This document shows positions 1 through 47,382 of a stretch of DNA of 47,382 nt, piece by piece; position 1 is the stretch's first letter; the number at the start of each line of letters is the position of its first letter. The stretch spans positions 1 through 47,382 of IMG/VR virus record IMGVR_UViG_3300023180_000102; one strand, written 5' to 3'. Below the pieces are notes generated by a model. It was given only the letters and a program-made list of their open reading frames with translations, was not told where the DNA came from and did not search any database. Source of the stretch: a virus. The position numbers were made by a program, and so were the translations under genes.

Positions 1-147
1 GTATGTGCTGATCCTGTCCTCGGAGTTGTAATACACACCTGCTATATTGTCGTCCATTGTGCACCTGGCATGTGGATGTATGTTGTTGTAATTGGCCTCG
101 AGACCAACGTGCATTGAAAGTGCCAAGAACAATCCTAAACAGTTCAT
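1..147 (-). CDS. Partial protein, possible 2OG-Fe(II) oxygenase-like (cut by left edge)
   Basis: An open frame starts with ATG at 147 and runs off the left edge, giving 49 visible residues. The start overlaps the stop of the upstream gene as ATGA, the usual translational-coupling arrangement in this operon, which supports it as a real gene. The visible part contains NNIHPHARC followed by AGVYYNSED. This recalls the 'H-x-H ... GVYY' stretch of phage 2OG-Fe(II) oxygenase-like proteins, where the histidine belongs to the iron site. That assignment is inference from a short fragment; the catalytic second histidine and arginine would lie outside the window. Confidence 0.55.
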   Translation of the reverse strand, partial: MNCLGLFLALSMHVGLEANYNNIHPHARCTMDDNIAGVYYNSEDRISTY

Positions 148-701
148 TTGATGTTGAACCATCCTTTCGCCCTGTCCCTGAACTTCTCCCAATCATTCAA
201 CTCTACATCGTACTCGAAATTCTGTGTTGTGAGGTTCACCTGCACTTCCTTGGCTCCATTCTTGAGGTGGAACTTCCTCGCCATGTCCGTCAATGGACTC
301 AATGTGATCAGTCTGTTAAGGTGATTGCTTTGTTTGATCATCTTGTACACCTCGTTGACCATGTGCTTTCCGCCACCTTTCTTCTTGGCCCACACTGTGT
401 AGGCTATCGCTATCGAACCTTGTTGTCCTGCCCTGTGTATGGCCTGCATGGCGGCGTCACGGCTCATTGTGTCCATCTCCTCCACACTCTTGGGGATACC
501 ATGTGTGAATGCGAAACACATCACAGCCGCTATGTCGCCCTCCTCGTCCTTGATCCCGTAGATCTTCCTGCCGTAGGCCTGTCTGAACTCAAGGCTCAAC
601 TCAGGTCGCACAGGATCTTCCGTTACATCTATGTAGGGCATTTCTACTAGTTTGAACCGTGGCGTTTTTTCCAACGCTTTCTTAATTTTTGTTAGTACCA
701 T
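144..701 (-). CDS. GNAT-like N-acetyltransferase family protein
   Basis: This 185-residue protein has the look of a GNAT acyltransferase fold. A central strand region (IAAVMCFAFTHG) is followed by a glycine- and lysine-rich stretch (AKKKGGGKHMVNEV) where the acetyl-CoA pyrophosphate loop would sit. A C-terminal ARKFHLKNGA motif resembles the 'F-x-x-x-G' end of GNAT domains. The substrate is unknown. It starts with ATG at 701, just downstream of the 34-aa ORF, and its TGA overlaps the next start as ATGA, so it belongs to the accessory operon. GNAT-like genes are common in marine T4-like phages. It could instead be a phage-specific protein that only resembles GNATs. Confidence 0.55.
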   Translation of the reverse strand: MVLTKIKKALEKTPRFKLVEMPYIDVTEDPVRPELSLEFRQAYGRKIYGIKDEEGDIAAVMCFAFTHGIPKSVEEMDTMSRDAAMQAIHRAGQQGSIAIAYTVWAKKKGGGKHMVNEVYKMIKQSNHLNRLITLSPLTDMARKFHLKNGAKEVQVNLTTQNFEYDVELNDWEKFRDRAKGWFNIK

Positions 702-702
702 C

Positions 703-807
703 CTATTTGTATATGAATGGATCTTTCTTCTTGAGTTCTTTCAATCTCTTCCTGTATTTGATCTCCTGCCGGATCTTGTTGAACAGGTTTTTTATCCAAG
801 TGAACAT
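703..807 (-). CDS. 34-aa basic, probably helical peptide
   Basis: A short frame starts with ATG at 807 behind a GGAGAC ribosome-binding sequence and ends with TAG at 703. It encodes 34 residues, beginning MFTWIKNLFNKIR and ending KKDPFIYK. The N-terminal part reads as an amphipathic helix with aromatic residues (F, W, F) on one side, followed by a highly charged K/R/E-rich stretch. Its ATG overlaps the TAA of the upstream SGNH-like gene as TAATG, so translation is probably coupled. From memory, similar peptides ending in 'KKDPFIY' recur in marine T4-like phages; this was not checked. Function unknown; membrane-surface or protein binding is only a guess. Confidence 0.7.
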   Translation of the reverse strand: MFTWIKNLFNKIRQEIKYRKRLKELKKKDPFIYK

Positions 808-1604
808 TATCTGTCTCCTATCAGTTTGTTAAAAGTTGGTAACATTAATTGTACAGCATCTCGATGTGCCTCGTCAAGTGGATGTGTTGTCCCACGTGGA
901 TAATCATTGAGTAGTGCCCATTGATTGAACCCCATCATCCTCTCTCCAAAAGAGAACCATTTGGTAAAGTCTATTTCATGGTACAATGCACTCATTAAAC
1001 TGTCCTGGTCCTTGTGGTGTTTGAATTCGTTATAGAACAGTGTGTTGTCTGCTAGTGTGAACATGAACGGTATGTTCTTCTTTTCCAAAATATTTTGTAA
1101 CCAGATGATGCTTTTCCAACTGAGATATGTCTCATGGTACTGATTTGCCGCATATTTGTATATTGCTTCTGCAAATGATTTTACGCCGGTCTCTTCAAAG
1201 GTATCTCTCCTTGTCCTCCATTGCTCTTGTTGTGTCTCTGATCCAGCGATATGTCTGAATGCCTCTTCATTTCCTGCATCAGTGTCCCATGGCGATATAC
1301 TAGCCCACCTGGTCTTTTCCAATGCCCTGTGTCTTGGCATTGCCCAATCATATCGAGAAAGAAAACTCCACATTACCACCACACACTTTACATCATTGCC
1401 TTTGCTTCCTATGGCTTCGAACACCCGCCTGGCTATGCCGGAGTTACCACTGCCCGGATGCGAGGCACACACGTACTGATCGCTTGAATTCAATTTCAAA
1501 CCATGAGCCCACGACATCTTGGACGGCACACTACCGTCAACGTCATCACTCAATTCGTGGCCAAACGTGAAACTGCAACCACCTGCTATGAATTTCTTAG
1601 TCAT
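807..1604 (-). CDS. SGNH/GDSL-hydrolase-like protein
   Basis: A 265-residue protein with the ends expected of an SGNH hydrolase. Near the N-terminus, AGGCSFTFGHE (residues 7-17) resembles block I, with Ser11 as candidate nucleophile. Near the C-terminus, THPLDEAHRD contains Asp244 and His247 in the D-x-x-H arrangement of block V. Middle segments GSGNSGIAR and VVVMWSFLSR could supply the Gly and Asn blocks. Such enzymes remove acyl groups from sugars or lipids. The gene overlaps the preceding radical SAM gene by 8 bases and is followed by the 34-aa ORF. The context of glycosyltransferases and radical SAM genes suggests action on a modified glycan or peptide, but that is inference. Catalytic activity is not proven by the motifs. 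Confidence 0.7.
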   Translation of the reverse strand: MTKKFIAGGCSFTFGHELSDDVDGSVPSKMSWAHGLKLNSSDQYVCASHPGSGNSGIARRVFEAIGSKGNDVKCVVVMWSFLSRYDWAMPRHRALEKTRWASISPWDTDAGNEEAFRHIAGSETQQEQWRTRRDTFEETGVKSFAEAIYKYAANQYHETYLSWKSIIWLQNILEKKNIPFMFTLADNTLFYNEFKHHKDQDSLMSALYHEIDFTKWFSFGERMMGFNQWALLNDYPRGTTHPLDEAHRDAVQLMLPTFNKLIGDR

Positions 1605-2778
1605 ATATTTTCAAAATGTTATTTAAAAGAGGGAACACTTCTCCGAAATTTTCTTTCCTGTACTTGTCTGTCTGTAAAATCCTTGCTTTACGTTGTTCTC
1701 TGATTTCTGGCGTATCTCTGTCAGCGGCGTTCATGAACCGTATACTGGGTTGATAGTCACTCAGCATACCATACCTGTCCACCACTATGTCTTTGACCTG
1801 CTTTGGCAGTGTCTGTATATTGAACACGTCTGGGTCGAAACAGGTGTTAACGTAGAAGAACTTGGGTTGAAACTGTGCAACCCATAATGCTATCTTGGCC
1901 CAGTTGAACACGTTGAATATGCTCACCGTTGAACATATCTGGAAGTGCATATTATGTGTCTTCATTTCTTTGAACTTGACGAGATTAGCACTAACTTCTC
2001 TCCAATTGGCAGGATGACGTTGGTATTCGAATGGTTCTCCCACATCATCTATGCTGAACGCCACTTCAACGTGTTTGAAGTATGACCATAGGTCAAATAT
2101 CTCTTGTGGTGGTAATTGTGTTCCGTTTGTGTTGTAGTGTATATCAATGTTCTTAGCATATCCCTTCTCCACGCAGTGCATCAGTATCTTGAAGTGATCT
2201 TTGATCATAAATGGTTCCCCACCCGTGAACTCAAAGTACTCAACGTGTTTTAGATCTTCCTGTAACTCCTCGAAGAACTGTGGATTACGTTTCGGCCATC
2301 CACCCTCCTTCAGTTGTTTTCTAGCCACGAGATTATCTCCGCCCTTGGCTGTCTCATAATCTATCTCTTCCTGTGCCCATTTCGAGGAACTCCAGGAACC
2401 ACATATCCTACATTTCAAATTACACACGTTGCCTAACTTAAAGTCAATGAACTTCAGTGTTGGCTCGCTATCAGGTGTCCAGTCCGTTAGACTCGTCTTC
2501 ATCTTATATATTGAATTCTGTCTTTTGCTTGTTTTACCTGCGTCCTCTTCCTGCCAACAACTCTGACAACCCTCAGGACGTTCTCCATTCCTGAACTGTT
2601 CTCGCAAGTTACTCATGTATTCGGTATCTTGTATTGACTTGAGATTCTGCTCGTATACCTTTACGTTTGGTACACTACCTTTGTACAAACAACAGGGCGA
2701 TGCTCCGCCGTTGACATCAACTTCGAGGTGCGTCCAAGGAAGCGGACATACATTCGACTTTATATACTTTTCCACCAT
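1597..2778 (-). CDS. Radical SAM protein with N-terminal twitch-type Cys module (copy 5 of 5, CC subtype)
   Basis: A 393-residue radical SAM enzyme. The cluster motif C-x3-C-x2-C is at Cys119, Cys123 and Cys126 in the context NVCNLKCRICG, and the SAM-contacting GGEP is at 186-189. Before the core lies a cysteine module: Cys11 in CPLPWTH, Cys29-Cys30 in SPCCLYKG, and Cys71/Cys74 in GCQSCWQEE. This matches an auxiliary-cluster twitch domain placed N-terminally, a layout known in a family of radical SAM proteins. Family members generate a 5'-deoxyadenosyl radical; many twitch/SPASM relatives modify peptides. The substrate here is unknown. It overlaps the upstream paralogue by 19 bases and is the last radical SAM gene to be transcribed. 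Confidence 0.9.
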   Translation of the reverse strand: MVEKYIKSNVCPLPWTHLEVDVNGGASPCCLYKGSVPNVKVYEQNLKSIQDTEYMSNLREQFRNGERPEGCQSCWQEEDAGKTSKRQNSIYKMKTSLTDWTPDSEPTLKFIDFKLGNVCNLKCRICGSWSSSKWAQEEIDYETAKGGDNLVARKQLKEGGWPKRNPQFFEELQEDLKHVEYFEFTGGEPFMIKDHFKILMHCVEKGYAKNIDIHYNTNGTQLPPQEIFDLWSYFKHVEVAFSIDDVGEPFEYQRHPANWREVSANLVKFKEMKTHNMHFQICSTVSIFNVFNWAKIALWVAQFQPKFFYVNTCFDPDVFNIQTLPKQVKDIVVDRYGMLSDYQPSIRFMNAADRDTPEIREQRKARILQTDKYRKENFGEVFPLLNNILKIYD

Positions 2779-4079
2779 TCCAATAATTCTTCGTCCCTTG
2801 CTAATATTTTTTTTATGTCTGTGTTTCTGATACGATCTAACCTCTCTACCGTTTGTTTGCCTTTCCTAAGTCCGTCCTCGTATTCATTTTTGCTATAGGT
2901 TTCGTCATAGGTTGGCTTTTGTTTAAGGTCTTGTAGTGCTGTGTAGAAATAAATGTGTTTAGTAAATCGCTTCTTGTTTTTAGTCAAACAATCATCTACA
3001 ATTCTGTCTAAAATTTTACGTGGAATACACATAGGGGACCATAAGTTTGTTGGATCAAATCCAAACACACGTTTTGCGAGGATGTCTATGTCTATGTCCT
3101 CGGCCGCATCAATCATATCTGTCAATCCTACCATGCCTGGCATGGTCATTGTCAAATCTATCCTTAGATCTCTTCGATTTTTCATAAACTTTCTTGCATA
3201 CTTCATGTTTGCAACCCATTCATCCCATTTCAAACCTGTCCTCACATACTCTCCGACTTCGCCCGCACCGTCAATGCTGGCCAAGATATTCCAATATTTG
3301 AACTTGCTTAAAATATCGTCAAACAAATTCATACCATAAAAATTTATCCTACTCATGTTGGAGTTATATCTAATGCTTACACTATCGTGATATCCTAACT
3401 CTATAATCCTTTTCATCGATTCCCAATGAATCTTCCACATCAATGGCTCTCCTCCACACCAATATATCTCTTTAATTGATTTTGACTCAACAGCGTCTTT
3501 GAATTCTTTTATTATGTGTTGATCATGGAATTTGTCAATTTCTGCTTTGATGTCTTTCCTCATCCACATCTGTGCGGGATTTTCCGGATTCCAGTCACCT
3601 GTCTCCTTGTTCTCCGCTTCCCAACTGGAACTTAACATATCTCCACACATCCTACATTTGAAATTACAAAGATTGTTGAATCTGTAATCCCAACTTGTAA
3701 CTTTCATATTTGTGTGCCCATCATCCCTCGTGCTGTCAAAGGCTTCGTCGATTTGCTCTTCGTATAACTTGTTGAAATGCGACCTATATGTCGCAACAGA
3801 TAAAAGTTTGCCATTACACACCTGACATTGAGGTATTTCTTTACCTTGCATTAGATCAACCCTAATTTTTTTCAAATACTCGCTGTTCCAATGTTTCTCG
3901 AGGGTGTCTGGTGAGAAAGGTTGTGATGTTTTATTAAGGTCGATATACTGATTGAATGTTTTTGAATCCTCACGTGAACTACAACACAATCTACGTTCCA
4001 TCTGGGGAGATAGATATGTGTGCGTCCATGGCGCCATGCAGAATGTTTTGTTGCCTTCGCTGGGTTTAATTCTCTTCAT
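2760..4079 (-). CDS. Radical SAM protein with N-terminal twitch-type Cys module (copy 4 of 5, CC subtype)
   Basis: A 439-residue radical SAM enzyme. The core motif is at Cys138, Cys142 and Cys145 (NLCNFKCRMCG), with GGEP at 209-212. N-terminal cysteines are Cys14 (CMAPWTH), Cys32-Cys33 and Cys85/Cys88 (CQVC), equivalent to those of the two neighbouring CC-type copies. A downstream stretch, LASIDGAGEVGEYVRTG, resembles the conserved substrate/SAM region shared by all five copies ('S-D-A-x-G-x-x-x-E-Y-x-R-x-G'). The gene is clearly AT-richer than the copy at 6679-8049, suggesting a different origin or age. It overlaps both neighbours by 14-19 bases. Substrate unknown. Confidence 0.9.
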   Translation of the reverse strand: MKRIKPSEGNKTFCMAPWTHTYLSPQMERRLCCSSREDSKTFNQYIDLNKTSQPFSPDTLEKHWNSEYLKKIRVDLMQGKEIPQCQVCNGKLLSVATYRSHFNKLYEEQIDEAFDSTRDDGHTNMKVTSWDYRFNNLCNFKCRMCGDMLSSSWEAENKETGDWNPENPAQMWMRKDIKAEIDKFHDQHIIKEFKDAVESKSIKEIYWCGGEPLMWKIHWESMKRIIELGYHDSVSIRYNSNMSRINFYGMNLFDDILSKFKYWNILASIDGAGEVGEYVRTGLKWDEWVANMKYARKFMKNRRDLRIDLTMTMPGMVGLTDMIDAAEDIDIDILAKRVFGFDPTNLWSPMCIPRKILDRIVDDCLTKNKKRFTKHIYFYTALQDLKQKPTYDETYSKNEYEDGLRKGKQTVERLDRIRNTDIKKILARDEELLEWWKSI

Positions 4080-5349
4080 ACAACTCCGCTAATTCTGGAA
4101 ATGTTTCCAATATGTTTTCGTCCCTGATCACGTCCATCTTTTTCATGGTGTCTTTGAACTGTTGTATGTCCTTGTTGTTGTCTCTCCTCATCATGTAATC
4201 CAGACCAGATTCAAACCCTTTGGTCGCCCTAGTAAGACCGTCCAGAGGACGCAACCATTCCAGATGTGCCTCGATCTTTTCTTTGACTTTTTGCTTGTAG
4301 GAATCTGGTAAAAGATCAATCCTCTGTGCGTATGGATATTGCAACAGGTTGAAGTTGAAGTCCTGCGGTTTCAACAGGCCTTGCTCCACCCAATTCCTGT
4401 GAAAGTCTGATATGTGAAGTGCATTAATAAGTCCCACTGTGCTTGAAATGTAAAAGTCAACTTGAGGACAAACTTCTAACATACGTTTCCTGTTCGCCAC
4501 CACATCCTTCCATACTGTGCCTTTACGCATGTACTCTCCCCTGGCTCCTTCGGCATCTAAACTTGCACCTATCGATACGGAATCAAACTTGTTCCATAAC
4601 TCTAATACATCAATGTCTTTGTATTTTGTTCTCGTGAAGTTTGTGTTGTATATGAGTCTTACATGATACATCTTACGTCTGTCCAGTTCTTTTAATATCC
4701 TGTAATGTTCTTCCATTATTATCGGCTCTCCACCTGCAAAGTAAAATTGTTCAACATGGTCAAACTGTTCCAACATCTGTTCCCATATGTCATCACTGCT
4801 CCTGCCAACTTTCATTATCTTTGCATGATTTGGTGGTGCACCTGTCAATTTTTTATGGTCCTCATACCAGTTCGAACTGAACCACGTACCACAACTCCTG
4901 CAGGCAAGATTACATAGGTTGCTAAATCTTATATCCCAGTACTTTATAACAAAGTCAGCAGTACCGTCAGGTTGCGTATTTTCCACCATCCCAATATTGT
5001 GTCCAAAGTGTTTGTTCGAACTGAGACGTAAACTGAAAAATCCCGACTTCTCTTGATCATAACATTTGCCACAATGTTTGCTGGCTTTGTTTGCCAACAT
5101 GTTTTTCCTTATACCTTTCATCTCGTCATTGTTAAAAACTTCTGCCATTGAGTTTTTATTAAGGTCGCCAACAGGATATCTATCCAACGCAAAACAACAA
5201 GGATATGCCCTGCCATCAGGGAAAGCATGTATATGCAACCATGGCATCATACAGAAAGTATTACTATCCAGTAATAACTCCTTCTCTTTAGGAGTCATGT
5301 CTTTAATTTTTAGTTTCTCAGGCTCTTTCGCCCCGTACTCATATGCCAC
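4066..5349 (-). CDS. Radical SAM protein with N-terminal twitch-type Cys module (copy 3 of 5, CC subtype)
   Basis: A 427-residue radical SAM enzyme with a GTG start at 5349, preceded by AGGAG nine bases upstream. The core motif is Cys146, Cys150 and Cys153 (NLCNLACRSCG), with GGEP at 206-209. The N-terminal module has Cys33 (CMMPWLH), Cys51-Cys52 (YPCCFALD) and Cys93/Cys96 (CGKC). An extra lysine-rich segment of about 30 residues precedes the first cysteine, absent from the two following CC-type copies. The later stretch SIGASLDAEGARGEYMRKG matches the conserved region of the paralogues. The start lies inside the end of the upstream gene (11-base overlap), so expression is coupled. Substrate unknown. 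Confidence 0.9.
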   Translation of the reverse strand: MAYEYGAKEPEKLKIKDMTPKEKELLLDSNTFCMMPWLHIHAFPDGRAYPCCFALDRYPVGDLNKNSMAEVFNNDEMKGIRKNMLANKASKHCGKCYDQEKSGFFSLRLSSNKHFGHNIGMVENTQPDGTADFVIKYWDIRFSNLCNLACRSCGTWFSSNWYEDHKKLTGAPPNHAKIMKVGRSSDDIWEQMLEQFDHVEQFYFAGGEPIIMEEHYRILKELDRRKMYHVRLIYNTNFTRTKYKDIDVLELWNKFDSVSIGASLDAEGARGEYMRKGTVWKDVVANRKRMLEVCPQVDFYISSTVGLINALHISDFHRNWVEQGLLKPQDFNFNLLQYPYAQRIDLLPDSYKQKVKEKIEAHLEWLRPLDGLTRATKGFESGLDYMMRRDNNKDIQQFKDTMKKMDVIRDENILETFPELAELYEEN

Positions 5350-6682
5350 GGTACCATTCTCCTATTATTGGGAAAGTCTTTTCAAAGTCCTTGCCTGATC
5401 GTTTGTCGTACTGACTGTAGAATTCCTTGAAGTCTTTTTGTAACTTGCTCTGTTCGGCCGCACCCGCATGCGGTGTTTTAACCACATCCAAGTAATCTAT
5501 TAATCTCTGTGTTTGATCTATTTCCATGCTCTCCAACCATCTGTTATTACTAGTTAAGAACTTTACCAAACCACCCTTAAATTTATTTCTAAGGTCATCT
5601 GGTAGCACCAGGGGTGACTGAAAACTAGGGAACCTCAATATATTGAGTGTGTAATTAATTGTTGGTCCATACACTTTACTCGCACTTTTGAACCAAACCA
5701 TCTTCTCTAAAAACTCAGGCAGTGTTTCTAAACACAAAGCATTTATGGTTGCCATGTTGTGTATTTCAGAAGGTACTTTGTCCACCATCATGTGTAAAAG
5801 GTTAGAATGCCATGTCCCAAAGTCCAATCCATCCCTGATGTATTCTGCCTGATCGAAAGTGGCTTCGCAACTTGTGTACAAATGAAAATTCTTGAACCCT
5901 TTCAGTTTCGTTTTGAATCTATCTATAATGCTTTGCTTCGCTCCTAGATTAGAGTTGATGGCAATACGCATGTCTGGGTTCATTTTGTCCCCCTGTGTTT
6001 CTATCCAATCCAACAACCTCCACAGGTTGGGACTCATCATCGGCTCTCCGCCCGTGATCCTTAATTCATCCAAACTCTTGTGCAGATCCGATTCCCACCA
6101 CTTGTAGAATGCCTCAACGTATGGGTTTGTCTCGTCCTTCTTGTATGGTTCCGCTGAATCGTGTGCATGGGTGAAATGGTTACGTCCGTCCGACTTCAAT
6201 CCTGTGTATGGCCCTTGTCTTTTGATGTTGTTTGCCCACGTAGAACTGAATTGCGGATTACAATACGTACAGGCAAAATTACATGTCCTGTCAAATGCAA
6301 TCTCAAGTGTTTTCAAATTAACATTATCCGTATAAGGTGATTCATATGCATTTTGCAGATCACCATTGGTGAATATCTTAGATTTATATACCCTGTCGCT
6401 TATGTTGTCTCTGCCAACGTCTTCTATCTTCCAGCAGTACTCACACCCTGCAGGCCTCTCACCACACTGCATCTGTCTTCGTTGTTCTTTCTTCTGCACA
6501 GTGTTGTGTATCGCACTGGGATTTGTTTTTATCTCTTCGAGGTCGATCTTGTGTGGCAAGGGATGGTGGCAACTCGTGGTCATTCCCGATCCTAACCATA
6601 TTGTGGCATTATACCATTTGGCTCCACAGAAACTTGAACTCTTTGTGTCTAATACTTGTTTTTTGTATTCTAGATCATTCAT
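5339..6682 (-). CDS. Radical SAM protein with N-terminal Cys/His module (copy 2 of 5, SC-H subtype)
   Basis: A 447-residue radical SAM enzyme. The chosen ATG at 6682 overlaps the upstream TGA as ATGA and has AGGA just upstream; a GTG four codons earlier (6694) is possible but less likely. The core motif is Cys134, Cys138 and Cys141 (RTCNFACTYCN), and GGEP lies at 211-214. The N-terminal module differs from the CC-type copies: Cys19 (FCGAKWYN), then a single cysteine followed by histidines (Cys38, TSCHHPLPH), then Cys80/Cys83 (GCEYCWKIED). Only the copy at 6679-8049 shares this variant. The substitution of a Cys pair by Ser-Cys-His-His suggests a different auxiliary cluster ligand set or none. 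Substrate unknown. Confidence 0.9.
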   Translation of the reverse strand: MNDLEYKKQVLDTKSSSFCGAKWYNATIWLGSGMTTSCHHPLPHKIDLEEIKTNPSAIHNTVQKKEQRRQMQCGERPAGCEYCWKIEDVGRDNISDRVYKSKIFTNGDLQNAYESPYTDNVNLKTLEIAFDRTCNFACTYCNPQFSSTWANNIKRQGPYTGLKSDGRNHFTHAHDSAEPYKKDETNPYVEAFYKWWESDLHKSLDELRITGGEPMMSPNLWRLLDWIETQGDKMNPDMRIAINSNLGAKQSIIDRFKTKLKGFKNFHLYTSCEATFDQAEYIRDGLDFGTWHSNLLHMMVDKVPSEIHNMATINALCLETLPEFLEKMVWFKSASKVYGPTINYTLNILRFPSFQSPLVLPDDLRNKFKGGLVKFLTSNNRWLESMEIDQTQRLIDYLDVVKTPHAGAAEQSKLQKDFKEFYSQYDKRSGKDFEKTFPIIGEWYRGI

Positions 6683-8049
6683 GCGTTCCTGCACTCCTCC
6701 CAGAATTCTTCCATCTCAGGAAAGGTGTTCAAGAACCTTGTGAGACGTCTGCGATCGTGTTCGTTAAAGAAGGCGTAAAAGTTTTTTTTGTTTTGCGTAC
6801 TTGCGTCCGCGTTTTCGCGCCAGTAAGCGAGATTCCTCTGCATCTTCTGGATCTCGAAATCCTTGAATATGTGTAGCCCGTTCGCCTCACCGGAATTGGC
6901 CTGCATGTATTCTATGTTCGCCTCGTGTATGGCCTGGTACGACTCAGGAAGCAGTGTGATCTGTTGCCATGCGGGTTGTCTAAGCAGTGGCACATCGAAC
7001 CACACCCTCTGGTAGGTCTTAGAGTACTTGGTACGCAGTTCCAATATCTTCTCCAGCAGTTTGTCCATACTGGTTATGCTGAGGTTGTTGTAGGTGCATA
7101 TGAATGTGATCGAATTACGTCCGGGTATCCTGTCCAGAAACTCCTCCACGTTGTCCATCATGCGGTCAAAGTCCAGTCCGTCACGTATGTACTCCGCACG
7201 TTTGCCGTATGCGTCCACGCTCACGAACTGCATCATGTGTTCGACCTTCTCCTGCATACATATCTCCTGTGCCATGTTGAAGTACTTCTCCTTCAGTTTG
7301 TTGTCCGGCGGACACATGTTGCTGGTCACGTTGAGGTGTAGGTCCTGCTTGGGGTTGTCCATTATGTATTGGAACACCCGGTACGTGTTCTTGTCCATCA
7401 TGGGTTCTCCGCCCGTCATACGGAAGTGTTTGAGATTCTTGTACAGTGTTGGCCACCACTTCCAGAAAGCGGTCACGTAGGGGTTCTCCTCCCTGTTGGG
7501 TATGGGACTCCTACGACCCTGGAAGTGCTCTGGTGCGTTGTGGGGAGGGGTGGTAGGATATTCGCCGTATCTGTCCACCTCCTTGGCCCACGTGGTCGAG
7601 AACTGTGGTGAACAATAACTGCACTTGAAGTTACAAGCGTTGCTGAAGTTCACCTCCACATATCTGGGGGTCCAACGTTCGTCTATGGGATTCTTCCTGA
7701 TGTGGTCAAAGTCCTGCATGGCCCATGGCTCTCCGGAACGGTAGTGCCTGTCTGACATCTCGCCAGTCTTCTCTATGTTCCAGCAGTAACTACAGCCCGC
7801 AGGTTTCTCGCCCGTCAACATCTGTTGACGCTGATGCAGTTTCTCCTTTGTGTTGTGAAGTGCCGCGGGATTGTCTTTCAGTTTTGTTGCATCTATCTCG
7901 TGCAGTGGCGGATGGTAGCACGAGTTCGTAAGTCCAGTGGGCAGGTGCAGTGACGTCTGGTTCCACTTTGCCAGACACATGGTCGGGGAAACTTCTTGTA
8001 GTCTATCCTTGACTTTCAAGGCGTCTGCTTTGTAATCACTGGTACTCAC
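6679..8049 (-). CDS. Radical SAM protein with N-terminal Cys/His module (copy 1 of 5, SC-H subtype)
   Basis: A 456-residue radical SAM enzyme with a GTG start at 8049 behind a GGAG sequence, overlapping the upstream glycosyltransferase-like gene by 14 bases. The core motif is Cys139, Cys143 and Cys146 (NACNFKCSYCS), and GGEP is at 213-216. The N-terminal module contains Cys25 (MCLAKWNQ), Cys44 (NSCYHPPLH) and Cys86/Cys89 (GCSYCWNIEK). It is the nearest paralogue of the next gene, sharing PQFS-TWA after the cluster motif and R-TGGEPMM. Its GC content is visibly higher than that of the CC-type copies. It is first of the five in transcription order. Substrate unknown. Confidence 0.9.
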   Translation of the reverse strand: MSTSDYKADALKVKDRLQEVSPTMCLAKWNQTSLHLPTGLTNSCYHPPLHEIDATKLKDNPAALHNTKEKLHQRQQMLTGEKPAGCSYCWNIEKTGEMSDRHYRSGEPWAMQDFDHIRKNPIDERWTPRYVEVNFSNACNFKCSYCSPQFSTTWAKEVDRYGEYPTTPPHNAPEHFQGRRSPIPNREENPYVTAFWKWWPTLYKNLKHFRMTGGEPMMDKNTYRVFQYIMDNPKQDLHLNVTSNMCPPDNKLKEKYFNMAQEICMQEKVEHMMQFVSVDAYGKRAEYIRDGLDFDRMMDNVEEFLDRIPGRNSITFICTYNNLSITSMDKLLEKILELRTKYSKTYQRVWFDVPLLRQPAWQQITLLPESYQAIHEANIEYMQANSGEANGLHIFKDFEIQKMQRNLAYWRENADASTQNKKNFYAFFNEHDRRRLTRFLNTFPEMEEFWEECRNA

Positions 8050-8935
8050 GATCTTGCACTCCCTTGTTGATGTGTTGTGGCATTATAAATCTGTAGAACT
8101 TGCTGTCATCCTCGCAATACTCTGCTATAGGTATGTCCAGTTGTTGTCTTAGGCTGTTACCAAACAACTGTAACTGGTCATCTATGTTTTCTATATCCAC
8201 TTGGTTGAAATAATTTTGCATCTCATCAAGATCCCTTATCTTGAAAAGTTCATTATTGGGTTCAAGCACAGTGTAGAAACAACCCATCCTCGCACCCAGC
8301 ATGGCATATTTGCCATTGAGTATGTCCGCACCTATCGTACACCAAGTGCTTAACATTTTTAAATTTTGTCTCCAAATGGACTTAGAATAGTTTTTGGCTG
8401 TTATAGGTTTTCCCTTGTCAGTACTCATCTTGACACCTTCCCTGTAGCCTGCCACAAACGCCTGTTGTGGTGTTGCATTTATGACTGTCGTGGAATAGCA
8501 GTTGTGCAGATTCTCGTGTGGCACTCCCCAGCAGAAATCTATCTGGTTTTCTTCGGTGTCAGCGTTTTCGTGTGTCCGCATGTTTAGGCAAGTGTCTTTA
8601 GACCAACCAACCAATCCTCCATTGCCGTACACCAGGCCATTTATGTTGTTCCTTGCTCTCCACCTGTGTACTGCTTTCTTGTCTGTCTTGGTCCAGTCCA
8701 GTGTCTCCAAAAGGAATTTCTCATCAATGATGTTATCACCGTCAACGCTTATGAAGAAATCGGTCTCAGCCACGTCTGCCGCGGCCTTGTGTGCGTTGTC
8801 AAAACCCACCACGCCGTCAACACGCTTGGCCCATGGCACCTTGTTCTTGAGGTCCGCCCAGTTCTCTTCCTTGTTGGGCTCCTTGAAGGAGATGTACACG
8901 AAATCAAGATCACTTATTCTGACTCTATCTGCCAT
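8036..8935 (-). CDS. Family 2-like glycosyltransferase (GT-A fold)
   Basis: A 299-residue protein whose first 90 residues resemble a GT-A nucleotide-sugar transferase. DFVYISFKEPN forms the first strand, DNAHKAAADVAETDFF is the helix before the active site, and SVDGDN carries a D-x-D motif for metal and nucleotide-sugar binding. The remainder is not recognised; it contains a Cys/Trp-rich segment (DFCWGVPHENLHNC) and VAGYREGVKMS. The likely role is sugar transfer to a phage or host surface component, or to a modified base, but the acceptor cannot be inferred. It overlaps the 90-aa ORF upstream by 22 bases and the first radical SAM gene downstream by 14 bases, placing it in the same transcription unit. 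Confidence 0.65.
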   Translation of the reverse strand: MADRVRISDLDFVYISFKEPNKEENWADLKNKVPWAKRVDGVVGFDNAHKAAADVAETDFFISVDGDNIIDEKFLLETLDWTKTDKKAVHRWRARNNINGLVYGNGGLVGWSKDTCLNMRTHENADTEENQIDFCWGVPHENLHNCYSTTVINATPQQAFVAGYREGVKMSTDKGKPITAKNYSKSIWRQNLKMLSTWCTIGADILNGKYAMLGARMGCFYTVLEPNNELFKIRDLDEMQNYFNQVDIENIDDQLQLFGNSLRQQLDIPIAEYCEDDSKFYRFIMPQHINKGVQDREYQ

Positions 8936-9186
8936 GTGTACCTTTCCTCTGTGTCAATCCAATAGGGATCTCTATCTAAATCCTTAAGAACCGGAAAACG
9001 CCTCTTTGTTTTTGTTACTGGTTTTAACTTTACAGTTTCGCCATCCAACATGTACCGATCCTCTCCTGCTCTTAGTATCTCTAATTTTTTCTCTAGGCTC
9101 ACTTCGATACTTCTACCCTGTATGGTGACCCAGTATTTTTTAACCCTAGGTTGAATTTTACCAATTGCTTCAAAGAACCCTGGCAT
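8914..9186 (-). CDS. 90-aa hypothetical protein
   Basis: A 90-residue basic protein that I do not recognise. It has a predicted beta-rich middle (KYWVTIQGRSIEVSLEKK) followed by a lysine-rich turn (KPVTKTKRRFPV) and an acidic, aromatic end (DPYWIDTEERYTWQ). There are no cysteines, membrane segments or signal peptide. Its ATG at 9186 directly follows the TAG of the upstream gene with no gap, and its end overlaps the next glycosyltransferase-like gene by 22 bases. Wedged between glycosyltransferase-like genes and just ahead of the radical SAM array, it could be a partner protein or a peptide substrate, but nothing in the sequence proves this. Confidence 0.75.
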   Translation of the reverse strand: MPGFFEAIGKIQPRVKKYWVTIQGRSIEVSLEKKLEILRAGEDRYMLDGETVKLKPVTKTKRRFPVLKDLDRDPYWIDTEERYTWQIESE

Positions 9187-9966
9187 CTAAATCCTCATAC
9201 TCTTGTTGTGATAGTGCAAGATCCTCTGTTGAACATGTCCGCCCATGTAAATTTTCTCGTCACACCTCATGGGATAAAGGTAATTGTCGTTGTCAAATGC
9301 AGGATTTACTCCGTTGATGTGCTTTTTATTGTGCATAAATTTGAACCAGTCATATTCTATTTTGTTCGTTTGTAATGGATCTTGCAACTTATTCGCCAAA
9401 GCATAAACGACATCGGTCGTGGGTTGAATGTCATGACAGTTTATCAACACCTGTTCTCGGATCATCTGCCAATTTTTTATTATCGTCTCACAAATATCAT
9501 AGAATTGTTTGGCCTTATTGCTTTTCCTAAAGTAGTGCAGTCCATTGTAGACATCAGGCAAGTGATTTCTCACAAAAAGTTTCCTATAATAACTGTTCAC
9601 GACCACCTCGTCCCTGTAGTTGCGGCAATGGTAAGAAAACACCTGATCATGTTGCCATAGATGGTACCACCACCAGTCTGTGTTTTGGGTGAACAACATG
9701 TCCGCCTCCAGTTTTATTGTGTGGGTGAACGGCGACAACCTGAACGCCTTATACTCGTTGCTCATCTTCCATTCTTCGTTGATACTATCGTCCTGCTTCA
9801 GCACCCTGACGTGGTCAAAAAGTGTGTCGTCCACTGTCTGGTTGGTCACTACACAGACCTCGTTGTGTCTGTTGACCCCTTTGATGCTCCGTGCCAACCT
9901 CCTACTGAGCTCTATGTAGTCCGTGGTCGAGTTGTTCAGTGCGAACCACATGTACCCCTTACTCAT
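9187..9966 (-). CDS. Glycosyltransferase-like protein (nucleotide-diphospho-sugar transferase fold)
   Basis: A 259-residue protein; the ATG at 9966 is preferred over the adjacent GTG because AAGGAG lies seven bases upstream. The segment YMWFALNNSTTDYIELSRR is a first strand and helix, NEVCVVTNQTVDD is a second strand, and TIKLEADMLF is a D-x-D-like metal site (E-A-D) as in GT8-type enzymes. A C-terminal NPAFDND and MGGHVQQRILH resemble the acceptor-side region. The preceding gene encodes a protein of similar size and fold. Both probably act in one glycan pathway. The sugar and acceptor are unknown. The protein also has a tryptophan cluster (DWWWYHLW) that may contact substrate. Confidence 0.6.
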   Translation of the reverse strand: MSKGYMWFALNNSTTDYIELSRRLARSIKGVNRHNEVCVVTNQTVDDTLFDHVRVLKQDDSINEEWKMSNEYKAFRLSPFTHTIKLEADMLFTQNTDWWWYHLWQHDQVFSYHCRNYRDEVVVNSYYRKLFVRNHLPDVYNGLHYFRKSNKAKQFYDICETIIKNWQMIREQVLINCHDIQPTTDVVYALANKLQDPLQTNKIEYDWFKFMHNKKHINGVNPAFDNDNYLYPMRCDEKIYMGGHVQQRILHYHNKSMRI

Positions 9967-10711
9967 CACACCACTCCTTGTCCATTACATGCACGTCCTG
10001 TCCTGAAGTGTAATTGATGCAACCATCGTGCTTGAAGACGATTCCATCGTGGTCGCTGTCTATCACGTCCACCCTGTCCGCCAACATGGCCATGGGGGTT
10101 GGTATGTAGTTTCCTAGGTTAAGTTGGTGGAGTGCTATCGCGAACGCGAAATCATTCCTGTAATTGGGGTATTTGATCCTGTACAAGTTCCTGTAATGTG
10201 TGTAATGGTCCTGCACGTGCCTTATCATATCAAACACCCTACGGGCGTTTTCCCCTTTTTTGAACAAGGTGACTGTTGCCCACACCAATGGCAAGACGCC
10301 CTCATCCTTGCCTTCTATGATGTCATCACCAGTGAGGTCACTTACCTTGTTGTGTAGCATCATGTCAAATCGCGTCCTGGTCAACTCCAGTAGTTGGTCT
10401 GAGAAAACGAAATAATCACAGTCCATCAATATTGTGGTGTCATATGGTGAGTGTTGATAGGCCAAACCCCTCTCCTTGTTGTACCACGCTATGCCATGAC
10501 CCCTGTATGATCTCCTGTTGCCTGTCTTGGGTTGTATCAACTTGTAGTTGATCATGCCCATGGGTTTGAATTTTTTGAATGTGGCTATGTCAGTGACCAC
10601 TGTGACTTCGAGACCGAGATACCGTTTTATTTGTTCTATACATCGCTCCGCCAACCTGTGGTACTTGACTTCAGGTGTATCAAAGCAGTAAAGCAACACT
10701 CCAGTGGTCAT
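9959..10711 (-). CDS. Glycosyltransferase-like protein with DCD motif
   Basis: A 250-residue protein starting at ATG 10711, which overlaps the upstream TGA as ATGA; an in-frame TTG just before it is less likely. It opens with VLLYCFDTPEVKYHRLAERC, a typical first strand and helix of a GT-A transferase. It contains TTILMDCDYFVF, where D-C-D is the probable metal/nucleotide-sugar motif, at the expected distance of roughly 95 residues. A later stretch with FAIALHQLN resembles the acceptor-pocket helix of related enzymes. Role: sugar transfer to an unknown acceptor. It is the second gene of the accessory operon. Confidence 0.6.
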   Translation of the reverse strand: MTTGVLLYCFDTPEVKYHRLAERCIEQIKRYLGLEVTVVTDIATFKKFKPMGMINYKLIQPKTGNRRSYRGHGIAWYNKERGLAYQHSPYDTTILMDCDYFVFSDQLLELTRTRFDMMLHNKVSDLTGDDIIEGKDEGVLPLVWATVTLFKKGENARRVFDMIRHVQDHYTHYRNLYRIKYPNYRNDFAFAIALHQLNLGNYIPTPMAMLADRVDVIDSDHDGIVFKHDGCINYTSGQDVHVMDKEWCDE

Positions 10712-11028
10712 CAAGACGTCTTCTTGGCAAGATCCTGGTGTAACTGTTGATATGCATTCAGAGTTTCCTGGTTCCGCTCAATGAGTTTTCCAAGGAAGTC
10801 ATCTGGGTCCGTGATGTGACAGGGATTGTCATTCACATCCAACACATAAAAATCCTGCATCTGTTGTTTGAGTGTGCTCACCAGATTTATGGTGTTGGCG
10901 TCAGCGACGAAAAGCCTTTCGTTGTAGGCCATGATCTGCCGAGAACGCATTCGTTCCAGGGCGTTCTTCTTTGCCTGGGCTACCTTGAAAGTTAGGTCCG
11001 CGTGTTTCTTGAGATTGCCAATATCCAT
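10711..11028 (-). CDS. 105-aa hypothetical protein, helical
   Basis: A 105-residue protein, mostly helical. It begins MDIGNLKKHADLTFKVAQAKK, has a short strand pair around VLDVNDNPCHITDPDDF, and ends in a Gln/Leu-rich helix (QETLNAYQQLHQDL) that could form a coiled coil. I do not recognise a family, although the pattern looks typical of T4-like marine phages. It is the first gene of the leftward accessory operon. Its ATG has no visible ribosome-binding sequence and directly abuts a 17-base palindrome that contains a -10-like TATAAT, so the message may be leaderless (see the promoter entry). Confidence 0.75.
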   Translation of the reverse strand: MDIGNLKKHADLTFKVAQAKKNALERMRSRQIMAYNERLFVADANTINLVSTLKQQMQDFYVLDVNDNPCHITDPDDFLGKLIERNQETLNAYQQLHQDLAKKTS

Positions 11029-11045
11029 AACTGTATTATACAGTT
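11029..11045. repeat. 17-base inverted repeat abutting a start codon
   Basis: AACTGTA-TTA-TACAGTT is a perfect 7-base inverted repeat with a 3-base centre, placed immediately upstream of the ATG at 11028. It contains the -10 hexamer of the predicted leftward promoter. It could be an operator or a small hairpin; no U-run follows it, so it is not an intrinsic terminator. Confidence 0.6.
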
Positions 11046-11063
11046 AATTATTGGTAAGAGCAA
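11035..11063 (-). promoter_or_regulatory. Sigma70-like promoter for the accessory operon
   Basis: On the minus strand TTGCTC (11063-11058) and TATAAT (11040-11035) are separated by 17 bases, close to the bacterial sigma70 consensus. The predicted transcription start falls on or next to the ATG at 11028, so the first gene would be translated from a leaderless or near-leaderless message. It lies in the only real intergenic gap between the fibre module and the accessory operon. Confidence 0.55.
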
Positions 11064-11079
11064 TACAGATAAAAATTTA

Positions 11080-12054
11080 TTATCCTGTTGTGGTGTTGCT
11101 ATCAACATTCGAACCCGAAATCGAAGCCACACTCGCCAGACCCTGTGCTGTCGTTGGGTTCATTGTGTGTGTCGCGAAGTCGGTCTGTCCAACGAAGTTC
11201 GCGTACTGGTCGACAGTGTCTGTGTTTCCATCCGTGAACTCTTCGTCACCTGAATCTGGATCTGTCAGCGTGTATCTCATAGTCACCTGTGTCGCGTCCG
11301 TATAGTTGGTGTTGTTGACCTTTGCCTCCACCTTCAAGTTCATTGTGGTGTATGTGCCTGAGGTCTGAGTCAAGACCATCAATGTTGTGTATGAGCTATC
11401 CAGGTCTTGTACTCCATTGCTTAACCCATCTGTACTTACATTCTCACCTGAACCTGATCTGGTCGAAACCGCAGATCCTAGGTCAAAGTTGCCTGTTGCT
11501 GTGATCAGCTCATCCACTGATGAATCCTTGTCGGTGGCCGAACTGCCTCCGTTGCCGTTCCTGGTAAATTTCATCCTCATCTTGCCGCCTGCGTTGAAGA
11601 AGTGCCTTAGGTCGTTGTTGTTTGAGAAATTGATTCTGTGTTCAACTGCGTGTGAACCTGTCCATCTCGTGTTCGATGTGGAACTCTGCAGTTCCGACGA
11701 TTGTGAAATCGCTGTGGCGTTTGGACAACCTGCCGCGACCGAAGCCGCCAATGTTGCAAGGTCCGCCGCAACCGCCGCCTTGATGGCGATGGTGTCACCT
11801 GCTGACACGGCCGATCTAGAAGTCAAACTGTCGTTGGTGTGGTTGGCGATGTTGTCCATGCCTGTGAATAAAGTGTTCCAGTGTGATGCGTTGATGGTAT
11901 CACCCGCTGAAACTGTTGAAATTGCTGATTGACCCAAGCCGTACTGAGATGCGCCTGTTCCCGCAAAATGGTTGTATCCGAATGGACTTGAACTGCTGTT
12001 TACGAACGTGTTGTATTCGTCATCTAGAATTGTATCACCTGCTTGATATGCCAT
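11080..12054 (-). CDS. Virion structural protein, fibre-associated
   Basis: A 324-residue protein rich in Ser, Thr, Asn and Asp, typical of phage fibre and decoration proteins. The N-terminal AYQAGDTILDDEYNTF and the later repeat of 'SAGDTI' (about residues 49-54 and 83-88) recall structural proteins of marine T4-like phages, recognised from memory. The central region (KMRMKFTRNGNGG) and C-terminal beta-rich part (MRYTLTDPDSGDEE) suggest a beta-sandwich. It is last in the leftward structural block and follows the 542-aa fibre by four bases. An AGGAG lies about 12 bases before the ATG, and a late-promoter word sits about 50 bases upstream inside the previous gene. Confidence 0.7.
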   Translation of the reverse strand: MAYQAGDTILDDEYNTFVNSSSSPFGYNHFAGTGASQYGLGQSAISTVSAGDTINASHWNTLFTGMDNIANHTNDSLTSRSAVSAGDTIAIKAAVAADLATLAASVAAGCPNATAISQSSELQSSTSNTRWTGSHAVEHRINFSNNNDLRHFFNAGGKMRMKFTRNGNGGSSATDKDSSVDELITATGNFDLGSAVSTRSGSGENVSTDGLSNGVQDLDSSYTTLMVLTQTSGTYTTMNLKVEAKVNNTNYTDATQVTMRYTLTDPDSGDEEFTDGNTDTVDQYANFVGQTDFATHTMNPTTAQGLASVASISGSNVDSNTTTG

Positions 12055-12058
12055 ATTG

Positions 12059-13687
12059 TTATTTAACTCCTATCACGCACTCTGTGAGTGCTGTTTCTAC
12101 GTTGTATTTATCCTTGATCAGCCTGCCTAGGGTGTTAAAAGCGGTACATTCCTCCAGATGAGCCACACGTGCTTGGCCGTTGCCTGCTGATACCACACGA
12201 TCACCCGCTTTTCCGGTGCCCTGTAATTTCACCATCACACGCCCCTTCAGTGCCACCATAGGGTGTGAGTCGTTGTTGCCCGCTTGTGCGTTCATCAAAA
12301 ACGCCGGTGACTCAGAAATGACACCAAAAACCGCGTCTGACAGCTCATCCTCGCATTTTGTGATTTCTGCTTCGCCGCCTAAAATCACAACATCTCCCAC
12401 CTCGACTGGTATATCTGTTTCATATCTTTCTGCCAAGTCAGCGTACATGGCACTTGTAGTGGTTGCGTGTACCACGTTTGCCCTGATGTCTACCAGGGTT
12501 GGTGCTTCTAACTCAGTGTCTGTCTGTGCAGACTTGAATGCCGTCCAGGCTCCGCCCGCATTTCCGTATGTGGTTGATCCGTCATCAGCGAATGTCTCGT
12601 CCCAAACCCAGTATAGATTCTGTTCCGTAGCAGACGATAGTTCTCCCCTGTTCACTTTCAATCCAGTGTAGTTAGGCATGCCTGCGTTTGAAGATATGTT
12701 CCTGTTCAATTCTATGATGTTGTCCTCGACACTCAATGTGCTTGTGTTGACTATGGTGTTTGTGCCATCGACTGTGAGATCTCCCACTCTCAGGTGTTCT
12801 ATCCTACCTGTTGATCCTGTGATTCTCAATGCCTCTTTTGTTGTGCCACCGTCATTGACTGTGAATATGATGTCCTTGTCCTGCGTGGTCTGTGCTATGG
12901 TGAAATCGTCTGTTGACAGACTCATGGTTACATCATTTCCTGCACCCAGTCTAATACCGTCATCCGTTTGCACCGTCAGTCTACCCGTTGTTGTGTCTGC
13001 AGAATCAGATCTTAGGAAGTTTGCCGCGGCAACACCGCCTAACGCATCTGAATCTGTTGCAGTTCCTCTGAACTTCGCAGATGCCACTGATGTTGAAAGT
13101 TGGATACCTTGTGCCACTGTGGAGAAACCTGCTGATATCAGTGCGGATCCCAGTGCCTCTGTTGCACTCGGAGTGAATGCCAGGTCGGAAACGATGCCCA
13201 CTACCGTGTCATTGGTCACTAATTTTAAAATATTTCTTTTTACCCCTGTGTTGTCCTCTGGTGATTCGGTGATGACTTGTGTCACCCCTGATCCAGACAC
13301 TGTGGTTGGTCCGATCAATGTCCATGCTGATCCTGTGTACACATAAAGTTGTGTGTTTGTGGTGTCGAACCACATGTCTCCCTGTACCGCGTTGGCTGGT
13401 GCAGTAGCGGAGTTAGATGTTGATCCAACCGGTTTGAATTTTGATCCCGTGTAAACATTCAATTGGTTGTTCGTCTTGTCATACCACAACTGTCCCTGTA
13501 CCTTGTTGGAAGGTGCTGTTGTGTTGTTGAAATTCTCTAGGAGTTTTACAAGATTCTCGTTCAACCTCTCACCAAACCCTGCGTAGCCCTTGCCTATCAG
13601 TGTTAGGTCCGTAGTGGCCACATCGATAGTCCCGTCGGCCAGTGTGACCAATAGGGTTCCGAATGTGTTGTTTATCTTGTATGCCAT
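12059..13687 (-). CDS. Fibre-like structural protein, paralogue A (with C-terminal YADLAE domain)
   Basis: A 542-residue protein sharing an architecture with two genes at 16999-18372 and 18383-19879. The N-terminal GFGERLNENLVKLLENF is followed by a duplicated unit with the pattern 'G-x-L/M-W-x-D ... Q-L-x-V-Y-T-G-S' (about 64-85 and 103-125). The middle has DALGGVAAANFLRSD and TTGRLTV, common in trimeric beta-rich fibres. The C-terminus contains YADLAERYETD and VFGVISESPAFLMN. This last region vaguely resembles autoproteolytic or chaperone-type fibre ends such as the Peptidase_G2/IMC type, but I cannot show catalytic residues. Probable location: a short or long tail fibre, or another receptor-binding part of the baseplate. 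Confidence 0.75.
   Translation of the reverse strand: MAYKINNTFGTLLVTLADGTIDVATTDLTLIGKGYAGFGERLNENLVKLLENFNNTTAPSNKVQGQLWYDKTNNQLNVYTGSKFKPVGSTSNSATAPANAVQGDMWFDTTNTQLYVYTGSAWTLIGPTTVSGSGVTQVITESPEDNTGVKRNILKLVTNDTVVGIVSDLAFTPSATEALGSALISAGFSTVAQGIQLSTSVASAKFRGTATDSDALGGVAAANFLRSDSADTTTGRLTVQTDDGIRLGAGNDVTMSLSTDDFTIAQTTQDKDIIFTVNDGGTTKEALRITGSTGRIEHLRVGDLTVDGTNTIVNTSTLSVEDNIIELNRNISSNAGMPNYTGLKVNRGELSSATEQNLYWVWDETFADDGSTTYGNAGGAWTAFKSAQTDTELEAPTLVDIRANVVHATTTSAMYADLAERYETDIPVEVGDVVILGGEAEITKCEDELSDAVFGVISESPAFLMNAQAGNNDSHPMVALKGRVMVKLQGTGKAGDRVVSAGNGQARVAHLEECTAFNTLGRLIKDKYNVETALTECVIGVK
12105..12112 (-). promoter_or_regulatory. Possible late promoter word GATAAATA
   Basis: The minus-strand sequence GATAAATA lies inside the end of the 542-aa fibre gene, about 50 bases before the start of the 324-aa structural gene, leaving a leader of roughly 40 bases. 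It matches the NATAAATA form of the T4 late promoter. Because it also encodes part of KDKYN, it could be chance. Confidence 0.35.
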
Positions 13688-13690
13688 CGT

Positions 13691-13873
13691 CTAGTCGTTG
13701 TTTGAAGCGTTGTCCCTGACTTCCGTCAAGAAACTTACATCACCTACCAACTTGATCAATATAGTTGCAAGTTCAGGTGTCAGCATAGCGTCAATCTTTG
13801 CTTCTTCTTCTGACGTCCACGCTGTCTCGTAATTTGCGTTGATATAGTCTGCGACTTCTTGTTTTGTTGCCAT
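13691..13873 (-). CDS. 60-aa hypothetical protein
   Basis: A small acidic protein of 60 residues, beginning MATKQEVADYINANYETAW and ending VRDNASNND. It appears fully alpha-helical, with a helix-turn pattern of alternating acidic and hydrophobic residues. No known domain is recognised. It is the first gene after a late-promoter word, has a strong AAGGAGAG ribosome-binding sequence, and is followed after three bases by the 542-aa fibre gene. Its position and strong translation signal suggest a small fibre-associated structural or assembly protein, but this is inference. Confidence 0.75.
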   Translation of the reverse strand: MATKQEVADYINANYETAWTSEEEAKIDAMLTPELATILIKLVGDVSFLTEVRDNASNND

Positions 13874-13892
13874 TTAAATGCTCTCCTTATGC

Positions 13893-14357
13893 TTATTTAT
13901 TACGGCTATCGATCTGCTCATCGTCGGATATCCAAGTTAAATCCCGGGAATAGGATCCATCCAGATCCCTCAGGAAAGTCTTGACATTGCTCTCCGTAAG
14001 CACCATATTGTGGTATTTCGTATATCTTTTGTGCAATGCCTGTTCCTTTGTGGCGGTGTACACCAGTTTCATGCCCTTTTGCCTGGCCAATTCCATGACA
14101 CGATCTATACACAATTTCAGACATTTGTGTACCAGGCGTTGTTCTGCCTTCTTGTCTGTGACTATCCACTCCATGAATGCAAACTGTGTGCCCACACCTA
14201 TGTAGAGTCCAGCCGCACAAACGGGTGCTCCGTCATATTCTACGACGATACCATCTGGTGGCAGGCACTCCTTTGGCACCGTGCCAAACTCCCAATCACT
14301 CCACCACTTGACCAATGTGTCATAATCAGTGTCTCTGTCCCATGATCTACTTTGCAT
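13893..14357 (-). CDS. GNAT-like phage protein
   Basis: A 154-residue protein with a GNAT-like layout. An N-terminal SWDRDTDYDTLVKWWSDWE is followed by strands VVEYDGAPVCAAGLYIG and FAFMEWIVTDKK, and by a helix with RLVHKCLKLCIDRVMELA. A C-terminal YTATKEQALHKRYTKY resembles the last acetyl-CoA-side helix. The acetyl-CoA loop is poorly matched, so activity is uncertain. The 'W-W-x-x-W' and 'EWIV' features look familiar from many tailed phages. The gene overlaps the SDR-like gene by 11 bases and forms the end of a three-enzyme cassette inside the fibre region. Confidence 0.6.
   Translation of the reverse strand: MQSRSWDRDTDYDTLVKWWSDWEFGTVPKECLPPDGIVVEYDGAPVCAAGLYIGVGTQFAFMEWIVTDKKAEQRLVHKCLKLCIDRVMELARQKGMKLVYTATKEQALHKRYTKYHNMVLTESNVKTFLRDLDGSYSRDLTWISDDEQIDSRNK
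13894..13901 (-). promoter_or_regulatory. T4-type late promoter word AATAAATA
   Basis: AATAAATA on the minus strand, 20 bases upstream of the ATG at 13873 and followed by AAGGAGAG. It overlaps the stop codon of the GNAT-like gene. The distance gives a short leader that still contains the ribosome-binding sequence. This is the best-spaced late promoter in the fibre region. Confidence 0.6.
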
Positions 14358-14931
14358 TTTTCTGTATCACTATCTTGTTGACGTTGTATGTTGATTCGAA
14401 ACAGTGCCTGACCGCATCCGCCACTTCGTGTGCTGTCAACTTTGGCAGATCTTGCCACAATCCTTTTATCATGTCCGTGTCCACCACATCCGGACATACA
14501 TCATAGACGGACAACCTTTTTGAGATTAATTCTTGTTGTAGTTCTTCGATGTATTCTATCAGTTCTTTTTTTATTTCACAGTACTGTACATATTTGAATT
14601 TGTCCCAGATCTGGAATTGGCTGTAGTCTGGCTCTTCGTCAAGTCCTGACGTGCTGGTTATCACCGCTACTTTCATTTTATCAAAAGCATACAATCCGTA
14701 TATCCTTTTCAGTAGATTCAGTTGTCCCCTGTCTGCGTGTGCGTTCAACACAACTAGGTCACAGCCTTCAATGTTTTCAATTATCTTTTCTTGATCGTGT
14801 ATGATGTCAAAGCCATTGCTCCTGCTCATGCCAATCACTTGGTATTTCTTTTTATTGTATAGGTCACATATGGCCTTGCCTATGCCTCGGGTGTGTCCTA
14901 TGACTGCTATTTTATTTTTTTCTTGATTCAT
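14347..14931 (-). CDS. Short-chain dehydrogenase/reductase (SDR) family protein
   Basis: A 194-residue Rossmann-fold protein. The N-terminal cofactor motif is IGHTRGIGKAI (T-R-G-I-G, residues 11-21), matching the SDR 'TGxxxGIG' loop with the first glycine preserved. LVVLNAHA (59-66) corresponds to the 'NAG' block. The catalytic set is present: Ser93 or Ser95 in ITSTSG and Tyr117-x-x-x-Lys121 in YCEIK. The C-terminal segment VCPDVVDTDM resembles the 'PG...T-x-M' cofactor clamp. It is shorter than typical SDRs (about 250 residues) and may have a reduced substrate domain. Function: NAD(P)-dependent oxidation or reduction of an unknown substrate, possibly a sugar. It overlaps both neighbours. Confidence 0.8.
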   Translation of the reverse strand: MNQEKNKIAVIGHTRGIGKAICDLYNKKKYQVIGMSRSNGFDIIHDQEKIIENIEGCDLVVLNAHADRGQLNLLKRIYGLYAFDKMKVAVITSTSGLDEEPDYSQFQIWDKFKYVQYCEIKKELIEYIEELQQELISKRLSVYDVCPDVVDTDMIKGLWQDLPKLTAHEVADAVRHCFESTYNVNKIVIQKNAK

Positions 14932-15577
14932 ATGTGTCCACTAGATTTTCCAACCCCTCGAAACAATCCGAATAGTGTTGGTAATATTCCTCAAACTTGT
15001 CTTTAGTGTACACTGATTCCTTGTAAAAGTCAATTAACAACGTGGTTCTTGGTCCTGGGTTGTTGTTGAAGCCGTTGTGTAACTGGATGTCTGGCTGGAA
15101 TATAAATGCCTCTCCGCTTTTCCACGTCATCAGTTCTTGCTGTTTGGTTTCAACGTTCATGACGTACATTCCACTTTGATCCCCACCGCCGTCGTCAAGG
15201 CACATCTGGTATCTCCAACCGCCCTCGTTGTCTGTGTGGTTACCTATCTTTGTGTTTGGTCCAACTGTCATTATGGCCACGTTTGTCTTGTAGGGAAATT
15301 TTCTTAAAATTGAGTATAACATTGGATAATCATTAAAGGACTGACCCTCGTGTTCTCCTGATTGTATTCCCAACGCCTGCCATTCACCATGAACATAATC
15401 TCCCGACTTGTCGTCAAAATCTTCCGGTAGTCCCCTGACACTGTCTGAGAAGTCTTCTGGATCTAGGAAAGTCTTGTTGGGTTGTGTGTCAAACTCGTGT
15501 TTGATGTCCTGCCAGTGTTTGTCTAACTGTCTGAAACACTCGCCCTGTTCACCGTGGTAAAAACTTTTATCAAGCAT
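14912..15577 (-). CDS. 2OG-Fe(II) oxygenase-like protein (Asp/Asn beta-hydroxylase type)
   Basis: A 221-residue double-stranded beta-helix type protein. The iron triad can be read as His114-x-Asp116 in IGNHTDNEGGWRYQMCL and His167 in IQLHNGFNNNP, with Arg177 (GPRTTLLIDF) as the 2-oxoglutarate ligand. The spacing fits aspartyl/asparaginyl beta-hydroxylase-like proteins. Family members hydroxylate protein side chains or small molecules. The gene overlaps the Hint-tailed adhesin gene by 8 bases upstream and the SDR-like gene by 20 bases downstream, so all are probably co-translated. A natural guess is modification of a fibre protein or a glycan, but there is no direct evidence. Confidence 0.75.
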   Translation of the reverse strand: MLDKSFYHGEQGECFRQLDKHWQDIKHEFDTQPNKTFLDPEDFSDSVRGLPEDFDDKSGDYVHGEWQALGIQSGEHEGQSFNDYPMLYSILRKFPYKTNVAIMTVGPNTKIGNHTDNEGGWRYQMCLDDGGGDQSGMYVMNVETKQQELMTWKSGEAFIFQPDIQLHNGFNNNPGPRTTLLIDFYKESVYTKDKFEEYYQHYSDCFEGLENLVDTYESRKK

Positions 15578-16994
15578 TCAGTATATTAACATTTTTATCA
15601 TGAATCTGTCTATCATGATCCTGCCAATTACTAAAAAACCGTTCGCCATGGTTGGCTAATTCTTGTTGCTCGCTTAATTCAAAGTAGTCTGTGAATTCTA
15701 TTCCGTTGATTATGATCCTTCTGTTCTCTGAACCAAACACATACACTATTGCATCATCATTGCCAAGGGATACACCGTGTTTGCTGTTCTCCACCCTGGT
15801 CCATTTACCATCTTCTTTGACCATGTGTGTGCCTGATACCTGTATACCTTTGTATTCGTACAGGTTATCAATCAAGAACTTACCTGTTGCGAACACCTTG
15901 CCACCAACCAAAACTGTGTCTCCTATGTCTACTTGCTCAACTGGTTTAAGTGTGCCATCGGCCATCGAGATCATGGTACCTGCTATGAAACAACCACCGC
16001 CACCAGTTCCTCCACCACCTGAACTTGTGCTTCCTTCTGCATCTCCAAAGCCGGCCGCTGTCTGCGTGAATGTTGATAGGGCGAATATCGCCTTCCATAC
16101 ACCACCTACTTTATACCATCCTGCTGTGACCCTTTTCCAACGACCACTTACTTTAGTATATACAGCAGAGATATCTTTCCAGACACCACCAACTTTTATA
16201 CTCCCACGTGCATTTGAGTTGAATATTACTACTGCTTTTCCATCTGCTCCTGGAGAACTAGGCTGTCCGCCAACTGCTACACCTGAAGTGTAATATGCTG
16301 ATCCTGTGCCTCCTGGTGTTACACCCGATCCATTGTCTTCCGTTCCGCCGGCCGCGTTGTTTGATCCTGACTTACCACCAGTACCTCCATTATCGCCCGA
16401 TCCGCCGTCGCCTGATGTTCCGCCATCGACACCGCCACCACCGGCTCCACCACCGCCACCATCTCCAGAGTGGTCTTTGCCGTTCTCCCCCAGTGTTCCT
16501 GGTGAGTTAGCCGTTGCCGTGTTTGTGTTTATTCCTGCTGTTCCGTTTGAACTCTTACCTGCTCCCGCTCCACCACCGCCGCCTCCTGCGACTGCGATGT
16601 CCGTTCCGTCAATCCTTACTAGGGTGGCTCCTCCGCCACCTCCACCAGATCCTGAGTATGGTTGTGGTCCGGCGTTACCGCCTTCTCCGCCTGAATAGCC
16701 TGTTTTACTTTTTCCATTTGTACCACCTGGTGCACCGCCACCCGAACTACCACCTGCTCCGCCACCGCCGACAACTATTTCCATGGTGGTGTTGATCTGT
16801 GCTGATGATATGGTTATCGTGGACGATGTGACATAGTGTCCTGCCGCTCCTGTTCCACCTGGCCCTCCGGCGTCTGAACCGCCGCCGCCGCCTGCTCCAC
16901 CCCAAAGGTGGACATCTATTGATTCTGTCCCTGGTGGAATTACGACTTGATTTATCGTACCTGAATAGTTAAATGTAAAGGCTTGTGTGGCCAT
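15570..16994 (-). CDS. Glycine-rich adhesin with C-terminal Hint domain
   Basis: A 474-residue protein with three parts. Residues 1-30 form a beta-rich N-terminus (FTFNYSGTINQVVIPPGTES). Residues about 31-250 are extremely glycine-rich, with runs of five or six glycines, like the polyglycine-helix host-recognition domains of T4-like adhesins. Residues about 265-310 hold three short 'K-V-x-G-x-W-K' repeats. From Cys335 the sequence CFIAGTMISMADGTLKPVEQ, then VDIGDTVL and SGTHMV (His390), is a Hint (Hedgehog/intein) domain: a nucleophile Cys start, the 'VE-x-x-x-x-GD' block and a T-x-x-H-type block B histidine. Autocleavage before Cys335 is possible. No C-terminal extein is evident. GGGAGG precedes the start at good spacing. 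Confidence 0.85.
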   Translation of the reverse strand: MATQAFTFNYSGTINQVVIPPGTESIDVHLWGGAGGGGGSDAGGPGGTGAAGHYVTSSTITISSAQINTTMEIVVGGGGAGGSSGGGAPGGTNGKSKTGYSGGEGGNAGPQPYSGSGGGGGGATLVRIDGTDIAVAGGGGGGAGAGKSSNGTAGINTNTATANSPGTLGENGKDHSGDGGGGGAGGGGVDGGTSGDGGSGDNGGTGGKSGSNNAAGGTEDNGSGVTPGGTGSAYYTSGVAVGGQPSSPGADGKAVVIFNSNARGSIKVGGVWKDISAVYTKVSGRWKRVTAGWYKVGGVWKAIFALSTFTQTAAGFGDAEGSTSSGGGGTGGGGCFIAGTMISMADGTLKPVEQVDIGDTVLVGGKVFATGKFLIDNLYEYKGIQVSGTHMVKEDGKWTRVENSKHGVSLGNDDAIVYVFGSENRRIIINGIEFTDYFELSEQQELANHGERFFSNWQDHDRQIHDKNVNILNA

Positions 16995-16998
16995 GGGA

Positions 16999-18372
16999 TT
17001 AAGCCTCCCTTATGAACCAGAAGTCCCCGTCATTTCCATCACCTGACGTTGGTGCTGAAGTAGACTCATATTTTGCTGAACCACCCCATAGGTTTCCAAA
17101 AGTAGCAACCTGTCCTATGGTCGGTACCGAAGTACTTGATGTGTCTGATGTTGTTATCGCTGAACCTACTGCGGCTAAACTTAGGTTTGTTACTGTTAAC
17201 AATCCTGCCGCTGTTGTTCTCAAGAATCCTGTGTTTTTGTTGGCATTTCCGTCACTTATTGCATCCGCTTCTCTGATGATCGTTGAATATGCTCCTGTGA
17301 TACCTGCTTCCCATTTATCACTTGTTTCGTTCCATTGCACTCTGGCTTCATTCCCTGTTGACCCTCTTTCAACTATCAAACCACCGTTGACGTCTGTGCC
17401 ATTTCCTTCATTGACTCCTATGAATGCATCAACATATGTTGAAATATCAACACTTGACTTGTCATATGATCCAGTGATTGTTAGATTACCGTCGATTGTA
17501 ACGTTACCTGTCAAATCAATTGCACCAGTGGCTCCTGTCAATGCTATAGGGGTCTTTGTGACGCCGCCATCATTGACTGTGAAACTCAAATCCTTGTCTA
17601 AAGATGTCTGAGCTATCGTGACATCATTGCTTGAAACTGATATTGTTAATTCCTGTGCGTCACCTATGATGACACCACCGTCTGCATCAACTGTCAGTGC
17701 ACCTGTTGTGGTGTCTGCTGTGTCTGATCTCAGGTAGTTGGCCGCCGCAACGCCACCCAGTGCGTCTGCGTCTGGTGTAGATCCCTCGAACACTGCACTC
17801 AATGTTGAGTTGAGTGTTATACCTGCCTTGATCTCCGCGAACCCTGTCTGTGTGGCACTTGGTGTGAAAGTCTCTTTTGAGAGAATCGCTACCCTTGTGT
17901 TGCCCGCGTACATTGAAGAAACTACTTTGTTTCCTCCTGCACTTGCTAGGGTCTCAATCTTCCATCCTGATAGTGTCTGTCCTGATGTGTAAACAGGTCC
18001 TACAAGCAACCAAGCACTTCCTGTGTAAACAGAAACTTGATCATTCGCCGTGTCGTGCCATAGATCACCCGCTGATGGTGATGTTGGTTGGCTCGCACTT
18101 GATTTCGAACCACCCGTGGGTTTGAAACTTGTTCCATCGTAAACTTTCAACTGGTTTGTTGTGGTGTCGAACCAAAGTTCGCCTTTCAGTGGTGCTGTGG
18201 GGGCCGATGTAGAGGCCGCGTTCTCTAATAATTTTACTAGGTTCTCGTTGAGACCTTCACCAAATCCTGAATATGATTTGCCAAACAACTGCAAAGAAGT
18301 GGTGTTGTCCACCGTCCCGTCTGTGATCGTTGTTACTACTGTTCCGTCTGTTTTGTTAATTGTGTACGCCAT
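16999..18372 (-). CDS. Fibre-like structural protein, paralogue B (no YADLAE domain)
   Basis: A 457-residue paralogue of the proteins at 12059-13687 and 18383-19879. It has the same N-terminus (AYTINKTDGTVV), the block GFGEGLNENLVKLLENA, and two 'G-D/E-L-W-x-D-T ... Q-x-x-V-Y-x-G' units. The DALGGVAAANYLRSD segment and TTGALTV follow. It then differs: instead of the YADLAE C-terminus it ends in a region containing GLIVERGSTGNEARVQWNE and a terminal SGDGNDGDFWFIREA. The GNITIDG-type turn segment (VTIDGNLTITGSYD) indicates a repeated beta-strand stalk. Likely a fibre or receptor-binding protein whose tip has been replaced. A TAAATA word precedes the start. Confidence 0.75.
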   Translation of the reverse strand: MAYTINKTDGTVVTTITDGTVDNTTSLQLFGKSYSGFGEGLNENLVKLLENAASTSAPTAPLKGELWFDTTTNQLKVYDGTSFKPTGGSKSSASQPTSPSAGDLWHDTANDQVSVYTGSAWLLVGPVYTSGQTLSGWKIETLASAGGNKVVSSMYAGNTRVAILSKETFTPSATQTGFAEIKAGITLNSTLSAVFEGSTPDADALGGVAAANYLRSDTADTTTGALTVDADGGVIIGDAQELTISVSSNDVTIAQTSLDKDLSFTVNDGGVTKTPIALTGATGAIDLTGNVTIDGNLTITGSYDKSSVDISTYVDAFIGVNEGNGTDVNGGLIVERGSTGNEARVQWNETSDKWEAGITGAYSTIIREADAISDGNANKNTGFLRTTAAGLLTVTNLSLAAVGSAITTSDTSSTSVPTIGQVATFGNLWGGSAKYESTSAPTSGDGNDGDFWFIREA

Positions 18373-18382
18373 TTGTGTGTAT

Positions 18383-19879
18383 TTAGCACCTTCCCACTAC
18401 TATATTAATCGTGCCTATTTCTATAGAATCATAGTCTTCCAACGCTTTTCCTATCACTTCTCCAACTTGTGGATCAAAAGTTTTTTTTGCAACACCGTTG
18501 TGTTGTGGATGTGCTGACAACATGTCCCCTTTGTTTATATGTCCTACAACTTTGCATTTTACTTTACCCATTAGTGCCACAGGAAGGCCTTTTGCGTTAT
18601 CATTCATTAGATATGCTGGATTTTCACTTATCACACCTGCGATGGCTGTATCATTTCCTACTTTTGATATTGTAATTTCTTTTTCACCGCCGAATACTAC
18701 TACAGTGCCCGCTTCATAATCTGCATCTGACTCATACACCTCTGCCAAGTCAGCGTACTGTGCCGATGTGGCTTTGGCGTACACAGTGTTGTATCCTTTT
18801 AAACTTGTTCCTATGTCATATGAAGCATCTGTGTCTGGCAATATCGCTTTCGATGTTAGATTGCCACCCATTGTGAGGGTCGTCATCGAGTTGGCGCCTG
18901 TGCTGGTGATGTTACCCGTCACGTTGCCCGTCAGTGGTCCTGCGAATGCCGTTGAAGTTGTTGTGCCTGATATTTCAAGTTTAGTGGTCGGCGTGGTGGT
19001 ACCGATACCGATCCTCGATTCAGAACCGTCTATGGTCATTACGGTTGTTGTCGTCCCGCCGTCGTTGACCTTGAATGTGATGTCCGTGTTTGGCACGGTG
19101 TTAGAAATTATTCCTCCAGATGCGTCCACTGTCAATGTCATGTCACTGTCTGCTCCGATAACCAGTCCACCATCATTTGATATCGAGATAGTTCCTGATG
19201 TCGTGTCGTTGGCGTTTGATCTCAGGTAGTTTGCCGCCGCAACCCCACCCAACGCATCTGCATCCGTGGCAGTGCCTTGGAACTTGTTGCCTGAAATCGC
19301 TGTGGATAAGGTTATACCTTTCTTGATGGTCGCGAATCCTGACAAAGAAACTTTTGGTGTGAACTCATCCTCTGAGATGATCGCTATAAGATTGCCGTCA
19401 TTGAACAATTTAGTTATGTTCTGTGACGTATCACCAGAATCAAGGATCGTGTCAAAAGTGAAACCGTTTGTTGTTCCTGTCGAACTTGGTGGTCCAACCA
19501 AAACAGATGATGTTCCGTTGTAGAAGTACATCTGTCCGGTGTCTGAATCTATCCATATGTCTCCCTGCGCCAACCCACTTGGTGCTGTTGACTGGTAAGG
19601 TGCACTCCCGCCCGCGGTCTGCCAGGCAGTTCCGTTGTACACCTGTAATTTTGAATTTGTCGAATCCCACCATAGTTGTCCTTGTATGGGTTTTGATGGT
19701 GCCGATGTGTTTGAAAAATTCTCTAATAGATGTAGGAAATTTTCCGCTATGCTCTCTCCATAACCTGCATAGCCTTTACCTATGAGACTGAGATCGGTCT
19801 GTGTGTTGACCACACCATCCTGTACCGTGTACTGGTTCGGTGAACTAGAACTATTTGTCTTGTTAACGGTGTATGGCAT
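18383..19879 (-). CDS. Fibre-like structural protein, paralogue C (with YADLAE domain)
   Basis: A 498-residue paralogue of the two proteins described at 12059-13687 and 16999-18372. It starts MPYTVNKTNSSSSPNQYTVQ, then has GYGESIAENFLHLLENF and two 'G-Q/D-L/I-W-x-D-S ... Q-x-x-Y-x-G' units. The stalk includes DALGGVAAANYLRSN and DNDTTSG-type segments. The C-terminus carries YADLAEVYESDADYEAG and AGVISENPAYLMND, matching paralogue A. Its ATG overlaps the TAA of the 241-aa gene as TAATG, so translation is coupled. Probable fibre or baseplate-attached adhesin. Three diverged copies suggest a heteromeric fibre or interchangeable host-range modules. Confidence 0.75.
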   Translation of the reverse strand: MPYTVNKTNSSSSPNQYTVQDGVVNTQTDLSLIGKGYAGYGESIAENFLHLLENFSNTSAPSKPIQGQLWWDSTNSKLQVYNGTAWQTAGGSAPYQSTAPSGLAQGDIWIDSDTGQMYFYNGTSSVLVGPPSSTGTTNGFTFDTILDSGDTSQNITKLFNDGNLIAIISEDEFTPKVSLSGFATIKKGITLSTAISGNKFQGTATDADALGGVAAANYLRSNANDTTSGTISISNDGGLVIGADSDMTLTVDASGGIISNTVPNTDITFKVNDGGTTTTVMTIDGSESRIGIGTTTPTTKLEISGTTTSTAFAGPLTGNVTGNITSTGANSMTTLTMGGNLTSKAILPDTDASYDIGTSLKGYNTVYAKATSAQYADLAEVYESDADYEAGTVVVFGGEKEITISKVGNDTAIAGVISENPAYLMNDNAKGLPVALMGKVKCKVVGHINKGDMLSAHPQHNGVAKKTFDPQVGEVIGKALEDYDSIEIGTINIVVGRC

Positions 19880-20604
19880 TAGTATCCTGTGTTACCACCT
19901 GACGTCGTTCCACTCACTGTGTTTGATGTTGACAGTGCAGTTGAACTGGTCTCGGTGAATGTTGTTAAACTCTGTATCCTTAATGTGTAATCGATCTGTA
20001 TCAATCTGTTTAATGACTTCTGTACCGGGTGGAATATCACGTGAGTCAACAACTTGTTGGTTGCTCCGTTCTCCGTACCTTCCCAACTTTTTAATCCTAG
20101 TTCGTCAAACACATAGTCGCCATTGAAGTCTGTTGTGTTGTCGAATGCCGCCTGTCCTGTTGGCTCACCGTAGTCAAGTGTGCAAGTGACAACGATGTCA
20201 GTGTACTTGTTTCCTGCTGTGTGCCTCACTTCCATCTTGTTCCTCGTGGTGTCTTTGTTGGTTGCGGAGTTGTCGTCAATAACTTTGTAGTAAGTCTGGT
20301 TGTACAATGAGGCGTTCGTGCCTGTGGAGTTTGGTGTGAGATAAGTGATTATGCCCGTTGGGTCAACACTCGTACCGCCATTGCCCAGTGCGATCTCATG
20401 CACAAATCCTGTTGATTTGTTTGCTAAACTGTTGGCCAATGCCTGAGACATGTTCTCGTAGTGTATCGCATTCCTCTTGTCAACAATGACTTCGCCCGTT
20501 TCTGGATCTGAAATCTTTATGTGCCCCGTCATCATAACACCCGTGTTATCCTGAGGCTTTTTGTTCTCTTCTTTTGCTTCTGTTGGTTTGTTGTCCTGTG
20601 TCAT
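19879..20604 (-). CDS. Virion structural protein next to the giant baseplate gene
   Basis: A 241-residue protein. The first 25 residues are polar and disordered (KPTEAKEENKKPQDN). A conserved-looking core follows with HIKISDPETGEVIVDKRNAI, HYENMSQALANSLANK and EIALGNGGTSVDPTGII. It ends in a Ser/Thr-rich tail (SSTALSTSNTVSG). From memory, this core is found in structural proteins of marine T4-like phages. It could link the baseplate to the fibre paralogues downstream. The ATG is only six bases after an AATAAATA word and lacks a Shine-Dalgarno sequence. The gene follows the 4281-aa gene by nine bases. Confidence 0.75.
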   Translation of the reverse strand: MTQDNKPTEAKEENKKPQDNTGVMMTGHIKISDPETGEVIVDKRNAIHYENMSQALANSLANKSTGFVHEIALGNGGTSVDPTGIITYLTPNSTGTNASLYNQTYYKVIDDNSATNKDTTRNKMEVRHTAGNKYTDIVVTCTLDYGEPTGQAAFDNTTDFNGDYVFDELGLKSWEGTENGATNKLLTHVIFHPVQKSLNRLIQIDYTLRIQSLTTFTETSSTALSTSNTVSGTTSGGNTGY

Positions 20605-20610
20605 CTAGTG

Positions 20611-20618
20611 TATTTATT
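20611..20618 (-). promoter_or_regulatory. T4-type late promoter word AATAAATA next to a start codon
   Basis: AATAAATA on the minus strand ends six bases before the ATG at 20604, overlapping the stop region of the 4281-aa gene. If it is a promoter, the mRNA would be leaderless; no Shine-Dalgarno sequence is present. It may instead act as an AT-rich translation signal. Confidence 0.45.
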
Positions 20619-23600
20619 CAGGTGCGTTTGTGGGCTCATTAGCAATGAATTTAGCCTGTTGAGTCGTTGAAGCCTGTAATCCCTTACCGTCCGCTGGATT
20701 ACCATCTTTTGCCGTGTACCAAACCTGTCCTTTCTTGTGTAATACTTTTATCTGTGTTCCCGAAGCGGGTGCTGTGCTCAATGTCACAGCGGTCGTGCTT
20801 CCGTCCACGGAATAGTTGATAGTTGATCCATCCTCGCTAGTGAGCAACAATCGTTGGCCACCAATGAATATGTCTAACTCACTAGCGGATGATGGTGCTT
20901 GTGATAGTGCGAATGTCAGTGTGCTACCGTCACCTGTGAAGGTGTTAGTGTACACAGTGTCCGCATAAGGGATGGTTTGAGTACCAGACGCATCTATCAC
21001 TTCCGTGCCTGATCCATGCTCCTTAATTCCTGTACCAAGTGTTCCACGTCTTAGTTGTCCCAACGTGTTACCTGATTTCGTAAAGTATTCTATTCTCTCT
21101 TTGTCTATGAATATGACACCAGGGAGGTTTGCAGATGCGTTTGGTGTTGATAGCACACTCGCATCTTCTACTGTTATGGTCTGTGTTCCTGCAGTCATAT
21201 CTACTGTTAATTTTGTTGTTCCTGTTTTACTAATACGTTTGTAGAACGTTCTATTCATCATGTCCTTGAATATCCTGAATCCCGTGGCACCCGTCGCTGA
21301 TTCTAAAGCGAAGTACATAACATCAAGTCTGTCTGATGATGTTATTGTTTTGCCGACCACGGTAATTGTGTTGCCACTCGCTGTGTAGTCTGATCCCTGT
21401 ACCAATTGCTCACCATTTAACCATACATATGTGTATCCTGCGTTCAGGGTGTCGAACCTTAATTTGAACACACCGCTCGGTCTTCCTTCGAGAACTTCTC
21501 TTCTTTGTTTCATTCCCAATGCATTATTGAACGTAGTCACGGACAATACATCACTTGCACTTAAACTATAAGGTGATGTTATCGCACTCGGAACTAAAAT
21601 TATGTCTGTGCCTTCGTTGTAATACTGATTATCTACTAACGTTGATATGCAGATCACATCTGTCGAAGTAGGCACCGATGCTGTTACAAATTCGATGTTT
21701 TGATTTCCAATGTCCACAGTGTAGTCAGTGTTCAGATCTTTTTTGGTGCCGTTCACAAACACCTGTACCTGGCTTGCTGTTGTGATTGTCTTGGCTGGAT
21801 CAACTGTTGAATCATCTTCCAGTCCTGACACCACACCATACGTGTAAGTGCTTCCGTCACCCACGTAGTATGTGTTGTCCGGTCCACGTAGCACCCTTCC
21901 GTTCACTTCTACAGTTGTAAGTCCTGAGAATGGTCCTATGGCACCAGGTGGATATGTCAGCGTGTGTCTGTTTGTCGAACCATCATACGTTATGGTTTGA
22001 TTTCTAACACTTGCATAACTTCTTGTAGATGTTGTGGATTTGTTGAATCCGGCGACCTGTATGTAAGAACTTGCCGCTGGTGCTGAATCAAATATCACTG
22101 TGATCGTGTTGGCCGCAGTCGTTGTGGTGTATGCAGTGGTTGGCACTCCGTCTATTGTAACGTACATGTCAGAGGACGTTGAATCTAGATTGAATTCTCC
22201 CCTTGTTGACGTCAAGAAAGTTGTTGTGCTACCGTCACCCGTGAACGTGTTTAGCACTCTGTAATTCTCTCCCGATATTGCAAACACCTTTGTAGATATG
22301 ACGCTGTTGTTTGCAGGCGCAGATGTAAATGTGATTGTTTTGTTAGCAACGTCAACGGAATAGTTTGTTGTGAGTTTTTGCACAACACCATCTATTGACA
22401 CAGTGACCGATCCCAATGTCCCTGGATAATCTCCAATGCTGTATGTCGTTGTGCTTCCATTACCCCTGTGGTTCATCTCACTTATAAATGGCACACCTGA
22501 TTCTGGTGATGTGTAAACCTTGATGTCTAACGTGTCAAATAGTTGTCCTGGAACAACCTCTTCTGGAGCGTAACTTGTGTCTGGTGTAACAAAACCGTCA
22601 CCCTCTAATACTATGTCACTTGGTGCATGGCCCAGTGCCGATGTGAACAGGCCGCCTTTGACTATGGAATCTAGTGTCCTGTCATCTGTTGGTGTAAGCA
22701 CGCCGTCGTCGTCGAACGGTATGAACTCTACCAATGCGTTTTCCTCTGGTGTCTCACTTATTGTAAATGTTGCAGTTGAACCATCGCCCCTTACCACATC
22801 TGATAATTTTTTACGTGTGCTGTCATCCTGTGTCAGGTAAACTTGGTAAACATCAGTCGATGCCGGCGCAATGTCAAACGTGTATGATGATGTAGATCCG
22901 TCTGCTCTGAATGCCTTGATCCTCGAATCTCCGTAGTTGTCCCATGGGAAGTCATACCAGCCCGATTTGTCCCAACCGGCTTCCTGATTGAATAATAAAC
23001 CAGTGACCATTGTTCCACCGTAGTCCACGCCCGTCATCACTTGATCCAGTTCATTGCCTGGCATTCCAGATCCTGGCGTGTAGAAACCTTTGGTCCTGTC
23101 CGCGGCAGTGAGTCCTGTCTCGTCGCCGTATACCTTGTAAACACTTCCAATGTTGTCATCGAAGTTGGTACTTGACGTGAATGCGTTCGTCACTTTGTAG
23201 AGTTGATTGTTGTATCTCAATAGGTCATTGTAGGCGTACGCCGTTGATGCCGCCCAATCAACCACACGTGAAGTGCTTGATACCCTGTCAAATTTTATAG
23301 TTGTGTCAAAATCCCTTACGAGATCATTGTTCAAGTTTGCGTAGGCCTTGGCTGTGTCTGTTGGTGTTGTTCCGTCCGTCTTACCTCCTGATAGCATAAC
23401 AGTAGGTGTTGCTGTGTAGTTCGCACCTATGCCTGTGACATTTATTTTTGTCACTGCACCGTCTTGTATGATGGCAGTGGCAGTTGCCGCCGTGGTGTCT
23501 GGCGTCACGTACATCTTGAAAGTGCCTGACTTGTCGCTCTCCGACTCCCTGACCGATGCTGTTGGGCCATAGAACTTGTCTGTGTAGCCATCAAATGTGT

Positions 23601-26600
23601 AGGTCTTGACCGTGCCCGAACCTGAATTCTGTGTGTCGTATATTTGCGCCTGTTTTTCGCTGGTGAACAACGGGTAGTAGTAACCAAACTGTCCACTTGT
23701 GGCACCTGAACTACTGGTGGCCTGTATCTGGAACGGTCCTGTTGATCCTGTCGTCCCACCAACTATGGTCACCGTTGGGGCAACCTCGTATCCTGAACCA
23801 CCTGCTATGACGGTTATCGATTGAACGTACTTCTTGTGGTAGTCATACCACATCTGGTATGGGTACTCTGTCAATTTCGCTGTGTCTGAATCAACGTTCA
23901 AACTCCTGATCTTGCCTGTCGTGGCATCATAGAAAGTGGGGTTGTCAAAGTCCGAGAATATACCGTCCTGCGTTTCCGTCTTGTCATAACCCAGTTTGTA
24001 TTCCCTCAATTTTGTATGGAAAGGTTTCACCTCGTTGACGTAACTCTCTATCCAACTGTCCGTACCTGTGGTGTATGTCTTCCTTTGATCTAACTGTCTT
24101 ACACTGTTCTTGGCGTTTATGAATGACGTCTTGAACATCCAGTCCACATACGTCTGTTCAGAAAGTACCTTTCGTAATCCTGTGAAGAACAATGTGTTGT
24201 ATTCGCCTGCTAGGTCATTGATGAACAGGTCATCTCTCAATGCAGTCAACACTTTCCTGGTTTCCGTGCTTGGTTCCTGGTCAAAGAAGTTGTCATCGAA
24301 GTTGTCCTGTCCTGCGAATCCCGATGCATCTTGGCTGTAGTCGTAGAGTTTAGTGCTCAACCGGATGGTTCCGTTCTCTGTCCCAACGTTTTCCCATCCT
24401 GTGGCAGTCTTCATGAACAGTTTCCATCCACCGGTGTCCGCGCTTGTCACTTTGACATGTTTGCCTATCGCAATGTCTAGTGTGTCAAGTTCGTACTGGT
24501 ACGTTACCTGCTTGTCTATCTTGGTGTTCTCATCATGCACCATGTCTCCGTCTGTCTTGTACCAATCCGTGTAACTCCAGTATGTAGAAGTGTTGTAGGT
24601 TTGTATCTTGGTCCTGGACCATTCCGTGCCATCCCAGGTGTATATCGCCCAATAGTTGTTGGCTGTCTCATCTGCCTTGACCAAGTAATTCACTGTTCCT
24701 GAAAGATCTGCTGTGTTTATGTAAGTCAAGTCAGCATATGTTTGCACCGAAGCGTCCCATTCGCCACTCTGTGCTGTGGGTTCCGGATCTTGGGAATCCA
24801 GGTTTGTTAGATTGACCTGTCCCACCAATTGATTTTTCTTGAGCACACCGTTTGCGTAATCTATGATCTCTTTCAGGGCATCATACCTGTCAACATACCA
24901 ACTCTGTCTTGGTCTGATGTTGTTGCCGTATCTCTCGTTCAACGGAAGATTTAAATCTGGTACTACGTCACCCGCAGAATTTTTACCTATCAATGAATCC
25001 CACCAACGTGTCTCTATCTGGTGTCCTGGCCTGTAGTCAGCATCGCCTTCCCTGACCAATTTCCAAACACTGTGTGAATCTCCCTCGAATGTGTTTGTTC
25101 TTATATCCACATTAAGCACTACATCGCTGTTGGTTAAATTTGAAACATTGTTCAATAGTAATTTGTTAGTGTCTGTGATGGAATAATACTTGTAATCAAA
25201 TACCCTAGGATTTGTGATCAGGTTGGCAACGAAAGCCACTGTGTTCTTCCTGTCTGACCTGTTTACGGGCAGTGTCGTCTTGCCTTTGACCCAGTAGTAA
25301 TAAAAATTCACAAAACGGTCCAGTCGTGAATCATACTTCTGTACCACTGTGTAATTTGAGTCATCGCCGTACAGTGCGGTTCCTGATATCGTCGATCCTG
25401 TGCCCTCTACCCTGTTGTTCCACTCGCTTGGAAGTAGACGGGATTCAACCCATTCGTACACATCTATGCTTGAACCCGGGAACGTCTGTCCCCAATGATT
25501 GTGTTTGTATTCCTGCGTGTCTTGTTCGTACCACAACCATTTGACTGTTGATAGATCCCACCATACCTCTCCTACGTGTGCCTCCGCCCAAGGTGTTTTG
25601 AGGTTCGCTTTGTCTCCCACATTGTAGGTCGCTGGATCCCAAGCAGTCTTGATGTCAATCTCCCTGTCTGCGATACCCAGTATCCTGCCCTTGATGGGAT
25701 CATATAGGTCATAGTAGTCTCGTAATTGTTTCGTCTTTTTATTGAATTCAAAAACTTTGCCCAGTTTTTCCGTGTCCATTAACGCCGATTCAGTAACTAG
25801 GTTCTTCCAAGCGTATTCTCTATTCACCGTGAGATCGTAACACGAGACAGTGCCATCGTTTACCACCTTGGTGCTTCCGTCTGATGTTGTGTTGCCGTCG
25901 TCTTTCGGTGCACCAACGAAAACTGAATTGTCGATCATGCAAACACCTCTACCAAAGTCATCGTTTGCTGTCACATTGTCTGCAATTAGTCTGTCATCCA
26001 CGACAAATTTAGTGTTATACATGGTTGCCGTGAACGCCCCTCCGGATCCTGTGTTGCTGTCAACTATGGTAGTGTCCTGCAAGTCAAAAGTCGTCTCTCC
26101 CGCGTCAAATTTCATTTCCCTAGAGCTCGCGAAATTTTCAGCACCTATCACTACCCTTGTGCCGTCGTCGTTGATGTCTAAAGTTGTACCGAACTTCATG
26201 TTGGTGCTTGATTCAGGGGCACTTATGGTCTGTTGTAGTGTGTAGGTATTTGACGAGTCATCTGCGTTCCATTTGTAGTAGTAAACGGATCCTGCGTCTG
26301 GATGTGCTGTGCCATCAACCCCCGGTGCACCTATGATAAGTGTTGTGCCATCTTTGCTCATTGCCATGGCTTCACCAAATGCTGTGTTTATACTTGAACC
26401 ATCTGACTCCACGCCTGTTATGGTCTGTGCCAGTGCGAATGAATTCTGTGTGCTTCCATCATTGCTCTGTGATGTCTTTATGAATATCTCTACCTTGCCT
26501 GCGTTGCCCGGTGCCACGGAACTGACGGCAAGTATGTCTCCGTTGTCATTGGCCTGTATCCTGTGTCCAAATCTCTGTCCTGAACCACCCGCTGGTGCCT

Positions 26601-29600
26601 CTATGGTGTAGTCCTGTGTCCAGGTGTCATACGTTGAACCGTCTGCACCCACTCCCCAAGTGTACATGTACACCCTGCCACGATCATTGTCATGCCCTGG
26701 TGCGGAAACGAACATGTATTTGTCTGCCGTTGTCCTTGTAGATGTGATCCCAGGTTCTGAAATTTTGTGTGCCCATCCAAAGTTGGCGTTCTCATTCAAC
26801 GTTGATCCATCAGTTGGTGCCCTCACTGTGTCAAGTATACCATACTTGAATGTGCTTGGATCCCATAGGTAAATTTTAATCAGTCCCGAGTCGATGAATC
26901 TAGTGCTTCCGTCGGCTCCTACCGCATTGGTATATGGTGCTCCTGCCACCACAAAGTTCTCATCAGTACTGATCGAAAGAGACTCACCCAATCTGCTGGT
27001 GTTGTCATCATTGTCGGTCATAGTGACCGTTGCCTGTGTCTGTAGGGTGGTTCCTGCCTCTGTTGAACTTCTGAACAGGAAGTGTACCTCACCTTGTCCC
27101 TTGCCAGGCGCAGATGCTATCACCGTCCTGCCGTCATTACGTGCCACGATCCTGTGACCAAACTCCTGTTCCGCCGTGCTGGCGTCTGGTGATAATACCA
27201 ATCCTGTGGTGTATGGATCCTGTTTCTCGTACACACGCCACAGTCCTGAACTGTCCGCATCCGCGAACACCTTGTCTCCTGGCTGTCCTATTGCGTCATC
27301 CTTGTCTGTATAGTCCTCAAAATCTATTAGGTCGTTGACGTTGTCCATCGACGCCAGTCTCACAGAAACGAACTTGTATATGTTTCCATAACTGTCTGCC
27401 GTTGACCCGTCCTCAAGTGCTGGTATGAATCCCACATTGCCATCGTAATCTATGATCACCGTCTTGTGGTCTGGTGTTGCAATGACCTGGTACACGCCGT
27501 TCAGTGTAGATTCCTCACTGTTTGATATGCCGAAGTAGTCCGCTTGTGTGGTTGTTGAACCTGCCGTCAAGTTGTGGGAGCCTGTGAAAGTGATCTCCAA
27601 CTGTGAGGCATCGTTGATCAATTGTAGATCCGCTATCTTTATGCCAGCACTGGTGATCCTGAACACGTCCCAGTCAAGGTTGCTCTTGTTGGCAACCCAT
27701 ATCAGGTCATTGGTCGTTATGGCATTCATGTCCAAATCAAGGATCTCGTCTATGTTGAACGCAGTGTGTTGGACCTGTTGCAGTTGTGGATACCCTGCGG
27801 TCTTGAACACCTGTGCCGTGTCCCTGCTGACACCTTCCTTGGTGTAGTCCAATCTCTTGAATGTTGTTGACGCAGTGTACTCAACTGGCTTGTAGTAGAA
27901 GTTGTCCTTGGCTATGGCATCCGATCTAGCGTACTCTACCGTGTCATTGGATGTGTCCAACAACTCTATGCTCTGTGGATCTGCCTTTATCTCGTCGTCT
28001 TTCAATGTGATCTGTATGTTCTCTATGGAATCTGTGTTACCAAAGTTACCGGTACGTATCATCCATTCCGGATAAAGGTCAAGCGTGATGTCCTCGTCCT
28101 CGTACTTGGCCTTCAGGATCCTGTCTATGGCGTTCTGTGTGCCCTTCTCCCTGATGTAGCCTTGGTAGAACTTGTACTGCGAAACATCATTGACGAAAAG
28201 GTTCTCTAGGTAATCTCTGCTCTGATATCCTGTTAATCTCTGTGCCAACTGCTGTTGAGATTCGTCGAAGTTGTTGGTCTCCAACTCATAGAAGTCATTG
28301 AACTGTGCTATCTTGTACTCGAAGTTGGGTATCAACTGTGGTGCTGGTTTCTCATCTTTGAGTGTCCAATTGGTTTTCTCAAAAGTGGCACCCGAGTTGT
28401 GATTGGTTTTTGCCACGTAGAACTTGCCTTGGTGCTCCACGCTGTCGCCGATCCTGTAGTCCGTGTTGGCAGTCCAGTATGTGACCTGTGCGGCGTCAAA
28501 CACGAAGCCAGGTGCGTAGTAGTCTCCATTCCATCCTGCTGTCTTCCAACCGACCAGTTTCAGTCTCTGTTGCCTGAATCCTGTGAATGGATCATAAATG
28601 ATGTCAGCGAACACAGTGTTGTTGTCGAACAACAGTACGTGTTCCTTCTGTACGGTGTTCAGTGCTATGTTGTACAGTCCAACAGTGTCGGACTTGATCC
28701 CCAGTTCAAAAGTCTTGCCAATTCTTTTGGTTGATAACTCACTAATGTCAATCTTCCTACCTCCCGAATCCAACAATGAGTAGTCACCTGCCAGGTTCCT
28801 CAGTTTCCCCACTATGCTGTTGTTGGTGTCCAGTTCGAAACCATCCGCGGCCGGGGAAACGGTTATCGCTGATCCTGGAGCCCATTCCTGTGTGGTCCAG
28901 AACAAGAACTCTCTGACTGCGTTTGACCAGTTCAGTGTTTCTTTAAGTTCGTTTGAGAAATTATTGAATCGGAATCCCTGTGATTCCAACCAGTGTCCGT
29001 ACCCAAATAGGAAGTCCGCAACGTCCTGTATGGTGTTGAACACATGACCATAGGGTATGGTCTGTGTGGTTTCTTGGTATGCAGTGTATTGCTCGACTAC
29101 TGTCGACCCCTCGGTCGATACCGCTGTTGCCGTTGTGGTCTTGACCGGATAATTGAAATTGAAGTAAGGTTTGGTTGTGCTGTAACCTAATATTTTGTAT
29201 CCGCCCAATACGGTAGAACCATCCTGACTGATATCTGTGTTCTTCTCTATCAACACACCAGAGTATTGGAAACTATCAACCGGATTCGATGTCCTGAAGA
29301 GTATCTTGTAGTTCTCGTCTGGTATGAATTTTGAACCAGATTTAGAACCTGGTGACACACTGTCAGTAAGAATTTTTATGTTGTCCTTGTCCGTGAATCC
29401 ACCCAACTTGTATGCCAACTGCACAGACAGGTTCTTCATCTTGTCATAGTAGAAAGTTTTGGTATCTAGGTTCCTCGATATCAGGTAGTTGACCACAAAA
29501 GGTTGGTATCCCGCTGTTTGGTATCTGGTTGTCACGTCCGTTAACAAATTTGTTTCTGTCTCCAGGTGATATTTTGCTGTTGCCAGTGTTTTCCTTATGC

Positions 29601-32600
29601 CCGTTTCGGTGTATATTTGATTTCCAGCAACGTTGGTTGTCAACCTTGATGGATCAAAAAAGTTAGAGAAGAATTTTGCCGGCTTGGTCAGCGCCAGAGT
29701 TTTCATCACCGTGAACGGGTAAGCACTCGACCTCCTCCATGACGTCTCCGCTGGTGCTTGATCACCGAACTTCCAGGCGTTCTGTCTTCCCGGTATGTCA
29801 AAGTTGTCAACAAGTCCAGCCGCCAATGGATCTAGTAGGTTACCTGATGCGTCAACAGGTATGTAATCCCTGATCGAAGGTTTGCCGTATCTGCCAGGTT
29901 CCGTTGCTATGGCATTCCATAGTACATCATTACCTGATGTGTATGGAGCAGTTCCGTAAGTGTCGTCCCAGTCTGTGGGCTTCTCCGAATGACCCAGCAT
30001 CTCCCATGGTCTCACGTGTGGAGCGTCCGTGTCGTAGAAATATTTGTAAATTCCCCTCCAGTGTCCAGGTAGGTTCTCACCTATCAGTCTGCCTTTTGAC
30101 TTGGCGTAGTTGTACGTGAATGGTGATCCTTCTGAGAACACCGTGTTGTTGATGTACTGGACGTTGTTGCGACCCGCCCACTGATAGAAATCTGGTCCCA
30201 TCACGCTGTCCACTTCTTGTATGTTGTATTCTGTTGATGCGAACGCACTAGGTGAAACATCATGTATGTCAATCAAAGCGGCATCGTAGGTGACTTTTAT
30301 GTTGTTGTAGATTCTTTTTTCTAGTTCCAGTATCAATGCATCACGCTCGTCGCCGTATGCCTTGATTATCGAACCATCGTGCTTCCTGATAACAGCGGTA
30401 TCAATCAAATAGGTTGTGTCTGTGAACACTTCAGGAGTGAACTTGGGATACATTCCCAGTTTGGTGGGTGACGGTGGCATGTAACTGCCTGTGGTGTCCG
30501 CATAATCCTTTATAACGATCTTGTCGCCCTCTGCTAAAGCTCTGGTGATGCTAACGCTATCGTCTGTTGTGCTGAAAGTGTAATCTGTGCCCAACAACAA
30601 CTGCACACCATTCAGGTACACATAGACCGCCCTGTTGCTCAAAGAGGTAATGTCGTGTTGTGAGTCCAGTGCATAGTCTGTCTGTGATGCACCCATCACT
30701 GTGTATGATCTAGTCGATACGTTTTCTCCCCAACCCACCATGTCCTCGTAGAAGAACGGGAAGGTGTTGTTCCTGCCTGGGGTGATGGCTGTGATTATCT
30801 CGTCAACCCTGTCCGCGGCCACTCCCTCATATGCTGTGCCTGTAGCATGGGTAAGGAATGCGTTGTACCATTTCTCATACTCCTGGTTCACATAATCCGT
30901 TGCTGTGAAGAAGTTGCTTTCCTGGTCTATGGTACCAAAAATAGCAGGGAGCAATGGTGCCTCGTGCTGATGTATGCTACCACCTTTCAATCTCGCATCT
31001 GGTTTGTCCCTCAGATTTGAAATGCCAGGTATGGCCCCGGTGACATCCTGATTCTTTGCAAAGATGTCTTTGACATGGTTCAATATCTGACCAAACGTGA
31101 ATGTGCCCAACTGTTGGTTGAGACTGTTGGTTGCAAGATTTTCCGGTATCTCGTAGATGCCTTTGTTGGCAACTTTGTCGACACTGCTGTGTGCGGCTAT
31201 CCTGATCTGATCGTTTACTTCCAATGCCTTGTTGAATTTCACGTATTTGTTTTTTGTTCCGGTCTCTAGTGTGTAATCTGTTGTGAGTGTTTTCCTAGAA
31301 CCATTGACAGATACAGACACCTCGAGATCTGTTAGGTCCGCTGAATCCTTGTAGAAGTCTACGGGAAACAACTGTTTCTCTGTTGCGTCAACAATGAATG
31401 TACGTATCACACGCTGTTTACTTTCCGCGGTCCTTTTTATCCAAGCACCACGTGAATTGTGTGTTGACCTACCTGTCGTGTAGTGTAGGTGTCCCTCGGC
31501 CAAGTTCTTTGTGATCGTGGTCGTTCCGCTCTTGTACGTAAATGTTCCGGAAGTGTGGTCCGACTCGAAGACTATGTCTCCCACGTTGTTGATGGTGTTG
31601 TACTTGACCTTGATCCCCAGTACAGTGTCCGTTGTGGCAGTGTCTGATGTTGCAAAAGCAAAAACCTTTGCTCCCGTGAATGTTGAATTTGGATAGGTTG
31701 TTGCATCATCGAATGGTGTGTGATCGTTGTCGAACATGGCAAACAATGGTTGTTGATTTACTCCTGTCTTCTCCTGGGCTTCTATGAAAGATTCTGTGGT
31801 GCCGTCATAACGGAAAGTTTTGCCTTGATTCGTTGTTCCGAACTCGATGAAGATTGAATCATTGTCCACTGGTGTGGTGTCCGATGCCTCTGTTAGATTT
31901 ATGACCTGTGTGCTGTCGCCCGCTGTGACGAAGTTGACATCGTATATCTTGTCCTTTACCGTGGGATCTGTGTCTGCCGCGAACACGACCCTCATTCCGT
32001 CAGCAAGTGCCAGTCCGTCGATGATGTAACCGGTCTGTCTGACCACTGTGCTGAATGCATCTGTTGTGACTGTGTCATAGAGCGTAACGGATTTCTTGGC
32101 CACTGTGCCATGATTGTACAGTGCAAGTCCAGAGTCGAACTCTATTATGGGTCTCTTGGCCCTGTCGTCTTCGTTCAGTGTTGGAGTGAATCCACTTACC
32201 CTCGCGGTCTCCTCTATGATGGATCTATGGAACCATCTGTTGTATCTCGACCAAGCGTTGCGATCTTGTGAATCCCTCTTGATCGTTATGTAATCTTTAT
32301 TCTCTGGTGTGTAATATGCCTTGGCGTATGGTCGTGAATCGTATCCTGCCTGATCATACAGTATGGTTGACTCTGTAGCATAACTGCCAGGTGTGATCAG
32401 ATCCTCGACATCTGTGAGCGTTATGGCATCACCCACGCCCTCCACGTAGTATTCCTTGTTCTGATACGCTGTGGCCACCAATGAATTGGTGAACTTGATC
32501 TTCATACCATTTGATAAATCCAAAGTTCTCAAACTGTAATTTTTTGCTCCAACAATATCGTCCTCCACATTGATTGAAGTAGTGCTGGTGGCATCTTTTA

Positions 32601-33459
32601 TCTGTAGTATGCCGTACATGGCGTCATGGTTGCCACACTGGTAATATAAAGTGTCTGGCGCACCCGTCGTGGGCACGGTGAATGTGACCGTTCCCTCATC
32701 AGCACCGTTGTTTGTGACACCTGTGTCAAATATGGTAGAAGTTGAACCATCGACAGAAACCTTGCTCTTGTAGGGCTCGGTCATTATCCAGAACGGATGT
32801 CCTTTTGCGTTCACATCAAACTTGTATGTGTTTCCCCTGTAGAGGGTCAGTATGGGATTGTTCTCGTTCTCCCTGTGTGTGAACTCATAGGCCGACTGGC
32901 TGTTGTTTGTGACACTGTATTCCACTACCGCATTTGGGCCAACTGAATCTATCTCGATGGCTCCTGGACCATCCGGCATCCAGTAGTACTCCCTGTAGTT
33001 CACCAGTTTGTCGTAGTCTATGGCCGGGTTCCAACTGTACACGGTCTCCTTGTTGAGCCTGTCGTGGTTGTTGATCTTGCCTCCCAGGTACTTGATCTGA
33101 TTTATGTAGTCGTCATAGGTACCTGTGAACTTGACCTGGTCCTCGGGATTCACAGATGTCGTGTCCCTGTCCGTGTAGGTCACAGCAGGTTCTAACTGAT
33201 ATGCGAACCTGTCCCTGCTTGTGGCAGTGATGTATCTGTCACTGACTTTCCTAGTGTAGGCATCTTGCCTTCCAATATAACCGTCTAACCTCTCCAATGC
33301 GCCTTTCTGTACCAAAGGATCCATGGTGCTGGCCAGGAACCGCTGGTTGGCGTCAGTCCTGTAGAATGCCGGAAGGTGTTGTACCGTACGTCTGTACTCG
33401 TTGTTGCCCTGCTTGACAACTTCGTTATTGGTTAATGCGTTTGTGGGATTGTCCGCCAT
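20614..33459 (-). CDS. Giant baseplate-wedge-associated structural protein (4281 aa)
   Basis: A single uninterrupted frame of 4281 residues, more than one quarter of the window. It lies directly after gp6, where T4 has gp7, so it may be a positional counterpart of gp7 (about 1000 residues in T4), greatly expanded. The N-terminus (LPAFYRTDANQRFLASTMD) looks like the start of T4-like wedge proteins of marine phages. Recognisable parts are: a cupredoxin-like domain at about 200-290 (His221, Cys275, His278, Met281); a large mixed region with many Trp and Tyr (about 300-2090); FG-GAP-like propeller repeats at about 2090-2455; and a C-terminal third with repeated 'G-D-G-S-T-x-T-F' and 'V-x-x-N-G-x-x-L-x-x-x-x-D-Y-T' beta units. 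It starts as TAATG with the gp6 stop. Confidence 0.8.
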   Translation of the reverse strand: MADNPTNALTNNEVVKQGNNEYRRTVQHLPAFYRTDANQRFLASTMDPLVQKGALERLDGYIGRQDAYTRKVSDRYITATSRDRFAYQLEPAVTYTDRDTTSVNPEDQVKFTGTYDDYINQIKYLGGKINNHDRLNKETVYSWNPAIDYDKLVNYREYYWMPDGPGAIEIDSVGPNAVVEYSVTNNSQSAYEFTHRENENNPILTLYRGNTYKFDVNAKGHPFWIMTEPYKSKVSVDGSTSTIFDTGVTNNGADEGTVTFTVPTTGAPDTLYYQCGNHDAMYGILQIKDATSTTSINVEDDIVGAKNYSLRTLDLSNGMKIKFTNSLVATAYQNKEYYVEGVGDAITLTDVEDLITPGSYATESTILYDQAGYDSRPYAKAYYTPENKDYITIKRDSQDRNAWSRYNRWFHRSIIEETARVSGFTPTLNEDDRAKRPIIEFDSGLALYNHGTVAKKSVTLYDTVTTDAFSTVVRQTGYIIDGLALADGMRVVFAADTDPTVKDKIYDVNFVTAGDSTQVINLTEASDTTPVDNDSIFIEFGTTNQGKTFRYDGTTESFIEAQEKTGVNQQPLFAMFDNDHTPFDDATTYPNSTFTGAKVFAFATSDTATTDTVLGIKVKYNTINNVGDIVFESDHTSGTFTYKSGTTTITKNLAEGHLHYTTGRSTHNSRGAWIKRTAESKQRVIRTFIVDATEKQLFPVDFYKDSADLTDLEVSVSVNGSRKTLTTDYTLETGTKNKYVKFNKALEVNDQIRIAAHSSVDKVANKGIYEIPENLATNSLNQQLGTFTFGQILNHVKDIFAKNQDVTGAIPGISNLRDKPDARLKGGSIHQHEAPLLPAIFGTIDQESNFFTATDYVNQEYEKWYNAFLTHATGTAYEGVAADRVDEIITAITPGRNNTFPFFYEDMVGWGENVSTRSYTVMGASQTDYALDSQHDITSLSNRAVYVYLNGVQLLLGTDYTFSTTDDSVSITRALAEGDKIVIKDYADTTGSYMPPSPTKLGMYPKFTPEVFTDTTYLIDTAVIRKHDGSIIKAYGDERDALILELEKRIYNNIKVTYDAALIDIHDVSPSAFASTEYNIQEVDSVMGPDFYQWAGRNNVQYINNTVFSEGSPFTYNYAKSKGRLIGENLPGHWRGIYKYFYDTDAPHVRPWEMLGHSEKPTDWDDTYGTAPYTSGNDVLWNAIATEPGRYGKPSIRDYIPVDASGNLLDPLAAGLVDNFDIPGRQNAWKFGDQAPAETSWRRSSAYPFTVMKTLALTKPAKFFSNFFDPSRLTTNVAGNQIYTETGIRKTLATAKYHLETETNLLTDVTTRYQTAGYQPFVVNYLISRNLDTKTFYYDKMKNLSVQLAYKLGGFTDKDNIKILTDSVSPGSKSGSKFIPDENYKILFRTSNPVDSFQYSGVLIEKNTDISQDGSTVLGGYKILGYSTTKPYFNFNYPVKTTTATAVSTEGSTVVEQYTAYQETTQTIPYGHVFNTIQDVADFLFGYGHWLESQGFRFNNFSNELKETLNWSNAVREFLFWTTQEWAPGSAITVSPAADGFELDTNNSIVGKLRNLAGDYSLLDSGGRKIDISELSTKRIGKTFELGIKSDTVGLYNIALNTVQKEHVLLFDNNTVFADIIYDPFTGFRQQRLKLVGWKTAGWNGDYYAPGFVFDAAQVTYWTANTDYRIGDSVEHQGKFYVAKTNHNSGATFEKTNWTLKDEKPAPQLIPNFEYKIAQFNDFYELETNNFDESQQQLAQRLTGYQSRDYLENLFVNDVSQYKFYQGYIREKGTQNAIDRILKAKYEDEDITLDLYPEWMIRTGNFGNTDSIENIQITLKDDEIKADPQSIELLDTSNDTVEYARSDAIAKDNFYYKPVEYTASTTFKRLDYTKEGVSRDTAQVFKTAGYPQLQQVQHTAFNIDEILDLDMNAITTNDLIWVANKSNLDWDVFRITSAGIKIADLQLINDASQLEITFTGSHNLTAGSTTTQADYFGISNSEESTLNGVYQVIATPDHKTVIIDYDGNVGFIPALEDGSTADSYGNIYKFVSVRLASMDNVNDLIDFEDYTDKDDAIGQPGDKVFADADSSGLWRVYEKQDPYTTGLVLSPDASTAEQEFGHRIVARNDGRTVIASAPGKGQGEVHFLFRSSTEAGTTLQTQATVTMTDNDDNTSRLGESLSISTDENFVVAGAPYTNAVGADGSTRFIDSGLIKIYLWDPSTFKYGILDTVRAPTDGSTLNENANFGWAHKISEPGITSTRTTADKYMFVSAPGHDNDRGRVYMYTWGVGADGSTYDTWTQDYTIEAPAGGSGQRFGHRIQANDNGDILAVSSVAPGNAGKVEIFIKTSQSNDGSTQNSFALAQTITGVESDGSSINTAFGEAMAMSKDGTTLIIGAPGVDGTAHPDAGSVYYYKWNADDSSNTYTLQQTISAPESSTNMKFGTTLDINDDGTRVVIGAENFASSREMKFDAGETTFDLQDTTIVDSNTGSGGAFTATMYNTKFVVDDRLIADNVTANDDFGRGVCMIDNSVFVGAPKDDGNTTSDGSTKVVNDGTVSCYDLTVNREYAWKNLVTESALMDTEKLGKVFEFNKKTKQLRDYYDLYDPIKGRILGIADREIDIKTAWDPATYNVGDKANLKTPWAEAHVGEVWWDLSTVKWLWYEQDTQEYKHNHWGQTFPGSSIDVYEWVESRLLPSEWNNRVEGTGSTISGTALYGDDSNYTVVQKYDSRLDRFVNFYYYWVKGKTTLPVNRSDRKNTVAFVANLITNPRVFDYKYYSITDTNKLLLNNVSNLTNSDVVLNVDIRTNTFEGDSHSVWKLVREGDADYRPGHQIETRWWDSLIGKNSAGDVVPDLNLPLNERYGNNIRPRQSWYVDRYDALKEIIDYANGVLKKNQLVGQVNLTNLDSQDPEPTAQSGEWDASVQTYADLTYINTADLSGTVNYLVKADETANNYWAIYTWDGTEWSRTKIQTYNTSTYWSYTDWYKTDGDMVHDENTKIDKQVTYQYELDTLDIAIGKHVKVTSADTGGWKLFMKTATGWENVGTENGTIRLSTKLYDYSQDASGFAGQDNFDDNFFDQEPSTETRKVLTALRDDLFINDLAGEYNTLFFTGLRKVLSEQTYVDWMFKTSFINAKNSVRQLDQRKTYTTGTDSWIESYVNEVKPFHTKLREYKLGYDKTETQDGIFSDFDNPTFYDATTGKIRSLNVDSDTAKLTEYPYQMWYDYHKKYVQSITVIAGGSGYEVAPTVTIVGGTTGSTGPFQIQATSSSGATSGQFGYYYPLFTSEKQAQIYDTQNSGSGTVKTYTFDGYTDKFYGPTASVRESESDKSGTFKMYVTPDTTAATATAIIQDGAVTKINVTGIGANYTATPTVMLSGGKTDGTTPTDTAKAYANLNNDLVRDFDTTIKFDRVSSTSRVVDWAASTAYAYNDLLRYNNQLYKVTNAFTSSTNFDDNIGSVYKVYGDETGLTAADRTKGFYTPGSGMPGNELDQVMTGVDYGGTMVTGLLFNQEAGWDKSGWYDFPWDNYGDSRIKAFRADGSTSSYTFDIAPASTDVYQVYLTQDDSTRKKLSDVVRGDGSTATFTISETPEENALVEFIPFDDDGVLTPTDDRTLDSIVKGGLFTSALGHAPSDIVLEGDGFVTPDTSYAPEEVVPGQLFDTLDIKVYTSPESGVPFISEMNHRGNGSTTTYSIGDYPGTLGSVTVSIDGVVQKLTTNYSVDVANKTITFTSAPANNSVISTKVFAISGENYRVLNTFTGDGSTTTFLTSTRGEFNLDSTSSDMYVTIDGVPTTAYTTTTAANTITVIFDSAPAASSYIQVAGFNKSTTSTRSYASVRNQTITYDGSTNRHTLTYPPGAIGPFSGLTTVEVNGRVLRGPDNTYYVGDGSTYTYGVVSGLEDDSTVDPAKTITTASQVQVFVNGTKKDLNTDYTVDIGNQNIEFVTASVPTSTDVICISTLVDNQYYNEGTDIILVPSAITSPYSLSASDVLSVTTFNNALGMKQRREVLEGRPSGVFKLRFDTLNAGYTYVWLNGEQLVQGSDYTASGNTITVVGKTITSSDRLDVMYFALESATGATGFRIFKDMMNRTFYKRISKTGTTKLTVDMTAGTQTITVEDASVLSTPNASANLPGVIFIDKERIEYFTKSGNTLGQLRRGTLGTGIKEHGSGTEVIDASGTQTIPYADTVYTNTFTGDGSTLTFALSQAPSSASELDIFIGGQRLLLTSEDGSTINYSVDGSTTAVTLSTAPASGTQIKVLHKKGQVWYTAKDGNPADGKGLQASTTQQAKFIANEPTNAPE
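26100..27180 (-). other. FG-GAP-like beta-propeller repeat region in the 4281-aa protein
   Basis: Successive units carry the pattern 'FG-x-x-(5-9)-D-G-x-x-x-x-V-G/S-A-P ... G-x-V-x-x-y', for example HRIVARNDGRTVIASAPGKG, then VVAGAPYTNAVGADGS, then MFVSAPGHDNDRGRVYMY, then TLIIGAPGVDGTAHPDAGSV and VVIGAENFASS. At least five units are visible. Such repeats fold as integrin-like propellers and often mediate adhesion. Boundaries are approximate. Confidence 0.7.
32590..32862 (-). other. Cupredoxin-like domain in the 4281-aa protein
   Basis: Residues about 200-290 read as a small beta-barrel. LTLYRGNTYKFDV is an early strand, GHPFWIM has His221, and LYYQCGNHDAMYG has Cys275-x2-His278-x2-Met281. 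This is the C-x2-H-x2-M spacing of type 1 copper sites, with the partner histidine near the start of the domain. Whether copper is bound is inference. Boundaries are approximate. Confidence 0.7.
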
Positions 33460-36400
33460 TAGTATCCTGCCCCACTACTGCCGGTGCTTGAACCGGAACC
33501 TGTTGTAGTAGAGCCTGACACTGCTGATCCTGTCGTGGTGTTGGTCGTGGCAGTTGATGTTGATGTGACCACAGTGCCGGATGCCGCCAATTGGTTGGCT
33601 CCCAGTGCTGTTATGATTGACACATCATCAACGGTGGCCCCACTGATGAAAATCTCGTCCGCCGCCGAGTCAAGTTGGAACAAGGACCCAAAACCCTGTC
33701 CTGACTGGTTGGGCACAATAACCGCAGTCAGTAAGTCTGGTGCAAGTTCGTTGTGTATGTAAGCGGCCAATTCTGTGAAGTAGAAAGTGTCTCCGAAATC
33801 CCAGTTGTCCAATGCGAAGAATTCGTTTATGGCACTGATCACCCTGGTCTTGATCACTGCGTCTGACACATTGGTCTTTGGATTTTTAACAACTTTGAAT
33901 GTTGCCTGTAACTGTTCTTCTGCGTTCGAGCCAAAAAGTATCTTGTATTTGACAGGATGATATATTATCTGATCTGACAATGATTTCAATGGGTTTAGTG
34001 TGCCCGAGTAATTGATCCTTAACTGGTCTGCTGTGGACACAGTTGGTTTACTTCCACCTTCCTGCAACCAGATCCTGAACAGGTTGTCGTATGTCCTTTC
34101 TAGCAAGTAAACGTCAACTATGTTTGAAACACTGGGATCTATCCTTGTCTCCTGACCTGCATGGTGTTTGTATTGGAAGTTTATCGAACTCCTACCTCTC
34201 CTAGCGACATAATCCGTGGTCGTGCTCAAAGTGTTGGTTGTAGAACTGTAACTTTTTATTACGTCCTCAGCACTGTCATAGAAGTAAAATAGTTGCCCAT
34301 CTGTGTAAGTCGACGTGTTTAAATTTATGTCTGTTTCATTTTCAGCAACAACGAAGTTGGTTGATGCATATGGTCTGAATCTCTCAATGTTGTCATAGGA
34401 CGTGTACTTCTCGAAGAACACGAATTTTGTGGATTCCGATAGAGTGGGTTCTACGAATATGTCAAAAAGTTCTGGATTGTCAACCACACCGTCGTCGTCT
34501 GCATCAAAGAAACCAACTTTAACTTTCCTGTTGTCCTGGAAACCGTCTGCCTCTGTGACCACGTCAACCACCTGCCATGTGATGGGATATCCAACACTGT
34601 TGCCTGATGAAACAATGCTGTTTGTTTTAAGTATTTTCACTGTGTCCTTGACACTCCTGCCTGTGGTGTAGTCATAAATTTTCTCTTCCACATCATAGTG
34701 GAACTTGTTCTGAGACTCTGATTCAAAAATGTAGTCCAGTTTCCTGTACTGCACTGTGTAGGTGTTACCGTCGTTGGTGAATTTGAACCACCAACTGGCG
34801 TCAGAATTTGTTCCTGCTGTGGATCCTGCACTTGCAAGGTCGAACACTGTGCTTGTGCTGAGGTTGGTTGATGTGATAACTTTCCATGTCTCTGAATCAA
34901 CATCATATCTCAACCCGAACTCTTCGTATGCCTCTATCCTGTCTTGTAAATCTGTTTCTAGAGTTGATGAAAATGAAGTTGTGAAATTAGGTATTATAGC
35001 GTTGACCACAGATCCGTTTGGTATAATGTCTGACAGAGTCACAGGACCAACCCCTGACTCTAGATTTCCTAATCCACCGTTGGCTCCATCTAACACAACA
35101 TCTCCGATCTTGGCCCATGCCCTGTCTTCCGCGTTGTCCGTGGATGATGTGACCAATGTACCGTTCAGGAACTTCCTTGTGTCTGGCGATGTGAATTTGA
35201 TTAAAGCACCCGGCTTCGCGAATTTCATGTTTGAAGTTGCAGAATCTCCTATCACCAACGCACCACCAGATGTAAAATAACCCGTGTTGGTGTTGGTGGA
35301 AGTTGTTGTTGAATTCCATGTTGCCGAGAGTGTGCTGGCATCCTTCGTGCCGTACTTCAGGTAGTAAAACTGTCTGGCATACGCTTCCTTAAGTTTCGCT
35401 TCAACGGATGAATCTATAGTTGACTGTATGTCACTCCTGTTGTTGAAAGTGAACGTGAACTGCTGTACACTTTCCTCCCTGTATAATATTCCGTCTTCTG
35501 CGAACACACTTACATTTGAGTATGCACCCGTTGGATCCAGTATCTCTTTGGCCCTCGATATGCCTGATGCTGATCTGTTGACAGATCTAACTTTGACGAT
35601 TTCCTGTGACGCACTCAAAGGTACCACTTGGTAGTCCTCTGCTGTGATCATCCTGTTCTGTGAATAATAAACCTGAGACGCTTTCTCCTTGATTGAATCA
35701 TTGGATTCCGTGGCCGCTGAATTGTAGACACTGGCCTTGAGGCTCACACTCATGGTCAAACTCTGCTGTGCACCGTTGGCGTCCGTGTATGGCACGGTCA
35801 ACTGTATGTTCTGCATGTCCGACGACTGTATCGCATACTTGGCGTTGTCGCTGACCCTGTAGTAGGTCCTGAAGTTGCCCAGAGGTATGTTCGAGAAGTT
35901 GCCATCTCCAAACACAAGATCTATCGCATCGTTGTTTTTGGTTACCACATTGTATGTGTTCCTCTCTGCCTTTGACAGAGAATTGTAAATCGCATTGTTT
36001 CCTGACAGTGATGGCACCTTGGTCCATGACTCTGCCAACTGTCCAAACTGGTCCAACTTGTAAAGCCACACATCAGAATTGTTTATATTGGACGTTTCAA
36101 AACTTTTCACATAGTTCGTGATCGCTGTGTCCACAGTGAACTCTTGGTTCTGCATCGTTCCCTGTTTGAACAGGAAGAAGAATCCTGTGTTGTTGGAACT
36201 GTCCCCAGAACCATCTGTCCTGTATGTGTATGTCAGTCCTGTTCCTGGCACTGGTGAAGATTCGTATATGCTGTCTGAATCTGTTATGGTGCTGGGCACT
36301 ATCTCGAATGATCTGGACACGCCTCCCACTGACTTCTGGAACTTGAATATTGGTAGATCCAACTGATTGGAACTTAAAGTGTATACCTCTGTGGTGATGC

Positions 36401-36941
36401 CACCTATGGTGCCTGACTCCCTTGGATTGCCAAACAGTTGTCCAGTCTGGTTTGCCGCGTTCAGTATCGCAGTGAACTGCTCCCTGTAGTTTGAGTTAGC
36501 CGAGTCATTCCATATGATGTTTGAATTTGCCAGGTTCGTTCCCGAACTGTCCTGCACGTCCTGTGTTGTGGATATAGAATCTATCTTTAACATTCCTGTC
36601 GCTGGTTGATTCCTCTTGGCGTTGTAGTTGATCAACCTCGCCAATCTTAGGACACTGTTCCTTCTCTCCGCTGTCTCCAGGAAGTTCTCCCTGGCGTTCA
36701 GGTCAACCCTGAAACTTAATGCCTGTGCGATGTAGGCTATGAGATCTATCAGTGCCACGTACTCAGAACTCTCAACGAAATCGTTGAAATCATCCGGGTA
36801 GTTCTCCTTCAGATACGCTACCATGGTCCTTCTCAGGGTCTCGAAGTCGTAAGATTTGAAGTCGGCCTGTTGGAAAGCCTGGTAGATCTTCCTCCAATCT
36901 TCCGCTACTAATAATCTGTTCTGTCTATCTGTTGTGGCCAT
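33459..36941 (-). CDS. gp6: Baseplate wedge protein gp6
   Basis: A 1160-residue protein starting with ATG at 36941. The N-terminal part matches gp6-type wedge proteins: TLRRTMVAYLKENYPDDFND, VALIDLIAYIAQALSFRVDL and AERRNSVLRLARLINYN. In T4, gp6 dimers form the inner ring of the baseplate wedge and hold gp25 and gp53. It is much longer than T4 gp6 (about 660 residues), with long beta-rich insertions in the middle, as is usual in marine T4-like phages. The C-terminal KTRVISAINEFFALDNWDFG matches the baseplate-J-like region. It is preceded by gp25 and followed by the giant protein in TAATG overlap. No Shine-Dalgarno sequence is visible; a CATAAATA word and a 12-base palindrome precede the ATG. 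Confidence 0.9.
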   Translation of the reverse strand: MATTDRQNRLLVAEDWRKIYQAFQQADFKSYDFETLRRTMVAYLKENYPDDFNDFVESSEYVALIDLIAYIAQALSFRVDLNARENFLETAERRNSVLRLARLINYNAKRNQPATGMLKIDSISTTQDVQDSSGTNLANSNIIWNDSANSNYREQFTAILNAANQTGQLFGNPRESGTIGGITTEVYTLSSNQLDLPIFKFQKSVGGVSRSFEIVPSTITDSDSIYESSPVPGTGLTYTYRTDGSGDSSNNTGFFFLFKQGTMQNQEFTVDTAITNYVKSFETSNINNSDVWLYKLDQFGQLAESWTKVPSLSGNNAIYNSLSKAERNTYNVVTKNNDAIDLVFGDGNFSNIPLGNFRTYYRVSDNAKYAIQSSDMQNIQLTVPYTDANGAQQSLTMSVSLKASVYNSAATESNDSIKEKASQVYYSQNRMITAEDYQVVPLSASQEIVKVRSVNRSASGISRAKEILDPTGAYSNVSVFAEDGILYREESVQQFTFTFNNRSDIQSTIDSSVEAKLKEAYARQFYYLKYGTKDASTLSATWNSTTTSTNTNTGYFTSGGALVIGDSATSNMKFAKPGALIKFTSPDTRKFLNGTLVTSSTDNAEDRAWAKIGDVVLDGANGGLGNLESGVGPVTLSDIIPNGSVVNAIIPNFTTSFSSTLETDLQDRIEAYEEFGLRYDVDSETWKVITSTNLSTSTVFDLASAGSTAGTNSDASWWFKFTNDGNTYTVQYRKLDYIFESESQNKFHYDVEEKIYDYTTGRSVKDTVKILKTNSIVSSGNSVGYPITWQVVDVVTEADGFQDNRKVKVGFFDADDDGVVDNPELFDIFVEPTLSESTKFVFFEKYTSYDNIERFRPYASTNFVVAENETDINLNTSTYTDGQLFYFYDSAEDVIKSYSSTTNTLSTTTDYVARRGRSSINFQYKHHAGQETRIDPSVSNIVDVYLLERTYDNLFRIWLQEGGSKPTVSTADQLRINYSGTLNPLKSLSDQIIYHPVKYKILFGSNAEEQLQATFKVVKNPKTNVSDAVIKTRVISAINEFFALDNWDFGDTFYFTELAAYIHNELAPDLLTAVIVPNQSGQGFGSLFQLDSAADEIFISGATVDDVSIITALGANQLAASGTVVTSTSTATTNTTTGSAVSGSTTTGSGSSTGSSGAGY

Positions 36942-36963
36942 TGTAATTACAACGGTATTTATG
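36941..36963 (-). promoter_or_regulatory. Late promoter word CATAAATA plus 12-base palindrome before gp6
   Basis: CATAAATA lies at 36963-36956 on the minus strand. The perfect palindrome TTGTAATTACAA (36941-36952) follows and overlaps the first base of the gp6 start codon. There is no Shine-Dalgarno sequence, so the message would have a leader of about ten bases at most. Confidence 0.5.
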
Positions 36964-36983
36964 TGTTAGGAAATGTGCGTATA

Positions 36984-37397
36984 TTAAGATAGACGCAGTA
37001 GTGAGTTCTCGTCGAAGTTGAATCGCAGTTTCTCTGTAATGTTCAGTGGAACATAGGTTATAGTGGCCTGTATGGCTATGCCCTTGTCCGCTTCCGTGAC
37101 CAAGATCTCTTCCGTGCTGATACGTGGATCTGCGTTCAAATTGGCAGTGATGTCCTCTACAATGGCGTCTTTGAGTTGCTCTGTGAATGGCTCGAATATG
37201 GCGTCATATATGATGGTGCCGAACTCCGGGTTCTCGACCCTCTCGCCCTTACGCACCGATAACCTGTTGATCAGGTCCTGCTTGGCCACCTCGAAGTCAT
37301 ACAGTTTGAAGTTCTGTTTGTCCGCACGTGAACTGAAACCCTTGAAGGTCACCGTTTTGTTTGATAGGTCTCCTGATCCTGAATCTCCGTATGCCAT
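36984..37397 (-). CDS. gp25: Baseplate wedge protein gp25
   Basis: A 137-residue protein of gp25/W-like size (T4 gp25 is about 130 residues). The diagnostic region is RLSVRKGERVENPEFGTIIY, followed by IFEPFTEQLKDAIVEDI, then the beta hairpin GIAIQATITYVPLNITEKL. This family nucleates sheath assembly on the baseplate and is shared by contractile tails and type VI secretion (TssE). The N-terminus FKGFSSRADKQNFKLYDFEV is typical of marine T4-like versions. It sits between gp5 and gp6, nine bases after gp5, in the conserved order. The TAAATA word before its ATG is a weak match to the late promoter. Confidence 0.9.
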   Translation of the reverse strand: MAYGDSGSGDLSNKTVTFKGFSSRADKQNFKLYDFEVAKQDLINRLSVRKGERVENPEFGTIIYDAIFEPFTEQLKDAIVEDITANLNADPRISTEEILVTEADKGIAIQATITYVPLNITEKLRFNFDENSLLRLS

Positions 37398-37406
37398 ATG
37401 CTATAT

Positions 37407-38903
37407 TTACGCTATGTCGTCCTTGTCCCTACCACCCACCGGTCTGGTGTATGGCTCATGGGTTGGAAATACATCTTTACTTTTATTGGTTTTGTAATCC
37501 ACCACTGTGGTTTTTGTTTTCCTTGTGTTTTTAGTGCCATTATTAAATGGCTGTACTGCCACGATGTCCTCGTTCTCAACTGTGACTATACCAACTTTAT
37601 TACTGTTGGGTTTCAGCCACGAAGGTCCCCATGATTTCCTTGCACTCACACTGTTGAAGTGTACTTGTGAACCTGCGAGGTCAATCCTGCCTCCGGCACC
37701 GTGTAACTGTGTTCCGTCAGTGTATGACGATATGCCATCTCTGGCATAATGCCTCACACTGCCTTCCTGCGATGCGTTCAGTATTCCTGATTCTCCCATC
37801 ACGTACACATATTTTTCTGCACTGATGGCCACATCCTTCTCTGCGTTGAATCTAATTTTTTCTTTTGCATGGAAGTTGATATTCTTATCAGAATGTAAAT
37901 TGAAATCTCCTTCGGTACGCATACTGATTCCCCTATTGGAATACATGCTTATTCTACCTGCCTTGTCCATCTCTATCCATGAATTGCCCGAACCATTGGC
38001 TATGTACACCGTACCTTCTGTGTCATGCATCAATATCTGATGACCGCTCGCTGTCCTTATTCTAGTAAGTTGGTTGTCACCGCCTATATCTCCGTCGTCC
38101 ATGACGAAACTGTGTCCTGGGTTCCTGTCAGTCCTCACGGGAGAGTTGTCTAGTCCTATGTTCAGCAATCTCGAGTCATCACGTATACTGCCTGGTGTGT
38201 TGATTCCAAACACCTTGCTTGGTGATTCTCTACGTGCTGACGAGGTCGTGGTCCCCCTTATGGGATCCTGTATAAGTCCTTGTGATTCCAGTTGATCCGC
38301 CAGTAGGTCGTTCAACGGACTGGTCCATTGGTCCACATTTGGTAAGGTTTCTCCGGGACTGTAAAATCTTTGATTCTTTTCACCCGCTGGCAATAAATCT
38401 GTCCCATAGTTCTTCTGTCCGGTTCTTGCTAATTCTCTTGCCGTTGATTGTGACTGTAAAGTTTTTGTTGTGGATCCATTCGCTGGCACCTGTTGGTTCA
38501 CAAGTGGTTTCTGCACACAACCTATCCAGAAGGCACTGGCGTTGGACTGTTCTCCCTTGGCGAATATCACTAACACGTCAGTGTCCACGTCTGGTGGTAC
38601 CGCCCACATTCCATAACTGTGTTGGGATTCCTTGTAGTTGCTTTCGTCTTTCTTTGAAACAGCATTTATACTCTTTGCACCGTAGAACGGAGACAGGTAC
38701 TGGCACCATATTATCTGGCTCGCAGTGGGGTTTGTTGTCAGTGAGAGTGCTGGTATGTTCACACCCAGTCTGCCCATCTTCAATGGGTCAACAGTGACCT
38801 TTACCGTGCCGATGTACGGACCCGGATCGTTGTCGACGTACTTCTCGTTGAAGCTCTTTTGGTTGTCCTGTGTGTCAGTGAATCCTGCTGAAGTGTATGC
38901 CAT
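37407..38903 (-). CDS. gp5: Baseplate hub spike protein gp5 (no lysozyme domain)
   Basis: A 498-residue hub/spike protein. An OB-fold region near the start (YIGTVKVTVDPLKMGRLGV and WAVPPDVDTDVLVIFAKGE, about 30-120) matches gp5/VgrG N-terminal domains. The C-terminal half is a beta-helix with repeated short strands (GRISMYSNRGISMRTEGDF, NINFHAKEKIRFNAEK), which forms the trimeric membrane-piercing needle in T4. The T4 lysozyme domain between the two parts is absent; a linker rich in Gly, Ser and charged residues takes its place (about 130-250). It follows the 728-aa hub-like protein and precedes gp25. A GATAAATT word lies just before the ATG. Confidence 0.85.
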   Translation of the reverse strand: MAYTSAGFTDTQDNQKSFNEKYVDNDPGPYIGTVKVTVDPLKMGRLGVNIPALSLTTNPTASQIIWCQYLSPFYGAKSINAVSKKDESNYKESQHSYGMWAVPPDVDTDVLVIFAKGEQSNASAFWIGCVQKPLVNQQVPANGSTTKTLQSQSTARELARTGQKNYGTDLLPAGEKNQRFYSPGETLPNVDQWTSPLNDLLADQLESQGLIQDPIRGTTTSSARRESPSKVFGINTPGSIRDDSRLLNIGLDNSPVRTDRNPGHSFVMDDGDIGGDNQLTRIRTASGHQILMHDTEGTVYIANGSGNSWIEMDKAGRISMYSNRGISMRTEGDFNLHSDKNINFHAKEKIRFNAEKDVAISAEKYVYVMGESGILNASQEGSVRHYARDGISSYTDGTQLHGAGGRIDLAGSQVHFNSVSARKSWGPSWLKPNSNKVGIVTVENEDIVAVQPFNNGTKNTRKTKTTVVDYKTNKSKDVFPTHEPYTRPVGGRDKDDIA

Positions 38904-38923
38904 ACTTTAATTTATCCTGCTCC

Positions 38924-41110
38924 TTATACCGGCCAATCCCTATTGATCTTTTCAATCGACTCTTTGAATTCATCAAATTTTGTTATTGGTTTGGTTATTT
39001 TTTTCTTGATATCTTTCACACCGTCCTTGATCTCAGTTATGCTTTTTATCGAGGCGTTTGTCAACAACGGTACCGCACCCTCGCCCTGTTGGTTGTTGAA
39101 CCTGCTACAGTGCAGTGTCTGTAGGAACTGTCCGTTGTCGAATTTTGTATCTATCTTGTTGACCTGGTACAGTCCATTGAAGAACAGGTTCTCGTCCCTG
39201 AAACGTTTCTTGCCACCATTGAACATGGTGCCCTCCCGTTCGTCTATGTCGTCGGGCAGACGATATCTCACGCTGATTATGGGTTGGAATCGGTCAGCGT
39301 TGAAACTGGCTGATGCTGTGTCGAATGACTCATCCTTGGCGCCGAATGACTTGCCGTCCTCTTGTATGGGCACGTACATGTCCTGGCAGATGTAGGTGGG
39401 ATCCCCCAGTATCTCCAGTTCTATCCTCATCATGTCCACCTCAGGATTGGTCAGGTAATCATAGAACTGTTGGGCCTTGTTGGCCTCCCCTGACAGTGTC
39501 TGCACGGTGTTGGCACCCTTGATGGATGACGGATATTGTCTCAGAGGCAACAGCGGTTCTGGATCACGCTCCCTGCCGAACACGTTCCTGAACGCTTCTG
39601 TCAGCGGTGCGAACAGTCCCTTCTCTGTGTCACTCTTGTCGTCACCCCTCAAATTCCTCAGGTAGTAGGCGGTCTTGTAGTTGATTCTTAGGCCCTGCAC
39701 GTCGACGTTGTCGCCAGTGTAGATGTAGTCATATTCCTTGTGTACCTTGCGACCCCAATCCACGTTGGCTATGCTGACCCCTGGACCAACGAACTTAAGG
39801 ATGTGTATCTTGTAGGGTATGGCCTTGTATGTGATGGTCTTTGGATGCATCTTGGTTATGGGATCGATCTTGCTGGTGTCCGTGTACACAGTGGTCTTGA
39901 TCTTGAACCAGTCTATGTACTGGTTGTTGAACAGTATCTTCTCGAATTCCTTGCTCTTGATTATGGAGGCCACCTTCTCCTTGGTGAGGCTCTCCTTGGT
40001 GTAGTCTGTGTTGGACCTGATGTATGTGGTCCAGAAATCGTTGGCCAACTCCTGATAATGGAATCCGGCCCTGATGGCATCCTCGAAGAACTTAGTGACT
40101 GCTATGCCCGAACTGGCCTGTGCAGACATGGTGTTCTGTCTAGGTGGGGGTGCATCAAAGTCTGAATTTAAACCAGAAAAGTCTTCTTGGTTTTGTGCTA
40201 CCGATCCGGCGCTGTTGGTTGTGCCTGCTGTGTTCTTGTACTGTAATCCTTTTTTCTCAAGTTCACCGTCTATCTCGAACTTGTAGATGTCTGGGTAGTA
40301 TCTACGTTGTTCCTCCTTCTCCTGTTTCATCTGCTCGGACAAGGCACGTTCCGCGGCCACGGCCCATTGATAAGGATCATTCCCTTCGATGGGCATAGCA
40401 GTACGTGGATACTTGAACCTGTCATCGAACGCAAGATCGGTGTATGGCACCGCCATTACCTGATATCTGGCACCGCCCTCGTTCACGTCGAAGTCCACCC
40501 TGCTGATCAGTATGGGTATCTTACGTGTGTGGCTCTTGTTGGTGCTGTGTCTGGCGTATGGTCTTCCCTGCTCGTCGAACCCTTGGAACTCTATGGTCAA
40601 CAACATTGGTGCGTCCTGGTAGTCAAGGAAACCGTTGATCGCAGTCGCGGCCCTGACCTTCTCTATGAAAGTGATACCGTATGGTTCGTGTATCTCGAAT
40701 TCCATCTTCGTGAAGTTTCCTAGGTTTCGTTCAGCGTTGGGTCCGACAGTTGACACCATGTTGACGTTCTCTATGAACAGGTCATGTGCCCTGTCCAATA
40801 TGTCTATGCTGTCTTGGTACTGCTCGTAGTATTTCTTCTTTTCAAAATCCTTGATCAAAGTCCTGAAGGCTTCTGGCTCCTGGTTGTTCTCCTTGAACTG
40901 TCTCGTCTGTACTTTAGCGTCATCACCTATGCCTCCGGTACGTGCCACTATGTCATGCACGGGATTGGTCAGGAACTTGGCTGTCCTGATCTCCTGCTCG
41001 GTGATGCCACTCAGCGTGAATATGGTGTTGAACGATGCGTACTGGTGTAGCACGTTGGGTTTCAAGAAAGGTTTGCTGGCAGAACCTGATGTGGTGTATT
41101 TCTCCGCCAT
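38924..41110 (-). CDS. Large baseplate hub-like structural protein (728 aa)
   Basis: A 728-residue protein between gp53 and gp5. The N-terminal part (VLHQYASFNTIFTLSGITEQ) and the segments KMEFEIHEPYGITFIEKVRA and LLTIEFQGFDEQGRPY look like beta-barrel hub domains. Position next to gp5 suggests it replaces T4 gp27, the trimeric hub that carries the gp5 spike, but I cannot confirm homology. Later parts include a charged helix (SEQMKQEKEEQRRYYPDIYK), PNAERN-like loops and a C-terminal MFNGGKKRFRDENLFFNGLYQV. Proteins of this type occur in cyanophage and pelagiphage baseplate clusters. It is followed by gp5 with a 20-base gap. Confidence 0.7.
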   Translation of the reverse strand: MAEKYTTSGSASKPFLKPNVLHQYASFNTIFTLSGITEQEIRTAKFLTNPVHDIVARTGGIGDDAKVQTRQFKENNQEPEAFRTLIKDFEKKKYYEQYQDSIDILDRAHDLFIENVNMVSTVGPNAERNLGNFTKMEFEIHEPYGITFIEKVRAATAINGFLDYQDAPMLLTIEFQGFDEQGRPYARHSTNKSHTRKIPILISRVDFDVNEGGARYQVMAVPYTDLAFDDRFKYPRTAMPIEGNDPYQWAVAAERALSEQMKQEKEEQRRYYPDIYKFEIDGELEKKGLQYKNTAGTTNSAGSVAQNQEDFSGLNSDFDAPPPRQNTMSAQASSGIAVTKFFEDAIRAGFHYQELANDFWTTYIRSNTDYTKESLTKEKVASIIKSKEFEKILFNNQYIDWFKIKTTVYTDTSKIDPITKMHPKTITYKAIPYKIHILKFVGPGVSIANVDWGRKVHKEYDYIYTGDNVDVQGLRINYKTAYYLRNLRGDDKSDTEKGLFAPLTEAFRNVFGRERDPEPLLPLRQYPSSIKGANTVQTLSGEANKAQQFYDYLTNPEVDMMRIELEILGDPTYICQDMYVPIQEDGKSFGAKDESFDTASASFNADRFQPIISVRYRLPDDIDEREGTMFNGGKKRFRDENLFFNGLYQVNKIDTKFDNGQFLQTLHCSRFNNQQGEGAVPLLTNASIKSITEIKDGVKDIKKKITKPITKFDEFKESIEKINRDWPV

Positions 41111-41111
41111 G

Positions 41112-41411
41112 TTATATTCCTAGGTCTGAGTTTACATTGCTGGGTTTAGGCAACTGTATGGTCACTCCTGGTTTGAAGTCGTATATGGGATCCTCTATCT
41201 GGTCTGGGTTACGCTGTGCGAACACCCACCATAACCTCGGTGAGCCGTACAGGTCATAGGCCAACAGGTCTGGCCTGTATGCGTATGTCCTCTCGATGGT
41301 GTAACTCTGGTCATCGTCCTCCGCAGTTATGGTCCTGGGCACGAATGTTTCCAAGTTAACATCATTCTGTGGTGTAGAGAAATATGGTGATGTGGAAGAA
41401 TACTTGGCCAT
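41112..41411 (-). CDS. gp53: Baseplate wedge protein gp53
   Basis: A 99-residue protein with the gp53 signature: TYAYRPDLLAYDLYGSPRLW, then WVFAQRNPDQIEDPIYDFKP and a terminal G-V-T-I-Q-L-P. T4 gp53 holds neighbouring wedges together and has a LysM-like fold. The present copy is about half the size of T4 gp53 (about 196 residues), with the N-terminal part shortened. It overlaps gp48 by one base (TAATG) and is separated by one base from the 728-aa gene. Confidence 0.85.
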   Translation of the reverse strand: MAKYSSTSPYFSTPQNDVNLETFVPRTITAEDDDQSYTIERTYAYRPDLLAYDLYGSPRLWWVFAQRNPDQIEDPIYDFKPGVTIQLPKPSNVNSDLGI

Positions 41412-42220
41412 TAGATGAATCCTATCTCGTCTGTGCCTTTACCGTTCAACTGGCCACGTGCGAATTCTGACAGTGAGAATTTCTTGATCGATTCCCTGCT
41501 GTAGATTGGTGTCACCAGCACTGATATGTTTGACAGTGTGGGTGCCCAGGTTTGATCTGCAGAGTCAAGGTCAAAATCCTGCACATTAGATCTATAAACT
41601 TCTGATTGTTTTGTTGAAATGTAATCTATGCCCGGTCTGAGTTCCACGTTGAACGTGTTCACTATCACCGGCACTTTCTGGAACATGTGGTCACCGTAAC
41701 CTGACATGTGCATTATCGGTGGTGGATTGCCTTTCAATGCCTGTTCCTTGCCGAAGTACATCTTGGTTATGGTCCTCAGGAAATTCACGGTCGCCACCCA
41801 GTGCTTGGCGTCATCTGAATTCTGCACGGGGAACTCTCCGATTATGTTCATGGAGTCCACCTGTGAGTTCTGGTAAGCCTGGAATGGGTAGTTGCTGTGT
41901 GTCTGCGATAGTGGATTGTAGTTGGCCGAATGCTGTATCACCACCGCTGGTGTCAATGGCCAGAATATGCCACGTGAAGGCACCAATGGCGCCATTAATT
42001 CGTTGTTGGCCAGTATGGAGTCGTAGACCGCGTCTGCGCCGTTTGGTATCTGTAGTCTCACACGCCAGTCGGTCTTGTCCGAACGTCCGGACCATTTGGC
42101 TCTGGCGTTGACGATCCTGGAATCCGTGGAAATACCAGCACCCGTGAGCCTGCCCAGGGTCCTGTTGAATATGCCCCCTCCCACGTTCTTGACTATCTTG
42201 CCTATGTCTCCGAATGCCAT
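41411..42220 (-). CDS. gp48: Baseplate tail-tube initiator gp48
   Basis: A 269-residue protein. The N-terminus MAFGDIGKIVKNVGGGIFN with Gly-rich helix and KWSGRSDKTDWRVRLQIPN, and the central ANYNPLSQTHSNYPFQAYQN and IGEFPVQNSDDAKHWVATVN, match gp48/gp54-type tail-tube initiator proteins of marine T4-like phages. In T4 these cap the baseplate hub and template the tail tube. I prefer gp48 over gp54 because of its position upstream of gp53. It is the first gene of the leftward baseplate operon, preceded by a perfect TATAAATA late promoter and an AAAGGAAAG ribosome-binding sequence. Confidence 0.8.
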   Translation of the reverse strand: MAFGDIGKIVKNVGGGIFNRTLGRLTGAGISTDSRIVNARAKWSGRSDKTDWRVRLQIPNGADAVYDSILANNELMAPLVPSRGIFWPLTPAVVIQHSANYNPLSQTHSNYPFQAYQNSQVDSMNIIGEFPVQNSDDAKHWVATVNFLRTITKMYFGKEQALKGNPPPIMHMSGYGDHMFQKVPVIVNTFNVELRPGIDYISTKQSEVYRSNVQDFDLDSADQTWAPTLSNISVLVTPIYSRESIKKFSLSEFARGQLNGKGTDEIGFI

Positions 42221-42227
42221 TATATGG

Positions 42228-42256
42228 TTGCTTTCCTTTGTAAAATTTCGTATACT
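42228..42256 (+). promoter_or_regulatory. Sigma70-like promoter for gp55
   Basis: TTGCTT (42228-42233) and TATACT (42251-42256) are separated by 17 bases on the plus strand. The predicted start near 42263 gives a leader of about 100 bases before gp55. The elements overlap the opposite-strand late promoter for gp48, so both cannot be occupied at once. Confidence 0.55.
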
Positions 42257-42263
42257 TTAACTA

Positions 42264-42271
42264 TATTTATA
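42264..42271 (-). promoter_or_regulatory. T4-type late promoter TATAAATA for gp48
   Basis: A perfect T4 late consensus TATAAATA on the minus strand, 43 bases before the gp48 ATG, with AAAGGAAAG in the leader. It would be read by the gp55 late sigma factor encoded just beyond it on the other strand. Confidence 0.75.
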
Positions 42272-42361
42272 GGCATTATTTTAGGCGCACTTAATTCACC
42301 ATACGGCACGATTCAACAGACCTGTTTGTGGTCAATCTCAACAATATAAAGTAAAGGATTT

Positions 42362-43345
42362 ATGAAGAGAGTCAAGTACCTAAACAACCGAGATCTGCTG
42401 GCACAGATACACGCCAGCAAGAACACCTACTGCTCATACGTGACGCCCGAGGACGCACAGTATGACCTCATAGTGCCCAATCTAAAGAAGGTCAACGCCA
42501 GTGCGGTGGCACAGGCACGTAAGGCCAAGGCCAAGCGTTTGACACAGGAAGCATGGGAAGAGGCCAAGGCGGCCGGACTCAAGAAGATTAAACTGGTGGA
42601 CTACACTGTGAGTCCCAGGAAGATAGACAAGACGGATCTGGTGTTCAGGGTCATGATGTTTGACCACGTGCCCATGGACGACGAGCGGAAACGAAATCCC
42701 AAGACCACGGCGGATCATCACTCAAAGGTGAACTTCCCACCATTCCAGCACTACAAGTTTGACAAAAAAGGCAACCTGGTGTGCGTGGGCAAAAGCCACT
42801 GGGTGGGTGGAATGAGCAACGGACACTTCTCCGTTGATCATGGCAAGATGACCAACCAACTGGCCATGATGTACATGAAACTTTGTGAGAGATATGGTAC
42901 CAGGGCCAACTGGAGGGGTTACACCTACAATGACGAGATGCAGTCACAGGCCTTGATGCAACTTTCACAGATCGGACTACAGTTCGATGAATCAAAGTCA
43001 GACAATCCATTCGCATATTACACAGCGGCAATCACAAACAGTTTCACAAGGATCTTAAACATCGAAAAGAAAAATCAAGCGATCAGGGATGACCTGTTGG
43101 AGTTCAATGGCATGATGCCCAGTTTCACGAGACAGAACGAGAACGAGACCGCAGGACCGTCATACCAGAAAAGAATGAAGACCGCACACGGTGACGTGCA
43201 TGAGGTCAACAAGACCACATTGAAGAAGTTGAACAAGACCTTGAAGAAGAAAGGCAAACTGGACTCTGATGATTTTGACGACGTGCAATTCAAGAACAAG
43301 ATCGACATGACCAATCACAAACCAACAGTCAAGAAGAAATGGTAA
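42362..43345 (+). CDS. gp55: Late transcription sigma factor gp55, extended
   Basis: A 327-residue protein related to T4 gp55 (185 residues), which directs host RNA polymerase to late promoters. Two matching blocks are visible. The N-terminal KRVKYLNNRDLLAQI corresponds to the 'YVNNKELLQAI' start of T4 gp55. The sigma region-2 block is MTNQLAMMYMKLCERYG, NWRGYTYNDEMQSQALMQLS, FDESKSDNPFAYYTAAITNS and FTRILNIEKKNQ (about 162-240). Between them is an insertion of over 100 residues (about 40-160) rich in Lys, Ala and His/Trp that T4 gp55 lacks, and the C-terminal tail is very basic (TLKKLNKTLKKKGK). AAAGGA lies four bases before the ATG. It opens the plus-strand operon with gp47 and gp46. Confidence 0.8.
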   Translation: MKRVKYLNNRDLLAQIHASKNTYCSYVTPEDAQYDLIVPNLKKVNASAVAQARKAKAKRLTQEAWEEAKAAGLKKIKLVDYTVSPRKIDKTDLVFRVMMFDHVPMDDERKRNPKTTADHHSKVNFPPFQHYKFDKKGNLVCVGKSHWVGGMSNGHFSVDHGKMTNQLAMMYMKLCERYGTRANWRGYTYNDEMQSQALMQLSQIGLQFDESKSDNPFAYYTAAITNSFTRILNIEKKNQAIRDDLLEFNGMMPSFTRQNENETAGPSYQKRMKTAHGDVHEVNKTTLKKLNKTLKKKGKLDSDDFDDVQFKNKIDMTNHKPTVKKKW

Positions 43346-43348
43346 TAG

Positions 43349-44371
43349 ATGGCATTCTTTAAAAAGGTAGCCTGTTTCACGGACATACACTTTGGCCTCA
43401 AGGGCAACAGTCGTGTACACAACGATGACTGTGAGGAGTTCGTAAAATGGTTCATAGCACAGGCCAAGGCAGAAGGTTGTGAGACCTGCATATTCCTGGG
43501 CGACTGGCACCATCACAGATCAGCAACAAATGTAAGTACCATGAACTACACAGTTTCAAACATGGAGAGATTGGGTGCGGCGTTCGAGAAAGTGTACGTG
43601 ATCATGGGAAATCATGACCTGTACTACAGGGACAAGAGAGAAATAAACTCCATGGAGTACATCAGGAACATTCCAAACATACACATAGTCAACGAATGGT
43701 TAGTGGAGGACGATGTCGCCATCATTCCATGGGTTGTGCAGGACGAATGGAAGAAGATCGAAAAGATGAAACAGAAGTACGTGTTTGGACACTTCGAACT
43801 GCCGTACTTCAAGATGAACGCCATGGTGGAGATGCCGGACGTTGGCGGAATACAGACGGACCACTTCGCAGGCTGTGGCAAGGTGTTCTCAGGACACTTC
43901 CACAAGAGGCAGTACATGAAGAACGTCACGTACATGGGCAACGCCTTCCCACACAACTACGCAGACGCCTGGGATGATGATCGTGGCATGATGATACTGG
44001 AATACGGCGGAGAACCCAAGTTCGTCAACTGGCCAGAAATGCCAAGATACATCACGATAAAAGTTTCAGAATTATTGGAAGATCCAGACAAGTATCTCAA
44101 ACCCAAGATGTACGTGAGGGTCACGCTGGACATAAAAATTTCATACGAAGAAGCAAACTTCGTGAGGGAAACATTCATAGACAAGTATCAGCTCAGAGAA
44201 CTGCAACTGATACCAGAACAAGTGGACAACGCACAACAACCACTGGTCGAAGTGCAGAAGTTTGACAGCGTTGATCAGATAGTCATCAAGCAGTTACAGG
44301 GCGTGGACTCGGAAGTGTATGACAAGAATGTTTTAACAGCAATTTACAACGATCTAGATGTCACGAATTAG
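43349..44371 (+). CDS. gp47: Recombination endonuclease subunit gp47 (Mre11-like)
   Basis: A 340-residue metallophosphoesterase, the same size as T4 gp47. Metal-binding motifs are in order: TDIHFG (Asp12, His14), LGDWHHH (Asp52), MGNHD (87-91), FGHFE (146-150) and SGHFHKR (181-187). With gp46 it forms the nuclease complex that processes DNA ends for recombination-dependent replication. It starts three bases after gp55. The 55-aa ORF begins inside its last codons and gp46 follows, so the conserved 47-46 pair is kept. Confidence 0.95.
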   Translation: MAFFKKVACFTDIHFGLKGNSRVHNDDCEEFVKWFIAQAKAEGCETCIFLGDWHHHRSATNVSTMNYTVSNMERLGAAFEKVYVIMGNHDLYYRDKREINSMEYIRNIPNIHIVNEWLVEDDVAIIPWVVQDEWKKIEKMKQKYVFGHFELPYFKMNAMVEMPDVGGIQTDHFAGCGKVFSGHFHKRQYMKNVTYMGNAFPHNYADAWDDDRGMMILEYGGEPKFVNWPEMPRYITIKVSELLEDPDKYLKPKMYVRVTLDIKISYEEANFVRETFIDKYQLRELQLIPEQVDNAQQPLVEVQKFDSVDQIVIKQLQGVDSEVYDKNVLTAIYNDLDVTN

Positions 44372-44525
44372 TAAAAAGAAATTGATAAAAGTGTTGAAGG
44401 GTGATTTTGAACAACCGACCATGTCTAAAGCACAGATATTTGACATGTTCAAAAATCCACCAACACAGGAAGAATGGCTGAAAGGCTACAAGGAATGGAA
44501 GAGGAAACAACTTGCTGACGATTAA
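44358..44525 (+). CDS. 55-aa hypothetical protein between gp47 and gp46
   Basis: A short frame starting with ATG at 44358, inside the last codons of gp47, and ending at 44525, overlapping the start of gp46 by 14 bases. It encodes 55 residues: a basic start (MSRISKKKLIKVLKGD), then MSKAQIFDMFKNPPTQEEW and a charged end (KGYKEWKRKQLADD). It looks helical and soluble. There is no clear ribosome-binding sequence for the first ATG. A second ATG 21 codons in could be the real start. Small ORFs between 47 and 46 also occur in T4 (47.1 and 46.1 region), which supports a real gene, but function is unknown. Confidence 0.65.
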   Translation: MSRISKKKLIKVLKGDFEQPTMSKAQIFDMFKNPPTQEEWLKGYKEWKRKQLADD

Positions 44526-46287
44526 AGAACTTACGGTAAAGAACTTCATGAGCGTGGGCAACCAGGCCCAGGCCATAGACTTCTCCAACAAGAGTCTAGT
44601 GCTTGTCATTGGTGAGAACATGGACTTGGGGGGTGACGACGCCGGAGCCAGGAACGGCACAGGCAAGACCACCATCATAAATGCATTGAGTTACGTGTTC
44701 TTTGGTGAAGCATTGACAAACATCAGGAGAGACAATCTGGTCAACAAGACCAACGAGAAGGGTATGTTGGTCAGCGTAAAGTTCATAAAGAACGGAGTGA
44801 CCTACACAATCGAGCGAGGGCGGAAACCTCAGATATTCAGATTCTATGCCAACGACATAGAGCAGAACACGGACAACAACGAAGCACAAGGTGAGAACAG
44901 GGAGACACAGGTAGAGATCAACAAACTGATGGGCATGACCCATTCCATGTTCAAGAACATCATCGCGTTGAACACATACACACAACCTTTCCTGTCCACC
45001 AAACAGGCAGAACAGAGGGAAATCATCGAACAACTGTTAGGTATAACTTTACTTTCGCAGAAAGCAGATCTCTTGAAAGAGAAACAGAAAGCGACAAAAC
45101 AGATGCTGACCGAGGAGAAGATGCGTATAGACGCCAAGGTTGCCTCCAACGAGAAGATACAGGAGTCCATAGAAAGTTTGAAAATAAGATCAAACGCCTG
45201 GGCGAGCCAGAAAGACGACGACATAAAAAGTTTCAAAGAAGCAATCGCTGAACTGGAGAAAGTGGACAGTGAGATCGAGATAGAGAAACACAAGAAACTA
45301 CAGAAAAGGAATGAACTACAGACCATGCTGAGGAGCCTCGAGAAAGAGAAAGCGTATCATGAAGATTCGTTAACAAAAGCGGAAAGCACTGTTAGTAAAA
45401 CAAACGCAGATCTAGAATACGCTGAACAACAGAAATGTCCAACGTGTGAACAGGAACTGCACGACGACAAGCACACACATCTCGTTGACAAACTGAAAGT
45501 ACAACTTACAGAATCTACAGACTACGTGACGAAACTGAAGTCAGATCTAGCGAAAATACAGGAAGGCATAGACGAGGTGGGAGATCTAGGACAGGTGCCA
45601 GAAACATACTATGACACCATAGACGAAGCATACAATCACAAGGGTTCGTTACAGGATCTGAAGAGACAGTTGGAACAGACAGAGAAGAAAGAAGACACAT
45701 ACGCAGAACAGATTGCGGAGATGACCAAATCCGCGATACAGGAAGTGGACTATGAAAAGGCCAACGAGTTGGAGGACCTACACAGGCACCAGGAGTTCTT
45801 GTATAAACTGCTGACAGCAAAAGATTCATTCATAAGGACCAGGATCATAGAACAGAACTTGACGTACCTGAATCAGAGACTGGCATACTTCCTGGGCAAG
45901 GTCAAACTGCCACACACGGTCACTTTCCAGTCAGACCTGACAGTGCGTATCGAGGAACTGGGCAGGGAACTGGACTTTGACAATCTAAGCAGGGGTGAAA
46001 GAAACAGATTGATCCTGAGTCTGAGCTGGGCATTCAGAGATGTGTGGGAGAGCCTTTATCAACAGATCAACTTGCTGTTCATCGATGAACTGGTAGACGC
46101 TGGAATGGACATATCAGGTGTTGAGAGTTCAATGGCAGTGCTCAAGGACATGAGCCGGACACAGAAGAAGAACATATTCTTGATATCTCACAAAGACGAA
46201 TTGGTAAGCAGAGTGAATAGTGTACTGAAAGTTGTAAAAGAGAATGGTTTTACCAACTATGCCAATGATGTTGACATAATTGTTTAA
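44512..46287 (+). CDS. gp46: Recombination endonuclease subunit gp46 (Rad50/SMC-like ATPase)
   Basis: A 591-residue ATPase of the Rad50/SbcC type. The start is a TTG at 44512 with AGAGGA six bases upstream; no ATG lies at a sensible position. The Walker A region is unusual: GEN at 34-36 is followed by about a dozen residues (MDLGGDDAGAR) before NGTGKTT (Lys52). Long coiled coils (about 185-300 and 320-420) flank a zinc hook, KCPTCEQEL (Cys309, Cys312). The signature motif NLSRGERNRL is at about 491-500 and Walker B LLFIDE at about 521-526. It partners gp47 in end resection. The protein is near the T4 length (560 residues). Confidence 0.95.
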   Translation: MLTIKELTVKNFMSVGNQAQAIDFSNKSLVLVIGENMDLGGDDAGARNGTGKTTIINALSYVFFGEALTNIRRDNLVNKTNEKGMLVSVKFIKNGVTYTIERGRKPQIFRFYANDIEQNTDNNEAQGENRETQVEINKLMGMTHSMFKNIIALNTYTQPFLSTKQAEQREIIEQLLGITLLSQKADLLKEKQKATKQMLTEEKMRIDAKVASNEKIQESIESLKIRSNAWASQKDDDIKSFKEAIAELEKVDSEIEIEKHKKLQKRNELQTMLRSLEKEKAYHEDSLTKAESTVSKTNADLEYAEQQKCPTCEQELHDDKHTHLVDKLKVQLTESTDYVTKLKSDLAKIQEGIDEVGDLGQVPETYYDTIDEAYNHKGSLQDLKRQLEQTEKKEDTYAEQIAEMTKSAIQEVDYEKANELEDLHRHQEFLYKLLTAKDSFIRTRIIEQNLTYLNQRLAYFLGKVKLPHTVTFQSDLTVRIEELGRELDFDNLSRGERNRLILSLSWAFRDVWESLYQQINLLFIDELVDAGMDISGVESSMAVLKDMSRTQKKNIFLISHKDELVSRVNSVLKVVKENGFTNYANDVDIIV

Positions 46288-46295
46288 TTTTCCTA

Positions 46296-46325
46296 TTGAC
46301 AAAACCACTTCTTACGTGCTTTAAT
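46296..46325 (+). promoter_or_regulatory. Strong sigma70-like promoter for the Hc1-like gene
   Basis: A perfect -35 TTGACA (46296-46301) and an extended -10 TGcTTTAAT (TTTAAT at 46320-46325), 18 bases apart. It lies in the gap between gp46 and the 64-aa gene, giving a leader of about 45 bases. Confidence 0.65.
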
Positions 46326-46378
46326 TACAATGACGTTAATTAATGTTATCGTACGACAATAAAGGAAGGACAATTAAT

Positions 46379-46573
46379 ATGTCAAATGAAACACACGACG
46401 CTATAATGACAGAGATACAAACTTACTCAGAAGAGAATGGGAAGTTCGTTGATAAGGGTGTAAAAGCCTCTGCAACAAGAGCCAGAAAGGCCTTAGCAAA
46501 CTTATCTAAACTGATCAAAGCAAGAAGAAAAGAAATTCAGGAAGTCAAGAACGCGGCAAAAACTACGGCGTAA
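46379..46573 (+). CDS. Hc1-like basic DNA-binding protein (64 aa)
   Basis: A small basic protein. I choose the ATG at 46379 because GGAAGGA lies eight bases upstream; an in-frame ATG at 46343 would add 12 residues but has no such signal. The core FVDKGVKASATRARKALANL, then SKLIKARRKEIQE, closely resembles bacterial Hc1/histone H1-like proteins ('K-G-N-K-A-A-x-T-R-A-R-K-A'), which form a lysine/arginine-rich helix pair. A role in binding or compacting phage or host DNA is inferred. It is monocistronic, with its own strong promoter and terminator, suggesting high expression. Confidence 0.7.
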   Translation: MSNETHDAIMTEIQTYSEENGKFVDKGVKASATRARKALANLSKLIKARRKEIQEVKNAAKTTA

Positions 46574-46599
46574 TCGATCAATTGAATTGCAATTCTATT

Positions 46600-46631
46600 A
46601 ACCCTCGGCTTTTGCGAGTCGGGGGTTTTTT
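46600..46631 (+). terminator. Intrinsic terminator after the Hc1-like gene
   Basis: An 11-base-pair stem (AACCCTCGGCT with AGTCGGGGGTT, two G-U pairs) with a 6-base loop is followed by six T residues. It ends the plus-strand operon; its T-run overlaps the stop codon of the convergent GIY-YIG gene. Confidence 0.85.
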
Positions 46632-47037
46632 ATGACTTGAGGATTCCCTTGCCATGCACCCGCACTCGTATGTGACCGTTGTAATAATCATTAGACTCCA
46701 GAACCTTACGTGCAAACTGTTCACGTGCCTCCACGTATGACAGTTCCGCCTTGGACTTGCACCAAAACAGTATCTCCCTAGTGAACTTGTCCTTGCCCAG
46801 TTTGTTGACATCTAACGTTAGATCATCGCTAGATCCGTAGTAGTCCTGCCAGTCAGAATCCACCTTGTACCTACGCTTGTTCTTTCTGCCTTTGAGTGGT
46901 GGCCTGGATCTCTTGAACCTGGCTAATTTCTTGCCTATGTACATCCTACCGTTGGTCGTGTTGGTTATGAGATATACAAAACCAACTATGTCTTCTGGGA
47001 TCGTGGTAATTTCTTTTCCTTGGTACGTCCAATGCAT
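46630..47037 (-). CDS. GIY-YIG nuclease-domain protein
   Basis: A 135-residue protein. I prefer the ATG at 47037 (MHWTYQGKEI) over an upstream in-frame ATG at 47103 because the extra 22 residues look non-coding in style; neither has a good ribosome-binding sequence. The domain starts at IVGFVYLITNTTNGRMYIGKK, with V-Y-L and Y-I-G as the GIY and YIG halves, followed by a very basic loop (RFKRSRPPLKGRKNKRRYK) and WQDYYGSSDDL. The rest contains GKDKFTREILFWCKSKAEL and Y-V-E-A-R-E with the catalytic-type glutamate. Proteins of this build are found in T4-like marine phages and may be free-standing homing endonucleases or structure-specific nucleases. It is convergent with the Hc1-like gene. Confidence 0.8.
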   Translation of the reverse strand: MHWTYQGKEITTIPEDIVGFVYLITNTTNGRMYIGKKLARFKRSRPPLKGRKNKRRYKVDSDWQDYYGSSDDLTLDVNKLGKDKFTREILFWCKSKAELSYVEAREQFARKVLESNDYYNGHIRVRVHGKGILKS

Positions 47038-47103
47038 CTTGGTATTTAAAGCCAAAAAGATTGACCTCGAAAGAAAACTCGTATAAACAAGTGCGATAGG
47101 CAA

Positions 47104-47382
47104 ACTACAATTTCATAAAAATTTCCAACAGGCAAACATAGCATCGCAACCAGTGAGCAAGGAAATGCGGCCGACAAGGCGACAGGTGAATCCTTAGATG
47201 CACACAGCAAAAAATGATGGGGCTCTTAGAAAAAGTTAATCCCCAGGTCCGCCAAGAACTATTATACAAGGGTTTGACGGGCTCGCGTTGTAATGAATGA
47301 GCTAACGGGTACAGCACAACCGCCCGACTACGGTAGCGATGTATAGTGACTGCGAACTCACCACAGGGTTCAAGTCGGTTCG
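47104..47382. other. Right-edge region without a clear gene
   Basis: About 280 bases with no long frame. Candidates are very short plus-strand frames: 47214-47300 (28 residues), 47293-47346 (17 residues) and 47339 to the edge (at least 14 residues), each overlapping the next by exactly eight bases. None has a visible ribosome-binding sequence. Inverted repeats such as TGGGG/CCCCA around 47217-47262 could form hairpins, so a structured RNA is also possible. The last bases (GGTTCAAGTCGGTTCG) resemble part of a tRNA T-arm, but I could not fold a tRNA. I see nothing certain here. Confidence 0.4.

Follow-up and report, generated by a model that had tools for sequence, protein, structure and literature searches.

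A conserved array of five radical SAM genes in the tail fiber region of a probable jumbo phage, with a possible role in surface decoration

Gene content and origin of the fragment

The window analyzed here is an IMG/VR virus record in full, a 47,382-base fragment whose left end is cut off. Near that end, on the minus strand, five radical SAM open reading frames (ORFs; 1597-8049, designated A to E) overlap by 11 to 19 bp and lie in a run of genes headed by a fiber-like protein, p324. The features of this region are as follows.

144-701, minus: conserved protein, putative GNAT-like; found in 29 contig groups; no GNAT match in Pfam
703-807, minus: 34-aa ORF; found in 45 contig groups, kept in closer relatives and not required for the set
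807-1604, minus: SGNH-hydrolase-like protein, at motif level only; cluster in 50 contig groups; no Pfam match
1597-2778, minus: radical SAM gene A; NF033640, 364.8 bits; Pfam SPASM over cutoff at residues 11-75
1620-1625, minus: late-promoter-like motif before the SGNH-like gene; present in 33 of 44 relatives
2760-4079, minus: radical SAM gene B; NF033640, 317.5 bits
4066-5349, minus: radical SAM gene C; NF033640, 418.1 bits; Pfam SPASM, 42.4 bits, at residues 33-97
5339-6694, minus: radical SAM gene D; NF033640, 295.9 bits
6679-8049, minus: radical SAM gene E; NF033640, 329.2 bits; AlphaFold2 pLDDT of 92.5
8036-8935, minus: putative transferase with a VDGDN motif, before E; cluster in 68 contig groups
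8914-9186, minus: 90-aa protein; closer relatives only; co-varies with the putative transferases
9187-9969, minus: putative GT-A-like transferase; D90 and D186 almost fully conserved in the family alignment; no Pfam match
9959-10714, minus: putative GT-A-like transferase, a paralogue of 9187-9969 and in the same cluster; no Pfam match
10711-11028, minus: 105-aa conserved protein after the fiber-like gene; cluster in 61 contig groups
11080-12054, minus: p324, fiber-like and Ser/Thr-rich (26.5%), heading the putative late unit; candidate acceptor, based on promoter motif, co-variation, and composition
12060-12065 and 12105-12110, minus: two T4-type late-promoter-like motifs (TAAATA)

Judging from its genes, the window derives from an uncultured jumbo myovirus of the T4 superfamily. 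Its gp6-type baseplate protein is nearest to those of the jumbo myoviruses Atu_ph07, Phosso, and SCTP-2, and a pelagimyophage origin was dropped on the strength of this structural gene. A gene for a T4-type late sigma factor is also present, and gp6 is common to the window and related contigs of up to 338 kb. Contigs carrying gene C at 88 to 96% identity have been binned into marine-titled metagenome-assembled genomes (MAGs), one of them titled Candidatus Pelagibacter. Directly after the gp6-type gene lies a single 4,281-aa ORF (20614-33459).

Radical SAM enzymes and their N-terminal module

All five proteins matched NF033640, a twitch domain-containing radical SAM profile, over its full length (295.9 to 418.1 bits, E values of 5e-88 to 4e-125; curated cutoff, 170 bits). 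The initial annotation, which had proposed such a profile comparison, was correct in describing five overlapping genes that each carry CxxxCxxC, GGEP, and an N-terminal cysteine module. The two motifs and four N-terminal cysteines occur in all five proteins at a pairwise identity of only 18 to 34%, so the genes are not recent duplicates; their likeness at the sequence level is far beyond chance. CxxxCxxC and GGEP were kept in all 553 ortholog sequences and the spaced N-terminal cysteine pattern in 551, a set that includes repeats of the same contigs. We know of no reaction or function assigned to the NF033640 family.

The cysteines of the N-terminal module (C33, C52, C93, and C96) are invariant. 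A profile built from the first 130 residues of 19 family members matched two PDB sequences at an E value of <0.01, both of them BtrN, and aligned to the C-terminal auxiliary-cluster domain of BtrN (E = 1.2e-4). The Pfam SPASM model scored over its cutoff in A and C and below it in B, with no match in D and E. Based on the SPASM matches in A and C and the BtrN alignment, we infer that the module is a twitch-type domain relocated to the front. The auxiliary-cluster domain lies N-terminal to the radical SAM core in all five proteins, as opposed to the C-terminal placement usual for the SPASM/twitch subfamily. BtrN itself is the 2-deoxy-scyllo-inosamine dehydrogenase of butirosin biosynthesis, a sugar-alcohol dehydrogenase. 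Its auxiliary-cluster twitch is related to the N-terminal module of the five enzymes but lies C-terminally, and the radical SAM cores are not close.

Fold comparison of the AlphaFold model of E with the PDB returned weak, generic radical SAM matches with low TM-scores, with SkfB, viperin, BlsE, SuiB, and NifB scoring alike and anSME also among the matches, and therefore identified no substrate. Pfam searches for a leader-binding RRE (PqqD-like) domain, which divergent RREs would escape, gave no match in the five enzymes or the 90-aa protein.

Conservation of the array and apparent allele exchange

Relatives with the array were collected in two viral scans, seeded on E or A. Among 65 nonredundant contigs that span the array, the order is E-D-C-B-A in 36 and E-D-C-A-B in 9, and a further 5 hold all five classes plus one or two extra genes; the other 15, which are more divergent, miss some classes. 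When the sample was seeded on the upstream fiber gene (12059-13687) and radical SAM genes were disregarded, such genes were found in 53 of 53 loci with room, meaning at least 6.5 kb downstream. A quick maximum-likelihood tree placed A to E in separate groups, with several forks weak or open, and the five probably represent separate, old orthologous classes in a fixed order. Purifying selection is indicated by a median amino acid divergence of 0.11 to 0.23, compared with 0.52 to 0.60 at fourfold sites; the value for B comes from only three comparisons. In each of ten larger viral contigs, 5 to 13 NF033640 genes score over the cutoff, some of them scattered singly.

The fixed order, the intact active sites, and the fiber-seeded sample agree with the earlier proposal that the phage carries a whole multi-enzyme cassette rather than a single auxiliary metabolic gene. 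That proposal was to be weakened by disrupted active sites in related phages or by separate occurrence in unrelated contexts. The active sites are intact in relatives, whereas solitary NF033640 genes are also present at other sites in these phages and in bacterial chromosomes.

The genes of the region differ in how their alleles are inherited. Compared with close relatives, gene B is mostly 48 to 61% identical where A is ∼90% identical, and the B allele is uncorrelated with the adjacent A and C. With E controlled for, p324, the 105-aa protein, both paralogous transferases, and the 90-aa protein co-vary (partial r of 0.49 to 0.82, P = 0.001 from 1,000 permutations). No co-variation was detected for D-C, C-B, or B-A or between p324 and any of D, C, B, and A, and the pair D-B is weakly correlated (r = 0.19). 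Because adjacent radical SAM pairs do not co-vary, these genes appear to exchange alleles one by one at fixed positions. Linkage alone could help keep the p324 block together; the radical SAM genes are not so kept. Since their alleles do not track those of p324, p324 is only a candidate for their substrate.

Neighboring genes and precursor candidates

The glycosyltransferase-like, SGNH-like, and GNAT-like labels of the initial annotation, which were motifs read by eye, gained no support from Pfam, NCBIfam, or PDB profile searches. For the glycosyltransferases, Pfam searches of 55 homologues and a PDB profile search gave none. The VDGDN protein (8036-8935), of which relatives carry longer paralogues downstream, had no Pfam or PDB profile match, and we treat it as a candidate glycosyltransferase. 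The predicted fold of p324 is confident and has three viral matches; a fold search against the PDB returned nothing at an E value of ≤0.001.

The gene at 14912-15577, initially read as a possible oxygenase, proved to encode an aspartyl/asparaginyl beta-hydroxylase (PF05118, over cutoff). Together with an SDR gene (14347-14931) and a gene for a small conserved protein, it forms a second small enzyme cassette between fiber genes (13893-15577). The glycine-rich structural-type protein encoded at 15570-16994 has a weak Hint-domain match (PF05203, E = 5e-4, below cutoff) and may include a self-processing element.

Three small ORFs had been suggested as precursor peptides, and all three were dropped as obligate substrates based on distribution and co-variation. 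Among divergent E-D-C-A-B relatives with the complete enzyme set, none has the 90-aa protein and most lack the 34-aa ORF. Although conserved, the 105-aa protein varies together with the fiber-like gene and the putative transferases. No precursor peptide conserved with the full enzyme set was found, in a search that very small or divergent ORFs could escape.

A probable late transcription unit

Of the ten TAAATA sites on the strand that carries the cassette, nine fall in the 60 bp before a gene start, and such stretches make up 4.3% of the sequence. The late-promoter motif precedes p324 in 45 of 47 relatives; for each of the genes that run from the 105-aa protein to A, the frequency is only 0 to 5%. 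Given the motifs before p324 and the SGNH-like gene and the near absence of motifs between them, we infer a single late transcription unit comprising p324, the putative transferases, and the radical SAM genes through A. Between p324 and the 105-aa gene (11029-11079) lies the palindromic AACTGTATAATACAGTT, which contains TATAAT.

Sugar-pathway genes and bacterial occurrences

Nucleotide-sugar and glycan-modifying enzymes are absent from the window and present in its continuation in relatives. Beyond the cut left end, these carry a carbamoyltransferase, a sugar epimerase, a DegT aminotransferase, and a PIG-L deacetylase, all over Pfam cutoffs. The carbamoyltransferase is not a specific neighbor, as such genes are common in cyanophages, where the array was not found. 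Three phages have a second module elsewhere in the genome, with a radical SAM gene, a GT4-type glycosyltransferase, and an epimerase.

Around bacterial NF033640 genes, the recurrent neighbors are GDSL/SGNH hydrolases, PhyH oxygenases, carbamoyltransferases, DegT, glycosyltransferases, and further radical SAM genes, in a tally made without a background set and thus not a tested enrichment. The chromosome of Bacteriovoracaceae UBA6144, one example of such arrays in Bdellovibrionota, holds a relative of each class A to E in one array. Unlike the phage array, it is chromosomal, adjoins genes that read as rpmA (L27) and obgE (Obg), and has no fiber genes; no sugar genes were recognized in 17 kb around it. 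An Elusimicrobia MAG (bin-0981) has many NF033640-like matches in very long ORFs (600 to 1,200 aa), often in tandem.

Proposed function and alternatives

A joint pathway for the five radical SAM enzymes is well supported. For its product, we favor a late-expressed surface decoration cassette in the tail fiber region, by which an unusual glycan would be made or tailored on the fiber or the host surface; we give this reading a probability of roughly 0.45. Three observations favor a fiber or surface glycan: the sugar-pathway genes in relatives, a fiber-like gene at the head of the putative late unit, and the link to BtrN. Our confidence is limited because the transferases were matched by no profile library tried and because the Bacteriovoracaceae array has no recognized sugar genes nearby. 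The fold matches of E, which do not point to sugars, also count against a glycan.

Under the proposed mechanism, the phage would make an amino sugar via the epimerase, the DegT aminotransferase, and the PIG-L deacetylase. The transferases would place this sugar on an acceptor, for which co-inherited p324 is the first candidate and a host surface glycan the second. Each radical SAM enzyme might carry out one radical step on the glycan or its precursors (for example, dehydrogenation, epimerization, dehydration, or C-C bond formation), and carbamoyl or acyl capping would come last. The modification could change adsorption, help evade recognition, or keep out superinfecting phages.

Most characterized SPASM/twitch enzymes act on ribosomal peptides or proteins, and the five enzymes might instead modify a virion protein such as p324 directly. 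The SPASM matches of A and C would fit, as would the presence of the peptide/protein maturases SkfB, SuiB, and anSME among the fold matches of E and the position of p324, which heads the late unit and is regularly adjacent. However, p324 has one cysteine and is highly variable among relatives, no co-variation links it to D, C, B, or A, and the complete enzyme set has no consistently accompanying small precursor; we consider direct protein modification unlikely.

Somewhat more doubtful is a small-molecule or cofactor pathway that the phages share with Bdellovibrionota and that is unrelated to surfaces, which would yield a diffusible metabolite or nucleotide analogue for use late in infection. 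The occurrence of all five classes in a Bacteriovoracaceae chromosome without recognized sugar genes nearby speaks for such a pathway. The weak similarity to viperin and MoaA, which might also suggest it, spans the generic radical SAM core, and the phage late unit starts with a fiber-like gene in the tail fiber region.

Five independent auxiliary genes gathered in a hypervariable island without a joint product would account for the single NF033640 genes scattered in the same genomes and for the independent variation of neighboring radical SAM alleles, but this is improbable given that 50 of the 65 spanning arrays hold the full set of classes in either of two orders, that radical SAM genes were consistently present at fiber-seeded loci, and that there appears to be one late unit.

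Relation to known systems and significance

Reports of radical SAM genes in phages usually concern single auxiliary genes. Within the annotated phage collection, which may omit records very near the window, the occurrence of NF033640 was confined to two Vibrio jumbo phages and one single-cell marine virus. Vibrio phages K566 and K567 are jumbo phages with three to four related radical SAM genes close together, but at about 23 to 27% identity and without class-by-class orthology. The literature that we found contains no description of a conserved five-class phage array, and searches that combined radical SAM enzymes with jumbo phages and glycosyltransferases, or with carbamoyltransferases and tail fibers, returned no papers. 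The host recognition cluster of pelagimyophages, a variable tail fiber region with glycosyltransferases, contains radical SAM cassettes that were not analyzed there (PMC7029224). Those phages are T4-like phages of SAR11, whereas the gp6 of the window is nearest to that of jumbo phages.

Taking these observations together with the favored surface-decoration reading, we tentatively propose that a phage-borne, late, multistep radical pathway builds a sugar or fiber modification by chemistry not so far known from viruses, using a five-enzyme module that also occurs in Bdellovibrionota and whose enzymes diversified individually by exchange of alleles; this fuller proposal is possible but open to considerable doubt. 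Contigs of this one phage group each carry 5 to 13 members of a single uncharacterized family, of which five form a fixed, probably late set behind a fiber-like gene. If the product is a surface modification, the array would represent unexplored radical chemistry in phage-host recognition and would give the NF033640 family its first testable context.
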